A DNA stretch of 49,667 nucleotides, taken from the NCBI GenBank assembly GCA_029882975.1, contig JAOUJW010000041.1:1-49667 (forward strand), in the 5' to 3' direction. This DNA comes from Gammaproteobacteria bacterium (GTDB taxonomy: Bacteria; Pseudomonadota; Gammaproteobacteria; SZUA-152). The position numbers were made by a program, and so were the translations under genes. The notes under the pieces were generated by a model. It saw only the letters and a program-made list of their open reading frames with translations. It was not told where the DNA came from and did no database searches. Of the stretch, positions 1 to 49,667 are shown piece after piece; positions within the stretch are counted from its first letter, which is position 1, and every line of letters starts with the position of its first letter.

Positions 1-207
1 CTCGCTGAGGGCCGTTTATTCGCTGAGGGCTCTTTGCTCGCTGAGGGCCGTTTATTCGCTGAGGGCTCTTTGCTCGCTGAGGGCTGTTTATTCGCTGAGG
101 GCTCTTTGCTCGCTGAGGGCTGTTTATTCGCTGAGGGCTCTTTGCTCGCTGAGGGCTCTTTACCGGCTAAAGGCTCTTTATTGGCTAAGGGCATTTTGCC
201 GGCTAAG
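1..207. repeat. Tandem 18-nt repeats coding alternating hexapeptides
   Basis: Units of 18 bases alternate between two versions on the plus strand, gagggctctttgctcgct and gagggccgtttattcgct. Together they make a 36-base higher-order unit. From about 150 to 207 the units degenerate into ggctaaaggc-type versions. Read on the minus strand they encode KEPSAS and K(R/Q)PSAN hexapeptides in the L21-like tail, and the array continues past the left edge. The near-identity of units suggests recent expansion by slippage or recombination. Confidence 0.9.
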
Positions 208-1163
208 GGCTTTATAGTCTTCGCGCCGGGGGCAGTGCTGTTATGGTTTAGATTATCAGTGTCCGCTTCCAGTTTTGTTGGTGTCGATGCGGATCCTTCT
301 AAGGCCAATTTCGCAGGGTTGGCATCCAGGGCGACGGTATCGTTAAAGGCGTCGGCTGCGCTGCTTTGATCGTTTGAGCGGTCCGAAGTGACGGCGTTTT
401 GTACCTGTGAGTCGCTTGTAGCTTCGCTGTGTGATGAGTCGGTGCTGTGATCATCGATATTAACCGTATCCGTGAACTCCGAGCCGGTATTGCTGTTAGC
501 CGTTGTCGCTTCCGGCGATTCCGTTGCCGCATTGGTATCGCTAAGCGCAGCGGGTTCCTTCGCCGTAAACGGCGTGTTCGCGTCCGCTGCGGTAGTGCCG
601 GGTTGGTGGGTGCCGGTTGGCAGGTCACTGACGGCGGTTGTGGCGATTGCAGCAGCGGCGATGTCGCTATTCACTGAGCCGGAATCACTTGGATTGGTTT
701 GTGTAGTTTGTGTTGAACTGACAGCATGAGCAGGTTCAAACGGTTTGGAACTCTTGTTTTTCTCAAAGATTTTTCGAGCACTGCTCAGTGCCCGCTTAAT
801 CTTTCTGGAATCTGCGTCTTTGATATTTAATACCAAATCATTGATGATGATCTCGTCTATTTTGATTTTGGTAAAGGAAAATCGGTGCTTACTTTTTCTA
901 TGATAGAGAATGCGTCGTTTTAAACGAAATACGATGGTGCCTTTTCGGTTTTCGTGTTTGACCACGCGGGCGCGTACAATAGCGCCTTGAATCAAGGGTT
1001 CGCCGACAATGACGTTGTCTCCGTTTACTACTTTGGAAATGGTTTCGAACTCAACGGTCTCACCCGGTTCGGCTTCAATTCGATGATATCTGAGCACTTT
1101 GCCGGGCCTGGCATTGTATTCCCGGTTGCCGCTTTTAATGATTGCGAAAAGATGTTTGCTCAT
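1..1163 (-). CDS. Ribosomal protein L21-like protein with long repetitive C-terminal extension (3' end outside window)
   Basis: Reading leftwards from the ATG at 1163-1161, the frame stays open to base 1 (387 codons) with no stop, so the gene continues beyond the window. Residues 1-102 look like ribosomal protein L21: an N-terminal LFAIIKSGNREY segment, a central GETVEFETISKVVNGDNVIVGEP segment split here as GETVEFETIS and VVNGDNVIVGEP, and the family's basic signature as IVFRLKRRILYHRKSKHRF. Ordinary L21 ends near residue 103. Here about 285 more residues follow: a Ser/Thr/Asp/Ala-rich stretch (about 135-310), then tandem Lys-(Glu/Gln/Arg)-Pro-Ser-Ala-(Ser/Asn) hexapeptides up to the edge. 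L21 binds 23S rRNA in the large subunit. Whether this copy is the only rplU or a paralogue cannot be told, because the usual rpmA neighbour would lie outside the window. The N-terminus is divergent (SGNREY where canonical L21 has TGGKQY), which favours a paralogue. The ribosome binding site is weak. Confidence 0.85.
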   Translation of the reverse strand, partial: MSKHLFAIIKSGNREYNARPGKVLRYHRIEAEPGETVEFETISKVVNGDNVIVGEPLIQGAIVRARVVKHENRKGTIVFRLKRRILYHRKSKHRFSFTKIKIDEIIINDLVLNIKDADSRKIKRALSSARKIFEKNKSSKPFEPAHAVSSTQTTQTNPSDSGSVNSDIAAAAIATTAVSDLPTGTHQPGTTAADANTPFTAKEPAALSDTNAATESPEATTANSNTGSEFTDTVNIDDHSTDSSHSEATSDSQVQNAVTSDRSNDQSSAADAFNDTVALDANPAKLALEGSASTPTKLEADTDNLNHNSTAPGAKTIKPLAGKMPLANKEPLAGKEPSASKEPSANKQPSASKEPSANKQPSASKEPSANKRPSASKEPSANKRPSA

Positions 1164-1461
1164 ATTATTCCGGCCCAGACCTAAGCGTTATAAATAAAGT
1201 ATTTCCTGAAGCCAGGCTAAATCCTAAGTTCATGTAAAGCCCTAACTAAAGTATGGATAGTGACGGGGTAGCCCAAGGAGTTTCGGACACTTTTACAAAA
1301 TTCCGAGCAAGCATTCTCGAAAATATTTTGTAATGTCTTCAATGAATAGTCCCAATCCGCTCAATACTTAACTCGGCTGGGTCGGTAAAACAGTTTGTGC
1401 CCCAGTTCACAAATCATCAACAATTTATATAATTTGTAGATTAGTGTGTGTTTCCGATGCG

Positions 1462-1490
1462 AAAAAACCCCCGCACAATGGTGCGGGGTT
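1462..1490 (-). terminator. Intrinsic terminator, minus strand
   Basis: On the minus strand a GC-rich stem, AACCCCGCAC with loop CATT and GTGCGGGGGTT, is followed directly by a run of T (the A run at 1462-1467 on the plus strand). This is a classical rho-independent terminator for a transcript coming from higher coordinates. No convincing protein gene ends just upstream of it. Confidence 0.7.
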
Positions 1491-1705
1491 CTATACGGTC
1501 TTTCTCTATGTGCCGGGTAATCTTTGCAGCGTCGCCGCAAAGAAGACGAGCGCGAACCAGCCGATATCGTGCTCGGCTTTGGGTCTCGCATCTCCTTTGG
1601 CGCAGACGCAGACAATGCGGGTAACGTCCTTGGCAACGAGCTTGGATTAGCCTTATGCGACCGCAGCTCCATGTCGCGAGGGGATGTGCTGGGGGCTCGT
1701 ATTTA
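1491..1705 (-). ncRNA. Candidate untranslated RNA or gene remnant ending at the minus-strand terminator
   Basis: The 670-base gap between the L21-like gene and the protease gene holds a GC-richer block at about 1500-1705, in an AT-rich surround. It ends, on the minus strand, at the terminator at 1462-1490. It contains a 7-bp hairpin (tctttgc at 1521-1527 with gcaaaga at 1537-1543). Short frames exist on both strands (for example 1524-1706 plus and 1361-1672 minus), but none has a good ribosome binding site or a recognisable fold. A structured small RNA, or a remnant of a larger element, explains the block and terminator better than a protein. I do not recognise it as 6S, tmRNA, RNase P or SRP RNA. 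The rest of the gap shows nothing clear. Confidence 0.25.
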
Positions 1706-1797
1706 GAAAATCAAATAGAGTAACTAATGATCAGTGATCTTTCAGGAAAATGTGACGCAATGAATAGTTGTTGCTGGGATTGATGCTGAATTTTGCA

Positions 1798-1803
1798 TAT
1801 AAT
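1798..1803 (+). promoter_or_regulatory. Perfect -10 hexamer upstream of the protease gene
   Basis: A perfect TATAAT lies 31 bases upstream of the ATG at 1834, in the context TTTTGCATATAAT. No good -35 box sits 16-18 bases upstream, so any promoter depends on the -10 or on an activator. It would drive the protease-helicase pair. Confidence 0.35.
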
Positions 1804-1833
1804 CCTTATGCCCATGAATAAAGTTACTCGGAC

Positions 1834-3051
1834 ATGATGTCAGAAAGTTTGCTGCCTACTTATCTTGCTGATGTTACACACTATCTGGAAACTGAAGAAC
1901 CACAGTTGTGGGATTGGTTTGCTTCGGCAAAAGTGAAATCCGAGCACGGGGACAATGTCCGTTTACAGCTATTGAAATCCACTTACCGAATTGACCCTCA
2001 AACTCAGTCCCATTTGTATGCTATTGCCCAAGGTGTTGCCGAAAAATTGGGTATCGAACGTCCCATCACTTTATACCAGGGACAACAAATCAATGAGCTG
2101 AATGCTTCGCTTGCCTATATTCCAGATGAGCCACATGTTATTTTCTATGGCCCCTTGTTAAAAACGCTGCAGGATGAAGAAATTGCAGCAGTTCTAGGTC
2201 ATGAGCTGTATCACTTCCAGCTGTGGGAGCGGGATGAGCAGCGTTACTTCACCGCATATCAAATTCTAGAGGCTTTGGCCCAAGATCATCAAGCAGACGC
2301 TTGTTATCTGGAAAGTGTCCGCTTGTTTTCTTTGTTCACTGAGGTGTATTGCGACCGCGGTGCCTACTTGGCGACGGACAATCTGAATGTGGCTGTGAGT
2401 GCCATGGTCAAAATGGTCACCGGTTTGGACGCGGTGAGTGCTGAAGCCTATTTGCAGCAAGCCGATGAGATTTTGGAGAAACACGCCAAAGGCAGCATGC
2501 ATGTTACCCATCCGGAAAGTTTCTTGCGGACCAAAGCGCTGGCGGTGTGGCAAGAGCAGCAAGATGAAGGTCTGGTTATGCGTTTAATTCGAGGGCCGGT
2601 TGCGTTGGGGCAGCTCGACGTGTTGGAAAAAGAAAGCTTGTCGCGGCAGACTCGGGCTTTGATTGAGCTGTTATTGCAATATCCCTGGATGCGAACCGAA
2701 GCCGTTTTGGCTCATGCACGGCAGTTCTTTCACGACTTTCAGACTACCGACAATCAGGAATTCATTAACACGAATCAGACACAACTGCATCAGGCGTTAA
2801 AAGCCGGTCATAAAAGCGTGAAGGATTACTTATGCTATGTGATGTTGGACTTTGCTGCAGTGGATCAGTCCCTGGATGAGGCACCCTTGGCGCATTGTTT
2901 GCTGTTGTCGGAGAGTTTAGGCGTTATGTCGCATTTTTCAGAAATGGTTCGAAAAGAACTGGGTCTTACCAAAAAAGCGCTCGATACGCTAAGCGCCTCT
3001 GCTGCCGATTTGCTGGATAAGTTGGCGGCTTCCGGGGAGACTCATGAGTAA
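1834..3051 (+). CDS. Cytosolic M48-family-like zinc metalloprotease
   Basis: This 405-residue protein has the HExxH zinc motif as HELYH at residues 123-127 (context VLGHELYHF). The likely third ligand is Glu170 in EVYCDRGAY, the spacing and form seen in M48 peptidases. A downstream HPESFLRTKAL segment near residue 226 matches the HP...R motif of that family. Unlike HtpX or Ste24 there is no signal peptide or membrane segment, so it should be soluble and cytoplasmic. The C-terminal half (about 250-405) is helical and unassigned. Two ATGs stand in tandem (1834, 1837) with no strong Shine-Dalgarno. The stop overlaps the start of the helicase gene by 8 bases, so the two are probably translated together and work together. 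The substrate is unknown. Family assignment is firm; a role in defence or DNA processing is inferred from the partner gene. Confidence 0.88.
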   Translation: MMSESLLPTYLADVTHYLETEEPQLWDWFASAKVKSEHGDNVRLQLLKSTYRIDPQTQSHLYAIAQGVAEKLGIERPITLYQGQQINELNASLAYIPDEPHVIFYGPLLKTLQDEEIAAVLGHELYHFQLWERDEQRYFTAYQILEALAQDHQADACYLESVRLFSLFTEVYCDRGAYLATDNLNVAVSAMVKMVTGLDAVSAEAYLQQADEILEKHAKGSMHVTHPESFLRTKALAVWQEQQDEGLVMRLIRGPVALGQLDVLEKESLSRQTRALIELLLQYPWMRTEAVLAHARQFFHDFQTTDNQEFINTNQTQLHQALKAGHKSVKDYLCYVMLDFAAVDQSLDEAPLAHCLLLSESLGVMSHFSEMVRKELGLTKKALDTLSASAADLLDKLAASGETHE

Positions 3052-6000
3052 GTTAGAACATTATCTCAACGAGCAAACCGATCAGCCTTTTCTCACCAGT
3101 GACGCGGTGGTGCATGCCATGCTGCCCTTGATTAAGCAGTTGCTTGAAACCCATGAAGCGGGTCAGGTGGCACCGTTGCAGGGTCTGGGTGAGCTTCATA
3201 TCGAAAATGCCGGAATTTGGTACGCGATCAAGGACGCCAAGCCACCGAGCTATGCCAAGAGCGCGCTGCGACGGGTCGATCCGCCCCACAAAGGCGCGTT
3301 GCGCATAGTGAGCGAATCATCCCATCTCAGTGATCTGAACGAAGGCTCGGAAGTGCATCGAGATCACTCCATTGCCGAACGTACGGATAAAATTACCGCG
3401 CCGGTATATTTGCCTGGCTATATCTGCTGGGAACACCAATTGGAGCATCACGATCCATTGAGTGACATATTTGTCATCGGGCTTATATTGGCTTCCCTGG
3501 CCTGCAATCTGGATTTAAACAATAGTGAAGATTTGCAACTGTTTGTGGAGAATCGGCACAATCTGTTTGCCATAAACTCAGATCTCAATCCGGTTATCGC
3601 TAAGGTGATTGTACAAACAACGGAACTTAGCCGACATGTGCGTCTTGCCGACCTGGAGTCTTTGTACCGTTCGCTAAAAAACTATCGGGATCAGGACAGC
3701 GATATAGATTTTGAACTGCTTAGGGTCGGCGGCTTTGATAAAAAGAAAGTCGACGAAAAACAGCAGATCATTTTAGGGAAACTTCAGGAAAGGCTGTTTG
3801 AAATTTCCAAACGTAATAAGCTGTTACATTTTTCCGCGACACAGAACATGGTGAATCTCACTCAGGCTTCTGTGCCATTGTCCTGCGATGTGCAGAATAT
3901 AAAAGCCGATTCTTTGCTGACTTGGGGTCATTCATTCAAAGAGGATATCCTGAAAGAAAAGCCGACTTTGTTGAATAAGTACGTCAACACGCTTGAGGCG
4001 CTTTACGTGCCGGGCTCCTTGGATCGTTTGCGCACCGAAGCCAATCGAGATCAGCAGGAGTTCGGGTTTGCTCAGTTGCGTTTGGTGTTGTGCTTTTTAT
4101 CGTGGACCAATTTGAAAGAATCCAATAAAGAGCGTTTTTATTCGCCTTTGGTATTGCTCCCGGTAGAGTTGAGCAAGAAAAAAGGAGTGAAAGACAAATA
4201 CTGGCTGCAGTCCCTTAGTACCGAGGCGGAAATCAATCCGGTGTTGCGACACCAATTTGGTGAGCTTTATGATATTCATCTGCCCGACAGCATCGATTTG
4301 AAAAAGACCGATCTGGTGGAATTTCACCAGTGGCTTAGAGCACAAATTGAATCCAGCGATCAGTCCATAACACTGGAGCTTATCGATAAGCCCAAAGTGG
4401 ATATTGTGCATGCCGCCGCCAAACGCCGCCTGGATCATTACAACCGTCGCGCCGGTCTTTCCGGGCGGGGTATTGTCAAATACGAAGATATTGATTACAG
4501 CTACAAGGCGGGCAATTTTCACCCGCTGGGTTTGCGTTTGTTTAATCAAAGAATACGCAAAACCCCCACTTATTTACAGCGCATCGTCGGCGATGTAAGC
4601 AGTGTGGATATGCAATATATGGTGCAGTTACCGGGCGCTTCGGTCGGGTCGGAACAAAAGAAAACCAAAGCCTTTTACTCGCTGCGAGAAAACGATGAAA
4701 CCAACCCTTATCGCTGGCAGTATGATATTTGTAATGTCACTCTGGGGAATTTCAAGTACCGAAAAATGTCTTTGGTAAAAGATTATACCCGTTTATTGGA
4801 ATCGCCTCAGCACAACCAAGCCTTCGAAGCCACGTTTTCACTTAACCCCAGGCCCTTATCTCATCACAGTGAAAAAGAGGCTGACCTTAGTCAACAGTTC
4901 CATATCGTACCCTGCGATCCCACGCAATCCGAGGCCATCGCTCTGGCCAAACGGGGGGAAAGCTATATTATTCAAGGGCCGCCCGGTACCGGTAAGTCTC
5001 AGACCATTACCAATTTGATTGCCGACTTTATTGCCAGAGGTAAAAAAATATTATTCGTTTGCGAAAAGCGTGCAGCCATTGATATTGTTTATTTGCGTTT
5101 AAAACAACAGGGCTTGGGTGCTATTTGCAGCTTGATTCACGACTCGCAAACAGATAAAAAACGTTTCATTCTCGACCTAAGGGCGACATATGAAGGTTTC
5201 CTGGAGTTTGATAGCGCCGGGAACGCAGATGCGCAGGCGCAAAGAAAGGACATTGTCGTTCGTCTCAATGAAAGTTTGGAGCCGCTCAAGCGCTTCGATA
5301 GCCATATGACGCAAGTTTACGATTCGGCGGGTATCCCTTTGAATCAGCTGTTGGAATTGGCGATACGGAACAAGCATCTGTTACCCCAATTCAGTGTGTT
5401 GGAGTTTGAGAGGTTTCCGGAGTATGCCCAATGGGAGATGCATCGCGCCCCATTGACAGAGTTGCAAGCGGCTATAGGCGAAATTCAAGAGGACGGTATT
5501 CTCGCTAAACATCCTCTAGTACTGTTGCACGAGCAATTCATAGATCATGCGGAGCCTATGAATACTGCGGCACAATTGATCGACTCGGCTCTGAGTACAC
5601 TGCAGTCCTTACAAGAGCGTTTAGCCGGCTACAATCAAAAGGCCGGTTTTGCCGCGGCGGATTTTACGACCGTGGCGGAACTGCAGCAACTGCTGGCGTA
5701 TACGCAATCCATAAAACCACTGGCGCAGGCAAAACTGAACTGTTTGTTTGATGATAGCCATGCGCTGACCCAGCGTTTTGAGAGTGCGCGGAAAAAGTAC
5801 CTGAAAAAGCTGGAACAGTATAAGAAGGCTCAAGACAAAACCCAACACTGGCGGAATAAACTGGCACCGGAGGAAACGGAAGCTGCGCTGGCACAGGCAT
5901 CCGGTGTGGGAGGGGTTCTGGCTTTTCTAAGTCCTACTTGGTGGAAGCTGCGAAAAGTATTAAATCTGCATTATGATTTTTCGGCGCATCAAATCAAACC

Positions 6001-8746
6001 GAAGTGGGTTCAGGTGCTGACTTGGCTGCTGGACGAGCACAAAGCCTTGGTCGTGTTGGAGGATTTTGTCGATGACATGAAAATCGACTTCGGTTTTGAC
6101 TGTGAGTTGGAGGAACTTAATACCACACTGGAAGCGGTTAGCCGTGATTTACCCGACTACACGCAAAGCTTACAGCGGCTACACGAAAATTTGGTCACTC
6201 ATGCGGACGCTCGCGATATTATCGCCGGATATGCCTCACTGAAACCTTCATTCGTGGAATTTGGCGAAACGCTGTCGCAGTTAGTGCAAGCTTATGAAGA
6301 AATCCCGTATTCAGAGCTGAAATTGATTTTGGCCGGAATGAAAGACGCCTTGCATCAGGTGCCGGAATTTCTACTGTGCTTAAAAGCATTGGCAGGTTTG
6401 CCGTTGAGTTTGTCCGCTTTGTTTCGAACCCATAAACTCACCAGCTCACAAATCGAAACGGCCATTGCTCACAAAACCGTAACGGCCTTGATTAAAACCC
6501 AACCGGCGCTTAACCGGATTGTGGGGACAGTGAAACAGCAGCATGTTAAAACTTTGGGCAAATATCACGGTGCTTTATACAAGCAAAACGCCCATGCGAT
6601 TTTGGACCAAGTCCGCAGTCATTTTTTGCATAATCTACATGTGAGCAATTTAGCGGCAGCGGAACTCTCGTCGGAGCAGAAAGAATTTAAGAAACGTTAT
6701 GCGCGCGGGCGACGGGAGCTTGAGCACGAGTTTGGAAAGTCCATTCGTTACAAATCCATTCGCGATATGGTATCCAACGCTTCCGGTGAAGTGATCAATG
6801 ATCTAAAACGGGTTTGGCTCATGAGCCCCTTAAGCGTTTCCGACACTTTGCCCTTAAGCAGTGACGATTTTGATGTGGTTATTTTCGACGAAGCCAGCCA
6901 GATAACCTTGGAAGAGGCCATCCCTTCAATCTTTCGTGCCAATCAATCGGTGGTGGTGGGCGATCAAATGCAAATGCCGCCCACCAATTTTTTCTCAGCC
7001 AAAAGTGGCGGAGGTGAGGAAGAGGTCTTGGAGTTTTACGAAGACGATGAACTGGTCGAATACGATCTGAACAGCAACAGTTTTCTTACCCATGTGGCCA
7101 ATAATCTCGAATCCCGCCGTTTGGGCTGGCATTATCGCAGCCGTTCGGAAGCTTTGATCAGTTTTTCCAATTGGGCGTTTTACCAGGGGTCTTTGTTGAC
7201 GGTCCCCGATGTGGTGGCCAATTCGGATAGTAAGGCAGCCATTGTTGTGTTTGACTCGCAACAGGGCGATCAAAACCATAACCGGATTCTCGACCGAGGC
7301 GTAAGCTTTCATCGTATTGAAAAAGGAATTTATGAGAATAGACGCAATCGGCGTGAGGCGGACTATATCGCCAGACTGGTGCGCGGCCTGTTAACATCGC
7401 AAGCGCATAAAAGCATTGGTATTGTGGCGTTTTCCGAAGCGCAACAGACGGAGATTGAGCGCGCGCTGAATGCGCTGGCTGAACACGATCGCGATTTTCG
7501 CAATTTGTTGGATGCGGAGTTCGAGCGCGAGGAAGACGGTGAATTCGTCGGGCTATTGGTAAAGAACCTGGAAAATATCCAAGGCGATGAGCGCGACATT
7601 ATTATTTTGAGTGTTTGTTATGGCCATAACCCGCAAGGGAAAATGCGTATGAACTTTGGCCCGATTAATCAAAAAGGCGGCGAGAAACGGTTGAATGTGG
7701 CTTTTTCGCGTGCCAAGCAACACATGGTGGTCATCAGTTCCATTCAACACGCCGATATCACCAATGACTATAACGAAGGCGCCAATGCCTTAAAATCCTA
7801 TTTGCGTTACACCGAGGCGGTGTCGGTGGGGGATGAGGAATCGGCCAATCGGGTGCTGTTCGGTCTCAGCTATAGCGACCTGGGCAGCGGCAGTGAAAAC
7901 GCAGCAACGGACGGCGCGGTCAATCCTTGTTTAATCCAACTTCAGTCAGCCTTGGAGCAGCAAGGTTGGGTGGTGGACGCCGGTGTCGGTCATTCGCGCT
8001 TTAAATGCGACATGGCATTGCGTCGGCCTGAAGAAACTCACTATCGTCTGGGGATTTTCATAGACGGCGATCACTTCTATCAACAACAAGACGTCATCGA
8101 GCGAGACTTATTAAAACCGCAGTTACTACGTAATTTCGGTTGGCGCATTGTACATGTGCTTCTCAAAGACTGGTACGACGATCCTGAATCTGTTTTGGCT
8201 CAGATTGATAAAGCCTTAACGCAACCCGAGGCGGAGGAAGCCGTAGAGGATACGATTGAATTAGGACCGGTTCAACCGGAGTCGACGAATACTGTCGCAC
8301 CAGTCTACGCGGAGCCCGTGCAAGAGTTTATGCAAGAGCCCGTACAAAAGCCAATAGGAGACAATGCAGCGGTTCCTGAGGAACTGAAGGACAAGAGCGA
8401 GCCGCTAAAATCGCTGGACGACTCGGTGAAAACACCAAGTACCACAGCGCCCCAGCCAAGCTCATCCCCGTCGACCCGGTCGACTCCAACGCCGACCCCG
8501 TCTACGCTTGATCCTCCGGAAGTGGTGTTGGGCAAAACAGTCTATTTGGAATTTGTGTCAGCAAGTTCTGCTAAATTTTGGTCGATCACGGTCAGTGACA
8601 AACAACATGAAGTGTGTTTTGGTCGCATTGGCACCAAAGGTCAAGGTAAAGTGCAACAATTTGAAACTACCACCGCGGCATTGGGCAGTGCAACTAAATT
8701 GCTGGCCCAGAAACTGAAGAAAGGGTATGTTGTGGTCGGGCAGTAG
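3044..8746 (+). CDS. Kinase-like/DUF4011/SF1 helicase/Vsr-like nuclease/WGR fusion protein
   Basis: This 1,900-residue protein has several parts. Residues ~45-215 resemble the C-lobe of a protein kinase without catalytic residues: LHIEN near 52, PGYICWEHQ at 124-132 in place of the APE segment, DPLSDIFVIG at 137-146 as subdomain IX, and Arg197 near the end. DUF4011 begins near 240 with LQERLFEISKRNKLLHF. The SF1 helicase has Walker A QGPPGTGKSQT (~643-653), a coiled-coil-rich insertion of about 620 residues, Walker B VVIFDEASQ (~1277-1285), VVVGDQMQMPP (~1303), WHYRSRSEALI (~1362), NIQGDERDIIILS (~1507) and LNVAFSRAK (~1549). Residues ~1628-1720 match the MTES_1575/Vsr-like nuclease fold (CDMAL, GIFIDGDHF, ERDLLKPQLLRNFGWRI). 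A Pro/Thr/Ser-rich linker leads to a WGR domain (~1830-1900; FGRIGTKGQGK). DUF4011-helicase-Vsr proteins are known anti-phage candidates (the Hhe type). The kinase-like and WGR additions and the protease partner are distinctive. No signal peptide. Confidence 0.88.
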   Translation: MSKLEHYLNEQTDQPFLTSDAVVHAMLPLIKQLLETHEAGQVAPLQGLGELHIENAGIWYAIKDAKPPSYAKSALRRVDPPHKGALRIVSESSHLSDLNEGSEVHRDHSIAERTDKITAPVYLPGYICWEHQLEHHDPLSDIFVIGLILASLACNLDLNNSEDLQLFVENRHNLFAINSDLNPVIAKVIVQTTELSRHVRLADLESLYRSLKNYRDQDSDIDFELLRVGGFDKKKVDEKQQIILGKLQERLFEISKRNKLLHFSATQNMVNLTQASVPLSCDVQNIKADSLLTWGHSFKEDILKEKPTLLNKYVNTLEALYVPGSLDRLRTEANRDQQEFGFAQLRLVLCFLSWTNLKESNKERFYSPLVLLPVELSKKKGVKDKYWLQSLSTEAEINPVLRHQFGELYDIHLPDSIDLKKTDLVEFHQWLRAQIESSDQSITLELIDKPKVDIVHAAAKRRLDHYNRRAGLSGRGIVKYEDIDYSYKAGNFHPLGLRLFNQRIRKTPTYLQRIVGDVSSVDMQYMVQLPGASVGSEQKKTKAFYSLRENDETNPYRWQYDICNVTLGNFKYRKMSLVKDYTRLLESPQHNQAFEATFSLNPRPLSHHSEKEADLSQQFHIVPCDPTQSEAIALAKRGESYIIQGPPGTGKSQTITNLIADFIARGKKILFVCEKRAAIDIVYLRLKQQGLGAICSLIHDSQTDKKRFILDLRATYEGFLEFDSAGNADAQAQRKDIVVRLNESLEPLKRFDSHMTQVYDSAGIPLNQLLELAIRNKHLLPQFSVLEFERFPEYAQWEMHRAPLTELQAAIGEIQEDGILAKHPLVLLHEQFIDHAEPMNTAAQLIDSALSTLQSLQERLAGYNQKAGFAAADFTTVAELQQLLAYTQSIKPLAQAKLNCLFDDSHALTQRFESARKKYLKKLEQYKKAQDKTQHWRNKLAPEETEAALAQASGVGGVLAFLSPTWWKLRKVLNLHYDFSAHQIKPKWVQVLTWLLDEHKALVVLEDFVDDMKIDFGFDCELEELNTTLEAVSRDLPDYTQSLQRLHENLVTHADARDIIAGYASLKPSFVEFGETLSQLVQAYEEIPYSELKLILAGMKDALHQVPEFLLCLKALAGLPLSLSALFRTHKLTSSQIETAIAHKTVTALIKTQPALNRIVGTVKQQHVKTLGKYHGALYKQNAHAILDQVRSHFLHNLHVSNLAAAELSSEQKEFKKRYARGRRELEHEFGKSIRYKSIRDMVSNASGEVINDLKRVWLMSPLSVSDTLPLSSDDFDVVIFDEASQITLEEAIPSIFRANQSVVVGDQMQMPPTNFFSAKSGGGEEEVLEFYEDDELVEYDLNSNSFLTHVANNLESRRLGWHYRSRSEALISFSNWAFYQGSLLTVPDVVANSDSKAAIVVFDSQQGDQNHNRILDRGVSFHRIEKGIYENRRNRREADYIARLVRGLLTSQAHKSIGIVAFSEAQQTEIERALNALAEHDRDFRNLLDAEFEREEDGEFVGLLVKNLENIQGDERDIIILSVCYGHNPQGKMRMNFGPINQKGGEKRLNVAFSRAKQHMVVISSIQHADITNDYNEGANALKSYLRYTEAVSVGDEESANRVLFGLSYSDLGSGSENAATDGAVNPCLIQLQSALEQQGWVVDAGVGHSRFKCDMALRRPEETHYRLGIFIDGDHFYQQQDVIERDLLKPQLLRNFGWRIVHVLLKDWYDDPESVLAQIDKALTQPEAEEAVEDTIELGPVQPESTNTVAPVYAEPVQEFMQEPVQKPIGDNAAVPEELKDKSEPLKSLDDSVKTPSTTAPQPSSSPSTRSTPTPTPSTLDPPEVVLGKTVYLEFVSASSAKFWSITVSDKQHEVCFGRIGTKGQGKVQQFETTTAALGSATKLLAQKLKKGYVVVGQ

Positions 8747-8782
8747 AGCCGAGAATAACTAATAAGTCACATGGAGTTGAGT

Positions 8783-9175
8783 ATGAAGCGTGTTACCGGC
8801 ATTGGTGGAATTCATTTCAGTGCAAAGAACCCCGAAGCGCTACGGGCTTGGTATAAAAATCATCTGGGAGTAGATGTCCAAGAGTGGGGCGGGACCGCCT
8901 TTCGTTGGGTTGACGATTCGGGAGATCCGGTCAATGGTACTACCGCCTGGATCATTGGGGACGGCTCCGGTTTTGCGCCAAGCAAGACGCCCTATATGAT
9001 CACCTATCGAGTTGATGACCTTCACGCACTAGTGGCAGCACTACGTGACGAGGGTTGTCATGTACTCGTTGAAGGGGATGGTGATATTCAGGAATCAGGA
9101 TTCGGAAAGTTTGCCTGGGTCATGGACCCGGAAGGGAACAAAGTGGAGTTGTGGGAGCCGCCTGAAGGGCAATAG
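8783..9175 (+). CDS. VOC-family (glyoxalase/bleomycin-resistance fold) protein
   Basis: The 130-residue protein has the single-unit vicinal-oxygen-chelate pattern: GIGGIHFSAKNPEALRAWYKNHLGVD at the start (here split as GIHFSAKNPEALRAW and YKNHLGVD), a YRVDDLHALV central strand-helix, and the closing WVMDPEGNKVELWEPP with a likely metal-binding Glu. His11 is the probable first metal ligand. I chose the ATG at 8783 because GGAG at 8773-8776 sits six bases before it. The in-frame ATG at 8771 would place that ribosome site inside the gene. The gap to the helicase stop is 36 bases, so it may be co-transcribed, but VOC proteins are common small enzymes and it need not belong to the same system. The exact reaction is unknown. 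Confidence 0.85.
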   Translation: MKRVTGIGGIHFSAKNPEALRAWYKNHLGVDVQEWGGTAFRWVDDSGDPVNGTTAWIIGDGSGFAPSKTPYMITYRVDDLHALVAALRDEGCHVLVEGDGDIQESGFGKFAWVMDPEGNKVELWEPPEGQ

Positions 9176-9413
9176 CCATACGGAGCGATCAATATTGTAA
9201 CTATATTTGAGCAGGAGTTTAAACACCGTTATGCAGTTACAAATTAGCTTAAAGCGACTCTCTCCTCGTCGCTCTCAAAACCACCTCCTCCAATACGATT
9301 TCTCTCAAACTTCCTCCCCCAAGACTAACACTCAAGCCGAGTATCTTGGTACACTTTACTATCTGGGCGGGTTCACTGAGGCACGGGCGAGTTGGATTTT
9401 AGGGGGGGTGAAA

Positions 9414-11894
9414 ATGTTGCGCAGGCTAATTATTTTATTGTTAATCATGAGCTTATCGGCTTGCGGGGGCTCGGATAATTCCGATAAAACCGACCCGGGG
9501 ACCAATCCCGGTACTAATCCAGGCACCGATCCAGGCACTCCCACGGGTGAGCCCATTGTTAACCAGCTGCGACGCATCGACGTGTTGGAAAATACCACTT
9601 TTGTTGCCAACTATGCGCAGATTGTAGCCGGTGCTCGTTCCCTCAGTTATTCACTGGATCAGGGTATGCCGGATTCCCAGTGGCTGGCCATTGATTCGGC
9701 GTCCGGGGTTTTGTCTTTTATTACCGCGCCGGATTTTGAAAATCCACAAGACCACAATTTGGACAATGTGTATTTGACCAAAGTTACCATTGTCGATGGA
9801 ACCGTAACCGAAACATTTGATTTGGATATTCGGGTCATTAATGCAGCAACGGCAAATACATCCAATACTGCACCACGTTTGGTTCAGTTTTATTCGTTTG
9901 AGGTAGACGAAAACGTTGGCGGTGAGTTGGGAACCGTTCGGGCCACCGATCTGGAAGAGAACAGCATTAGCTTCAGTATCGGCGGAGGAGTGGATTCGGG
10001 ACTTGCTATTGATTCCAATACCGGAGTGATGAGTTTTACCGCGCACAACTTTGAGCAACCAACGGATGCTAACGGCGACAACGTCTACGAGTTTGGACTT
10101 AACGTCAGCGATGGCGAGCTTTCCACGTTTTACACGGTTGCGGTTACCGTACTGAACGTGAATGAAGCGCCGGTGATGCTTGAGCCTAGGCCGTTCGTCG
10201 AACACATTGAAGTGGAGATGGGTAGCCCCTTTGTAGCGCAAATAGTGGCCACTGATGAGGATGTGAACACGCAACTCAGCTATAGTGTGTGTTGCGGGGC
10301 CCTGACCGTTTCCGCGTCGGGTTTGGTGGAGTTGTCTGAAATGCCGTCTTTAAACGACATCAACGACAACAACTACTATAGATCTACCTTTCATGTGAGT
10401 GATGGTGAACTGAGGGATTCCCTTTACCCTACGATTCATGTCTCCAAAACCATTGCCGACGCAGATACCTCCTTCGGTGAGTTGGATAGCAACACCGGCC
10501 TGAGAAAAGGTTATACGGCCCGTAGAATCATCACGTTTGTAGAAGGCCAAGAAGAACAGGCGAACGACGTGGCCGTTTTACCGGTGAGCAATAATATTGT
10601 CGCTGTCGGTATCAGCTGGAACAGGCAGACCAATGACCAGGACATGGCGATTTGGCAGTTCACGCCACAAGGAGAGTTGAACACGGATTTAGTTACGGGA
10701 TTTGGTCCTGTACACCCCACTGACAATACTAAACGTCTGGGTTATCTCACTCATCACAACGCCGGCGGCGGTCAGCTCTGGGACAGAGGATACGCGCTCG
10801 CAATCACCAGTGAATCTAAAATTGTTGTTGTCGGCTCAAGCTACGCCACCTCTACTCCCGACCATCGCGGTGATGCTGTGGTTTGGCGCTATACGACCAA
10901 CGGCGATCTGGATACCGGTTTTGGTGATCCGGATCCGTCCAGCCCCGGAAACCGTTTAGGTTATGTGAGATTTGACTCAACCCTGGTTAACGCCAAGTTT
11001 GCAACAGGCAAAGCCGTTGCTATTGCAGCAGACGGCAGCATCATCGTTGCCGGTAATCGCGATGTTATTGGTAACGGCAACACCGACATGATGATTTGGA
11101 AATACAACCCACAGGGGCAATTGGATACCGGCTTTGGGGACAGTGTTCAGGGTAATCGCTTGGGTTATGTTTTGCTGAAAGACACGGATCGGGCCAATGC
11201 CCCGGATTGGGGTAATAACGACGCGACTCATATTGCATTGGATTCAACCGGACGCATATTGGTTGCCGGTACTGCGAACTTACGTGCAGTGGTGTGGCGC
11301 TATACCCAAAGCGGTGAATTGGATGTAGGTAATTTTGGAGTTAATGATGCCAATGGAGTCAAAACCGGATTCTATCATGAACGGGACAATCCATTCAGCG
11401 TAACACAAAATGTCGGCTCGGTCCGTGCCACGGGCTTGGCCCTTACCGCAGAAGATAAGGTGGTTTTTGCTTGCGACTCGTTATTGACCGGATTTTCGCT
11501 GGTGCGCCTTACGCAAGACGGAGCAATCGACACGGACCCGGTCAGCGGGTTCGGTTACATCGATGCGAACTCACGTGCGGGGTACCACTACCGATACGGA
11601 TCTGGCGGTGTTTATGGAAATGATTATATTAACGATATCTTGATACTGGCCGACGGTAGAATTGTGTTGGCCGGGGGCACCCTGGTCAGGGGTGGAATAT
11701 GGAACAATGAAATCTGGTTATTCAGCGCCGATGGATTGTTTCAGGGCATAGCGGGTAACCATACCACCAGAAACTCCGATTCAGCCCGCGCTATTGCCTT
11801 GGGTGGCAATAACAAAATCGTGACTGCGGGATACAGCGGCAGAATTGATGGAAATACAAATACAACAGTTATGCAGTTTGTGTTGAGAGAGTAA
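9414..11894 (+). CDS. Lipoprotein with cadherin-like domains and delta-60 repeats
   Basis: The frame is open from 9207, but the ATG at 9414 is preferred. It follows an AGGGGGGGTG ribosome site and gives a textbook lipoprotein signal, with MLRRLIILLLIMSLSACGG and lipobox Cys at residue 17. The mature protein (826 residues before processing) begins with a Pro-Gly-Thr linker (~28-45). Three cadherin/dystroglycan-like beta domains follow to about residue 340 (for example LAIDSASGVLSFITAPDFENP and VDENVGGELGTVRATD). The C-terminal half carries about five delta-60-type repeats, recognisable by phrases such as ALAITSESKIVVVGSS followed by WRYTTNGDLDTGFG, which probably fold as a propeller. It should be anchored in the outer membrane facing the periplasm or surface. 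Function is unknown; adhesion or ligand binding is a guess. It is probably monocistronic. Confidence 0.85.
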   Translation: MLRRLIILLLIMSLSACGGSDNSDKTDPGTNPGTNPGTDPGTPTGEPIVNQLRRIDVLENTTFVANYAQIVAGARSLSYSLDQGMPDSQWLAIDSASGVLSFITAPDFENPQDHNLDNVYLTKVTIVDGTVTETFDLDIRVINAATANTSNTAPRLVQFYSFEVDENVGGELGTVRATDLEENSISFSIGGGVDSGLAIDSNTGVMSFTAHNFEQPTDANGDNVYEFGLNVSDGELSTFYTVAVTVLNVNEAPVMLEPRPFVEHIEVEMGSPFVAQIVATDEDVNTQLSYSVCCGALTVSASGLVELSEMPSLNDINDNNYYRSTFHVSDGELRDSLYPTIHVSKTIADADTSFGELDSNTGLRKGYTARRIITFVEGQEEQANDVAVLPVSNNIVAVGISWNRQTNDQDMAIWQFTPQGELNTDLVTGFGPVHPTDNTKRLGYLTHHNAGGGQLWDRGYALAITSESKIVVVGSSYATSTPDHRGDAVVWRYTTNGDLDTGFGDPDPSSPGNRLGYVRFDSTLVNAKFATGKAVAIAADGSIIVAGNRDVIGNGNTDMMIWKYNPQGQLDTGFGDSVQGNRLGYVLLKDTDRANAPDWGNNDATHIALDSTGRILVAGTANLRAVVWRYTQSGELDVGNFGVNDANGVKTGFYHERDNPFSVTQNVGSVRATGLALTAEDKVVFACDSLLTGFSLVRLTQDGAIDTDPVSGFGYIDANSRAGYHYRYGSGGVYGNDYINDILILADGRIVLAGGTLVRGGIWNNEIWLFSADGLFQGIAGNHTTRNSDSARAIALGGNNKIVTAGYSGRIDGNTNTTVMQFVLRE

Positions 11895-12404
11895 CGTTGG
11901 GTATTCGATGTGACAGCGATAGGGTTTTGATTGACCCCGCCGCTGCACTGACATCAATACAGCAAGCCAAGGCTAAAACTAAAGTAGTTTTCTCCTCTGT
12001 ATCCTATACCTTTGTGGCTGCATTGTGCTCCCACAGCCAAAACAGAAAAAGTGTTGAGGTTTACCTTGTGTCGCCTCTGCATGCGCTTGACGGCTGTTGG
12101 CAACAATGACAAGCACAGAGAGTGTAGGAACTGATACAGTCACAAATACATTTTTCGGGTACACGGCACAGGCTCCGTAGTTTTTTGTTGCTTCACCGTT
12201 GTTCAATTATAGTTACGTGTTTTCAGTCCAATTCGTTTGGTATATGAGCAAGCCTGCTAACAGTGATCAGTGAATTATTGCAGTCGAACATTTACAAGCG
12301 GTGGGTCAGGATACAAGCGTCGGTAGAAAACCGTAAATTTCACCTTATACAAAAGTGTTATTCAGGTTTCTATGTATACTTCTAATTCATAATCATGTGA
12401 TGGA
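11895..12404. other. Intergenic gap, nothing recognised
   Basis: These 510 bases lie between two plus-strand genes. Short frames (11897-12109 plus, 11979-12206 minus) lack ribosome sites and coding character. I see no tRNA, no strong terminator hairpin and no clear operator. A TATACT hexamer near 12373-12380 could be the -10 of the transporter gene, but no matching -35 box is evident. Confidence 0.4.
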
Positions 12405-13604
12405 ATGACATTGTCACCCAGTCAAACGGCCCCTAAACACCTGACGTTGGTCATTGCACTATTGACCATGATCGGTCCATTCAGCATCGATACCTATTTA
12501 CCGTCCTTTGCCGCGATAGAGGCGGAGTTTGGGGTCAGTCGTGCCGTGTTATCGCAGAGTCTGGCTTTTTATCTGGCAGCCTTTGCCGTTTCTACTCTGG
12601 TATGGGGGCCGTTATCGGACCGTTTGGGACGGCGAACCGTGGTTTTGTCTTCTTTGTGTTTTTATGTGTTAGCCACTTTGGGCTGCGCTTTATCCGAAGA
12701 TTACGCCGGGTTTCTGTTTTTCCGCGTGCTGCAAGGGGCGGCCGCCGGCGGTAGTTTGGCAGCCGGTCGGACGATATTGCGCGATGCCTATCCACCGGAG
12801 GAGGCGCAGCGCGCCTTATCAAAGGCTATGATGCTGTTTGCCATAGCACCCGCCATAGCGCCGGTGATTGGTGGTTGGCTGCAAGATAGCTTGGGTTGGC
12901 ATAGTGTGTTTTATTTTCTGGCCATATACAGTTCTTTGGTATTGGTGCTGGTTTTGCTGTGGGTGCCTGAGACCTTGCCCGAGTCCATGCGTCAGTCCTT
13001 TCACCCGATTAATGTGGCGCGGGTCTATGGTCGTACCTTGATTCATCGTCGGTTTCAATTTTTAGTGTTTATGCTGGCTTGTTACTTCGGTGGTATGTTT
13101 TTGTATATTGCCGGCGCACCCAGTGTTATTTTTGATTTTTTGAATTTGGGTGTTGGTGATTTCGGCATCCTATTTATCCCTTTGGTGGGGGGCTTAATCG
13201 TGGGGGCGTGGACCAGTGGGCGCTTGTCTCACCGGTGGCCTATGCAGAAAACTTTAGCATTGGCATTGGTTCTAATGGTGTTGGGTGCTGTGCTGAATAG
13301 TGCGCAGGCTTTAGCGGTCTCCCCGACGGTATTGACCACCATTGTTCCATTAACGTTTTACACCGTCGGAATCGGAATTGCTATGCCACCAATGACCGTT
13401 TTGACTTTGGATTGTTTTCCCGGTAACAGAGGCGCTGCGGCGGCGGTACAAAGTTTTGTGCAAATGATGGGTAACGCACTCATTGCCAGTGTGGTGGTGC
13501 CTGTTTTGGACCATTCTCCGGCCTGGATGGCTATGGGGCAACTGTCTTTGATAGGGATTGTGGTTTTGTTGTGGTTTTATTTGCCACCGCCAACAAAGTC
13601 CTAA
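12405..13604 (+). CDS. Bcr/CflA-type MFS multidrug exporter
   Basis: The 399-residue protein is hydrophobic throughout, with 12 predicted transmembrane helices, the standard length for the Bcr/CflA (DHA1) branch of the major facilitator superfamily. Helix 1 has the family's MIGPFSIDTYLPSF signature. The loop between helices 2 and 3 carries motif A as GPLSDRLGRRTV. Helix 4 contains RVLQGAAAGGSLAAGRTILRD, typical of this branch. Such proteins expel drugs or metabolites from the cytoplasm by proton antiport across the inner membrane; the substrate here is not predictable. It stands alone, downstream of a 510-base gap and upstream of a region with an 11-bp direct-repeat array. The start ATG at 12405 is preceded only by a weak GGA. 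Confidence 0.92.
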   Translation: MTLSPSQTAPKHLTLVIALLTMIGPFSIDTYLPSFAAIEAEFGVSRAVLSQSLAFYLAAFAVSTLVWGPLSDRLGRRTVVLSSLCFYVLATLGCALSEDYAGFLFFRVLQGAAAGGSLAAGRTILRDAYPPEEAQRALSKAMMLFAIAPAIAPVIGGWLQDSLGWHSVFYFLAIYSSLVLVLVLLWVPETLPESMRQSFHPINVARVYGRTLIHRRFQFLVFMLACYFGGMFLYIAGAPSVIFDFLNLGVGDFGILFIPLVGGLIVGAWTSGRLSHRWPMQKTLALALVLMVLGAVLNSAQALAVSPTVLTTIVPLTFYTVGIGIAMPPMTVLTLDCFPGNRGAAAAVQSFVQMMGNALIASVVVPVLDHSPAWMAMGQLSLIGIVVLLWFYLPPPTKS

Positions 13605-13646
13605 AAGCGGATCATGCCTATTCTCTAAAGTGTTTTTAATATCTAT

Positions 13647-13707
13647 CTGAAGCATTAATGAAGTCAAGCTGAAGCCTGTCTGAAGGTTATATGAAGATCG
13701 GCTGAAG
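13647..13707. promoter_or_regulatory. Six tandem 11-bp direct repeats ((C/A)TGAAG-N5), probable response-regulator array
   Basis: TGAAG starts at 13648, 13659, 13670, 13681, 13692 and 13703, exactly 11 bases apart, and each copy is preceded by C or A. The intervening bases are not conserved, so this is a spaced motif and not a simple duplication. Winged-helix response regulators of the OmpR/PhoB type bind direct repeats on an 11-bp period. The array starts 43 bases after the transporter stop and ends about 190 bases before the DUF2892-like gene, so it most likely controls the latter. No response regulator gene lies in the window. Confidence 0.6.
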
Positions 13708-13893
13708 GAAAGGTTATGTTGATAAAACCTGGGATTTGGTCTGCAAACTAAGTGTTTGAAGTTTTGGTTAAATCTCTATTCGATAGGGTCTTTAAGACTC
13801 CATTAACAAAGTAGTAAGAGAAAATTCAGTTGCAAGGTCTTTAATTACACATAACAAAACTTGCTTTACACACCAGATGAGAAGGGGGATGTT

Positions 13894-14391
13894 ATGTATA
13901 ATTCAGAGAGTTTTGGATCAGTAGAAAATCTGAGCCGCACTTCACGTTTAACTCGTGCTATGTTCGGTGCCGTTTTAATTGGGTATACCATGCAAACGAC
14001 GGTCAGCCCGTTGGGTTGGTTGGCTGTACTACCGCTGCTGGCTATTTTCCCGGTGTTCAGCGCCATCACGGGTTGGAGCCCGGTGATAGCCTTGGTGGCA
14101 AAATTGAAAACCAACACGGTGGCAGATACGCGCTTGTCTACTTATACACGGGTACTGTTAGGTGCTTTCGGTGCCACTGCAATCGGCAGCGTATATGTAG
14201 CTTCCGCTCCTTTGGGCGCCTTGGCTGTACTGCCCTTGATTGGCATCTATCCGGTACTTGCTGCCATACTGGGAGAAGAACCGTTAAGTGCACTGTTTGC
14301 TCAACAGGTCTCTCGCGAGGAAGAGTTCGAGTCAGTTATCCATGAACCGGACCACCGTGAGCACAGAGAGGAGTATCGTCACGCTGCCTAA
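13894..14391 (+). CDS. Membrane protein with two DUF2892-like units
   Basis: The 165-residue product starts at ATG 13894, five bases after an AAGGGGG ribosome site (13882-13888). The longer in-frame start at 13861 has no such site. The protein contains two similar halves: SRLTRAMFGAVLIGY...LGWLAVLPLLAIFPVFSAITG and STYTRVLLGAFGATAIG...LGALAVLPLIGIYPVLAAILG. Each has an amphipathic start and a pair of transmembrane helices. This is the pattern of the DUF2892 (YgaP transmembrane-like) family, here apparently duplicated. A charged His/Glu-rich tail follows (~150-165). Inner-membrane location is expected; function is unknown. It is a single-gene unit, closed by a strong terminator at 14419 and preceded by the TGAAG array, so its expression is probably signal-controlled. 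Confidence 0.75.
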   Translation: MYNSESFGSVENLSRTSRLTRAMFGAVLIGYTMQTTVSPLGWLAVLPLLAIFPVFSAITGWSPVIALVAKLKTNTVADTRLSTYTRVLLGAFGATAIGSVYVASAPLGALAVLPLIGIYPVLAAILGEEPLSALFAQQVSREEEFESVIHEPDHREHREEYRHAA

Positions 14392-14418
14392 AATACTTAG
14401 AGTTAGGTTCGGCAAATC

Positions 14419-14453
14419 AAACCACAGGCAGCGCAAGCTGTCTGTGGTTTTTC
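14419..14453 (+). terminator. Strong rho-independent terminator
   Basis: AACCACAGGCAGC, loop GCAA, GCTGTCTGTGGTT, then TTTT: a 13-bp stem with one mismatch and a T tract, 28 bases after the DUF2892-like stop codon. Confidence 0.9.
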
Positions 14454-14499
14454 TATGCTGTGCTTTCTATACCGTGGCTGAATAATTGCGCGCTATGAC

Positions 14500-15228
14500 T
14501 TATCGGTTGCGCTCAGAGGACGCAGTGGGAAAGGAGCGCTGATAATGTAGTATCCGTCCTTTGCAGCGCGCTTCTTTTGGCGTGTCTACATTGAAACGTT
14601 CAAAGTGATGTTTGTATCCCAATTCGGCCATGTTGCGTGTGAAGTGGTTGCGATTACCGCGATTCGGGTCGACGATCATGACTTCCACGTCGTCCTTGGA
14701 GTGACGATCAATAAATCGGGAGACTGTCGATGCCATGGCCGGTTCGTACAAAACATCACTGCCGATAATCAAATCAAAGTTGCCCATGGTAGGGTTGTCG
14801 GTTTCCCAGTTTCCTGCTTGAAACGGTATCGGCTCCAAATCATTGCCACGCACATTCTCATCTAGAAAAGACTGCGCCAGTGGATGATAATCGCTGGCGG
14901 TAATATCCGTTCCCATGCGCTGTAATACCAGGCTGCTCAGGCCCAGGCCGCAACCGATTTCCAGTACTCGCTTATCCTTTAGCTCCAGTTGGCTGACGTG
15001 ATTGGCCAAAACCCTTGATGATGGCCATAGAAGTCCAAATAAGGGCCAGGAAGCGGAGGATATTCCCACTGCCGCCGCCAGCTCTCCGGTATCGTCAAAC
15101 TGTTGTCGGTCTTTTAAAGACCGAATAACATATTGCTCATGGTTGACAGTTATTTTTTGGTACTTAAGCTCATAATCGGGCACGTTGTGTCTCGTGGGTA
15201 TGGGATCGGAAATCCGACGACACAACAA
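14500..15228 (-). CDS. Class I SAM-dependent methyltransferase (Methyltransf_16/lysine methyltransferase type)
   Basis: The 242-residue protein shows the SAM-binding motif I as VLEIGCGLGLSSL (residues 88-100), an acidic TASDYHPLAQ strand-2 loop (~110-118), and the post-motif FDLIIGSDVLYEP (151-163). That last phrase, together with SWPLFGLLWPSSRVLA before motif I, is characteristic of the METTL21/Methyltransf_16 group of lysine methyltransferase-like enzymes. It should be cytoplasmic; the substrate is not predictable. The first possible start is a TTG at 15228 with a poor ribosome site. A GTG at 15183 (NVPDYELKYQ) is equally plausible and fits the usual family N-terminus better. It is convergent with the DUF2892-like gene, about 46 bases from that gene's terminator. 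Confidence 0.85.
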   Translation of the reverse strand: MLCRRISDPIPTRHNVPDYELKYQKITVNHEQYVIRSLKDRQQFDDTGELAAAVGISSASWPLFGLLWPSSRVLANHVSQLELKDKRVLEIGCGLGLSSLVLQRMGTDITASDYHPLAQSFLDENVRGNDLEPIPFQAGNWETDNPTMGNFDLIIGSDVLYEPAMASTVSRFIDRHSKDDVEVMIVDPNRGNRNHFTRNMAELGYKHHFERFNVDTPKEARCKGRILHYQRSFPTASSERNR

Positions 15229-15255
15229 GCGGAAAAGGTTATGCAGAAGGGGAGA

Positions 15256-15369
15256 ATGGAAAGCCAGCCCACCGTACGCGAATTATCAGGACATTACAAG
15301 GGCCGGTGTCACGGTTATGAAATATTTGAAGTGAGTGAGGATTCGGTTTCTGCGAGTACAACTGCGTAG
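15256..15369 (+). CDS. Possible small protein, unrecognised
   Basis: A 37-codon frame starts at ATG 15256 with AAGGGGAG immediately upstream (an earlier ATG at 15241 is in frame). It reads MESQPTVRELSGHYKG and continues RCHGYEIFEVSEDS. It lies divergent from the methyltransferase, in the gap before the long hairpin at 15410. The composition looks protein-like and the ribosome site is reasonable, but length and lack of any family match leave this doubtful. Confidence 0.22.
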   Translation: MESQPTVRELSGHYKGRCHGYEIFEVSEDSVSASTTA

Positions 15370-15409
15370 CGGTAGAGAAAAGTGATTCCGCTCAAAGTGT
15401 TGGAAATAC

Positions 15410-15445
15410 CTCAAGCACAAACGGTATTAGCCGTTTGTGCTTGAG
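15410..15445 (-). terminator. Perfect 15-bp hairpin at the end of the glycan operon
   Basis: CTCAAGCACAAACGG (15410-15424) pairs perfectly with CCGTTTGTGCTTGAG (15431-15445) around a 6-base loop, 16 bases beyond the stop of the AlgE-like gene. No T tract follows on either strand, so it may act as a terminator with help or as an mRNA 3'-end stabiliser. Confidence 0.6.
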
Positions 15446-15460
15446 TGTACAAACAAATCG

Positions 15461-16741
15461 TCAAAAATTGTATTTAAACGCCAATTCCGTGAACAAGGCG
15501 TTGTCGGCGTTAGGGAAAGCCTGGCCTGGGTAGAAGTATCCCACGGTGTAGGTAACTTTTGTGTCCTTAGTGGGGCGACCGCCGACAATAATATCCAAGG
15601 CGCTACCCAGATCGGTGCTGGTCCCATTGGGAATTTCGTCGATTTCTGAATTGCGAATATTGCTGCTGGCGACGTCCTGCGTGTAGGTATGATGGACTAC
15701 ATCAAAGGAGAAACTTCTCTGATATCGGAATCCCAAGCCCAAAGTGGTGACTTTGACGTTACTTAACTCCATGTCGACCATTTCTCCATAGATGTTATAG
15801 CGCTCAATTCCACCGTTTTTGGAGTCATTGTCTTGATAGCCGGTTTGGCGAAAGTTACCGTCGACATTGTCCGTAAGGTTGTTATCACCGCTGCCGTAAG
15901 CGTAGCCCATAATCAATCGGGGGCGCGCCGGTAATGACTTGAAGGTATAGTAAAAACCGAGGTCATAGCCAAAGCCATCAATTGATTGACCGGCTTCATC
16001 GCCTCCGACTAAACCGGTTTCCAGCCAGTAGTCCATATCGCCTAATTCACCTTGGGCTTGAAGACCAAAAAACTGTGCATTGCGTTGCCCTGCGGTTTTA
16101 TCATCCTGAATCAAATAGTAGGCCATTAATTGGTTGTCTTTGATGTATTCGTAGCGGCCATATAGCAAGTAGTTTCTAATGCCTTCATTGGCGCCGGTAT
16201 TCATGGTGTCTTTGTGATTCTTTTCAAAAGCGAAAAATTCCACAGCGCCATCGGGGATCATAAGTTCGAATCTGGCGCCGTCCAATTCTTCATCGAAAAG
16301 CCATTCGCGTTCGTCTTTGGTGCGCATTCGGCCCAGTTTGATATTCATGGTGTTGAACACATTGTCCAGCTGTAAGTAAGCATTCACAATAGAAAGCTCG
16401 GTTTTGTCGACTTTTTTTTGCGCTTCGTCATCGTACATATATCTGGCGAAGTCGGCATTTAAGTAGGCAGAGATATTTTCTTTTGGCGAGTAGCGCAGCG
16501 CCAGCGATACCAGAGGTCGGTTTCGTGTTTCATCTTCTGCTTTGGTGTCGTCAAGATTAAAATTGCCTTGTTTTCTTGACTCAAATTCTACCCGTCCACC
16601 GTAGGCCAGCTCTTCGGAGATTTGGTTGTTGGTGCTGGGTGGTTTGTCTGATCCGGCCCATGCCAAAGGTATTGTTGCCATCAAAACCAAGCAGACACTG
16701 CTAGTAGCGAATCTTAGTTTCTTTTTTCCGGTACACATCAC
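15461..16741 (-). CDS. AlgE-like (alginate export family) outer-membrane beta-barrel
   Basis: The 426-residue protein begins with a signal peptide (SVCLVLMATIPLAWA, cleavage about residue 29) and ends in FKYNF, with a C-terminal Phe typical of outer-membrane barrels. The body is full of alternating beta strands and resembles the alginate-export porin family in its layout: an early GGRVEFESRKQGNF strand, NIKLGRMRTKDEREWLFDEE (split here as NIKLGRMRTKD and EREWLFDEE), and VGYFYPGQAFP near the end. Such barrels let an anionic polysaccharide cross the outer membrane. It is the last gene of the minus-strand glycan operon and starts 17 bases after the kinase gene. The start is GTG 16741 or ATG 16738; an AGAGGA ribosome site serves both. 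The glycan identity is unknown. Confidence 0.8.
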   Translation of the reverse strand: MMCTGKKKLRFATSSVCLVLMATIPLAWAGSDKPPSTNNQISEELAYGGRVEFESRKQGNFNLDDTKAEDETRNRPLVSLALRYSPKENISAYLNADFARYMYDDEAQKKVDKTELSIVNAYLQLDNVFNTMNIKLGRMRTKDEREWLFDEELDGARFELMIPDGAVEFFAFEKNHKDTMNTGANEGIRNYLLYGRYEYIKDNQLMAYYLIQDDKTAGQRNAQFFGLQAQGELGDMDYWLETGLVGGDEAGQSIDGFGYDLGFYYTFKSLPARPRLIMGYAYGSGDNNLTDNVDGNFRQTGYQDNDSKNGGIERYNIYGEMVDMELSNVKVTTLGLGFRYQRSFSFDVVHHTYTQDVASSNIRNSEIDEIPNGTSTDLGSALDIIVGGRPTKDTKVTYTVGYFYPGQAFPNADNALFTELAFKYNF

Positions 16742-16758
16742 CGTATTTCCTCTAATAA

Positions 16759-19134
16759 TTACAGGGTTCTACCTGTGTTGATAATCAATCTGCCGCAATT
16801 TGTGTTTGCAGATATTCCAAGTCGTTGTTCTGTGTGCATCAACAGCTGTTCGGTAAAGGCTCTCCGTTCCGGCAACAGCGTGCTTATTTGTACTAAGCGG
16901 GCTAAGCTTAAAGATACATAAGCGTCTATTGTTTCTTTTGGTAGGGGCGATAACTGCACATACGCTCTTTCAAAGGCTAAGCAGGCGCTTGAAAGCGCAT
17001 TGATGTCACCGCGAATTCTCAAAGCATATTCCATTAGGTGGGCGATATAGTTACCCAAGTCCAAGGCCGGATCTCCCTGACTGCAAAGATCCAGGTCAAT
17101 AAGGGCAAGTTGTTTTTTCGCGCTCACTAAAACTTGATCAAAATAAAAATCCCGATGAATACATCGTGGTATGGAATCCGGAATGTTTTGAGCAAGTTCC
17201 TGACAGGCGCAAAACAGGCGGTTAATACGTTCCGCCCAGTGCGGAAAATCTTTACATAAGGTGTCCATGCGGCTGCGAAGTATTGCCAGTTCATCGCTAA
17301 TGTTGTGAGTTTTTCTTGGTGTCTGGCCGCAATGATGCAGTTTGTGAATCAATGTGGCGATTCGACTCTGGGTGTGGTTGTCATTTGAGTCGAGTGATTC
17401 ACCGACGGATGAGGCTTCGACCTTGTGGTACAGCCACATATTCAAATCGGGTATCAGTCCGATGGGTTGAGGTACCATAAGGCCATCGTCACTGCTTTCG
17501 CCGAATCCGTTTTCCCACAGTGCGGAATTGAGCTTATAGGTTTTTCGGTCTGCGCCCTTGGCGCGGACCTTGCCCATAATGCATAGGTGTACCGGGTCGC
17601 CGCGATCGTCAGTTAAAGTAATCTGATATTGCAATAAACAACGGCGCCCCGGTTTGTGTCTGATGATGTGGGTTTGCGCTACCCGCAACGGTGCATTTTG
17701 TGAATGGGGTCTAAGTAACGGTTCCAACTTGGTTTCCATATACCTGCCATTCAACGCTAGATTTATACAGGGTAAAGCGGCGTCATTCAGCAGAACAATT
17801 TCTTTAGGGGTGTTGGTTAGAACGTTGTATATGCCGGATATGTATCGTTGCAAACAGTGTTCTGTCGCTGCAAGAATTTTTTGGGTTAATACGTCCCAGT
17901 TCGGTTGACGATGCCGAAATGGCTCCGGTAGCAATCGGTACAAGCCTAATGCGGTATATAGGTCAATACGGGAGCGTACCTGGTGCGAGGGTTGGTAACC
18001 TTCAATGAACGTTTTGCAAATAGCGTCGGCAAGCGTTCGCGAAAGCTTCGCTGCGATAACCTGGCGCTCAATATGGGCAATGAAGTTACCCAGGTCCCTG
18101 GCAGGATCGCCAAGGCCGGCGCGATCAAAGTCGACGAAGCTCACCGTGTGGTTTTCCCGAACTAACACTTGGTCGGAATAAAAATCACCGTGTATAGGTG
18201 TGGTTATGGGTTCCAGCTTCTTAATGTAATGGGATAATGACGCGCCTATCTTGTCAATCAGGTTCTGCAATTGAGGACAAATTGCAATTACCGACTCAAA
18301 GGTTTGGCGTATATCCACCAAATCGTCGAATGGCTCCAAACGGTTTGTGTTGATCTTCTGTCGGTGTAGCTCGGCAAGGGCCTGTCCCGTTTCTTTTACA
18401 GAGGTCAAAGCGGCATTGCCTTTCTCAATGAGCTTGGTGAGCTCCGTGGAGCCCAGCCATTCAAACGCCAGTATTTGGTTGTCGTCGTCCCAGGCCAGAA
18501 TCTCCGGTATGTGTAAGCGTTCTGTGCTGGAAAAACGCTGTGCTGAGGCTTTAGCTTGCTCATAGCCCTGTGGTGCGTACCACTTTAGAACAGCAAAAGC
18601 TCGCTGGTTTATCTCTACCCGAACTACGTGGCGTCTTTCCGGCTTATAGCGTAGTTGTACAAACTGCAGTTGTTCTTTTGATACGCAAAGATCCGGAAAC
18701 AACTTCTCTAACAGGCGTAAACGTCGTGAGGCTTTGTCAAACTTACCTATTCTTTTCAGTTTTTTATCCAGTGGAAAAAAATAGACGGCTACAGCTTCCT
18801 TTTCCAGGTTAATCATTGGCTGCGCGTAGCTATGGGAGGTGTCACTGCGCAGTTTCCAGTCGTCTCTATTTAATTTTTCTTGTTTTTCAGAAGCATCATC
18901 GCCGAATGCACGGGCGTAGACATTCAGTACCCGTCGTGACGTGTGTACATGATAGGCGACCAGGCAATTGGTTCCGGGTTTGTAGCGAATGTATATGGGG
19001 TCTACGCGGATTACCGTTTCCGCAGGCAGGTTGGCTTGTATAACCGTAGTTAATTGTTCCGTGTCCAGCAGCAAACGCAAACCCGGTAGTTTGTGATCGC
19101 GATCGATAAAGGCTTGGTCTGGTTTCGATAACAT
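16759..19134 (-). CDS. Two-domain APH/choline kinase-like phosphotransferase
   Basis: The 791-residue protein contains two phosphotransferase domains of the aminoglycoside/choline kinase type in tandem. The first has the catalytic loop HGDFYSDQVLV (~311) and the metal-binding segment FVDFDRAGLGDPARDLGNFIAH. The second repeats this as HRDFYFDQVLV (~656) and LIDLDLCSQGDPALDLGNYIAH. Each half also starts with a similar YKPG or HKPGRRCL(L/V) strand, so the gene arose by duplication and fusion. Both halves keep the catalytic Asp and the metal-binding Asp, so both could be active. In a glycosyltransferase operon the likely acceptor is a sugar or a lipid/polyol headgroup, not an antibiotic. It sits 21 bases after the ABC exporter. 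It is cytoplasmic, with no membrane segments. Confidence 0.82.
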   Translation of the reverse strand: MLSKPDQAFIDRDHKLPGLRLLLDTEQLTTVIQANLPAETVIRVDPIYIRYKPGTNCLVAYHVHTSRRVLNVYARAFGDDASEKQEKLNRDDWKLRSDTSHSYAQPMINLEKEAVAVYFFPLDKKLKRIGKFDKASRRLRLLEKLFPDLCVSKEQLQFVQLRYKPERRHVVRVEINQRAFAVLKWYAPQGYEQAKASAQRFSSTERLHIPEILAWDDDNQILAFEWLGSTELTKLIEKGNAALTSVKETGQALAELHRQKINTNRLEPFDDLVDIRQTFESVIAICPQLQNLIDKIGASLSHYIKKLEPITTPIHGDFYSDQVLVRENHTVSFVDFDRAGLGDPARDLGNFIAHIERQVIAAKLSRTLADAICKTFIEGYQPSHQVRSRIDLYTALGLYRLLPEPFRHRQPNWDVLTQKILAATEHCLQRYISGIYNVLTNTPKEIVLLNDAALPCINLALNGRYMETKLEPLLRPHSQNAPLRVAQTHIIRHKPGRRCLLQYQITLTDDRGDPVHLCIMGKVRAKGADRKTYKLNSALWENGFGESSDDGLMVPQPIGLIPDLNMWLYHKVEASSVGESLDSNDNHTQSRIATLIHKLHHCGQTPRKTHNISDELAILRSRMDTLCKDFPHWAERINRLFCACQELAQNIPDSIPRCIHRDFYFDQVLVSAKKQLALIDLDLCSQGDPALDLGNYIAHLMEYALRIRGDINALSSACLAFERAYVQLSPLPKETIDAYVSLSLARLVQISTLLPERRAFTEQLLMHTEQRLGISANTNCGRLIINTGRTL

Positions 19135-19155
19135 TGTCCGGTTCCGTTTAAAGTT

Positions 19156-20964
19156 TCAGGACAAGTTTTGTAAACGATAGAGCGAGGCATAGCTGCCACT
19201 GTTGGCAACGAGCTCTTCGTGCGAACCCAGTTCGTGCACTTCGCCGTCTTTCAGATGCAGAATGATGTCTGCCCGCGATGCGATTTTAAGATCGTGGGTA
19301 ACTAAGAACGTGGTTTTGTTTTCGGCGAGTTTTTCCAGCGCAGTAATGACCTCGCGTTCGCTCTCTTTGTCCAAGCCGGTGGTTGGTTCATCCAATATCA
19401 GTATCCGGTTCTCACAAATCGCTGCGCGGGCTATGGCAATACGTTGCCTTTGTCCGTTAGATAAAGTGACGCCGCGTTCACCGACGTAGGTGTCATAGCC
19501 GTCGGGCATTGCCGTGATAAAGTCGTGCGCATTGGCCAGGCGTGCCGCCGCCTGAATTTGTTCCTCGGAGGCATCTTGTGCAGCAAAAGCAATGTTTTCG
19601 CGAATACTACCGGCAAAAAGCAGCGTATCTTGCAGTACTACCCCAATCTGAGAGCGTATGGAGTCAATGGTATAGGATTGTATGTCTACACCATCGATAA
19701 GAATTCGACCTGCTACAGGATTGTAAAGGCGTAACAGTAAGCCGGTTAAGGTCGTTTTTCCCGAGCCTGACGGTGAAATTAAAGCGACACTTTGACCGGC
19801 TCGGATCGAAAATTGGATATTTTTGAGCACCGGTTTTTCCGGTTCGTAGAAGAAAGCCACTTTATCGAAGACGATGTCGCCATGCAGGGCCGGGGCGGGG
19901 CGAGCGTCATCTCGGTCACGAACCTCGGGTTGCAGATCCAGTATTTCCACAACACGCTCACCCGCCGCCGCCGCCTTAGCTAATCGTCCGGTGAACTTGG
20001 CGAAATTGCGCAGCGGTTTGAATGCTGTTTTCAAATAGGCCAAAAATACAATCAAGTCACCGGGGGTGAGTTGCTGTTTCATGACAAGGGATACACCGAA
20101 CCAAAGTACCAGGGCAGTGGCAATGGCTACGAGTACGTCCACATATCGTTCTAATCCTGCGGCGAGCTTTTTAGCTTTAACACCTTCGCGCAGATTCTTT
20201 TTCGCGCTGCTGGAAAAGGAGTCGTTGAAGGTTTGTTCCAATGACAAAGCCTGAACGGTTTTAATTGCGCTAAAGGACTCGGCGACGGTTGCGGCCAGCG
20301 CGCTTTCGGTTTTACGTTGTTTGCGGGAAACTTCACGAATGCTGCGGCTGCGGCGCAAAGTCGCAAACCAAAACAATGGTACTACGGCGATGGAAATCAG
20401 TGCCAGTTGCCAGTGCAGCCAAAACATGACGGCGATAATACCAATCAACACCAATACATTACCCAGCAATGGCAAAGCCGCAGTGACGGTGACTTCCTGT
20501 AACAACCCCACATCTCCGGTCATGCGTACAATTAAATCGCCGGTACGTGATTTGGTATGAAACGATAGTGATAGTGCTTGTAGATGTTTGTACAATTTGC
20601 GTCGCACTTCCGTGAGGACTCGGTTGCCTACAAGAGCAAATCCCACGGTGCTGCCGTAGGCGGCCAGTGCGCGTAATCCGGCAAAGATCACTACCGCAAT
20701 GGCGGCAACTATCAGCAGATTTTCCGGACTCATGGATTGGAACAATCCCGATTCAGGTGGTGTAGCGTCGGGCGCTTGTACGGGAATAATTCTGTCGAAC
20801 ACAAATTTCAAAGGCCAGGGTTCCAGCAAACGAAACAGCACTTCTCCCAGTAAGGCGAGAAAGGAAAGCGATATGAGCCCTAAATGTTGGCGGATTTCCG
20901 GTTGAAACCGGCGCAGTATGCGCAGCAAGCCAGGGTTAAGCTGCTTTTTCGAAGAGCCGGCCAT
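19156..20964 (-). CDS. ABC exporter, fused permease-ATPase (MsbA-like)
   Basis: The 602-residue half-transporter has six transmembrane helices (~25-320) followed by a nucleotide-binding domain. That domain has Walker A SPSGSGKTTL (~394-403), a signature sequence LSNGQRQR (~499; Asn in place of the commoner Gly of LSGGQ), Walker B ILILDEPTTGLD (~520) and a His switch in LVTHDLK. It should dimerise and export a lipid-linked or amphipathic substrate across the inner membrane. Its start codon abuts the stop of the glycosyltransferase before it, and the kinase gene follows 21 bases on. Most likely it flips or exports the glycan precursor made by the three glycosyltransferases. Confidence 0.92.
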   Translation of the reverse strand: MAGSSKKQLNPGLLRILRRFQPEIRQHLGLISLSFLALLGEVLFRLLEPWPLKFVFDRIIPVQAPDATPPESGLFQSMSPENLLIVAAIAVVIFAGLRALAAYGSTVGFALVGNRVLTEVRRKLYKHLQALSLSFHTKSRTGDLIVRMTGDVGLLQEVTVTAALPLLGNVLVLIGIIAVMFWLHWQLALISIAVVPLFWFATLRRSRSIREVSRKQRKTESALAATVAESFSAIKTVQALSLEQTFNDSFSSSAKKNLREGVKAKKLAAGLERYVDVLVAIATALVLWFGVSLVMKQQLTPGDLIVFLAYLKTAFKPLRNFAKFTGRLAKAAAAGERVVEILDLQPEVRDRDDARPAPALHGDIVFDKVAFFYEPEKPVLKNIQFSIRAGQSVALISPSGSGKTTLTGLLLRLYNPVAGRILIDGVDIQSYTIDSIRSQIGVVLQDTLLFAGSIRENIAFAAQDASEEQIQAAARLANAHDFITAMPDGYDTYVGERGVTLSNGQRQRIAIARAAICENRILILDEPTTGLDKESEREVITALEKLAENKTTFLVTHDLKIASRADIILHLKDGEVHELGSHEELVANSGSYASLYRLQNLS

Positions 20965-22152
20965 TTAAGCGGTGCCTCTTTTAAGCCCGCTTTTATCTTC
21001 CATGCGTTGAGCAATTTGTATGATTCTATCGGCTACCTTGTCCCAGGTATAGTTTTGTATTACGGTTTTACGGGCTTCGGCTCCCAAGGTTTGGCGCAGT
21101 TTTTCGTCGTTATACAGTCGCAACAACGATTGTAACAGTGAGTCCACGTTACCGGGTGTACACAGCAATCCGTTTTTGCCGGGGATGATCAGTTGTTTGA
21201 GTTGACCGATTTCGCTGGCGATAACGGCCAGGCCCGCGGCCATGTATTCGTAGACTTTTAGTGGCGAAAAATAAAATTCACTTAGGTTCGGGTATGGTGC
21301 CACGGCTATGTCCATTGAGGCCAGTTTCGCAGGTATTTCCTGCGGAGCGACTGCGCCGATCAGGTCGACGGCGGCCTCAATGTTGTATTTCGTGCACAGT
21401 TCCTGTATTTCGGATTTTTGTGGCCCGTCACCTACCACCATCAAGCGGGTGTTTGGTTGCTGCCGATGAAATGCTGCAAATGCTTCGATGAGGCCGGGGA
21501 GGCCATGCCAGGGTTTTAATGTTCCTACAAAGCCGACGACAAACGGCGCTTGTGGTTTTTTGTCAGTCCCTGCGTTGGGGAACCGGTCAGCGTTGATGCC
21601 GTTGGGAATGACATGAAGCTTGCTTAAGGTGGTACAACCTTCTTTGTTAATAATATAGTTTGCAATCTCTTGAGACACGCAAATAATCGCCGCTGCAGTT
21701 TGCAATAGCGTTGAAGTGATGGTTTCAGCCTGCGCTTTATGAATCAAATCACGGTGCTTGGCTTGTTCTTCAACCAGGGGTGCATTGACTTCGAGGATGC
21801 CGGGGATGTTGTTTTGTGCGGCAAAATCCATTCCGGCATAACTCCACAAGGAGTAGCGTTCGTAGATCAAGTCATAGTTATTCAATGCTTCCAGCAGGTT
21901 GAACAAATCCTGATTTAATGCCATGGCCGCTTGTTCCCGCGCAGCAGAATCGGTTTTAGGCGGTAGCGGTAGTTGCTGCAACTTAACCTGTTCCAAGCCG
22001 GGTGGCGGAGAACCGCCGCTGCGAACGGTAAACAAATCCACTGTCGCCCCCAGCTTGATGAAAGCGCGAATGACTTCCTGTACATGTACGGAACAACCCT
22101 TGTTCCCAAAAACGGGGATGCCCGGGTCCATGCATAGGTAGGCTATGCGCAT
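20965..22152 (-). CDS. GT4-family glycosyltransferase
   Basis: The 395-residue protein has the GT-B layout of family 4: an N-terminal glycine-rich loop (VFGNKGCSVHVQE), a central linker with FVVGFVGTLKPWHGL, and the E-x7-E nucleotide-sugar motif at KVYEYMAAGLAVIASEIGQL. It transfers a sugar from a nucleotide donor and should be cytoplasmic, possibly membrane-associated. Its start ATG overlaps the stop of the preceding glycosyltransferase by one base, and its stop abuts the ABC exporter start, so the three are translationally coupled. Donor and acceptor are not predictable. Confidence 0.9.
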   Translation of the reverse strand: MRIAYLCMDPGIPVFGNKGCSVHVQEVIRAFIKLGATVDLFTVRSGGSPPPGLEQVKLQQLPLPPKTDSAAREQAAMALNQDLFNLLEALNNYDLIYERYSLWSYAGMDFAAQNNIPGILEVNAPLVEEQAKHRDLIHKAQAETITSTLLQTAAAIICVSQEIANYIINKEGCTTLSKLHVIPNGINADRFPNAGTDKKPQAPFVVGFVGTLKPWHGLPGLIEAFAAFHRQQPNTRLMVVGDGPQKSEIQELCTKYNIEAAVDLIGAVAPQEIPAKLASMDIAVAPYPNLSEFYFSPLKVYEYMAAGLAVIASEIGQLKQLIIPGKNGLLCTPGNVDSLLQSLLRLYNDEKLRQTLGAEARKTVIQNYTWDKVADRIIQIAQRMEDKSGLKRGTA

Positions 22153-23408
22153 TAGGAAATTCCTATAGCGTTGAGCAAACTCTCTTTGTTGACAGCGGAT
22201 TTGCTAACGGCAGCACTAAAGACATTGCGGATGAGAACGGCGTTTTTGTTGACGTCAAATAAGTGCTCAATAAGCTCTCGGGCCTGCGTTGCCAATTCTT
22301 GGCGGAGTTCGCTGTCATCCAACAGCCGTTGCAGCGCCTGGGCCAGAGCTTCCGGTGAATTTTGCGGGACAATTAGGCCGGTCTTTTCATGTTTGATGGC
22401 TTCGGGTATTCCGGTGACATCGGTAGAAATCGCCACGGTCCCCAAGGCCATGGATTCAAGCAAAACAGTCGGTAAGCCATCCTGATTTCCGTCCGAACCG
22501 ACGACACAAGGTGCGACAAGTATGGTTGCACTTTGTACCAGTTCAATAATTTCCTGTTGTGGGCGAGGGCCGGGTAGAAAGACGCGATCGGATAAGCTCA
22601 GTTCATCCACTTTTCGTTTTAGTTCGTCGGCTAAGGGGCCGGCACCAATAATACTGCAGCGAAAATCTGTGCCTGCATTGGCCAGTATCCCGCAAGCTTG
22701 CACTAAGTCCATGAACCCCTTTTTCTCAATCAGGCGGCCCACTGCAATGATATGCGTGGATGATTTGTTTGCGTTGCTGTAGGGGAAGCGGTTGAGATCC
22801 AAACCGTTATATATGCGCACCACATTGGAGCTGTCTTGAGGGAACTGCTCTTGTAAGAATTTCACATTGAAGTCGCTTACCGTAATTACGCGTGTGGCCT
22901 CTTTGATCTTGGTTTTTAAGTCTTCAGACTCCACGCTTTCATGAAAAATGTCTTTGGCATGTGCCGTAAGGCTATAGCTGATATCGGCGAAGTAGGCAGC
23001 TAAGCGCGCCACGCTCGCAGCGGATGTGGCAAAGTGTGCATGTAGATGTTCTATTCCCGTATTAACGATTTGGGTTGCCAGGGTGATGGCCTGATAAATA
23101 TTTTTATGGTTTTCTCCCTTGGCGTAAGACAAACGTTCCCAGATTTGCGGTATGGTCTGCGATGCTGTTTCGATTTCCTTCCAGAAGTCTTCCAGTCGAA
23201 TGGAACCGCTGGGTAAATAGGTGACCGGTGCGCGTACCTTGGCAATAATGTCTTGAAAGTGAGTGTCCACCGGCGGGCGCAAAGCGAAGATAGAAATATC
23301 CAGGCCGGCTGCTTCATGCGCCAAAATCTCGCTGACCACAAAGGTCTCGGAATATCTGGGGTAGCGTTTTACCACATATCCAACCCGGTTTACGCTGTTG
23401 CCATTCAT
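22152..23408 (-). CDS. GT4-family glycosyltransferase (WcaL/AmsK-like)
   Basis: The 418-residue protein resembles the colanic acid/amylovoran-type GT4 enzymes. The N-terminus YVVKRYPRYSETFVVSEI is the characteristic opening of that group. HLHAHFATSAASVA and LTAHAKDIF follow, and the donor-site motif is LPTVLLESMALGTVAIST. The acceptor side of the GT-B fold is N-terminal. The gene overlaps its upstream neighbour by 4 bases (ATGA) and the downstream one by 1 base. The family points to extracellular polysaccharide synthesis in the cytoplasm. Confidence 0.9.
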   Translation of the reverse strand: MNGNSVNRVGYVVKRYPRYSETFVVSEILAHEAAGLDISIFALRPPVDTHFQDIIAKVRAPVTYLPSGSIRLEDFWKEIETASQTIPQIWERLSYAKGENHKNIYQAITLATQIVNTGIEHLHAHFATSAASVARLAAYFADISYSLTAHAKDIFHESVESEDLKTKIKEATRVITVSDFNVKFLQEQFPQDSSNVVRIYNGLDLNRFPYSNANKSSTHIIAVGRLIEKKGFMDLVQACGILANAGTDFRCSIIGAGPLADELKRKVDELSLSDRVFLPGPRPQQEIIELVQSATILVAPCVVGSDGNQDGLPTVLLESMALGTVAISTDVTGIPEAIKHEKTGLIVPQNSPEALAQALQRLLDDSELRQELATQARELIEHLFDVNKNAVLIRNVFSAAVSKSAVNKESLLNAIGIS

Positions 23409-24730
23409 GGCGGGGACACCTGCTGATTTCGTGCAACTTTAGGTTTTTCTTGTTTTAGCAATGACAACAACAAGCTTTGAATTTGCTTCAAACCGTCCAT
23501 GTCTATATCGTTGTCCGGGGTGTCCTCCGCCCTAATGGCGTCATGAATCCATGTGCCAAGGGACTCAGGGTGAAGGTCATCAGGCGTTACGTGGTCTACC
23601 ACTCCGAGCTTGGATAGTTCCTCGGCACGGATAAGTTGCTCTTGGCGTGGTTTGACTCTGGGGACTATGAGTGCACGTTTTTTAAATGACAAGATTTCGG
23701 AAACACTGTTGTATCCACCCATGGAGACAATGGCATTGGCATCTTTGAGTAATAGGGTTGGTTCCGATACGAAATCGATGACTTGCATTTGTTTCGATCC
23801 GGCAGCCAGTTCCAATAATTTACACCGGTCTTGCCTGGACATGTGCGGTCCGGTCAGCAGGATGCCATGTAAACCATCGTCAAGCTTTACCTTTAGGAAA
23901 GCTTCGGCGAGCTGTAAGCCATCCTGACCACCGCCCACCATGCACAAAACATAAGGGGTTTTGTGTAGATCCGCAATGAGTTGACGGGTTGCCAGTCCTT
24001 GTTCTTCCGCAAAGGCCATACGGGTGCGATGATCAAAATATCCGGTAAATCGAACCTTGGCCGCCAGTTCAGGTGACATGGAATAAGCGCGCGTCAAATC
24101 ATAAACATTACGATCACCGTAGACCCACAGGGCATCATAGTAGTGGGTGGCATAGCGTACAAAATCCTCCTTTAACCATTCTTGGTTCACGACGAGAGGC
24201 TCGTCTTTTATGTCTCGCATACCCAATACCAGCCTGGTAGGGCTGCCTTGCAGATGTTCCAGGGTTCGGTCGAGCTCGCCGCAGGCGCCACGGGCTACGT
24301 TGTCCACGATCATAAAGTCCGGTTCAAAGGCTTGCACTGCGGACAAAATGATTTGCGAACGTAACTCAATAATTTTGTTCAGTTCCAGACTTAAGTGGCG
24401 GGAACGATACACGCCGTCATTGTTTTTATACAAAGAAGGCAGGATTAAACGATCCGTGTCCGCTGGTACAACGAATTCCGCGGCTTCTTTGGCCCCGGAA
24501 ATAAGTAGAATGTCGTAAGGTACGGTAGAAAACTGCAATGCTTGGGCGATGAGAATATTGCGGCGTATATGCCCCAATCCCATGGTGTCATGAGAATAAA
24601 ATACGATTTTGATTTTCTCATTGGAATTGCGATTGACGAGCGCTGTGTTTTGGGTAACGTCATCGGCGTTATTTGATCGCTGATTATCGTGAACGGATGT
24701 TAATTTGAGATTTTGATTTGAACTGTTCAT
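23405..24730 (-). CDS. MurG/GT28-like glycosyltransferase, first gene of the glycan operon
   Basis: The 441-residue protein starts with about 38 polar residues, then a GT-B fold of the MurG/GT28 type. The N-terminal motif is SHDTMGLGHIRRNILIAQAL. The C-terminal donor half contains VLCMVGGGQDG, ILLTGPHMS and SMGGYNSVSEILSFKKRALIV (split as SMGGYNSVSEI and LSFKKRALIV), with an E-Q-L acceptor stretch PRQEQLIRAEEL. It is the first gene in a run of six closely packed minus-strand genes and overlaps the next by 4 bases. The upstream 305-base gap holds CTTAAG boxes. The ribosome site is weak. The sugar and acceptor are unknown. Confidence 0.87.
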   Translation of the reverse strand: MNSSNQNLKLTSVHDNQRSNNADDVTQNTALVNRNSNEKIKIVFYSHDTMGLGHIRRNILIAQALQFSTVPYDILLISGAKEAAEFVVPADTDRLILPSLYKNNDGVYRSRHLSLELNKIIELRSQIILSAVQAFEPDFMIVDNVARGACGELDRTLEHLQGSPTRLVLGMRDIKDEPLVVNQEWLKEDFVRYATHYYDALWVYGDRNVYDLTRAYSMSPELAAKVRFTGYFDHRTRMAFAEEQGLATRQLIADLHKTPYVLCMVGGGQDGLQLAEAFLKVKLDDGLHGILLTGPHMSRQDRCKLLELAAGSKQMQVIDFVSEPTLLLKDANAIVSMGGYNSVSEILSFKKRALIVPRVKPRQEQLIRAEELSKLGVVDHVTPDDLHPESLGTWIHDAIRAEDTPDNDIDMDGLKQIQSLLLSLLKQEKPKVARNQQVSPP

Positions 24731-24920
24731 GCAGTTTGCTGCTGTCTGGAAGAAAGTCTTAGAAAAAATCTATTGGGTTGCTGTAAAAATCTTCGGTTGA
24801 TTAAAACGACCGCTAAGCTGATTATTTTAAAAGCAATTTTGTGAACCGTTAGTGCAGTTTATCACAAATTCGGGAAAAAATTCACAGATTTTGTCTGAAG
24901 TGGACAGTAATTCATCAATA

Positions 24921-24974
24921 CTTAAGAAATGTCAGCGTAATCAGTGTTATTTTCTTCCTTAAGTCATCCTTAAG
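24921..24974. promoter_or_regulatory. CTTAAG boxes upstream of the glycan operon, PmrA/BasR-type arrangement
   Basis: CTTAAG occurs at 24921-24926, 24958-24963 and 24969-24974. The last two are separated by five bases (11-base period), exactly the CTTAAG-N5-CTTAAG layout of PmrA/BasR-type response-regulator sites that control envelope modification genes. They lie about 230-245 bases upstream of the glycosyltransferase start. I saw no GG-N10-GC sigma-54 promoter in the right orientation in this 305-base gap, and no other feature there. Confidence 0.45.
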
Positions 24975-25035
24975 CGTTTCACAGGATGCCAGCGAGTGGG
25001 CGGGGGTTGGCGACGGACGGTGGTCGGCTTCGATG

Positions 25036-26019
25036 TTACAGCGATTGTTTTATTTGATATTTTTTGATGCGGTAGATCAAGGTGTCGCGGGTAATGCCGA
25101 GCAAGCGTGCGGCTTTGGATTGGTTGCCTTTGGCGGCGTTTAACGCGGAGTTAATCAGTTGTTTTTCGTGTTGGGCCAGGGACATAGTGTCGTTTAGGAA
25201 AGCGCTCAATCCGTTGCCAGATGCCAGGATTTCCGGCGGTAACAAAGCAGGGTTGATGGATTTGCCGGAATGGAAAACCACCATACGTTCACATAAATTG
25301 CGGGCTTCGCGTACGTTTCCGGGCCAGGGGTATTGTGTCAGTTGTTTAATGGCAGCTTTGTCGAATTTTGGCGCAGGCAGTTTATGTTTATTGGAAAACT
25401 GATGGGTAAAGTATTCCATTAACATAGGTATATCGCCGCTGCGTTCACGCAGTGGCGGAATATTTACCGGTACCACATTCAGACGATAATAAAGGTCTTT
25501 GCGAAACTGGTTGCTGCCTGCCAGCTCGGGTAAATTCTGATTGGTGGCGGCGATGACGCGGACATTGACGGTATCGCACTTTTGCTGGCCCAGCGACTGG
25601 CATTCGGAAGTCTCCAGGAAACGCAGTAATTTGGCCTGGCTGGTCAGGGAGAGCTCGGCGATTTCATCCAGGAACAGCGTGCCATTGTGGGCGGCGCGTA
25701 TTTTTCCATCGTAGTTTTTTTCGGCATGGGTAAAGCTGCCTTTTCTGAAGCCGAAAAGTTCGGATTCAAATAATGCTTCCGGAATTGCGGCGCAGTTTAT
25801 GGCAACAAAATTATTGTCGTGGCGCGAGCTGTTGTTGTGGATCGCGCGGGCAAACAACTCTTTACCGGTACCGTTTTCACCCAATAGCAAAACCGGAACA
25901 TCCAGTTTGGAAATGATGTTGGTAGCGTTTAAAACGGCTTCGAATTCCGGTGAGCGGCCTACCAGTTGATGCGACAGCCAATCAATTTCGCCGACATTTA
26001 TCATATTTTTTCCGGCCAT
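25036..26019 (-). CDS. Sigma-54-type enhancer-binding regulator without receiver domain, altered GAFTGA loop
   Basis: The 327-residue protein is an AAA+ activator of the PspF layout. It has no sensory domain, then Walker A LGENGTGKELFA (~47-57), Walker B GTLFLDEIAEL, sensor segment RKDLYYRLNVVPV, and an Fis-type helix-turn-helix at the C-terminus (NQSKAARLLGITRDTLIYRI). The loop that contacts sigma-54, normally GAFTGA, reads GSFTHA (residues 94-99), with His for the second Gly. Some activators with altered loops no longer use sigma-54. It lies 45 bases after the UreH-like gene and upstream of the glycan operon on the same strand, so it could control either group. The start is ATG 26019, or ATG 26004 with a GGA upstream. 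Confidence 0.88.
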   Translation of the reverse strand: MAGKNMINVGEIDWLSHQLVGRSPEFEAVLNATNIISKLDVPVLLLGENGTGKELFARAIHNNSSRHDNNFVAINCAAIPEALFESELFGFRKGSFTHAEKNYDGKIRAAHNGTLFLDEIAELSLTSQAKLLRFLETSECQSLGQQKCDTVNVRVIAATNQNLPELAGSNQFRKDLYYRLNVVPVNIPPLRERSGDIPMLMEYFTHQFSNKHKLPAPKFDKAAIKQLTQYPWPGNVREARNLCERMVVFHSGKSINPALLPPEILASGNGLSAFLNDTMSLAQHEKQLINSALNAAKGNQSKAARLLGITRDTLIYRIKKYQIKQSL

Positions 26020-26064
26020 ATTATTTCTTGTTTTGTATGTACTGCAGTTCTGTCTTATTCAATA

Positions 26065-26784
26065 TCAGTGCGAGTGAGCCAGCATGTCCATAGTCATGTG
26101 GTTATGCTGAAATAAGTAGACCATTGCCACTACCAACAGGGTGCCCCCGATTGTGGTGCGGATAATGGGAAGTTTTTTCAAGCTTAGCAGGTAGGTGGAA
26201 AGATAACCTGCAAACAGCATTGAAGGTAATGTCCCCAGCCCAAAAGCCGCGAGAATAGTTGCCCCGGTAACTACGCTGCCACTGGCAAGGGCCAAAAATA
26301 GCATAGAGTATACCAATCCACAAGGAAGCCAACCCCAGACCATTCCGAAATTAAATGCACGCAATCGCGATTTAACCGGTAGTAATTTTCTACCCACAGG
26401 CTCTAAGTATTTCCAAACTGGATTACCTAGGTATTGCAGGCTGGAAAATTTAGGAAATAAACCCATGAGATACAATGCCATCAGGGCTAACATTAAGGTA
26501 GTGGATATGTGGATAAACAGGTGTACGGGGCCGGGGTTAAAAAATTGAAAGGCCGTATTGCTCAGTCCTCCCACCAAACCACCGACGATAGCGTAGCTGG
26601 TGACTCGGCCCAGATTGTATGCCAGCAAAAAGGAGATGTGTTGGGATCTTTCCGATCGGACCGGTAAGGGCAGGCTGGCAGAAAGTCCTCCCGCAATGCC
26701 GCTGCACATTCCCAGACAATGTAAGGTACTGGCAAATCCGACAAAAAAGGCGATAAAAGCACTGGTTTCAATGCTGGTCAGCAT
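26065..26784 (-). CDS. UreH_2/TauE-SafE-like membrane protein with His/Met-rich tail
   Basis: The 239-residue protein has about six transmembrane helices. Helix 1 ends with the motif TLHCLGMCSGIAGG, the H-C-x-G-M-C-[GS]-G signature of the UreH_2/sulfite-exporter-like family found near copper and cytochrome oxidase assembly genes. WGWLPCGLVYSML later adds the paired WLPCG motif. The C-terminus reads HNHMTMDMLAHSH, a His/Met cluster that could bind a soft metal. It is likely an inner-membrane transporter of a metal ion or reducing equivalents. It is 106 bases downstream of the DUF3570 barrel gene and 45 bases upstream of the regulator, probably one operon. Confidence 0.85.
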   Translation of the reverse strand: MLTSIETSAFIAFFVGFASTLHCLGMCSGIAGGLSASLPLPVRSERSQHISFLLAYNLGRVTSYAIVGGLVGGLSNTAFQFFNPGPVHLFIHISTTLMLALMALYLMGLFPKFSSLQYLGNPVWKYLEPVGRKLLPVKSRLRAFNFGMVWGWLPCGLVYSMLFLALASGSVVTGATILAAFGLGTLPSMLFAGYLSTYLLSLKKLPIIRTTIGGTLLVVAMVYLFQHNHMTMDMLAHSH

Positions 26785-26890
26785 GGCATGAGACTTCGAG
26801 TCAAATTAGTTAAGCAGATTTGCGAAAATTTGATTTTAGCGCGTTTGCACACCTTCTGCAGCAAAACTTTGCGAAGATTTCCCGGGGTTC

Positions 26891-28036
26891 TTAGTAAGGC
26901 ATATTGAGCCAAACTTGAAGCAGGTTACCGTCGATACCCTCATTGGATTCGGCATAGGTATCGTAGGAAAGCGATACCGAGGCATTGTTGAACCAGCGCA
27001 GGTAATAGCTCAATTTAATTCCATACAAGGCGCTGTCATAAGCTCTCAGGCGGTAGTCGGCGGTCATGATGGCTTCCTGTTGGGTGTAGTTTTCCTGGTA
27101 AAAATCCGCAGCTGTTTGCGTGTAGTAGCGATAACGCACTCTACCAATAAGCTCAGGTGTCAGATACCGGCTGAGCCTGAACTCGGCAGATTGGGCGCTT
27201 ATACCCCAATCGTCAGCGTAGTGGGATAGGTTGACATCAAGCGCGCTGCGGCTGTCAAAATATTGCTTGGCTCGAAGAAAATAGACTTGCCGCAAGCGTT
27301 CGTCGGGATGGTTTTCATCGTAAACAGTCCTGACTCCGCCGCCACCCGGAAAAAAGGTCTCGATGACGATTCTGCGAGTGGAGGAACTTAAATACCCTTG
27401 TTGATGTTCCAATGCCATACCGCCAACGATGAGAGAACGCGGCGATAATAATTGTGTGGCAGCCAGCACCAGGCGATTCATAGTTTTGTTCCGGTCGAAG
27501 GCTCCGTTTCCGGAGCTGTCTGCATTGTCCTGACCGGACGCCACACGGGTGGATAGGGTTAGATTTTTGTCAAACAGGCTTTGGTCCCAGGAGAGAAGCA
27601 GGGATTTGCTCTTATAGTCCGGCTCCTCGCCATAATAGTAACCTGCACCCAGCGTGGTATCGTTTTGGGTGTAGGAGTAATTAAATCCAAATTCATTACG
27701 GTCTTCTTCAAAGTCGCTGCCGCTACCGCCAACGACTGTGGTGGCTCCGCTGACAGCGTCGGTACCATCGCCTTGAGCCGATTTTGCAAACGTTTCACGC
27801 AGGTATAAAAACGAAAAACTGCTTTGGTCAGTGATCTCTTTGGATAGGTAAATGTTTGGGCTGGTGACGTCAAGTCCGCTGCTGTCAGTGTAGTAGGAGT
27901 AAAAAAGCTCCAACTCATCTTCAGCGAAAGATAGTGATGAATGAGCGATTGCCCCAAAAATGAGAACCGTTCCGCTATACAAATACGGTCTGTGACTCAT
28001 TCGTCTCAATAGTGATGCTTTTGCCATGTGTGCCAT
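26891..28036 (-). CDS. DUF3570-family outer-membrane beta-barrel protein
   Basis: The 381-residue protein has a signal peptide (LIFGAIAHSSLSFA, cleavage near residue 38) followed by beta-strand-rich sequence ending in NMPY. The order of motifs fits DUF3570: the opening YSYYTDSSGLDVTSPNIYL (split as YSYYTDSSG and LDVTSPNIYL), an EDRNEFGFNYSYT strand, and YYLRWFNNASVSLSYDTY near the end. DUF3570 genes are often found beside DUF4266 genes, as here (with one gene between). It is probably an outer-membrane barrel of unknown cargo. The start is ATG 28036; ATG 28027 is also possible. Confidence 0.8.
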   Translation of the reverse strand: MAHMAKASLLRRMSHRPYLYSGTVLIFGAIAHSSLSFAEDELELFYSYYTDSSGLDVTSPNIYLSKEITDQSSFSFLYLRETFAKSAQGDGTDAVSGATTVVGGSGSDFEEDRNEFGFNYSYTQNDTTLGAGYYYGEEPDYKSKSLLLSWDQSLFDKNLTLSTRVASGQDNADSSGNGAFDRNKTMNRLVLAATQLLSPRSLIVGGMALEHQQGYLSSSTRRIVIETFFPGGGGVRTVYDENHPDERLRQVYFLRAKQYFDSRSALDVNLSHYADDWGISAQSAEFRLSRYLTPELIGRVRYRYYTQTAADFYQENYTQQEAIMTADYRLRAYDSALYGIKLSYYLRWFNNASVSLSYDTYAESNEGIDGNLLQVWLNMPY

Positions 28037-28072
28037 TGCCCAAGAGTTTATTGTTGTGGATGCGAATAGAGG

Positions 28073-28104
28073 TTCCCGGCGCGGTAAAGCGACCGTGCCG
28101 GGAA
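28073..28104 (-). terminator. Intra-operon hairpin
   Basis: TTCCCGGCGCGGT (28073-28085) pairs with ACCGTGCCGGGAA (28092-28104) around AAAGCG, with one non-Watson-Crick pair. It lies between the lipoprotein stop and the DUF3570 start. The T run (28105-28110) is on the plus strand, so in the minus direction it is more likely an mRNA-stabilising or attenuating hairpin than a full terminator. Confidence 0.45.
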
Positions 28105-28129
28105 ATTTTTCATACTACGTCAAGCTTGA

Positions 28130-29647
28130 TTAGTGAACATGACCGCCGCCGCCTGTACCGCCCGTGTTGCCAATAGCCGTTAACTCAGTGGCGCTGATCA
28201 CGGTAATGGATCCGGGTTCGTGTCCTTCGGTGTGCATTTCACCTACAACTTGTTCTGACATGACGTCAATGATCGAGATGAGATGACAGCCAGGTCCTTG
28301 CTCCGCAGGCGTTGCGCCGCAATCACCGCCGTTGGGGTAGTAAGCAAACAGCCCGTCGTGTGAGGTTTTTCCATTACGATGTGCGGGCCCTTTTTCAACG
28401 GCAATGTATTGGACAGAAGAGCCGGCTACTTGTGTTCCGGTGGCGGGGTCGATTTCCACGGATGCGATATAGTTGGTTATTTCGTTATCGGATGCAGTGG
28501 TTTGGCGGCTGGGTACCAGTACTTTTACATGATTCATGGTAGTGCCGTTGCCCATATCCATGTGAATATCTGCAATGTTAATACTGCTGGAAGACAGGTT
28601 GCCCAGGTTAATAACATCCGTAACCGTATCCGTTTGTGCATCAACGATGGAAAGATAGCCGGCTTCATTCTTATACCCGGCAGTCATTACCCAGCGACCG
28701 TCATGGCTGACTTTAACGTATCCTGCAGCGGGAATTTGGTTCAGACTCATATCCATGCCCGCCTGAATGGTGCTGTGAGGTAAGGCAGCATCGGTTGCAT
28801 CAATAATGGATAAGCCGATATCGACGCCGGGAGTGACGCCCGTGTAGATATGTCCGCTGACACTTGAGAAACCCATGCCATGGGTGGTGTTTTGAAACGG
28901 TAAGCCGTTGTTGAGATTGACCGTGGCCAGTACTTCCAGGAAAGTGGTTGACAGAGGGTCATTGTCAATTATGGAAATGGATTCCTGTTGCAGATTGTGT
29001 GTGGCGAACAAATTTAAAGCCTGCGCACCTCCGGCGACAGGGTAAGCAAAAGCACTTTTCTTGTGCCCGTGACCGACAACGATTTCATCGTATGCCAAGT
29101 AGGCGGCATCTGCCGGTTCAATGTTGATACGAAATACGGAGTCCACTGCGGTGGTGCTGACGCCGTCGTTGTTCATCCACAAGTGTATGCCATCAGGGTC
29201 CATGTACGTATGCACAAACCGTGTCGTGGTGGGGCTTGAGCCATCGTCAGCTGTAGTTAAGGTGGTGGGCATAGACTGAATGTGTTCCAATGCCATGGTT
29301 TGTAAGTTGACGATGCCTAATCCGCCGCCGGTGAATTCGCCGGCCTCATTGGTTAAACCGGATTGAATGATCACAAAGGCCTTATTGTGAGCGATGTGTA
29401 TTTCACCCAGGGTTAGATTGCCGCCCGTGGAATTCAATGGCTGGAACGCGGCAATGTTGGATACCGAGTGGTCGCTATTGTGCGCGGCAATATTTACGTG
29501 GCCGCCATGATCTGTTGCAAATATGTAGTTCACGGCTGTTTTGGGTGCTTGTGACGGGTCGCTGTGATCGTCGTCATTTCCGCAACCGGTTAAAGCCAGC
29601 GCAGAAAGCACTCCATACGCAGCCAGTTTGAATAAAGGTTTTTTCAT
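28130..29647 (-). CDS. His-rich beta-propeller lipoprotein
   Basis: I chose ATG 29647, with AAGGGG nine bases upstream, over the longer frame from 29680. It gives MKKPLFKLAAYGVLSALALTGCG with lipobox Cys22 and 505 residues in all. The rest looks like a beta-propeller of the YVTN/YncE kind, with phrases such as SIIDATDAALPHS and SIVDAQTDTVTDVINL recurring. It is unusually rich in His and Met pairs: DHGGHVNIAAHNSDH, VVGHGHKKS, DIHMDMGNGTTMNH and a terminal GGGGHVH. That suggests metal binding. AztD-type zinc metallochaperones also combine a propeller with His-rich loops, but I cannot establish homology. It lies between DUF4266 and DUF3570 genes, so it probably belongs to the same periplasmic or outer-membrane system. 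Confidence 0.78.
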   Translation of the reverse strand: MKKPLFKLAAYGVLSALALTGCGNDDDHSDPSQAPKTAVNYIFATDHGGHVNIAAHNSDHSVSNIAAFQPLNSTGGNLTLGEIHIAHNKAFVIIQSGLTNEAGEFTGGGLGIVNLQTMALEHIQSMPTTLTTADDGSSPTTTRFVHTYMDPDGIHLWMNNDGVSTTAVDSVFRINIEPADAAYLAYDEIVVGHGHKKSAFAYPVAGGAQALNLFATHNLQQESISIIDNDPLSTTFLEVLATVNLNNGLPFQNTTHGMGFSSVSGHIYTGVTPGVDIGLSIIDATDAALPHSTIQAGMDMSLNQIPAAGYVKVSHDGRWVMTAGYKNEAGYLSIVDAQTDTVTDVINLGNLSSSSINIADIHMDMGNGTTMNHVKVLVPSRQTTASDNEITNYIASVEIDPATGTQVAGSSVQYIAVEKGPAHRNGKTSHDGLFAYYPNGGDCGATPAEQGPGCHLISIIDVMSEQVVGEMHTEGHEPGSITVISATELTAIGNTGGTGGGGHVH

Positions 29648-29712
29648 AGGATATTGCCCCTTCTGTTTCGTTATTAACACTTATGATTACTTTAAAAATC
29701 AGCAGCCGTTGG

Positions 29713-29931
29713 CTACTGTTCACAACCGCATCCGCCACCGGCCACCGGCATACCGATCAAGCCCTGTGATAATGCTCTTTGCATATGTTGTTCATAGAGT
29801 GAGGAAAGGGTTCCCTCACTAAGCTCCATAATGGGATCAGCCAGATGTGCCCGCTCATAGGGTTTGACCTTGGCGCAACCGAACAGCGTGATGGTGAGTA
29901 TTGCAGTCAGTGAAATTGTTGAAATTTTCAT
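29713..29931 (-). CDS. DUF4266 small lipoprotein
   Basis: The 72-residue protein starts at ATG 29931 (an upstream in-frame ATG at 29976 would bury the signal peptide). MKISTISLTAILTITLFGC ends in lipobox Cys19. The mature part begins with KVKPYERAHLADPIM and ends with MPVAGGGCGCEQ. Both the PYER...LADP segment and the Gly-rich tail ending in Cys-Gly-Cys are hallmarks of DUF4266. These lipoproteins usually accompany DUF3570 barrels, and here they share an operon-like run. The C-terminal Cys pair could bind metal or take part in thiol chemistry. It is the first gene of the minus-strand group and lies beneath a 760-base divergent gap. Confidence 0.82.
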   Translation of the reverse strand: MKISTISLTAILTITLFGCAKVKPYERAHLADPIMELSEGTLSSLYEQHMQRALSQGLIGMPVAGGGCGCEQ

Positions 29932-30333
29932 ATTGATATTGCTCTCATACTGGTGGCTATTAATGGAATAGGCCATATCGTCGCATCGGTGTTGTTCGGC
30001 AAAGGGGTTCGAGTAAACGGTGCGAATGAATAATTCGAAAGATGGCTTCGGTAGCAGATTAAGGTGCGTGCCTGAAGCGGGTTGTAATACCGTATGGTTG
30101 CCGATTGCGTGGTTCCCAATTGCTGAGCAATTGAAGTGGATGTGTGTTGCATGGCTTGCTGTTCTTTTTCTATTTAATTTTTGTTGTCGCCAACAGAAAA
30201 TAACCGTCAGCGCTCCCCTGTTTAGAAGTAACTTAGCAGCATGTGTGCCAAACCGAGGGGCGGGTGCAAATAGCTAAAGAATCACAATGTTACGAGGTGA
30301 TGGAAAATTGATACTGTCTGAACAGTAGGGAAA

Positions 30334-30374
30334 AGTGTGTGATATCACACACTCAGTGTGCGATTTCACGCAGG
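30334..30374. promoter_or_regulatory. Two tandem palindromic operators
   Basis: AGTGTGTGATATCACACACT (30334-30353) is a perfect 20-bp palindrome. A second, imperfect copy, AGTGTGCGATTTCACGCAGG, follows at 30355-30374, matching the first at 15 of 20 positions. The copies are 21 bases apart, about two helical turns, so two dimers would sit on the same face. The half-site spacing is too short for CRP. It lies in the 760-base divergent gap between the DUF4266 gene and the autotransporter gene and could regulate either. I see nothing else certain in that gap. Confidence 0.6.
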
Positions 30375-30691
30375 ACACAGTCTGGTATAGCGAACACGGT
30401 ATCGAACGGTTATAAATCTCGGAACTGTATATATAGCGCGTCTGTAATTATGTTTGGGTATATTGTCCCGTTTGTTTTTAGAGTGTTTGGTAATATTTAC
30501 CTTGTTGCCCGTTGCGTCGCTGAATCATAATGTCCCAAATATCTTGGGCAGTTCCAGCAGGCCTGTGTCGGCAGATCAGTGGTTTCAAGGATATTACCGT
30601 TTGTTTTGTTGCTCTCAGGTCTACAGATCTATTCTGTTAGCTTGTGCTGAGTGGCGGTATGTTACCTGTATAACAATAAAGAGGTTTTGTT

Positions 30692-32290
30692 GTGGCGGAG
30701 AAAGGGTTTAGTAGTTGTTTTTGGGGAGTAGGGCTGGCGTTATTTTTGGTGTTTCCATCGGTATATGCTTTACCTCAGGATGTCGTGGTATCCACGCCGG
30801 AAGGCCAGGCACTAACCATAGAGTTAACCCCTATGTTGGAAGGGATGGTGGCGGACAGAGTCGACCCGGCGCCCGCAGTCACCGTGGGGGGAAGTGCCAG
30901 TGTGCAGCTTACCACGGCCGCAGGTCTTATCGTTACCGCACGGGTGAGTTATACGCCTAATGCAGGATTTGTGGGTATTGATTCCTTTGATTACGTGGTT
31001 TTCAACGGGGCTGCAGAAGTGGGACGTGCCACCATTAGTGTCACGGTGGGCGACGTCATCTCCGAAGGGCAATCGCCGGAAACGGAAATCAGTGATACCT
31101 TAATCGATATTTGTTTACAGAACCGTACCGGCCAATTAATTGATTTGTGTGATGCTTTTAGTACTGCCACACAATCGGGCGCTCCGGCGGAACTGAAAGA
31201 TCTGTTGGATGCACTTGCTCCAAAGGATGCCGCGGCGCAAATGACTATGGCCAACAGTATTGCCGCACAACAGGCCAGTAATATTGTTAAACGACTAAAT
31301 GCCTTGAGACAGGGCGTCAGAGGTTTTTCCCTGGGTGGTCTGGCTTTTTATGAAGGGGGAAGAAGTATATCCGGATCCCAACTGCTTGGATCACAGGAGA
31401 CCGGCATAGCGCAAGGTGGTGCTGCCAGTGGCGATGCTGCCGGTAGCAGCCTGGGCGTGTTTCTGAGTGGTTATATTCAAGGGGGAAATCAAGAGGTGTC
31501 CCCTAATGAAGATGCATTTGAGTTTTCCTCCCAGTCTTTGACCGGTGGGTTCGATTATCGTTTTGGCTCCAGTGGTGTGCTGGGTTTGTCCGGCGGGGTA
31601 AGCTCCAGTGAGATGAATTTGGCCGATAATGCCGGCGGTTTGGATCTGCTGGCTTATACAGCATCTATATATGGAAGTTGGTATCCCGCCGCTGGTATGT
31701 ATGTGGACTTGGTCTACGGCCACAATGCACAGAATTTTGATATAGAACGTCGAATCGTGTTTCCGGGGACCGATACCTCAGCCTATGCGGAAACAGACAG
31801 TGTATTGAAATCTCTTAGTATTGGAGCAGGTTATGAACTTAACCTTGGCGGTGGACATGCTCTGAATTTAAGTGGACGCTATGATTCGGTCAGCGCTGTG
31901 GTAGATGCTTATGACGAGCTTGGGAGCAGTGCTTTTAACCTGTCTATGGATCGTAGAGAGCTGCAAAGGCGTACCAGTACCATCGGTGCGCAATACACAG
32001 TGCCCATCAGCTTGCAGGGAGCGGTGTTGATTCCCGCAGTGGATGTGTCCTGGGTGCACCAGTTCTTCGACGAAGCCGATTCCATCAGCGGTACGTTTCA
32101 GGCAGATCCCAATCAAACAAAGTTTCAATTCTTTTCCAGCCTTCCTGACCAGGACTATTTTAAGCTGGCCCTGGGATTTTCCATGATTGTGCCCGGTGGC
32201 AGTACGGGCTTCCTGCAGGTGGACAGCACTTTGGGCAGAGAGTACTACAGCGATTATGGGGTGTCCGCCGGATATCGTATGGAATTTTAG
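30692..32290 (+). CDS. Type V autotransporter with Ig-like passenger
   Basis: The 532-residue protein starts at GTG 30692, eight bases after AAGAGG. It has a signal peptide (ALFLVFPSVYA), then one bacterial Ig/cadherin-like domain (~28-125; VSYTPNAGFVGIDSFDYVVF). A short helical linker, AAQMTMANSIAAQQASNIVKRLNALRQG (split as AAQMTMANSIAAQQ and ASNIVKRLNALRQG), precedes a ~270-residue autotransporter barrel (~260-532) ending in GYRMEF. The linker is the helix that usually plugs the pore. The passenger is very short for an autotransporter, so the protein may mainly serve as an anchor or secretion partner. The next gene, a giant lipoprotein, starts 60 bases downstream on the same strand. Confidence 0.87.
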   Translation: MAEKGFSSCFWGVGLALFLVFPSVYALPQDVVVSTPEGQALTIELTPMLEGMVADRVDPAPAVTVGGSASVQLTTAAGLIVTARVSYTPNAGFVGIDSFDYVVFNGAAEVGRATISVTVGDVISEGQSPETEISDTLIDICLQNRTGQLIDLCDAFSTATQSGAPAELKDLLDALAPKDAAAQMTMANSIAAQQASNIVKRLNALRQGVRGFSLGGLAFYEGGRSISGSQLLGSQETGIAQGGAASGDAAGSSLGVFLSGYIQGGNQEVSPNEDAFEFSSQSLTGGFDYRFGSSGVLGLSGGVSSSEMNLADNAGGLDLLAYTASIYGSWYPAAGMYVDLVYGHNAQNFDIERRIVFPGTDTSAYAETDSVLKSLSIGAGYELNLGGGHALNLSGRYDSVSAVVDAYDELGSSAFNLSMDRRELQRRTSTIGAQYTVPISLQGAVLIPAVDVSWVHQFFDEADSISGTFQADPNQTKFQFFSSLPDQDYFKLALGFSMIVPGGSTGFLQVDSTLGREYYSDYGVSAGYRMEF

Positions 32291-32350
32291 TGCTCAAGTT
32301 TGAGTCGGTTTGTTCTGAACAAGAAAATAGATAAGAAGGTAGCGGAAATA

Positions 32351-35300
32351 ATGTGGCGTGCGACAGGAAAGGTTCGGTATTGGTTAAAGTGGGTGGCATT
32401 CATAAGTATTGGTTTGGGTGTCAGCGCATGTGGTGATGATGGTTCCATTCCAGCACAACAAAATGTACCGCAATTGCTTCAGGCCACCGCCGGTGATGGA
32501 GCGGTGTCGTTGACATGGGTGCAGGTAAAAGGAGCCACGGCTTACACGTTATATTGGAATACAAATTCCGAAGTAGATTTAAACAAATATTCCGGCCAGG
32601 CCATTTCCACGACACAAAACAGTTATTCGCACAATGGCTTAAGCAATGGTCGTGTTTATCGCTATGTCGTTACAGCCACTGTGGCCGGTGTGGAAAGCGG
32701 GGAGTCCAATTTGGCCGAAGCGCAACCGCAACGCACGCCACCGGCTAAGCCCGAATCTGTTCTGATTAAACCGGAAGACGGGCGCGTCACATTACGCTGG
32801 AATGCTGTGAACCAAGCGGAGCGTTATGACTTGGTCTGGGATACATCAAGTTCTTTAGCGTCGGCACGACGTATTCAGGGTATCAGCAGCCCCTACGTTC
32901 ACCGCGGTTTGAGCAACGGTCAAGTGGTTTACTATCAACTATTGGCAGTAAACCCAGGCGGAGAAGTGGCCAGTGATCTCTTAAGTGCACGACCCAATCC
33001 GCGCTTGCCGGCTGCGCCGGTCGGTTTGGGCGCCAGTGCCGCAAATGGCTCTATAAATATCAATTGGTCCGATGTCAGCAACGGTGACAGTTACGAACTG
33101 TTTTGGAGTAACAGTCCTGGCATAACGCTGCAAAGTAACCGAGTTCGCGGCGTTACCTCGCCTTATATTCATGCTCCATTGGTCAATGGCCAAATTTACC
33201 ATTATCGGATTAGAGCCCTGAATGCGGCAGGTGCCGGAAATTTAAGTCAGGAATTTCAAGTGACGGCCGGAAATGCGGGAAGCGAAGTGCTGCCCTCAGA
33301 GGGGGCGCCCCCGGAGGAGCCCGCCGGTGTCATGCTGGAAACCAATGACGGTCGGCTGGATATAAATTGGCAATTGCGTCAAGGTGCTGTTGGTTACAAT
33401 ATTTATTGGTCGACTGAAACATCTCCTGGTGTACCGCCGGTAATAACCACCGACTCCAATAAAATAGCCAATATCAGCCCGCCTTATACCCATAGCGGGT
33501 TGAGTAACGGTTTGCGCTATTACTACCGCATAAGTGCAATCAATGATTCCGGTGAAAGCACACTTTCACCTATGGTTAGCCAAATGCCTGAGGCTTTGCA
33601 ACCCGGAGTCCCCGGAAACGTCAGTGCGATCGGTGGTGATGGTTTTATCGGTGTACGTTGGAACCGGGTTCGCGATGCTCAAAGCTATACTTTGTATTAT
33701 TGGCCGGAAGGCGGTGGTGTGGTTGTGGTTCCCAATCTCACCGAAACTTTGTACCGGGTTAATGGCTTAACCAACGGCACTGTGTATCACTTGCAGCTGA
33801 CCTCCACTCACACTCAAAGTGGTGAGAGTCCTCGGTCCGCCGAGGTGTTGGTAACGCCCCAAGTGGACCCGGTCGTTGCCCCCGTTGCTGTGCAGGCAGT
33901 ACCGGGTGATGCACAAGTGGAATTGAAATTTGGCGTGAGTGCTTATTCCGGTTTACCGCCGGGAAAAACAGTTCAGGCGTATCGTATATATACCAGCACC
34001 AGTCCGGGTGTTGTAAACCAAAACAGTTTCACAGAGATTAATGTTGCAAGCATCAGTGGTGATACCGCCAGTTACGTATTTTCCGGTTTGACCAATGGCA
34101 GACGTTACTATTATAGCGTTACTGCAGTGAATGCAGGCGGTGAGAGCCCCCTGAGTCGGGAGGTTTGGGCGCAACCGCAACTAACGGTTCCAGGGGCACC
34201 GCAAAATCTGCAAATCAGGGAAGGGGACAGTGAACTGACTTTGAGTTGGCAGGCTCCATCCGGTGAAATTCTGGTGACGGATTATAATGTGTATTGGTCC
34301 CAAACGCTTGCCAATGGCCAACGGACTCAGCCTGTTGTAATACCCAATGTTGGAAATGAAGTCAGCCCCGGCCAGTTTCAGTACACCTTGAGTGGATTAA
34401 CCAATAATACCGAATACTATATTTTGGTTAAGGCGTTTAATGATGGCGGAGAGGGTTTGAGTTCCTCAGAGTTGGGCGGGGTTCCTCATATTATCGCGCC
34501 CACCGGTCTGGTTTCCGCATTAATTGCCCAGGCGCAAGATTCACAAGTGACTTTAAGTTGGGATTGGGACATAGCCACCCAAGGTAGTGTGCCGTCTGAG
34601 TATCGATTGTATTGGAGTACCCAACCCAGCATGGAGTTACAAAACAGCCCTTGGATTGACGGTGTACAATCGGGATTTGTACATCAGGGCCTAACCAATG
34701 GACAGCCCTACTACTATCGCGTTGTTGCAAAAAATGATGGCGGTTTGGGCCCGGTCAGCGAGTTAGTTCAGGCCACCCCATTGCCGAATGTTCCCGGACG
34801 AGTCGGTGGACTGCAAGCGCAGGGCAGCGATGGGGCAGTGGTACTGACCTGGGACGAGGTTCCCGATGCAGATCGGTATTTCGTTTATTGGACAGTGGAT
34901 TCAGGTCAGCCTTTGGATTCCTGGAACCGGCTCTCCGGCTTGAACCCCGGCGATCAACACGGCGGCCTGGACAATGGTATTACCTATTTTTACGTGATAA
35001 CTGCCGCAAACATCGGCGGTGAAAGCGACTCCAGTCAAATCGTCAGTGCTACCCCTCAGGTTCCGGCACCCGCAGCGCCGCAGGGGTTGGTTGCCACAGC
35101 GGATAACACTCAAGTGATTCTGGATTGGTCGACACAAGCCGGTTTGAGTTACAACGTTTATTGGGTAAACAATGCAGTCGATGATCCATTTACCCAAGGC
35201 CAGGTGATTAGCAATGTACGCCCATCCTATACTCATACCGGTTTGGTCAATGGCAGCGTATATCGTTACGTGGTGACGGCGGTCAACGCCGGTGGTGAAA

Positions 35301-38300
35301 GTGCTCCCGGGCCGGTGGCCAGTGCTACGCCGCAAGCGTATCAGACCGGTGCTCCGCGAAATTTATCGGCGCAGGCCGGCGACGGTCAAGTTGTTGTCAG
35401 TTGGCAGGCCGCGCCGGCAGCCACTATCAATACCCGCTATACCTTGTATGTTAGTAACACCGCGGGAAGCGGTACTAGCGGTGCGCCCATAAGCAACGTC
35501 GTCAGTCCCTATGTGCACAACGGTCTGAGCAATGGTACTCAGTATTACTATGTGGTAACCGCGACAGAAGATGTGGAAAGCTCGGCTTCGAATGAGGCGG
35601 TGGCTCAACCCATGCCGCCGGCACCGGCAGTACCCAGTGGATTGTTTGCGGTAGCCGGTGACGGATTGGTGGATCTGGGTTGGAATGCTGCGCAAAACGC
35701 TGAGTCCTATACACTGCAATGGGATGTGGTCGCTAATTTCAGCAACGCCAATATCGTACCACTGGGGAATGTGCGTACCTTCCGGCATAGTGGTCGGACC
35801 AATGGCACAACTTACTATTATCGATTGCAGGCACACAATGGCGCGGTGAACAGCGCCTACAGTAATTCCGTTACTGCTACCCCGGTGGCTCCGGTGGTCA
35901 ATACTCCCCCGGTTGTGCAAATTGTCAGTCCGGCAGGCGATGTAACGATTACGGTAGGGCAAGGTGTGGAGTTTCTGGCAAATGCCACGGACTCTGAAGA
36001 TGATGCCCGGGGATTGTCTTTATCATATCAATGGGATTTTGGTGCAGGCAGTGGCATTCAAAGTAGCGGGCTGAAAAACCCCGGCACACGGCGATTTCAA
36101 TTGCCCGGAAGTTTTACGGTCAATCTTAGCGTGAGGGATAGTGAAGGGGCCATTGCCAGTATCAGTCGTGTGGTAACGGTTAATGCCAACCAAGCGCCCG
36201 AAAGCACTATTTTGCAACCCACCCAAGAGTTATTGATCAATATTGGGGATACGGTTAATTTCAGCGGTCAAGGTCAGGACAACGACAATCATTTACCTCT
36301 GACTTATCGCTGGCGCTTTGGGAATAGTAGTGGCATCAATGATAGTACATTGTTGAATCCGGGGGTTCAGACATTTAGTATCAGCGGTACTTTTGTGGTT
36401 CAGTTTACTGTGACCGACAATATGGGGCTGAGCGATGCCTCTCCCGCCGCAACTATTGTACGGGTTAATGCACCTCCGGTTATTCAGATCGACAGTCCTG
36501 CGCCGGGAGCACAGATTACTGTAGGTTCCGACGTCGACTTTCAATCGACTGTTACGGACCCGGAGGACGGTACCAGTGGCCTGACTTATTTGTGGGATTT
36601 CGGTACCAGTGGCATTGCATCCAGTACTGTAGAAGATCCGGGCATACACGTTTTCAATACGGCGGGAACCTACCAGGTTACCCTTACCGTGACCGACCAA
36701 CATGGAGGCCAAAGTCAGCTAAGCCGCACAATAAGCGTGGGCAGCGTCCAAGCACCGGTGATCACCAGCCCGGTTGCTGTAGAAGGTTCGCATGCGGTTT
36801 CTATGGATGAAGATAACAGTCCCATTGCCTACGTGCCTTTCGCTTTAACTGCAACTGACCCGCAAGGGCAGACATTGAGTTGGAGTATTGCGCCGGCACC
36901 CAGTCCACAACCTCAATTGGGTGCTCCCGTATTCAGTAATGTAGCCGATGGCGGCGTGAGCGCCATCCTGGGGTACAGTCCCAACACAGACGCTACAGGT
37001 GTAGATAGCTTTGATGTGCGAGTCAGCAACCCGCAAGGAGGATTTGCCGATCTTCGTATACAGATCAGTATTAATGCGCAAAACGATCTTCCCGTAATAG
37101 AAACGAATCAGTTAACGATCAGTAACGGTCAAGCTTTGGTTCTAAACAGCTTGGCCCAACCCAATTTAGTGGTAAGCGATGTGGACAATTCGCCACAGCA
37201 GTTAAGCTACCAGGTCGTATCAGTGAGTAACGGTCAGTTCGAACTGCTCAGCAGCCCTGCCGTGGCGGTTACAAGTTTTACGCACCAGCAGATACTGGAT
37301 CAGCAAGTTAGATTTGTACACAATTTGGGTTCTTTGGCTCCGACTTACAGTTTAACCGTTGCAGACCTGAATGATGTGACAGCGCCCAGCGAGGCTGCCA
37401 TATCCTTTACGAATTTGGAGCCGGCCCAGATCCTGAGTTTGGACAGATACGGCGATTACACGCTTGGTTGGTCAACATTAAATGCGGTTTCGTGTGAGAT
37501 TAGCAGTGATCAAGGTGCCGGGATTGTGTCCGTGGATACCAATAGCTTATCGGCAGGGAAATACTTATTGGCATTACCTTTAGATGCTTCAATAACATTG
37601 ACTTGCCAGGGTGGGGCCGGCGGGCCTGTCAGCCAGTCTGTGACAGCAATCAGTTCCAATCCCTTTCCACAAACAGTGGGTTATTACGGGTCCAGTTCTC
37701 CAACTTATTCCTGGGCAGCTATCGTTAATCTTACCAGCCCTATAAGCTATGTGGATCGAATTGACTTTAACAACCAAGTAGACAGTTATTGTTCTCAGCT
37801 GGGCTATGTGGGCGCGGTGAAAACCCTCCGAGGGGATTTTTCAACTCACGACACCTACTATCTGCAGGGCAATGACGGCATCATAGCCGGCAGCGGTCCA
37901 AGCAATAAGATTACCTTCATCCCCGGGGACTTGACCTTTACCAATCTCTATACCAATCGACGCAACACCAATACAAGCAATGGCGATGTGGGACGGGTAA
38001 CGATTGGTAACGACAATTCTACGATTGCTCAAAATGTCCCCAGCCCCACTTCCGGCGTGGATCCGATGGTGTTGTGCCAGACTGATGTGAGGCTCAGTGA
38101 ATCCGCTTTTCTGCCGCAGACTATTAGTTTTTCTGAGCCGGGGCCTTTCAGACAAGTGTTGGGCCTGGATACCAGTTTTGTCAACACAGCGGGCGGGGGT
38201 AGAGGTTTGGGCGCCATCCGCTACAGCAGCAGCAATCCGAATGTGGCAACGGTTGATCCCGATAGCGGTGTGGTGACCATAGTGGCCTTAGGTGAAACGA

Positions 38301-41300
38301 TCATTACAGCCACAAAAGCCGCTGATGCTTTTGCTCAAGCGGAAGCCGGTTATACCCTGACCGTGGATATACCCAGGGATATTCAAATCCAGAGTTTAAT
38401 TAAAACCAGCAGTCAAACACTGAGCTGGACAACGGCTTATGCCGTTTCGTGTGAATTGACGAATAATCAAAATAGTACCGTAGTGAATTTGTCGTTGGAG
38501 GATGTTTCTGCCGCAGAATATTTATACACACTGGCTGCAACCACCACGTTTACTTTGACTTGTTTGGGCGAATCGGGAACGACTGCCAGTTTGTCCGTAA
38601 CGGATGTTGGTACCAATTTGTATCCTCAAACTGTGGGTTATTATGGTATTGCCGGCAGTCCTGGCAATTCCTGGGCGGCGATCGTCAATCTCACCAGCCC
38701 CATCACATTTACCGGTATATCGGATTTTAGCAGTCAAGTAGATAGTTACTGTATGGGGTTGGGATATGTAGGGGTTGTCAAAACCCGAATCGGTAATATT
38801 TCCGTGGATGCGACTTATTATCTTCATGGCGGTGCGGAAATCTTGATGGGTGCTAGTGTGATCACATTTTTACCTTCAGGCAATGTCAACAACGTCTTTA
38901 CCAATGACCAAAACTATTCCTTCGGTACAGTAGTGCAGGCAACAATTGGTGATAATCAGGCTTATGGTTTGCAAACAGCGGTTAGCCCGACTTCCGGTGT
39001 CGGTCAGATGGTGTTGTGTCAAACGAACCTATCCCTTAGCAAGACGACCGATTTGTTTCCACAAACCATTGCATTTGAAGAGCCGGGGCCAATCCGAAAA
39101 GTTCCTCAATTTGATTCCGGTTTCACTAATACCGCTTTTGGGCCAGGAGTAGGACAGGTATCGTATGAAAGCAGTGATCCAACGGTAGCCAGCGTCAATC
39201 CCAGTACGGGTTTGGTCACTATGCTTGGTGTGGGAACCACCACTATTACAGCTACAAAAGCAGCTGACTATATTTTTCAACAAGCGCAGGCGAGTTACGT
39301 TCTTAATGTGGACGTGCCCCAGTCCTTGAATATGCAAAGTTTTGAAAAATTCAGTGAGGTGGAGCTGAGCTGGACCGTGGCAGCAGCCGTTTCATGTGAG
39401 CTCAGCCAGGATATGGATAGCAATGTGATACCCTTAAGCCGAGATCAGGTGCTTTCAGGAAAATTCTTGCATGCACTACCTGCAGCGACAACTTTCGTGT
39501 TGAGTTGTACGGGGGAGTTGGGCGGTACCGGAAATCTTTCTGTCACTGCGATTGGAACGAATCCTTTTCCGCAAACACGGGGATACTATGGTTCTTACAG
39601 TACAGGTAATTCCTGGGTAGCCATTGTTAACTTAAGCAATCCAATCAGTTTCGGTAGCAGAGAACATTTTAATAGCCAGGTTGACGGCTATTGTAAAGGT
39701 CTGGGTTATATTGGCTCCGCCAAAACCCAAACCGGCCATTTTTCCACGCATAACAAATACTATTTGCAGCACTATGACGGAATCATAGCCGGTAGCGGGC
39801 CGGGAAATAAGGCTACACTCATTCCCGGCGGGGCTGTGTTTACGAATGTTTATGCCAACCGAAGAAATACTTCGTCCAGCAACGGTGATGTGGGCCGAGT
39901 TACTGTTGGCAACAATGCTTCGTCGATCACGCAAAATATTACCGGCATCACAGCTGGTGTGGATCAAATGGTGTTTTGTCAAACGGATATACCTATAGAG
40001 AATACCGCTTTTCTTCCTCAGACTATCAGCTTTTTGGAGCCGGGACCGATAAGAAAAGTTTTGGGGGTGGATGCGAATTTTGCGAATACCGCATCCGGCG
40101 GAGCGGGTTTCGGTAGTATAACGTATGCCAGCAGTGATCCCGCCGTGGCGACTGTGGATGTTAACGGTAACATAACAATCATAGGGTTGGGTGTAACCAC
40201 CATAACTGCGGTAAAGGCAGCGGACATATATATAGAAGCGCAAGCGAGTTATGAGTTGACAGTGGATAGTCCTCAACCCGGGCAGTTTCAGGAGTTTGTT
40301 AAAACTTCCGACAATACCTTACGATGGTCTTCCTCATTTATGGTGTCGTGTGACATCACCAACGATCAGAATAGTGAAATTATTACGTTGGGAATTGAGT
40401 CGCTTGCGGCTGGGAGTTTTTTGCACTTCTATCCGCCCAATACTACACTTACATTGAGTTGTATTGACGAAACAGGCGCTCTGCTGAATCAGTCCGTTAC
40501 CACCGTTGTCACCAATGATTATCCGCAAACGGTCGGGTACTATGGTTCTCTCGGGGTTGGTAATTCCTGGGCTGCGATTGTCAATCTCAGTTCGCCAATT
40601 AGTTTCACCGACAGAGTGGACTTTAACAACCAGGTAGACAGCTATTGTGCCGGATTGGGATATATAGGGGTGGTTAAAACAAGGACCGGAGATTTTTCAA
40701 CTCACGAATTGCACTACTTGCAGGGTTCTGATGGCATTATTGCCGGTAACGGTCCGTCTAATAAAGTGACATATATTCCCGGAAATTCGACTTTGGAAAA
40801 TGTTTATGCGAACCGGAGAAATATCAATATCTCGAACGGGGATGTGGGCAGGGTAGTTGTGGGAAATAACGAGTCGCGAATTACTCAGTCCTTTACCGGC
40901 GGATCAACCAGCGGCCTTGATCAAATGGTATTGTGCCAAACGAATTTGTTCGTTGCCAATACGGCCTTGTTGCCGCAATCAATCAGCTTTATCCAAGCGG
41001 GGCCGATTCGGAAAGTGTCTGGATTGGATACCCTATTCACCAATCCCGCTGTCGATGGGTATGGCAGTGGACAGATTTCCTATAGCAGTAGTAATCCTGG
41101 TGTTGCGATGGTGGATGCAGTCACAGGCGAGGTCACTATTTTAAGCGTAGGGTTGACAACAATAACGGCCACCAAGGCACAGGACCAGTATTACAGATCC
41201 GCTCAGGCCAGTTATGAGTTAAATGTCGATATCCCACGTTCTCTCAGCGTACAAAACTTCGTTATTTACAATGAAGTGGAGCTAAGTTGGGAAACCTTAT

Positions 41301-42196
41301 ATGCAACATCCTGTGAAATCAGCAACGATCAAAACAGTATTGTACTGGCCTTGGATAGAAACGAGTCGGTAAGCGGCAGCGTGTTACACGGCTTGCCCGG
41401 CACGACGGTTTTCACTTTAACCTGCACTGGCGAGTTGGGCGGGGTTGGGAATGTTACAGCGACCACGGGTGTAAGTTTATTTCCGGACACAATGGGATAT
41501 TATGGTTCGGTAAGCAGTTTGGATAATTCCTGGGTGGCCATTGTCAATCTGTCTGCACCTATCAGCTTTACAGATAGGGTGGATTTTAATAATCAGGTTG
41601 ACAACTACTGCATCGGTTTGGGTTATGTGGGAGCACCAAAGACCATAAATGGTCACTTTTCAACGAACAGTACGTACTATTTGCAGGGCAGTGATGGCAT
41701 TATTGCGGGCAGCGGTCCAAGCCAGAAAATTACGATAATTCCTGGAGGCGTGCAATACACCAATGTCTACACCAACCGGCGCAACTACAATGTTTCTTCC
41801 TTAGGGGATGCGGGGAGAGCTGTAATAGGAAATAACAATTCAACCATCAGTCAGGCAATACCCAGTCCGACATCCGGTTTGGATCCAATGGTGCTGTGTC
41901 AAACAGACAAATCCATGCGTAACATTGCTTTTGTGCCACAAAGTATTGTTTTTTTCACGCCGAGTCCGACACCCGTTAGTTTGGCTGTGACGCCAACCTA
42001 TAGTAATGCTGTTGCTTCAGGTTTTGGAACAGGGGCGCTGACTTACACCAGCAGTGATCCGGCTGTCGCAACTGTAGACCAAGCGGGCACGGTAACATTG
42101 CTAAGCGTCGGTACCACGACGATAAGTGCAGTGAAAGCAGCCGATCGTCAGTTTATGGAAACGCAGGCCAGCTACGTGCTGACTATCAACCCATAA
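32351..42196 (+). CDS. Giant multidomain surface lipoprotein (FnIII, PKD, cadherin-like, five novel modules)
   Basis: The reading frame opens at TTG 32300, but ATG 32351 gives a clean lipoprotein signal, WLKWVAFISIGLGVSACG with Cys27, and follows CGGAAA. The product has 3,281 residues. Residues ~35-1180 hold 12 fibronectin type III domains, each with a Y-x-L-Y-W or similar strand and a GLxNGxxYxYxVxAxNxxGES pattern. Residues ~1180-1470 hold three PKD domains (for example LSYQWDFGAGSG and LTYLWDFGTSG). Residues ~1470-1690 are cadherin/CSPG-like. From ~1690 to the end are five ~318-residue modules, each ending with a BIG_2 Ig-like domain (ATVDPDSGVVTIVALGETIIT). It should be outer-membrane anchored and surface exposed; an adhesin or glycan-binding role is inferred. 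It probably forms an operon with the autotransporter. Confidence 0.88.
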   Translation: MWRATGKVRYWLKWVAFISIGLGVSACGDDGSIPAQQNVPQLLQATAGDGAVSLTWVQVKGATAYTLYWNTNSEVDLNKYSGQAISTTQNSYSHNGLSNGRVYRYVVTATVAGVESGESNLAEAQPQRTPPAKPESVLIKPEDGRVTLRWNAVNQAERYDLVWDTSSSLASARRIQGISSPYVHRGLSNGQVVYYQLLAVNPGGEVASDLLSARPNPRLPAAPVGLGASAANGSININWSDVSNGDSYELFWSNSPGITLQSNRVRGVTSPYIHAPLVNGQIYHYRIRALNAAGAGNLSQEFQVTAGNAGSEVLPSEGAPPEEPAGVMLETNDGRLDINWQLRQGAVGYNIYWSTETSPGVPPVITTDSNKIANISPPYTHSGLSNGLRYYYRISAINDSGESTLSPMVSQMPEALQPGVPGNVSAIGGDGFIGVRWNRVRDAQSYTLYYWPEGGGVVVVPNLTETLYRVNGLTNGTVYHLQLTSTHTQSGESPRSAEVLVTPQVDPVVAPVAVQAVPGDAQVELKFGVSAYSGLPPGKTVQAYRIYTSTSPGVVNQNSFTEINVASISGDTASYVFSGLTNGRRYYYSVTAVNAGGESPLSREVWAQPQLTVPGAPQNLQIREGDSELTLSWQAPSGEILVTDYNVYWSQTLANGQRTQPVVIPNVGNEVSPGQFQYTLSGLTNNTEYYILVKAFNDGGEGLSSSELGGVPHIIAPTGLVSALIAQAQDSQVTLSWDWDIATQGSVPSEYRLYWSTQPSMELQNSPWIDGVQSGFVHQGLTNGQPYYYRVVAKNDGGLGPVSELVQATPLPNVPGRVGGLQAQGSDGAVVLTWDEVPDADRYFVYWTVDSGQPLDSWNRLSGLNPGDQHGGLDNGITYFYVITAANIGGESDSSQIVSATPQVPAPAAPQGLVATADNTQVILDWSTQAGLSYNVYWVNNAVDDPFTQGQVISNVRPSYTHTGLVNGSVYRYVVTAVNAGGESAPGPVASATPQAYQTGAPRNLSAQAGDGQVVVSWQAAPAATINTRYTLYVSNTAGSGTSGAPISNVVSPYVHNGLSNGTQYYYVVTATEDVESSASNEAVAQPMPPAPAVPSGLFAVAGDGLVDLGWNAAQNAESYTLQWDVVANFSNANIVPLGNVRTFRHSGRTNGTTYYYRLQAHNGAVNSAYSNSVTATPVAPVVNTPPVVQIVSPAGDVTITVGQGVEFLANATDSEDDARGLSLSYQWDFGAGSGIQSSGLKNPGTRRFQLPGSFTVNLSVRDSEGAIASISRVVTVNANQAPESTILQPTQELLINIGDTVNFSGQGQDNDNHLPLTYRWRFGNSSGINDSTLLNPGVQTFSISGTFVVQFTVTDNMGLSDASPAATIVRVNAPPVIQIDSPAPGAQITVGSDVDFQSTVTDPEDGTSGLTYLWDFGTSGIASSTVEDPGIHVFNTAGTYQVTLTVTDQHGGQSQLSRTISVGSVQAPVITSPVAVEGSHAVSMDEDNSPIAYVPFALTATDPQGQTLSWSIAPAPSPQPQLGAPVFSNVADGGVSAILGYSPNTDATGVDSFDVRVSNPQGGFADLRIQISINAQNDLPVIETNQLTISNGQALVLNSLAQPNLVVSDVDNSPQQLSYQVVSVSNGQFELLSSPAVAVTSFTHQQILDQQVRFVHNLGSLAPTYSLTVADLNDVTAPSEAAISFTNLEPAQILSLDRYGDYTLGWSTLNAVSCEISSDQGAGIVSVDTNSLSAGKYLLALPLDASITLTCQGGAGGPVSQSVTAISSNPFPQTVGYYGSSSPTYSWAAIVNLTSPISYVDRIDFNNQVDSYCSQLGYVGAVKTLRGDFSTHDTYYLQGNDGIIAGSGPSNKITFIPGDLTFTNLYTNRRNTNTSNGDVGRVTIGNDNSTIAQNVPSPTSGVDPMVLCQTDVRLSESAFLPQTISFSEPGPFRQVLGLDTSFVNTAGGGRGLGAIRYSSSNPNVATVDPDSGVVTIVALGETIITATKAADAFAQAEAGYTLTVDIPRDIQIQSLIKTSSQTLSWTTAYAVSCELTNNQNSTVVNLSLEDVSAAEYLYTLAATTTFTLTCLGESGTTASLSVTDVGTNLYPQTVGYYGIAGSPGNSWAAIVNLTSPITFTGISDFSSQVDSYCMGLGYVGVVKTRIGNISVDATYYLHGGAEILMGASVITFLPSGNVNNVFTNDQNYSFGTVVQATIGDNQAYGLQTAVSPTSGVGQMVLCQTNLSLSKTTDLFPQTIAFEEPGPIRKVPQFDSGFTNTAFGPGVGQVSYESSDPTVASVNPSTGLVTMLGVGTTTITATKAADYIFQQAQASYVLNVDVPQSLNMQSFEKFSEVELSWTVAAAVSCELSQDMDSNVIPLSRDQVLSGKFLHALPAATTFVLSCTGELGGTGNLSVTAIGTNPFPQTRGYYGSYSTGNSWVAIVNLSNPISFGSREHFNSQVDGYCKGLGYIGSAKTQTGHFSTHNKYYLQHYDGIIAGSGPGNKATLIPGGAVFTNVYANRRNTSSSNGDVGRVTVGNNASSITQNITGITAGVDQMVFCQTDIPIENTAFLPQTISFLEPGPIRKVLGVDANFANTASGGAGFGSITYASSDPAVATVDVNGNITIIGLGVTTITAVKAADIYIEAQASYELTVDSPQPGQFQEFVKTSDNTLRWSSSFMVSCDITNDQNSEIITLGIESLAAGSFLHFYPPNTTLTLSCIDETGALLNQSVTTVVTNDYPQTVGYYGSLGVGNSWAAIVNLSSPISFTDRVDFNNQVDSYCAGLGYIGVVKTRTGDFSTHELHYLQGSDGIIAGNGPSNKVTYIPGNSTLENVYANRRNINISNGDVGRVVVGNNESRITQSFTGGSTSGLDQMVLCQTNLFVANTALLPQSISFIQAGPIRKVSGLDTLFTNPAVDGYGSGQISYSSSNPGVAMVDAVTGEVTILSVGLTTITATKAQDQYYRSAQASYELNVDIPRSLSVQNFVIYNEVELSWETLYATSCEISNDQNSIVLALDRNESVSGSVLHGLPGTTVFTLTCTGELGGVGNVTATTGVSLFPDTMGYYGSVSSLDNSWVAIVNLSAPISFTDRVDFNNQVDNYCIGLGYVGAPKTINGHFSTNSTYYLQGSDGIIAGSGPSQKITIIPGGVQYTNVYTNRRNYNVSSLGDAGRAVIGNNNSTISQAIPSPTSGLDPMVLCQTDKSMRNIAFVPQSIVFFTPSPTPVSLAVTPTYSNAVASGFGTGALTYTSSDPAVATVDQAGTVTLLSVGTTTISAVKAADRQFMETQASYVLTINP
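37423..42196 (+). repeat. Five ~955-bp coding repeats
   Basis: Copies begin near 37423, 38380, 39328, 40279 and 41243, so units are about 948-964 bases. Each encodes a segment with VSCE(I/L) and TLTC, a core YYGS...NSWAAIVNLxSPIS...DSYCxGLGYVG, a YYLQGSDGIIAGSGPSNK-type strand, VLCQT, and a BIG_2-like domain with ITATKAAD. The protein repeats are clearly homologous but diverged at the DNA level, so the expansion is old. Copy 2 lacks the DGIIAGSGP segment in standard form. Confidence 0.88.
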
Positions 42197-42223
42197 TCGA
42201 GTGGTTGGCTGATGCTCCAATGA

Positions 42224-42256
42224 ACCCCGCCGGCTGTGAAGCCGAGCGGGGTCTTT
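42224..42256 (+). terminator. Rho-independent terminator after the giant lipoprotein
   Basis: ACCCCGC (42224-42230) pairs with GCGGGGT (42246-42252), and GGCT with AGCC inside, around a GTGA loop; CTTT follows. It lies 28 bases after the stop. Confidence 0.8.
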
Positions 42257-42336
42257 AGTGATTCCATTGATTAAATAGTCTTTATTGGTTAGTGTGGCTT
42301 TTCCTGTTTTGAGGCGAACCTAAGGGGTACACTTTT

Positions 42337-43533
42337 GTGCCGGTAAAACAAACCATTAATAAAGGCAAAGTCCCGGTAAAAATATATACTCAGGATATTG
42401 AGCCGGAGGCCTACCAGCAGTTATACAATATTTCGCAATTACCCTTTGTGCACGATCATATAGCGGCTATGCCCGATGTGCATTTTGGCATTGGCGCAAC
42501 GGTAGGCTCGGTCATTCCCTGTAAAGGAGCCATCATTCCTGCGGCGGTAGGCGTGGATATCGGGTGTGGTATGAATGCGTTGCGACTTTCTATCCGGGCT
42601 AAGGATCTACCGGAAAACCTACGCCGGGTGCGTAGCGCTATCGAGGCTGCGATTCCTGTGGGGTTTGATATGCATAAGACCGATAAGGCGCGTGCTTCTA
42701 CGGTGCGTTCCGTTGGTGTTGGGCTGGATCGAGTATTGGAACGCCACCCTAAGATACTCAAAATGCAGAAAAAGCCTTATCAAACCTGGGTGCGGCAGTT
42801 GGGAACCCTGGGCGGAGGTAATCACTTCATTGAGCTGTGTCTGGATGAAAACGATAATGTTTGGATTATGTTGCATTCCGGCAGCCGCGGTATCGGCAAT
42901 ACTATCGGGCGATACTTTATTAGCCTGGCACAAAAAGATATGCAACAGCACATTCACAATCTTCCTGACATAGATCTGGCCTACTTTAGCGAAGGTGCTA
43001 AGCACTTTGATGACTATGTGGATGCGGTGCATTGGGCGCAGGACTATGCCATGGAAAACCGCCGCGAAATGATGCGTTTGATTATTGATGCACTAAAGAA
43101 AGAACTGCCCAAATTCGGCATTACCAAAGAGGCCATCAACTGTCACCATAACTACGTGGCATTGGAAACCCACTTTGGAGAAAGCGTCTATATTACCCGT
43201 AAAGGTGCCATTAGAGCGGGAGCAGGTGAACTGGGGATAATTCCGGGAAGTATGGGGGCCAAGTCCTATATTGTGAGTGGCAAGGGTGAGCCGCAATCGT
43301 TTTGTTCCTGCTCCCACGGCGCCGGTCGGCGCATGAGTCGCAACAAGGCCAAACGACAATTTACCCAAGCGGATTTGGAAACTCAAACCGCCGGAGTGGA
43401 ATGCCGCAAAGATAAAGGCGTTATTGACGAGATACCCGGTGCCTACAAGGATATTGACGAAGTGATGCGGAACCAGAGTGATCTGGTGGATGTTGTGCAC
43501 ACCCTTAGGCAGGTGGTGTGTGTGAAAGGTTAA
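42337..43533 (+). CDS. rtcB: RtcB-family RNA ligase
   Basis: The 398-residue protein has the length and metal/GTP-site residues of RtcB: DIGCGMN (Asp74, Cys77), GGGNHF (His163), MLHSGSRG (His180), NCHHNY (His270/271) and CSHGAGRRMSR, where His327 is the expected guanylylation site. RtcB joins RNA 3'-phosphate or 2',3'-cyclic phosphate ends to 5'-OH ends using GTP and Mn2+, repairing cleaved RNA, including tRNA. It starts at GTG 42337, eight bases after TAAGGGG. No archease or RtcR-like regulator gene is beside it. Its stop codon overlaps the stop of the convergent minus-strand gene by three bases. Confidence 0.95.
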   Translation: MPVKQTINKGKVPVKIYTQDIEPEAYQQLYNISQLPFVHDHIAAMPDVHFGIGATVGSVIPCKGAIIPAAVGVDIGCGMNALRLSIRAKDLPENLRRVRSAIEAAIPVGFDMHKTDKARASTVRSVGVGLDRVLERHPKILKMQKKPYQTWVRQLGTLGGGNHFIELCLDENDNVWIMLHSGSRGIGNTIGRYFISLAQKDMQQHIHNLPDIDLAYFSEGAKHFDDYVDAVHWAQDYAMENRREMMRLIIDALKKELPKFGITKEAINCHHNYVALETHFGESVYITRKGAIRAGAGELGIIPGSMGAKSYIVSGKGEPQSFCSCSHGAGRRMSRNKAKRQFTQADLETQTAGVECRKDKGVIDEIPGAYKDIDEVMRNQSDLVDVVHTLRQVVCVKG

Positions 43534-44144
43534 AAATAGTTGCTTACTCCCAACGAAGTGCGGCTGGTGTTAACGTTGTTTCCCAAGCTGTCGTTTTGTT
43601 GCAGATATTCCAGCTTTAGCTCTACATTCATAGCTTTCACAGTGTGAGCGCGGTCAACTTGCAAGAACAGTCCGCTGCCGTTATCTAACGGTTTGCGACG
43701 ATTTCGGGTTTCAGAAATTTTAGTGTTACTATGGTAGGAGACGCCTGCGCCTATGCGCCAGCGATTTCCTAAGGGTTTTAGCAGGGATAAATAACTGGGT
43801 TGGGAATTTATCTCGCCTATATTAATGCCGGTTAAAACTTGCGCATCCATATCTGCAATGATGTCACGGTATTCAGCTCCTACCAAAACAACGAAATCAC
43901 CGCCTGCGGAACTTCTGGAAAAGCTGCTGCTCGACAAAAACTCCCAAGCCGGCGGAGGTGGGAAAATACTGGTTCCACCCTGTTTCCAGTCCCATTCCGT
44001 AACGACCTCTTTGCTTACGGGGGCGGGAATGTAGCTGCTCAGTGCTTCGACCGTGTATTGTCCCTTGTCCATGTATTTAGCTTGTCCGGCTCGGAAATCG
44101 CCATGATTATGGGTGCCGAGATTACCAGGATTCGTGGTTCCCAT
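43530..44144 (-). CDS. Outer-membrane-barrel-like protein, N-terminus unclear
   Basis: The frame of 204 codons ends with LGVSNYF, a C-terminal Phe typical of outer-membrane barrels, and the last ~120 residues look strand-rich (VLVGAEYRDIIADMDAQVLT, IGAGVSYHSNTKISE, MNVELKLEYLQQNDS). No signal peptide is encoded in frame. The start could be ATG 44144 or ATG 44072 (MDKGQYTVEALSSYIP). The upstream lipoprotein frame overlaps this one by 106 bases from 44144, or by 34 from 44072. Either the two are separate genes, or a frameshift split one protein with the lipoprotein N-terminus and this barrel C-terminus. Function is unknown. Confidence 0.5.
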   Translation of the reverse strand: MGTTNPGNLGTHNHGDFRAGQAKYMDKGQYTVEALSSYIPAPVSKEVVTEWDWKQGGTSIFPPPPAWEFLSSSSFSRSSAGGDFVVLVGAEYRDIIADMDAQVLTGINIGEINSQPSYLSLLKPLGNRWRIGAGVSYHSNTKISETRNRRKPLDNGSGLFLQVDRAHTVKAMNVELKLEYLQQNDSLGNNVNTSRTSLGVSNYF

Positions 44145-44425
44145 AAGGCGGTACCGGTAAGGATTACAAAATTATATTCTGAACGGTCAAGTGTTGTTCG
44201 TACCGAGTCCGGTTTACCCCAGGCCTCAATCAAGCCATCCATGTCCGCTACCTTTTTTGCGCGGTGATATTCTTTTATTTCGGGAAAGCTTTGCAGTAAT
44301 TGTTCCGGGGGTAGCTGAAAGTCTTCCTCAGACTTGGGGATGTGCTGAAATTTTGCTGTGCAAGCGACGCAAGTCAAGCCAACTAAAAGAACGCAGCTGA
44401 TCGGTTTAAGTCTATTAAATATCAT
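44039..44425 (-). CDS. Small lipoprotein of unknown function
   Basis: The 128-residue product begins MIFNRLKPISCVLLVGLT and then CVAC, with likely lipobox Cys22. A middle segment MDGLIEAWGKPDSVRTTLD resembles the BamE/SmpA-like small lipoproteins that use a 'L...G.P' motif. A hydrophobic run ILVISAPIIMAI and a charged tail follow. It should be anchored in the outer or inner membrane. Its 3' end overlaps the barrel-like frame in another phase, which raises the possibility of a frameshift. It may be in one operon with the downstream barrel frame. Confidence 0.6.
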   Translation of the reverse strand: MIFNRLKPISCVLLVGLTCVACTAKFQHIPKSEEDFQLPPEQLLQSFPEIKEYHRAKKVADMDGLIEAWGKPDSVRTTLDRSEYNFVILTGTALWEPRILVISAPIIMAISEPDKLNTWTRDNTRSKH

Positions 44426-44504
44426 AATTCACACTAGCGAATCGACTGGGTTGTGTATATTGTACATTGGTTGAAAACGTGCGAAAAGGAAAATTACCGA
44501 GAAA

Positions 44505-45476
44505 CTAAGCCAGCTTCAGGTCTGAATCGGTTTTGCAATAAGCATCATGTATTTGCCGAATTTCTTCCGCCCTGGGGTTAACTAAATCGCTGCCGATTTT
44601 TTCCAAAAAACGACAGGATGCATAATCCCGGCTCGCTTTATCGTAGTTGGCAACCCACTGGCGTCGGGTGGCCATGTGTATTTGTTTAATGGGCCAAACA
44701 CCGGGTCTGGGTTTCAGTCGATCCATGCCAATACGCCAGGGCTTGGGGCTGATGCGGGCCCGAAAGCAGTTTTGGTTTTGGCACATGCGGGTATACACCG
44801 GGTCGGCGTGGATTTTGTTGAGGAAGTTCAAAGTTGTGTCATCTCTGGGATTAAAAGTGTCATGCATAACCAGAATGCGATAGCCCATGGGGGTTTTATA
44901 CAGGCGCAGATGCCAGTCAGGGTGGGATTCAGCGACTTTATGGATTACGTGGAGACAGTGATTTTCGCCCCCGCTTAAAGACCATTTTATTTTGAATAAC
45001 AAGTGAGCCAAAGTGGAGGAAAGGAGCAAGGACGCAACTACCAGGATTGTAAGAAACTGGCCCCAGGAATGGGGTAAGGTGATGAAAGCCGCGATTGCTG
45101 CGATTAGAGCAATGCTGATAATATAAAGGCTGAATTCGGCTTCACGGGCGAAGTCAATGTCTGCAAATAAAACGTCCGGTGTGTTTAGACAAAGTGCGCC
45201 ATAGACATTGCGTGTAATAACAGCATCACCGTGCCGGCTGATGATTTCTTCGCGTATGGGCAAGCCTTCTGCACCGTTGTAGCTGAGTTTGTGGTCGCGC
45301 TTTCGGACTTTTTCGCCGGTCTCGACCCGTTGGATGGCTTCCGCGACCCGGCTTTGAGCATTGCTCAAGGCATCGGCTTCGCTGATATCCGACCAGCCAA
45401 AGCGTTGAATAGTGATTTGTCTGCCATTGATGTGGGTTCTTTGTTTGGCTTCCGCCCAATATTCGGGGACTATCAA
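44505..45476 (-). CDS. Conserved-looking two-helix membrane protein, function unknown
   Basis: The 323-residue protein starts at TTG 45476, after AGGAA with seven bases of spacing; an in-frame TAG stands just upstream. Two adjacent transmembrane helices (about 116-137 and 140-165) separate an N-terminal cytoplasmic part (~1-115) from a C-terminal soluble part. The C-terminal part has a distinctive Cys pair and basic motif (MCQNQNCFRARISPKPWRIG) and YKTPMGYRILVMHDTF. I do not recognise the family. It precedes the lipoprotein and barrel frames on the same strand, 79 bases away, and lies 47 bases downstream of the arylsulfotransferase. Confidence 0.6.
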   Translation of the reverse strand: MIVPEYWAEAKQRTHINGRQITIQRFGWSDISEADALSNAQSRVAEAIQRVETGEKVRKRDHKLSYNGAEGLPIREEIISRHGDAVITRNVYGALCLNTPDVLFADIDFAREAEFSLYIISIALIAAIAAFITLPHSWGQFLTILVVASLLLSSTLAHLLFKIKWSLSGGENHCLHVIHKVAESHPDWHLRLYKTPMGYRILVMHDTFNPRDDTTLNFLNKIHADPVYTRMCQNQNCFRARISPKPWRIGMDRLKPRPGVWPIKQIHMATRRQWVANYDKASRDYASCRFLEKIGSDLVNPRAEEIRQIHDAYCKTDSDLKLA

Positions 45477-45523
45477 AAGCGGTTCCTATCTATCTGTTTG
45501 CAATAGATCCATTATAGCAAAGG

Positions 45524-47185
45524 CTATAATCCGGCGGCTTGCAGTGAGGGTATATGCGGGTAAAGAGACGGAATCCGTCTGGCTCGATAGCTGCGCCAGC
45601 CGTTTTTTTCTTCTTCAGAGGTATCGAAAATTTCCACGGCGAAAACTTCTGTGGCCGGTGTGGTATGTGTGACCTCGATAATGCGGGCATACAGTTTTTG
45701 CTTTTTGTCATACAAATTACCGTGGGTAATGAGTATATTTCCTGTTTTTGGTAATTTGTCGGCATCGCCCAATGCGCCGGAATAAAGCCTGTTTTCGACA
45801 AACTCACCGTGTTCCCACACCAGTTTGACTTGCCGGGTTTTCTCGTTTATCTCGTATTCAACCACGCGACTGAAATTCTTGTTGTGCGGTACCCATTGTT
45901 TAAATGGGCTGGCACGCCAATTACCGTTGTCGTATATAAGCAGATTGCCATTGGGAAGAATGGCCGGTGCATGGGCGTGATAGGGGAAAAAGTTCTTGCG
46001 GTGGTTTACCGGTTGTAGCAGGTACTGTCCGAAGCGCTTTTTGTCCCAATTAGCGTGCGTGCCTAAAATCCAGCGTAGTTTACCGGTTTTGCGACTGAAG
46101 TTTATGGTGGCATCCTGGTGCCGCAGCGATACGATAATGGAATCGCTGACGGGGTTGTGAATAACAGCATTACCATGAGACCAATCACGGGTTTTTTTAA
46201 CAAACAAGGTGTCCCAATAGGTGCTGAGCGAGTCGTATCCGAGGCGGTATGGGTCCAGCATGTCCAGCAAAGACCACTGCTTCAATAAAGTGCCGTCGGC
46301 TTGAAATTCAATGACTAAATCGCCAACCACGTTCGCTTTTTCTTTTTTGGACTTGGCTTCTATTTTGGCGGGATAGTTTTTTATTTGTCTGGATTCCACG
46401 CTCAGGCTCAAATAGTTTTTACCTAAGGGGAAAATTTCGTGATGAAAGTTTCTGGTTTTCACGACTCCCGGCGCGGGCTTGCGAAGATTAACGTTGGCCT
46501 TGATTTCAGATACGGTGTTACCCAACAGATCCATTTCAACAATTTTATTGCTGGTGATAAACAGCAGATTGCCGTTAGGCAGTTGTTGTACATCGGTATA
46601 ACGGGAGCCGATTTGATACCAGATAACCTTGCCAAGATTGTCCAAAATTGCGATTACCGATCCAAATTCCGCATTCTCACCTTCGGGGATGATGTCCAAT
46701 AGGGTAAAACCCGGCTCCACTTTTTCCGGAATGTGGGTTTTCAATTCAATGCCGGGGAAGCCCTCCGGTAGTGGGTCAGTACTCAGACTGAGTGTTTTAT
46801 GAAAACTTCGGCCCTGCCCGGATTTGTTGAAAATGCGTACCTGTAAGGTATAGGAGCTGTCAGGATGTAAACCTAAAATCGGCAGAGCATGTTGAGTATT
46901 GTATTGGTTGAAGTCTACGGTCCAGTTTTTTTCTTCGTTGCTCTTGCTTACTTTGACGACAACGCGTGCAGGGTTCAGGGTGCGAAAGCTGAGTAACGCG
47001 GCCAGCGGTGTGCTTAGATTGGGGTCCAGTTCCACTTCGGGAAGGCTGACAAAGACCAGTCGTTGGGAATGCTGCTGCTTTGCGACTGTATCCGTTGCGG
47101 CATTTAAGTTCAAACCTGGCCAAAGTAAAACGGCGACCCCCAGTTGAAATACCCACAAAGGCTGACACGCGATTTTTTTTAGCAT
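45524..47185 (-). CDS. Arylsulfate sulfotransferase-like periplasmic enzyme
   Basis: The 553-residue protein has a signal peptide (LWVFQLGVAVLLWPGLNLNA) and a beta-propeller of the AssT/arylsulfotransferase kind. Segments include VIWYQIGSRYTDVQQLPNG, FHHEIFPLG, DWSHGNAVIHNP, SLRHQDATINF and YHAHAPAILPNGNLLIYDN. The His residues in FHHE, DWSHGN and HAHAPA and the Arg in SLRHQD are in the order of the known active-site residues of E. coli AssT. Such enzymes move sulfate from one phenolic donor to an acceptor without PAPS. There is no DsbA/DsbL-type thiol oxidase beside it. The ribosome site is weak. An N-terminal Ig-like domain (~35-145) precedes the propeller, as usual. Confidence 0.85.
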   Translation of the reverse strand: MLKKIACQPLWVFQLGVAVLLWPGLNLNAATDTVAKQQHSQRLVFVSLPEVELDPNLSTPLAALLSFRTLNPARVVVKVSKSNEEKNWTVDFNQYNTQHALPILGLHPDSSYTLQVRIFNKSGQGRSFHKTLSLSTDPLPEGFPGIELKTHIPEKVEPGFTLLDIIPEGENAEFGSVIAILDNLGKVIWYQIGSRYTDVQQLPNGNLLFITSNKIVEMDLLGNTVSEIKANVNLRKPAPGVVKTRNFHHEIFPLGKNYLSLSVESRQIKNYPAKIEAKSKKEKANVVGDLVIEFQADGTLLKQWSLLDMLDPYRLGYDSLSTYWDTLFVKKTRDWSHGNAVIHNPVSDSIIVSLRHQDATINFSRKTGKLRWILGTHANWDKKRFGQYLLQPVNHRKNFFPYHAHAPAILPNGNLLIYDNGNWRASPFKQWVPHNKNFSRVVEYEINEKTRQVKLVWEHGEFVENRLYSGALGDADKLPKTGNILITHGNLYDKKQKLYARIIEVTHTTPATEVFAVEIFDTSEEEKNGWRSYRARRIPSLYPHIPSLQAAGL

Positions 47186-47447
47186 AATAGTGTTTTTGCC
47201 GCGTCGTGGAGTCAGCGGACCTTCCGGTTTAACGCCAGTGAATTGGATTTCCTACCCCGAATATCAACAAATAGTAGCAATCAAAGATATCAATGTAAAT
47301 TGCGTACCGAAGTTGTGCCCATGTGTGTGCGATAATCGGAGAAAATTTCTTAATAAAACAGCGCTTAAACTGAAAGTCTTAGAACGGAAATAATTCCATT
47401 GCTTAGGTATGCAGTAAGTAGGTGATTTGAGGTGGGTGCAATAAACG
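47186..47447. other. Intergenic gap, nothing certain
   Basis: Between the arylsulfotransferase start and the hairpin at 47448 there are AT-rich stretches (47336-47400) that could hold promoter elements for the minus-strand arylsulfotransferase. I could not pick a convincing -35/-10 pair. No gene or repeat is visible. Confidence 0.4.
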
Positions 47448-47494
47448 GTTCAAACAGCAGCTCCGGCGCGATTGCCGGAGTTGCTGGTTTGAAC
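47448..47494 (-). terminator. Long hairpin after the right-end surface protein
   Basis: GTTCAAACAGCAGCTCCGGC (47448-47467) pairs with the mirror arm at 47474-47494 around a 6-base loop, with only two mismatches or bulges. It lies seven bases beyond the stop codon at 47501. No T tract follows the stem on the minus strand. Confidence 0.65.
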
Positions 47495-47500
47495 AACTGC

Positions 47501-49667
47501 TTAATCTGGATCGACCAGTGTTTCTATTGCAGTGCTGTTGGTAACGTTGGTTAGTGTATTGGCAGTTCCGGTAGCCCTGAACCAGACGATATCCGCATTA
47601 TAACTAATACCACCTGCAGGGGTTGGGGTAGCGGTCCACAAAGTACTAAAAACGGAGTTCGCGTTGAACCCGAAGCTATAGAAAAAATCGGTATTCGCAG
47701 GCAAGGTGCCAATTTGTACGTCCACGGTATCGGTAGCCGGGTTAATGCTTTCAAGGGTTGCGTTTGCCAGCGTGGTTTGGCCTGCAGCCTGTTTGGCGAG
47801 AATTAACCGATCGTTGAGAGTAGTGGAGTTGGTAATGTTGAAGCCACTATAAATGGACCCGACCCATGCTGCGTTGCTAAACTCTTGGGCAGATGTACCG
47901 TTAAAATTCCGAATAACGGCATTGCCTCTGGCGTTGTAGTACAGTTTTTGGTTCACGCCGATGACGAAACCGTCAGTTCCTGTATCTAAGGTTCGAATAG
48001 CAGGAGTGGTTCGGTTGATGGCAATTAACTCTCCGGTATTTCCCTTTGCGATTATGTAATCATCGGCTGTTACAACGCTGGAGTGTGTATCGCCCATGCC
48101 TCCGGTAACGGTATAAAATGTCGATGCTGCAGCGCTTCCATCTGAAGGCAGGCGATAGAAATTCGCGTCTGAATTCACATTGGAGGCGTCACGGTTGAAG
48201 AAAAAGCATTCACTGTGATCGCAATCTAAACTGCTACCGGATGTATTGGCCAGCATATCAAAACGGGATGCAGATAAAGTGGAAGTTGCAGTACTGTACC
48301 AGTAGAGACTTCGATCAACCAGCATAAAGCCCCCGTCTTGATCAAAATCATATTCCAAATCGATACTATTCAGATCGGAGAACATAGTCACCACAGAGTG
48401 TGAGCTGAAATCCGTGTTGTAATGACGAATTTCATTGCCACTGACGGCGATGAAGCCCGACACGGAGATGGCGCCTCCGTTAATTGAGCCAACTGTGACT
48501 AGGGTTCGGCTTCGGGTAGTGCTCAATTGGTCCACGTAGCCGGTAATTTCCACCGGCGTGGAGTTCTGGCTTTTTGTCACCCCAAACATCCAGCGGGTAT
48601 TGTCAGCGGTATCTGTGCAACTGTTATCTGCTCCCGGTAGTTCATAAAATACCTGGGCTCTGACCAATAAATTGTCAACATCGGTTTCGATGGCGCATAA
48701 ATCGCTGTAGTTCTGAGCCAATAGAGCTGTAGGTGTCAGGTCGCTTCCGACGGCCAGATCCATTTTCCAGAGGTTGTTGGCTCCTGCGTAGAGTAACAAT
48801 GAGGGTTCATGGAATGAGACTGTCCCTGCCGCTAAAGACATTCTGTTGATAGCGATAATATTGGAATTAGTATGGTTTAAGGACTTGCCGGTGGTATCAA
48901 ATAAATCCTGGGCTACCGGAACCGGTGACAGCGCTTCGTCTACCGCGTAAATCGTAGAGCCTGCGGTATATACATTGTACGGGCCGCTTGCCACGTTTAT
49001 AGTGATATTAACGGTGGCGCCGGCTGTGCCACCGTTACCATCGCTGATGGTATAGGTGAAACTGTCTGTACCGGAATAGCCGTTATTGGGAGTGTAGCTT
49101 ACATTGCTACCGTCGTTGCTGATGGTGGCGCTGCCGTTGGTGGGTTGGGTTACCTCGGTTACCGTCAGGCTGTCACCGTCCGCGTCCGAGTCGTTGACCA
49201 ATACGTTGATTGTAACGGCGGAATTGAGTCCAGTATTGGCGCTGTCATCGTTGGCAACCGGATTGGTGTTGGGGGCGACAGTGACGGTGACAGTAGCGGT
49301 GCCGGTGCCGCCATTGCCGTCCGAGATGGAATATTGAAAACTGTCCGATCCGCTGAACCCGGTATTGGGAGTGTAGGTGATGGTGGCGCCGCCATTGATG
49401 ACGGCAGTGCCGTTGCCCGGTGCGACAGCGATTGCAGTAACGCTAAGGCTATCTCCGTTGACATCGGTGTCGTTGGTCAGGACGTTGACGGTCACGGCGG
49501 TATTGAAAGCGGTTTCGGCGCTGTCATCGGTGGCAACCGGATTGGTGTTGGGGGCGACAGTGACGGTGACAGTAGCGGTGCCGGTGCCGCCATTGCCGTC
49601 CGAGATGGAATATTGAAAACTGTCCGATCCGCTGAACCCGGTGTTGGGAGTGTAGGTGATGGTGGCG
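47501..49667 (-). CDS. Surface protein with tandem Ig/cadherin-like repeats (5' end outside window)
   Basis: The frame stays open from the right edge to the stop at 47501, giving 722 codons with the N-terminus missing. The visible N-terminal part holds at least three 93-residue repeats of the Big_9/cadherin-like kind, each with DDSA-x5-TAVTVNVL-N-D-D (with variations), YTPN-GFSGSDSFQYSISDGNGGT and VTVTV. From about residue 240 to the end there is a non-repeated region rich in beta strands, with an IYAVDEALSPVP start and recurring strand-turn units, probably a propeller. It includes Cys pairs (CTDTADN, CDHSECFFF). The architecture suggests a secreted or surface-attached protein. Secretion signals would be in the missing part. 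Confidence 0.8.
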   Translation of the reverse strand, partial: ATITYTPNTGFSGSDSFQYSISDGNGGTGTATVTVTVAPNTNPVATDDSAETAFNTAVTVNVLTNDTDVNGDSLSVTAIAVAPGNGTAVINGGATITYTPNTGFSGSDSFQYSISDGNGGTGTATVTVTVAPNTNPVANDDSANTGLNSAVTINVLVNDSDADGDSLTVTEVTQPTNGSATISNDGSNVSYTPNNGYSGTDSFTYTISDGNGGTAGATVNITINVASGPYNVYTAGSTIYAVDEALSPVPVAQDLFDTTGKSLNHTNSNIIAINRMSLAAGTVSFHEPSLLLYAGANNLWKMDLAVGSDLTPTALLAQNYSDLCAIETDVDNLLVRAQVFYELPGADNSCTDTADNTRWMFGVTKSQNSTPVEITGYVDQLSTTRSRTLVTVGSINGGAISVSGFIAVSGNEIRHYNTDFSSHSVVTMFSDLNSIDLEYDFDQDGGFMLVDRSLYWYSTATSTLSASRFDMLANTSGSSLDCDHSECFFFNRDASNVNSDANFYRLPSDGSAAASTFYTVTGGMGDTHSSVVTADDYIIAKGNTGELIAINRTTPAIRTLDTGTDGFVIGVNQKLYYNARGNAVIRNFNGTSAQEFSNAAWVGSIYSGFNITNSTTLNDRLILAKQAAGQTTLANATLESINPATDTVDVQIGTLPANTDFFYSFGFNANSVFSTLWTATPTPAGGISYNADIVWFRATGTANTLTNVTNSTAIETLVDPD
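49238..49667. repeat. Near-identical 279-bp coding repeats
   Basis: Bases 49238-49388 and 49517-49667 align at a 279-base period (93 codons). They differ at only about two positions over ~150 bases (for example a at 49364, g at 49643). An older, more diverged unit lies at about 48980-49237. The repeat continues past the right edge. Confidence 0.85.

Follow-up and report, generated by a model that had tools for sequence, protein, structure and literature searches.

Does a metalloprotease gene that overlaps the gene for a very large helicase form a unit with it and, if so, what might such a unit do? The question is raised by a gene pair in the window (the whole stretch of 49,667 nucleotides analysed here, from a gammaproteobacterium), which the original prediction put forward as a candidate undescribed defence or DNA-processing module. 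Gene 1 (1834..3051, + strand), an open reading frame (ORF) with an ATG start, encodes an M48-type zinc metalloprotease of 405 residues, as assigned by Pfam, an AlphaFold2 model and a structure match. Gene 2 (3044..8746, + strand), again an ORF with an ATG start, encodes a 1,900-residue protein in which a pseudokinase-like lobe is followed by DUF4011, an SF1 helicase, an MTES_1575 domain and a WGR domain. Seven ORFs of the window were scanned against Pfam, and both the predicted M48-like protease and its 8-base overlap with the 1,900-residue protein are borne out by the ORFs and Pfam matches. The overlap, exactly 8 bases by ORF coordinates (3044..3051, + strand), suggests translational coupling; in other pair loci, with ORF starts called mechanically, a 4-base overlap is seen in 10 of 26. 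The DUF4011 of gene 2 is the only copy detected in the host genome. Elsewhere, the window holds a low-complexity ORF built of a short repeated LLAEG-like peptide (34-369, + strand), six genes for an alginate-export porin, an APH-type kinase-like protein, an ABC exporter and three glycosyltransferases that together look like an exopolysaccharide cluster (15461-24730, - strand), and an ORF with an autotransporter-type beta-barrel followed by a 3,298-residue protein with fn3, PKD and Big domains (30692-42196, + strand).

The two M48 criteria, an HExxH motif and a downstream Glu ligand, are both found in gene 1. The protein matches Pfam Peptidase_M48 (PF01435) over residues 55-237 with 42.8 bits (cut-off 20.3), its zinc-binding motif HELYH lies at residues 123-127 (2200..2214, + strand), and E170 (and D174) downstream of this motif is the probable third zinc ligand. 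Across the 28 proteases of the window and 27 further loci, H123, E124 and H127 are retained in 27, and E170 and D174 in all 28. The AlphaFold2 model of gene 1 has a pLDDT of 92.4, and its residues 14-244 align with BepA (Z 9.7) and ZMPSTE24 (Z 9.3) in VIA-align. On the model, the helical C-terminal domain (2629..2964, + strand; residues 266-377) is tentatively TerB-like: 98 of its residues align with PG1108 (2h5n), which we take to be a TerB-like structure, at Z 8.1, a low value for a helical bundle. At the matching place in fused relatives Pfam TerB stays below threshold (21.5 bits against a cut-off of 24.4 in the fusion L033), and it is absent among the 25 Pfam families listed for 23 proteases. 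The structure alignments took part of the sequence set (24 rows in A4 and 23 rows in A5). In a Pirellulaceae pair (L062:4440-5699), RQLGQ stands in place of HExxH with E170 and D174 intact, and this protease is, by its sequence, probably dead. M48 proteins of about 400-500 residues also occur stand-alone, with no DUF4011 helicase in the adjoining sequence (L034-L037 and L039-L044). Their alignment with gene 1 extends at least across the M48 domain, and L035, L036 and L042 seemingly have a gene order in common, as judged from ORF lengths only.

DUF4011, an SF1 helicase, a Vsr/MTES_1575 fold and a WGR domain had all been read from gene 2 in the original prediction, and each scores above its Pfam cut-off. 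DUF4011 occupies residues 250-403 (3791..4252, + strand; 53.5 bits, cut-off 22.2). The UPF1/SMUBP2-like SF1 motor spans approximately residues 628-1566 (4925..7741, + strand) and matches Pfam AAA_11, AAA_12 and AAA_19, with 67.5 bits for AAA_11 and 73.1 bits for AAA_12 (cut-off 27); its best PDB relatives by sequence include SMUBP-2, at the top, SEN1 and UPF1. The Walker A motif within the motor, GPPGTGKS (4976-4999, + strand), and the DEAS motif are identical in 30 of 30 proteins of the clade described below. The MTES_1575/Vsr-fold domain lies at residues 1634-1725 (7943..8218, + strand; 66.9 bits, cut-off 38.2), and a linker rich in proline, serine and threonine connects it to the WGR domain at residues 1833-1896 (8540..8731, + strand; 50.5 bits, cut-off 22). 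The WGR domain, presumably one that binds nucleic acid or DNA ends, is found by BLAST in 21 of 30 clade loci (L050-L078 and L098) and is hence not universal.

The N-terminus of gene 2, earlier described as kinase-like, proves to be so in fold. An AlphaFold2 model of residues 1-260, built on a 24-sequence alignment, has a mean pLDDT of 90.4 and a pTM of 0.84, and the lobe (approximately residues 1-235; 3044..3748, + strand) aligns with PknB (1o6y) over 155 residues with Z 15.6 and an rmsd of 3.0 Å (VIA-align). The 50 PDB rows listed by Foldseek are all kinases or pseudokinases, the best at E 1.2e-3 and none at or below 0.001. The presumed catalytic loop, read by eye, is H-x-x-G-x-V-A-P-L in the window, and at the place of the HRD Asp each of the 29 rows not gapped at that position carries L, F or I. 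The lobe is therefore probably a kinase C-lobe that lacks catalytic residues, that is, a pseudokinase. It also marks a clade: over the loci scanned (L032-L048, L050-L129, L133 and L134), a profile of the lobe matches 32, of which 30 have a separate protease and 2 do not, and all of these belong to the pair clade. The profile has no match in two proteins in which M48, DUF4011 and helicase are fused. A match outside the clade (L145, E 9.5e-12) is a 530-residue kinase-like ORF with no helicase or M48 gene nearby.

We examined how widely the pair is kept with a helicase-alignment scan of 84,980 species genomes, from which the best 80 loci were taken. Among the matches listed, the closest helicase clade has 30 decidable loci (L050-L078 and L098), and 27 of them have an M48 gene directly upstream, which is the adjacency that the original prediction proposed to look for in other genomes. 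No M48 gene stands beside the distant DUF4011 helicases in the matches listed (0 of 49 loci, flanks up to 8 kb). The three protease-less clade loci (L070, L075 and L078) are all from Chitinophaga. Chance adjacency was considered and rejected: of the loci bearing the lobe 27 of 29 have M48 upstream, and of the 49 distant loci none does (Fisher p 6e-19, which is overstated because the loci are related; 3 of the 49 distant loci have less than 1.3 kb upstream). The count of 29 omits L079, in which the contig begins inside the gene, and L078, a clade member with neither lobe nor protease. By host name, the pair occurs in Planctomycetota, Verrucomicrobiota, Bacteroidota, Pseudomonadota and Myxococcota, together with one doubtful member of the Bacillota. 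This last locus, L069 (Oceanobacillus), groups with L064 (Pseudophaeobacter) and may be a contamination.

The pair is also sparse. Near-full-length lobe matches were found in 3 of 398, 2 of 369 and 2 of 390 genomes in three samples; these come from five distinct genomes, that of the window included, all with M48 upstream, in one of them as a contig-edge fragment. Four weak lobe matches (E 9e-10 to 9e-6) were excluded from membership, one of which (G029) has neither M48 nor helicase within 10 kb.

The trees of the two genes agree closely. For 27 pairs the Mantel r is 0.84, a value reached in none of 2,000 permutations, and 16 of 24 splits are common to both trees, whereas shuffled labels give a mean of 0.23 shared splits. 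Genes 1 and 2 thus coevolve and travel together, a pattern that does not of itself prove physical contact. The pair clade receives a support of 0.954 in a tree built from 83 helicases and contains 32 members, 29 with the protease and 3 without. Two near-coincidences in this tree, of L133 with L055 (Pseudomonas sp. K2I15) and of L134 with L077, may be duplicate species, and the position of L133 beside L055 points to Gammaproteobacteria as the probable class of the host. In the closest relative (L032:4688-10352, genome G002) a frameshift, either real or an artefact of a draft assembly, divides the helicase into two overlapping ORFs. Adjacency, coevolution and the fusion lineage described below uphold the protease as a dedicated partner, and genes 1 and 2 are a genuine unit.

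The Vsr-fold domain of this unit has a degraded nuclease site. At three positions that we take, from the fold and from conservation, to be the catalytic site, the window has L, D and F, compared with E...D...ExD in relatives. The E-D-E set is complete in 0 of 31 clade members (28 of them with the protease) but in 26 of 46 distant relatives among the matches listed (Fisher p 4e-8, a value that flatters the contrast because there are only about 2 independent events, not 33). The 31 rows are the window, L050-L078 and L098, and include the protease-less L070, L075 and L078. Position by position, 34 of the 46 distant relatives retain the helix 1 E, 40 the D and 33 the ECDG-motif E; for the 31 clade members the counts are 0, 21 and 0. 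Among the 46 protease-less relatives, too, 20 lack one or more of the three residues. The 'nuclease Asp' singled out by the original prediction is D1656; it is retained in 21 of 31 clade members but is not accompanied by the two Glu residues present in many relatives. D1674 is retained in 30 of 31, and the clade's Vsr-fold domain also conserves the GW-motif Trp. In the three Chitinophaga loci both nuclease Glu residues and D1656 are missing, and L078 also lacks the pseudokinase lobe. From these substitutions the Vsr-fold domain of gene 2 is predicted to be catalytically dead; a non-canonical nuclease site involving D1656 and D1674 is possible.

A second lineage combines the same parts differently. 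In two genomes (loci L033 and L038) M48, the TerB-like region, DUF4011, helicase and MTES are encoded as a single ORF, of 1,953 and 1,896 residues. In the helicase tree the two fusions form a clade of their own (support 1.0); eight Bacillota-type helicases join them (0.977), and this group falls outside the pair clade. A search of 20 genomes from the order of G241 gave no fusion besides its own, and G121 belongs to an order with one genome. Both fusions lack both Glu residues and have the D alone left, and their eight sister helicases all keep E-D-E; the loss of the nuclease in the fusions thus coincides with the protease. This suggests that the association of a protease in place of a nuclease arose in a second, separate lineage by fusion.

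We analysed the surroundings of the pair for signs of a defence context. For the 100 nearest neighbours (two per side), no PADLOC family matches more than 2 proteins among the 25 of 44 families listed, and for 126 farther neighbours seven families match with at most 2 members each. The farther set comprises proteins of 150-1000 residues, with longer and shorter proteins and locus L098 left out; matches were counted at E up to 1e-10, per family and not per protein. Some of the matches are ordinary Lhr- or UvrD-like helicases, and 8 of 10 large neighbours scanned singly had no match. The neighbours of distant DUF4011 relatives (one per side, 90 of 91 proteins, one having been dropped as part of a helicase gene) give JetB/JetC, Type I REase, ZorG and PDC-S06 matches, again with at most 2 members each among the 25 of 76 families listed. 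Match counts are alike in the two sets (at most 2 per family), and it is the kind of family that differs. The expectation that the pair would lie near defence genes found no support among these near and farther neighbours, and placement in a defence island is unsupported by neighbour families and PADLOC matches. As background, the available passages on Pseudomonas aeruginosa describe a DUF4011 gene as a core flank of a defence hotspot (PMC10250203).

The pair does not sit in a conserved core neighbourhood either: the 266 neighbour ORFs of 26 loci yield just 4 shared families, each confined to 2 or 3 loci, and no conserved third gene. A substrate of the protease is therefore probably encoded elsewhere or in a phage. 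Searches of 72,556 plasmid records (E up to 1e-5) and 50,697 phage records (E up to 1e-3) gave no M48 homologue. The helicase matches 382 plasmid records, none over 80% of the query, and in the 30 of these 382 that were listed the match begins no earlier than residue 510. Two scans of viral contigs with single-protein queries, which reach close relatives only, gave no relatives, and an empty-site comparison gave no DNA match for the downstream flank in 20 family relatives.

How does the pair compare with known systems? PADLOC places gene 2 nearest PDC-S37 (E 1.5e-205; 683.8 bits, best stretch profile 186-1363 of 1550), above Hhe (E 9.4e-96), and no PADLOC model matches gene 1. Hhe (NCBIfam NF042953, PADLOC PDLC02194) presumably resembles gene 2 in joining DUF4011, an SF1 motor and a Vsr-fold domain in one giant protein; however, gene 2 scores 468 bits against the Hhe cut-off of 2000, and the window has in addition a protease partner, a pseudokinase-like lobe, a WGR domain and a degraded nuclease site. 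ProA (NCBIfam NF058533) and PDC-S37 are the best-scoring families for approximately residues 525-1766 of gene 2, but ProA reaches only 679 bits of a cut-off of 1500 (best stretch profile 582-1731 of 1903), and the best stretches of both omit the N-terminal lobe. The origin of the name ProA was not found in the open-access literature searched. Mokosh type I has a helicase-kinase architecture. Its SF1 helicase is homologous to part of gene 2 (MkoA E 1.5e-33); the available passages give Mokosh (MkoA/MkoB) a PLD domain where a protease is found here (PMC10952713). None of the seven window ORFs scanned with Pfam has a PLD domain, and the partner is M48. HamAB, of Hachiman, has an SF2-type helicase. 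As far as the accessible passages go, it follows a similar two-protein logic in which the helicase senses DNA integrity and restrains an effector, although that effector is a nuclease (PMC12278908).

A parallel in logic comes from nuclease-protease Hachiman, in which HamMAB likewise combines a sensor helicase and a protease with loss of an old nuclease active site (PMC12799240). There the HamA nuclease motif is absent from virtually all protease-HamA fusions, and mutating either the protease or the helicase abolishes immunity. HamMAB differs in having a trypsin-like protease fused to HamA that activates a pro-nuclease, HamM, whereas the window pair has a zinc M48 enzyme and no recurring third gene. 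An M48 metallopeptidase gene also ends a tested phage-defence island, RRDM of E. coli E2348/69; there it accompanies a Type I R-M system, DarTG and a regulator, and neither the available passages nor a term search of that paper mentions DUF4011 (PMC12255303). In the open-access literature, outside which most subscription papers lie, we found no description of an M48 and DUF4011-helicase pair, of the pseudokinase lobe or of the repeated nuclease loss. This agrees with the original prediction, to which a dedicated protease partner was not a known part of the description of DUF4011-helicase-Vsr proteins (Hhe). DUF4011 anti-phage proteins and protease-bearing helicase systems are both already known.

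These observations are consistent with a model in which genes 1 and 2 encode one complex. Gene 2 would be its sensor and scaffold: its UPF1-like SF1 motor, driven by ATP, together with DUF4011, the predicted dead Vsr-fold domain and, in many members, WGR, would engage abnormal DNA or RNA, for example free ends, forks or intermediates of phage replication. Because the lobe profile has no match in the fusions, we infer that the lobe serves the separately encoded protease, which it would most likely dock or restrain; once gene 2 engages nucleic acid and hydrolyses ATP, the protease would be released or brought into position and may then cut a host or phage protein and stop the infected or damaged cell, possibly as an anti-phage response. 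The output of an ancestral DUF4011-helicase-nuclease would thus have been swapped from nuclease to protease. We regard a sensor-helicase complex whose output has moved from a nuclease to an M48 protease as slightly the more probable case. The proposal that the helicase senses and the protease is licensed gains from the degraded nuclease site in both protease-holding lineages and from the protease-fused Hachiman precedent (PMC12799240), and loses from neighbours that are not visibly defence-rich. The swap itself is further weakened by the lack of a conserved third gene as substrate, unlike HamM in Hachiman, by the pair L062 that has lost HExxH, and by the protease-less Chitinophaga, which also lack the nuclease residues and so would have neither output.

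With such ordinary neighbours, a defence role for the pair stands at about even odds, and two rivals are serious. One is genome maintenance, in which the helicase would meet protein-blocked or broken DNA and the M48 enzyme would degrade the blocking protein, a form of the DNA-protein crosslink repair that SPRTN and Wss1 perform in eukaryotes. A WGR domain beside a UPF1/DNA2/SMUBP2-like motor would suit this role, as would neighbours that resemble ordinary chromosome and not defence islands, and a SprT-like Pfam family matches 17 of 23 proteases at E <= 1 (best 6.4e-7). However, SprT similarity is common to zincins in general, the sparse occurrence in the three genome samples is unusual for core repair, and the Vsr-fold domain descends from relatives that resemble active nucleases; we consider this reading unlikely.

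The other serious rival makes the protease a regulator whose target, the helicase or a repressor, would be trimmed, activated or turned over, leaving the damage to the helicase or to a non-canonical nuclease site. The conserved D1674 and GW-motif Trp would fit, the MTES-WGR linker could be cut, and three clade members persist without the protease; against it, all 31 clade members have lost both Glu residues but keep invariant Walker motifs, and the two Glu are lost again in the second lineage, in which the protease is fused. It seems to us rather unlikely. That gene 2 is instead a plain helicase-nuclease defence protein of the Hhe/PDC-S37 type, with the M48 gene a mere passenger, draws on the PADLOC matches, but the protease is conserved, coevolving and fused in one lineage, the nuclease residues are absent and the NCBIfam cut-offs for ProA and Hhe are missed. 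We disfavour this reading as very improbable.

In summary, the pair is conserved and coevolves, its protease and motor motifs are kept, its nuclease site is degraded, and a separate lineage has fused protease and helicase. The pair thus suggests a protein-cutting rather than a DNA-cutting sensing machine, possibly anti-phage. The fuller proposal is of a widespread machine, so far undescribed, with an immune or anti-mobile-element role: a DUF4011/UPF1-like helicase of helicase-nuclease ancestry would sense invading nucleic acid and license a lobe-held M48 protease to cut a protein of the cell or the phage, protease having replaced nuclease twice, once as an operon and once by fusion. This proposal falls somewhat short of probable. 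The PADLOC models recognise the helicase only, best as the candidate PDC-S37, and not its M48 partner. If the swap of output is true, the pattern of protease gained and nuclease lost seen in Hachiman would extend to the DUF4011 helicase superfamily and to another class of protease, and the pair would offer a concrete, cheap test of the rewiring of bacterial sensor helicases from DNA cutting to protein cutting.
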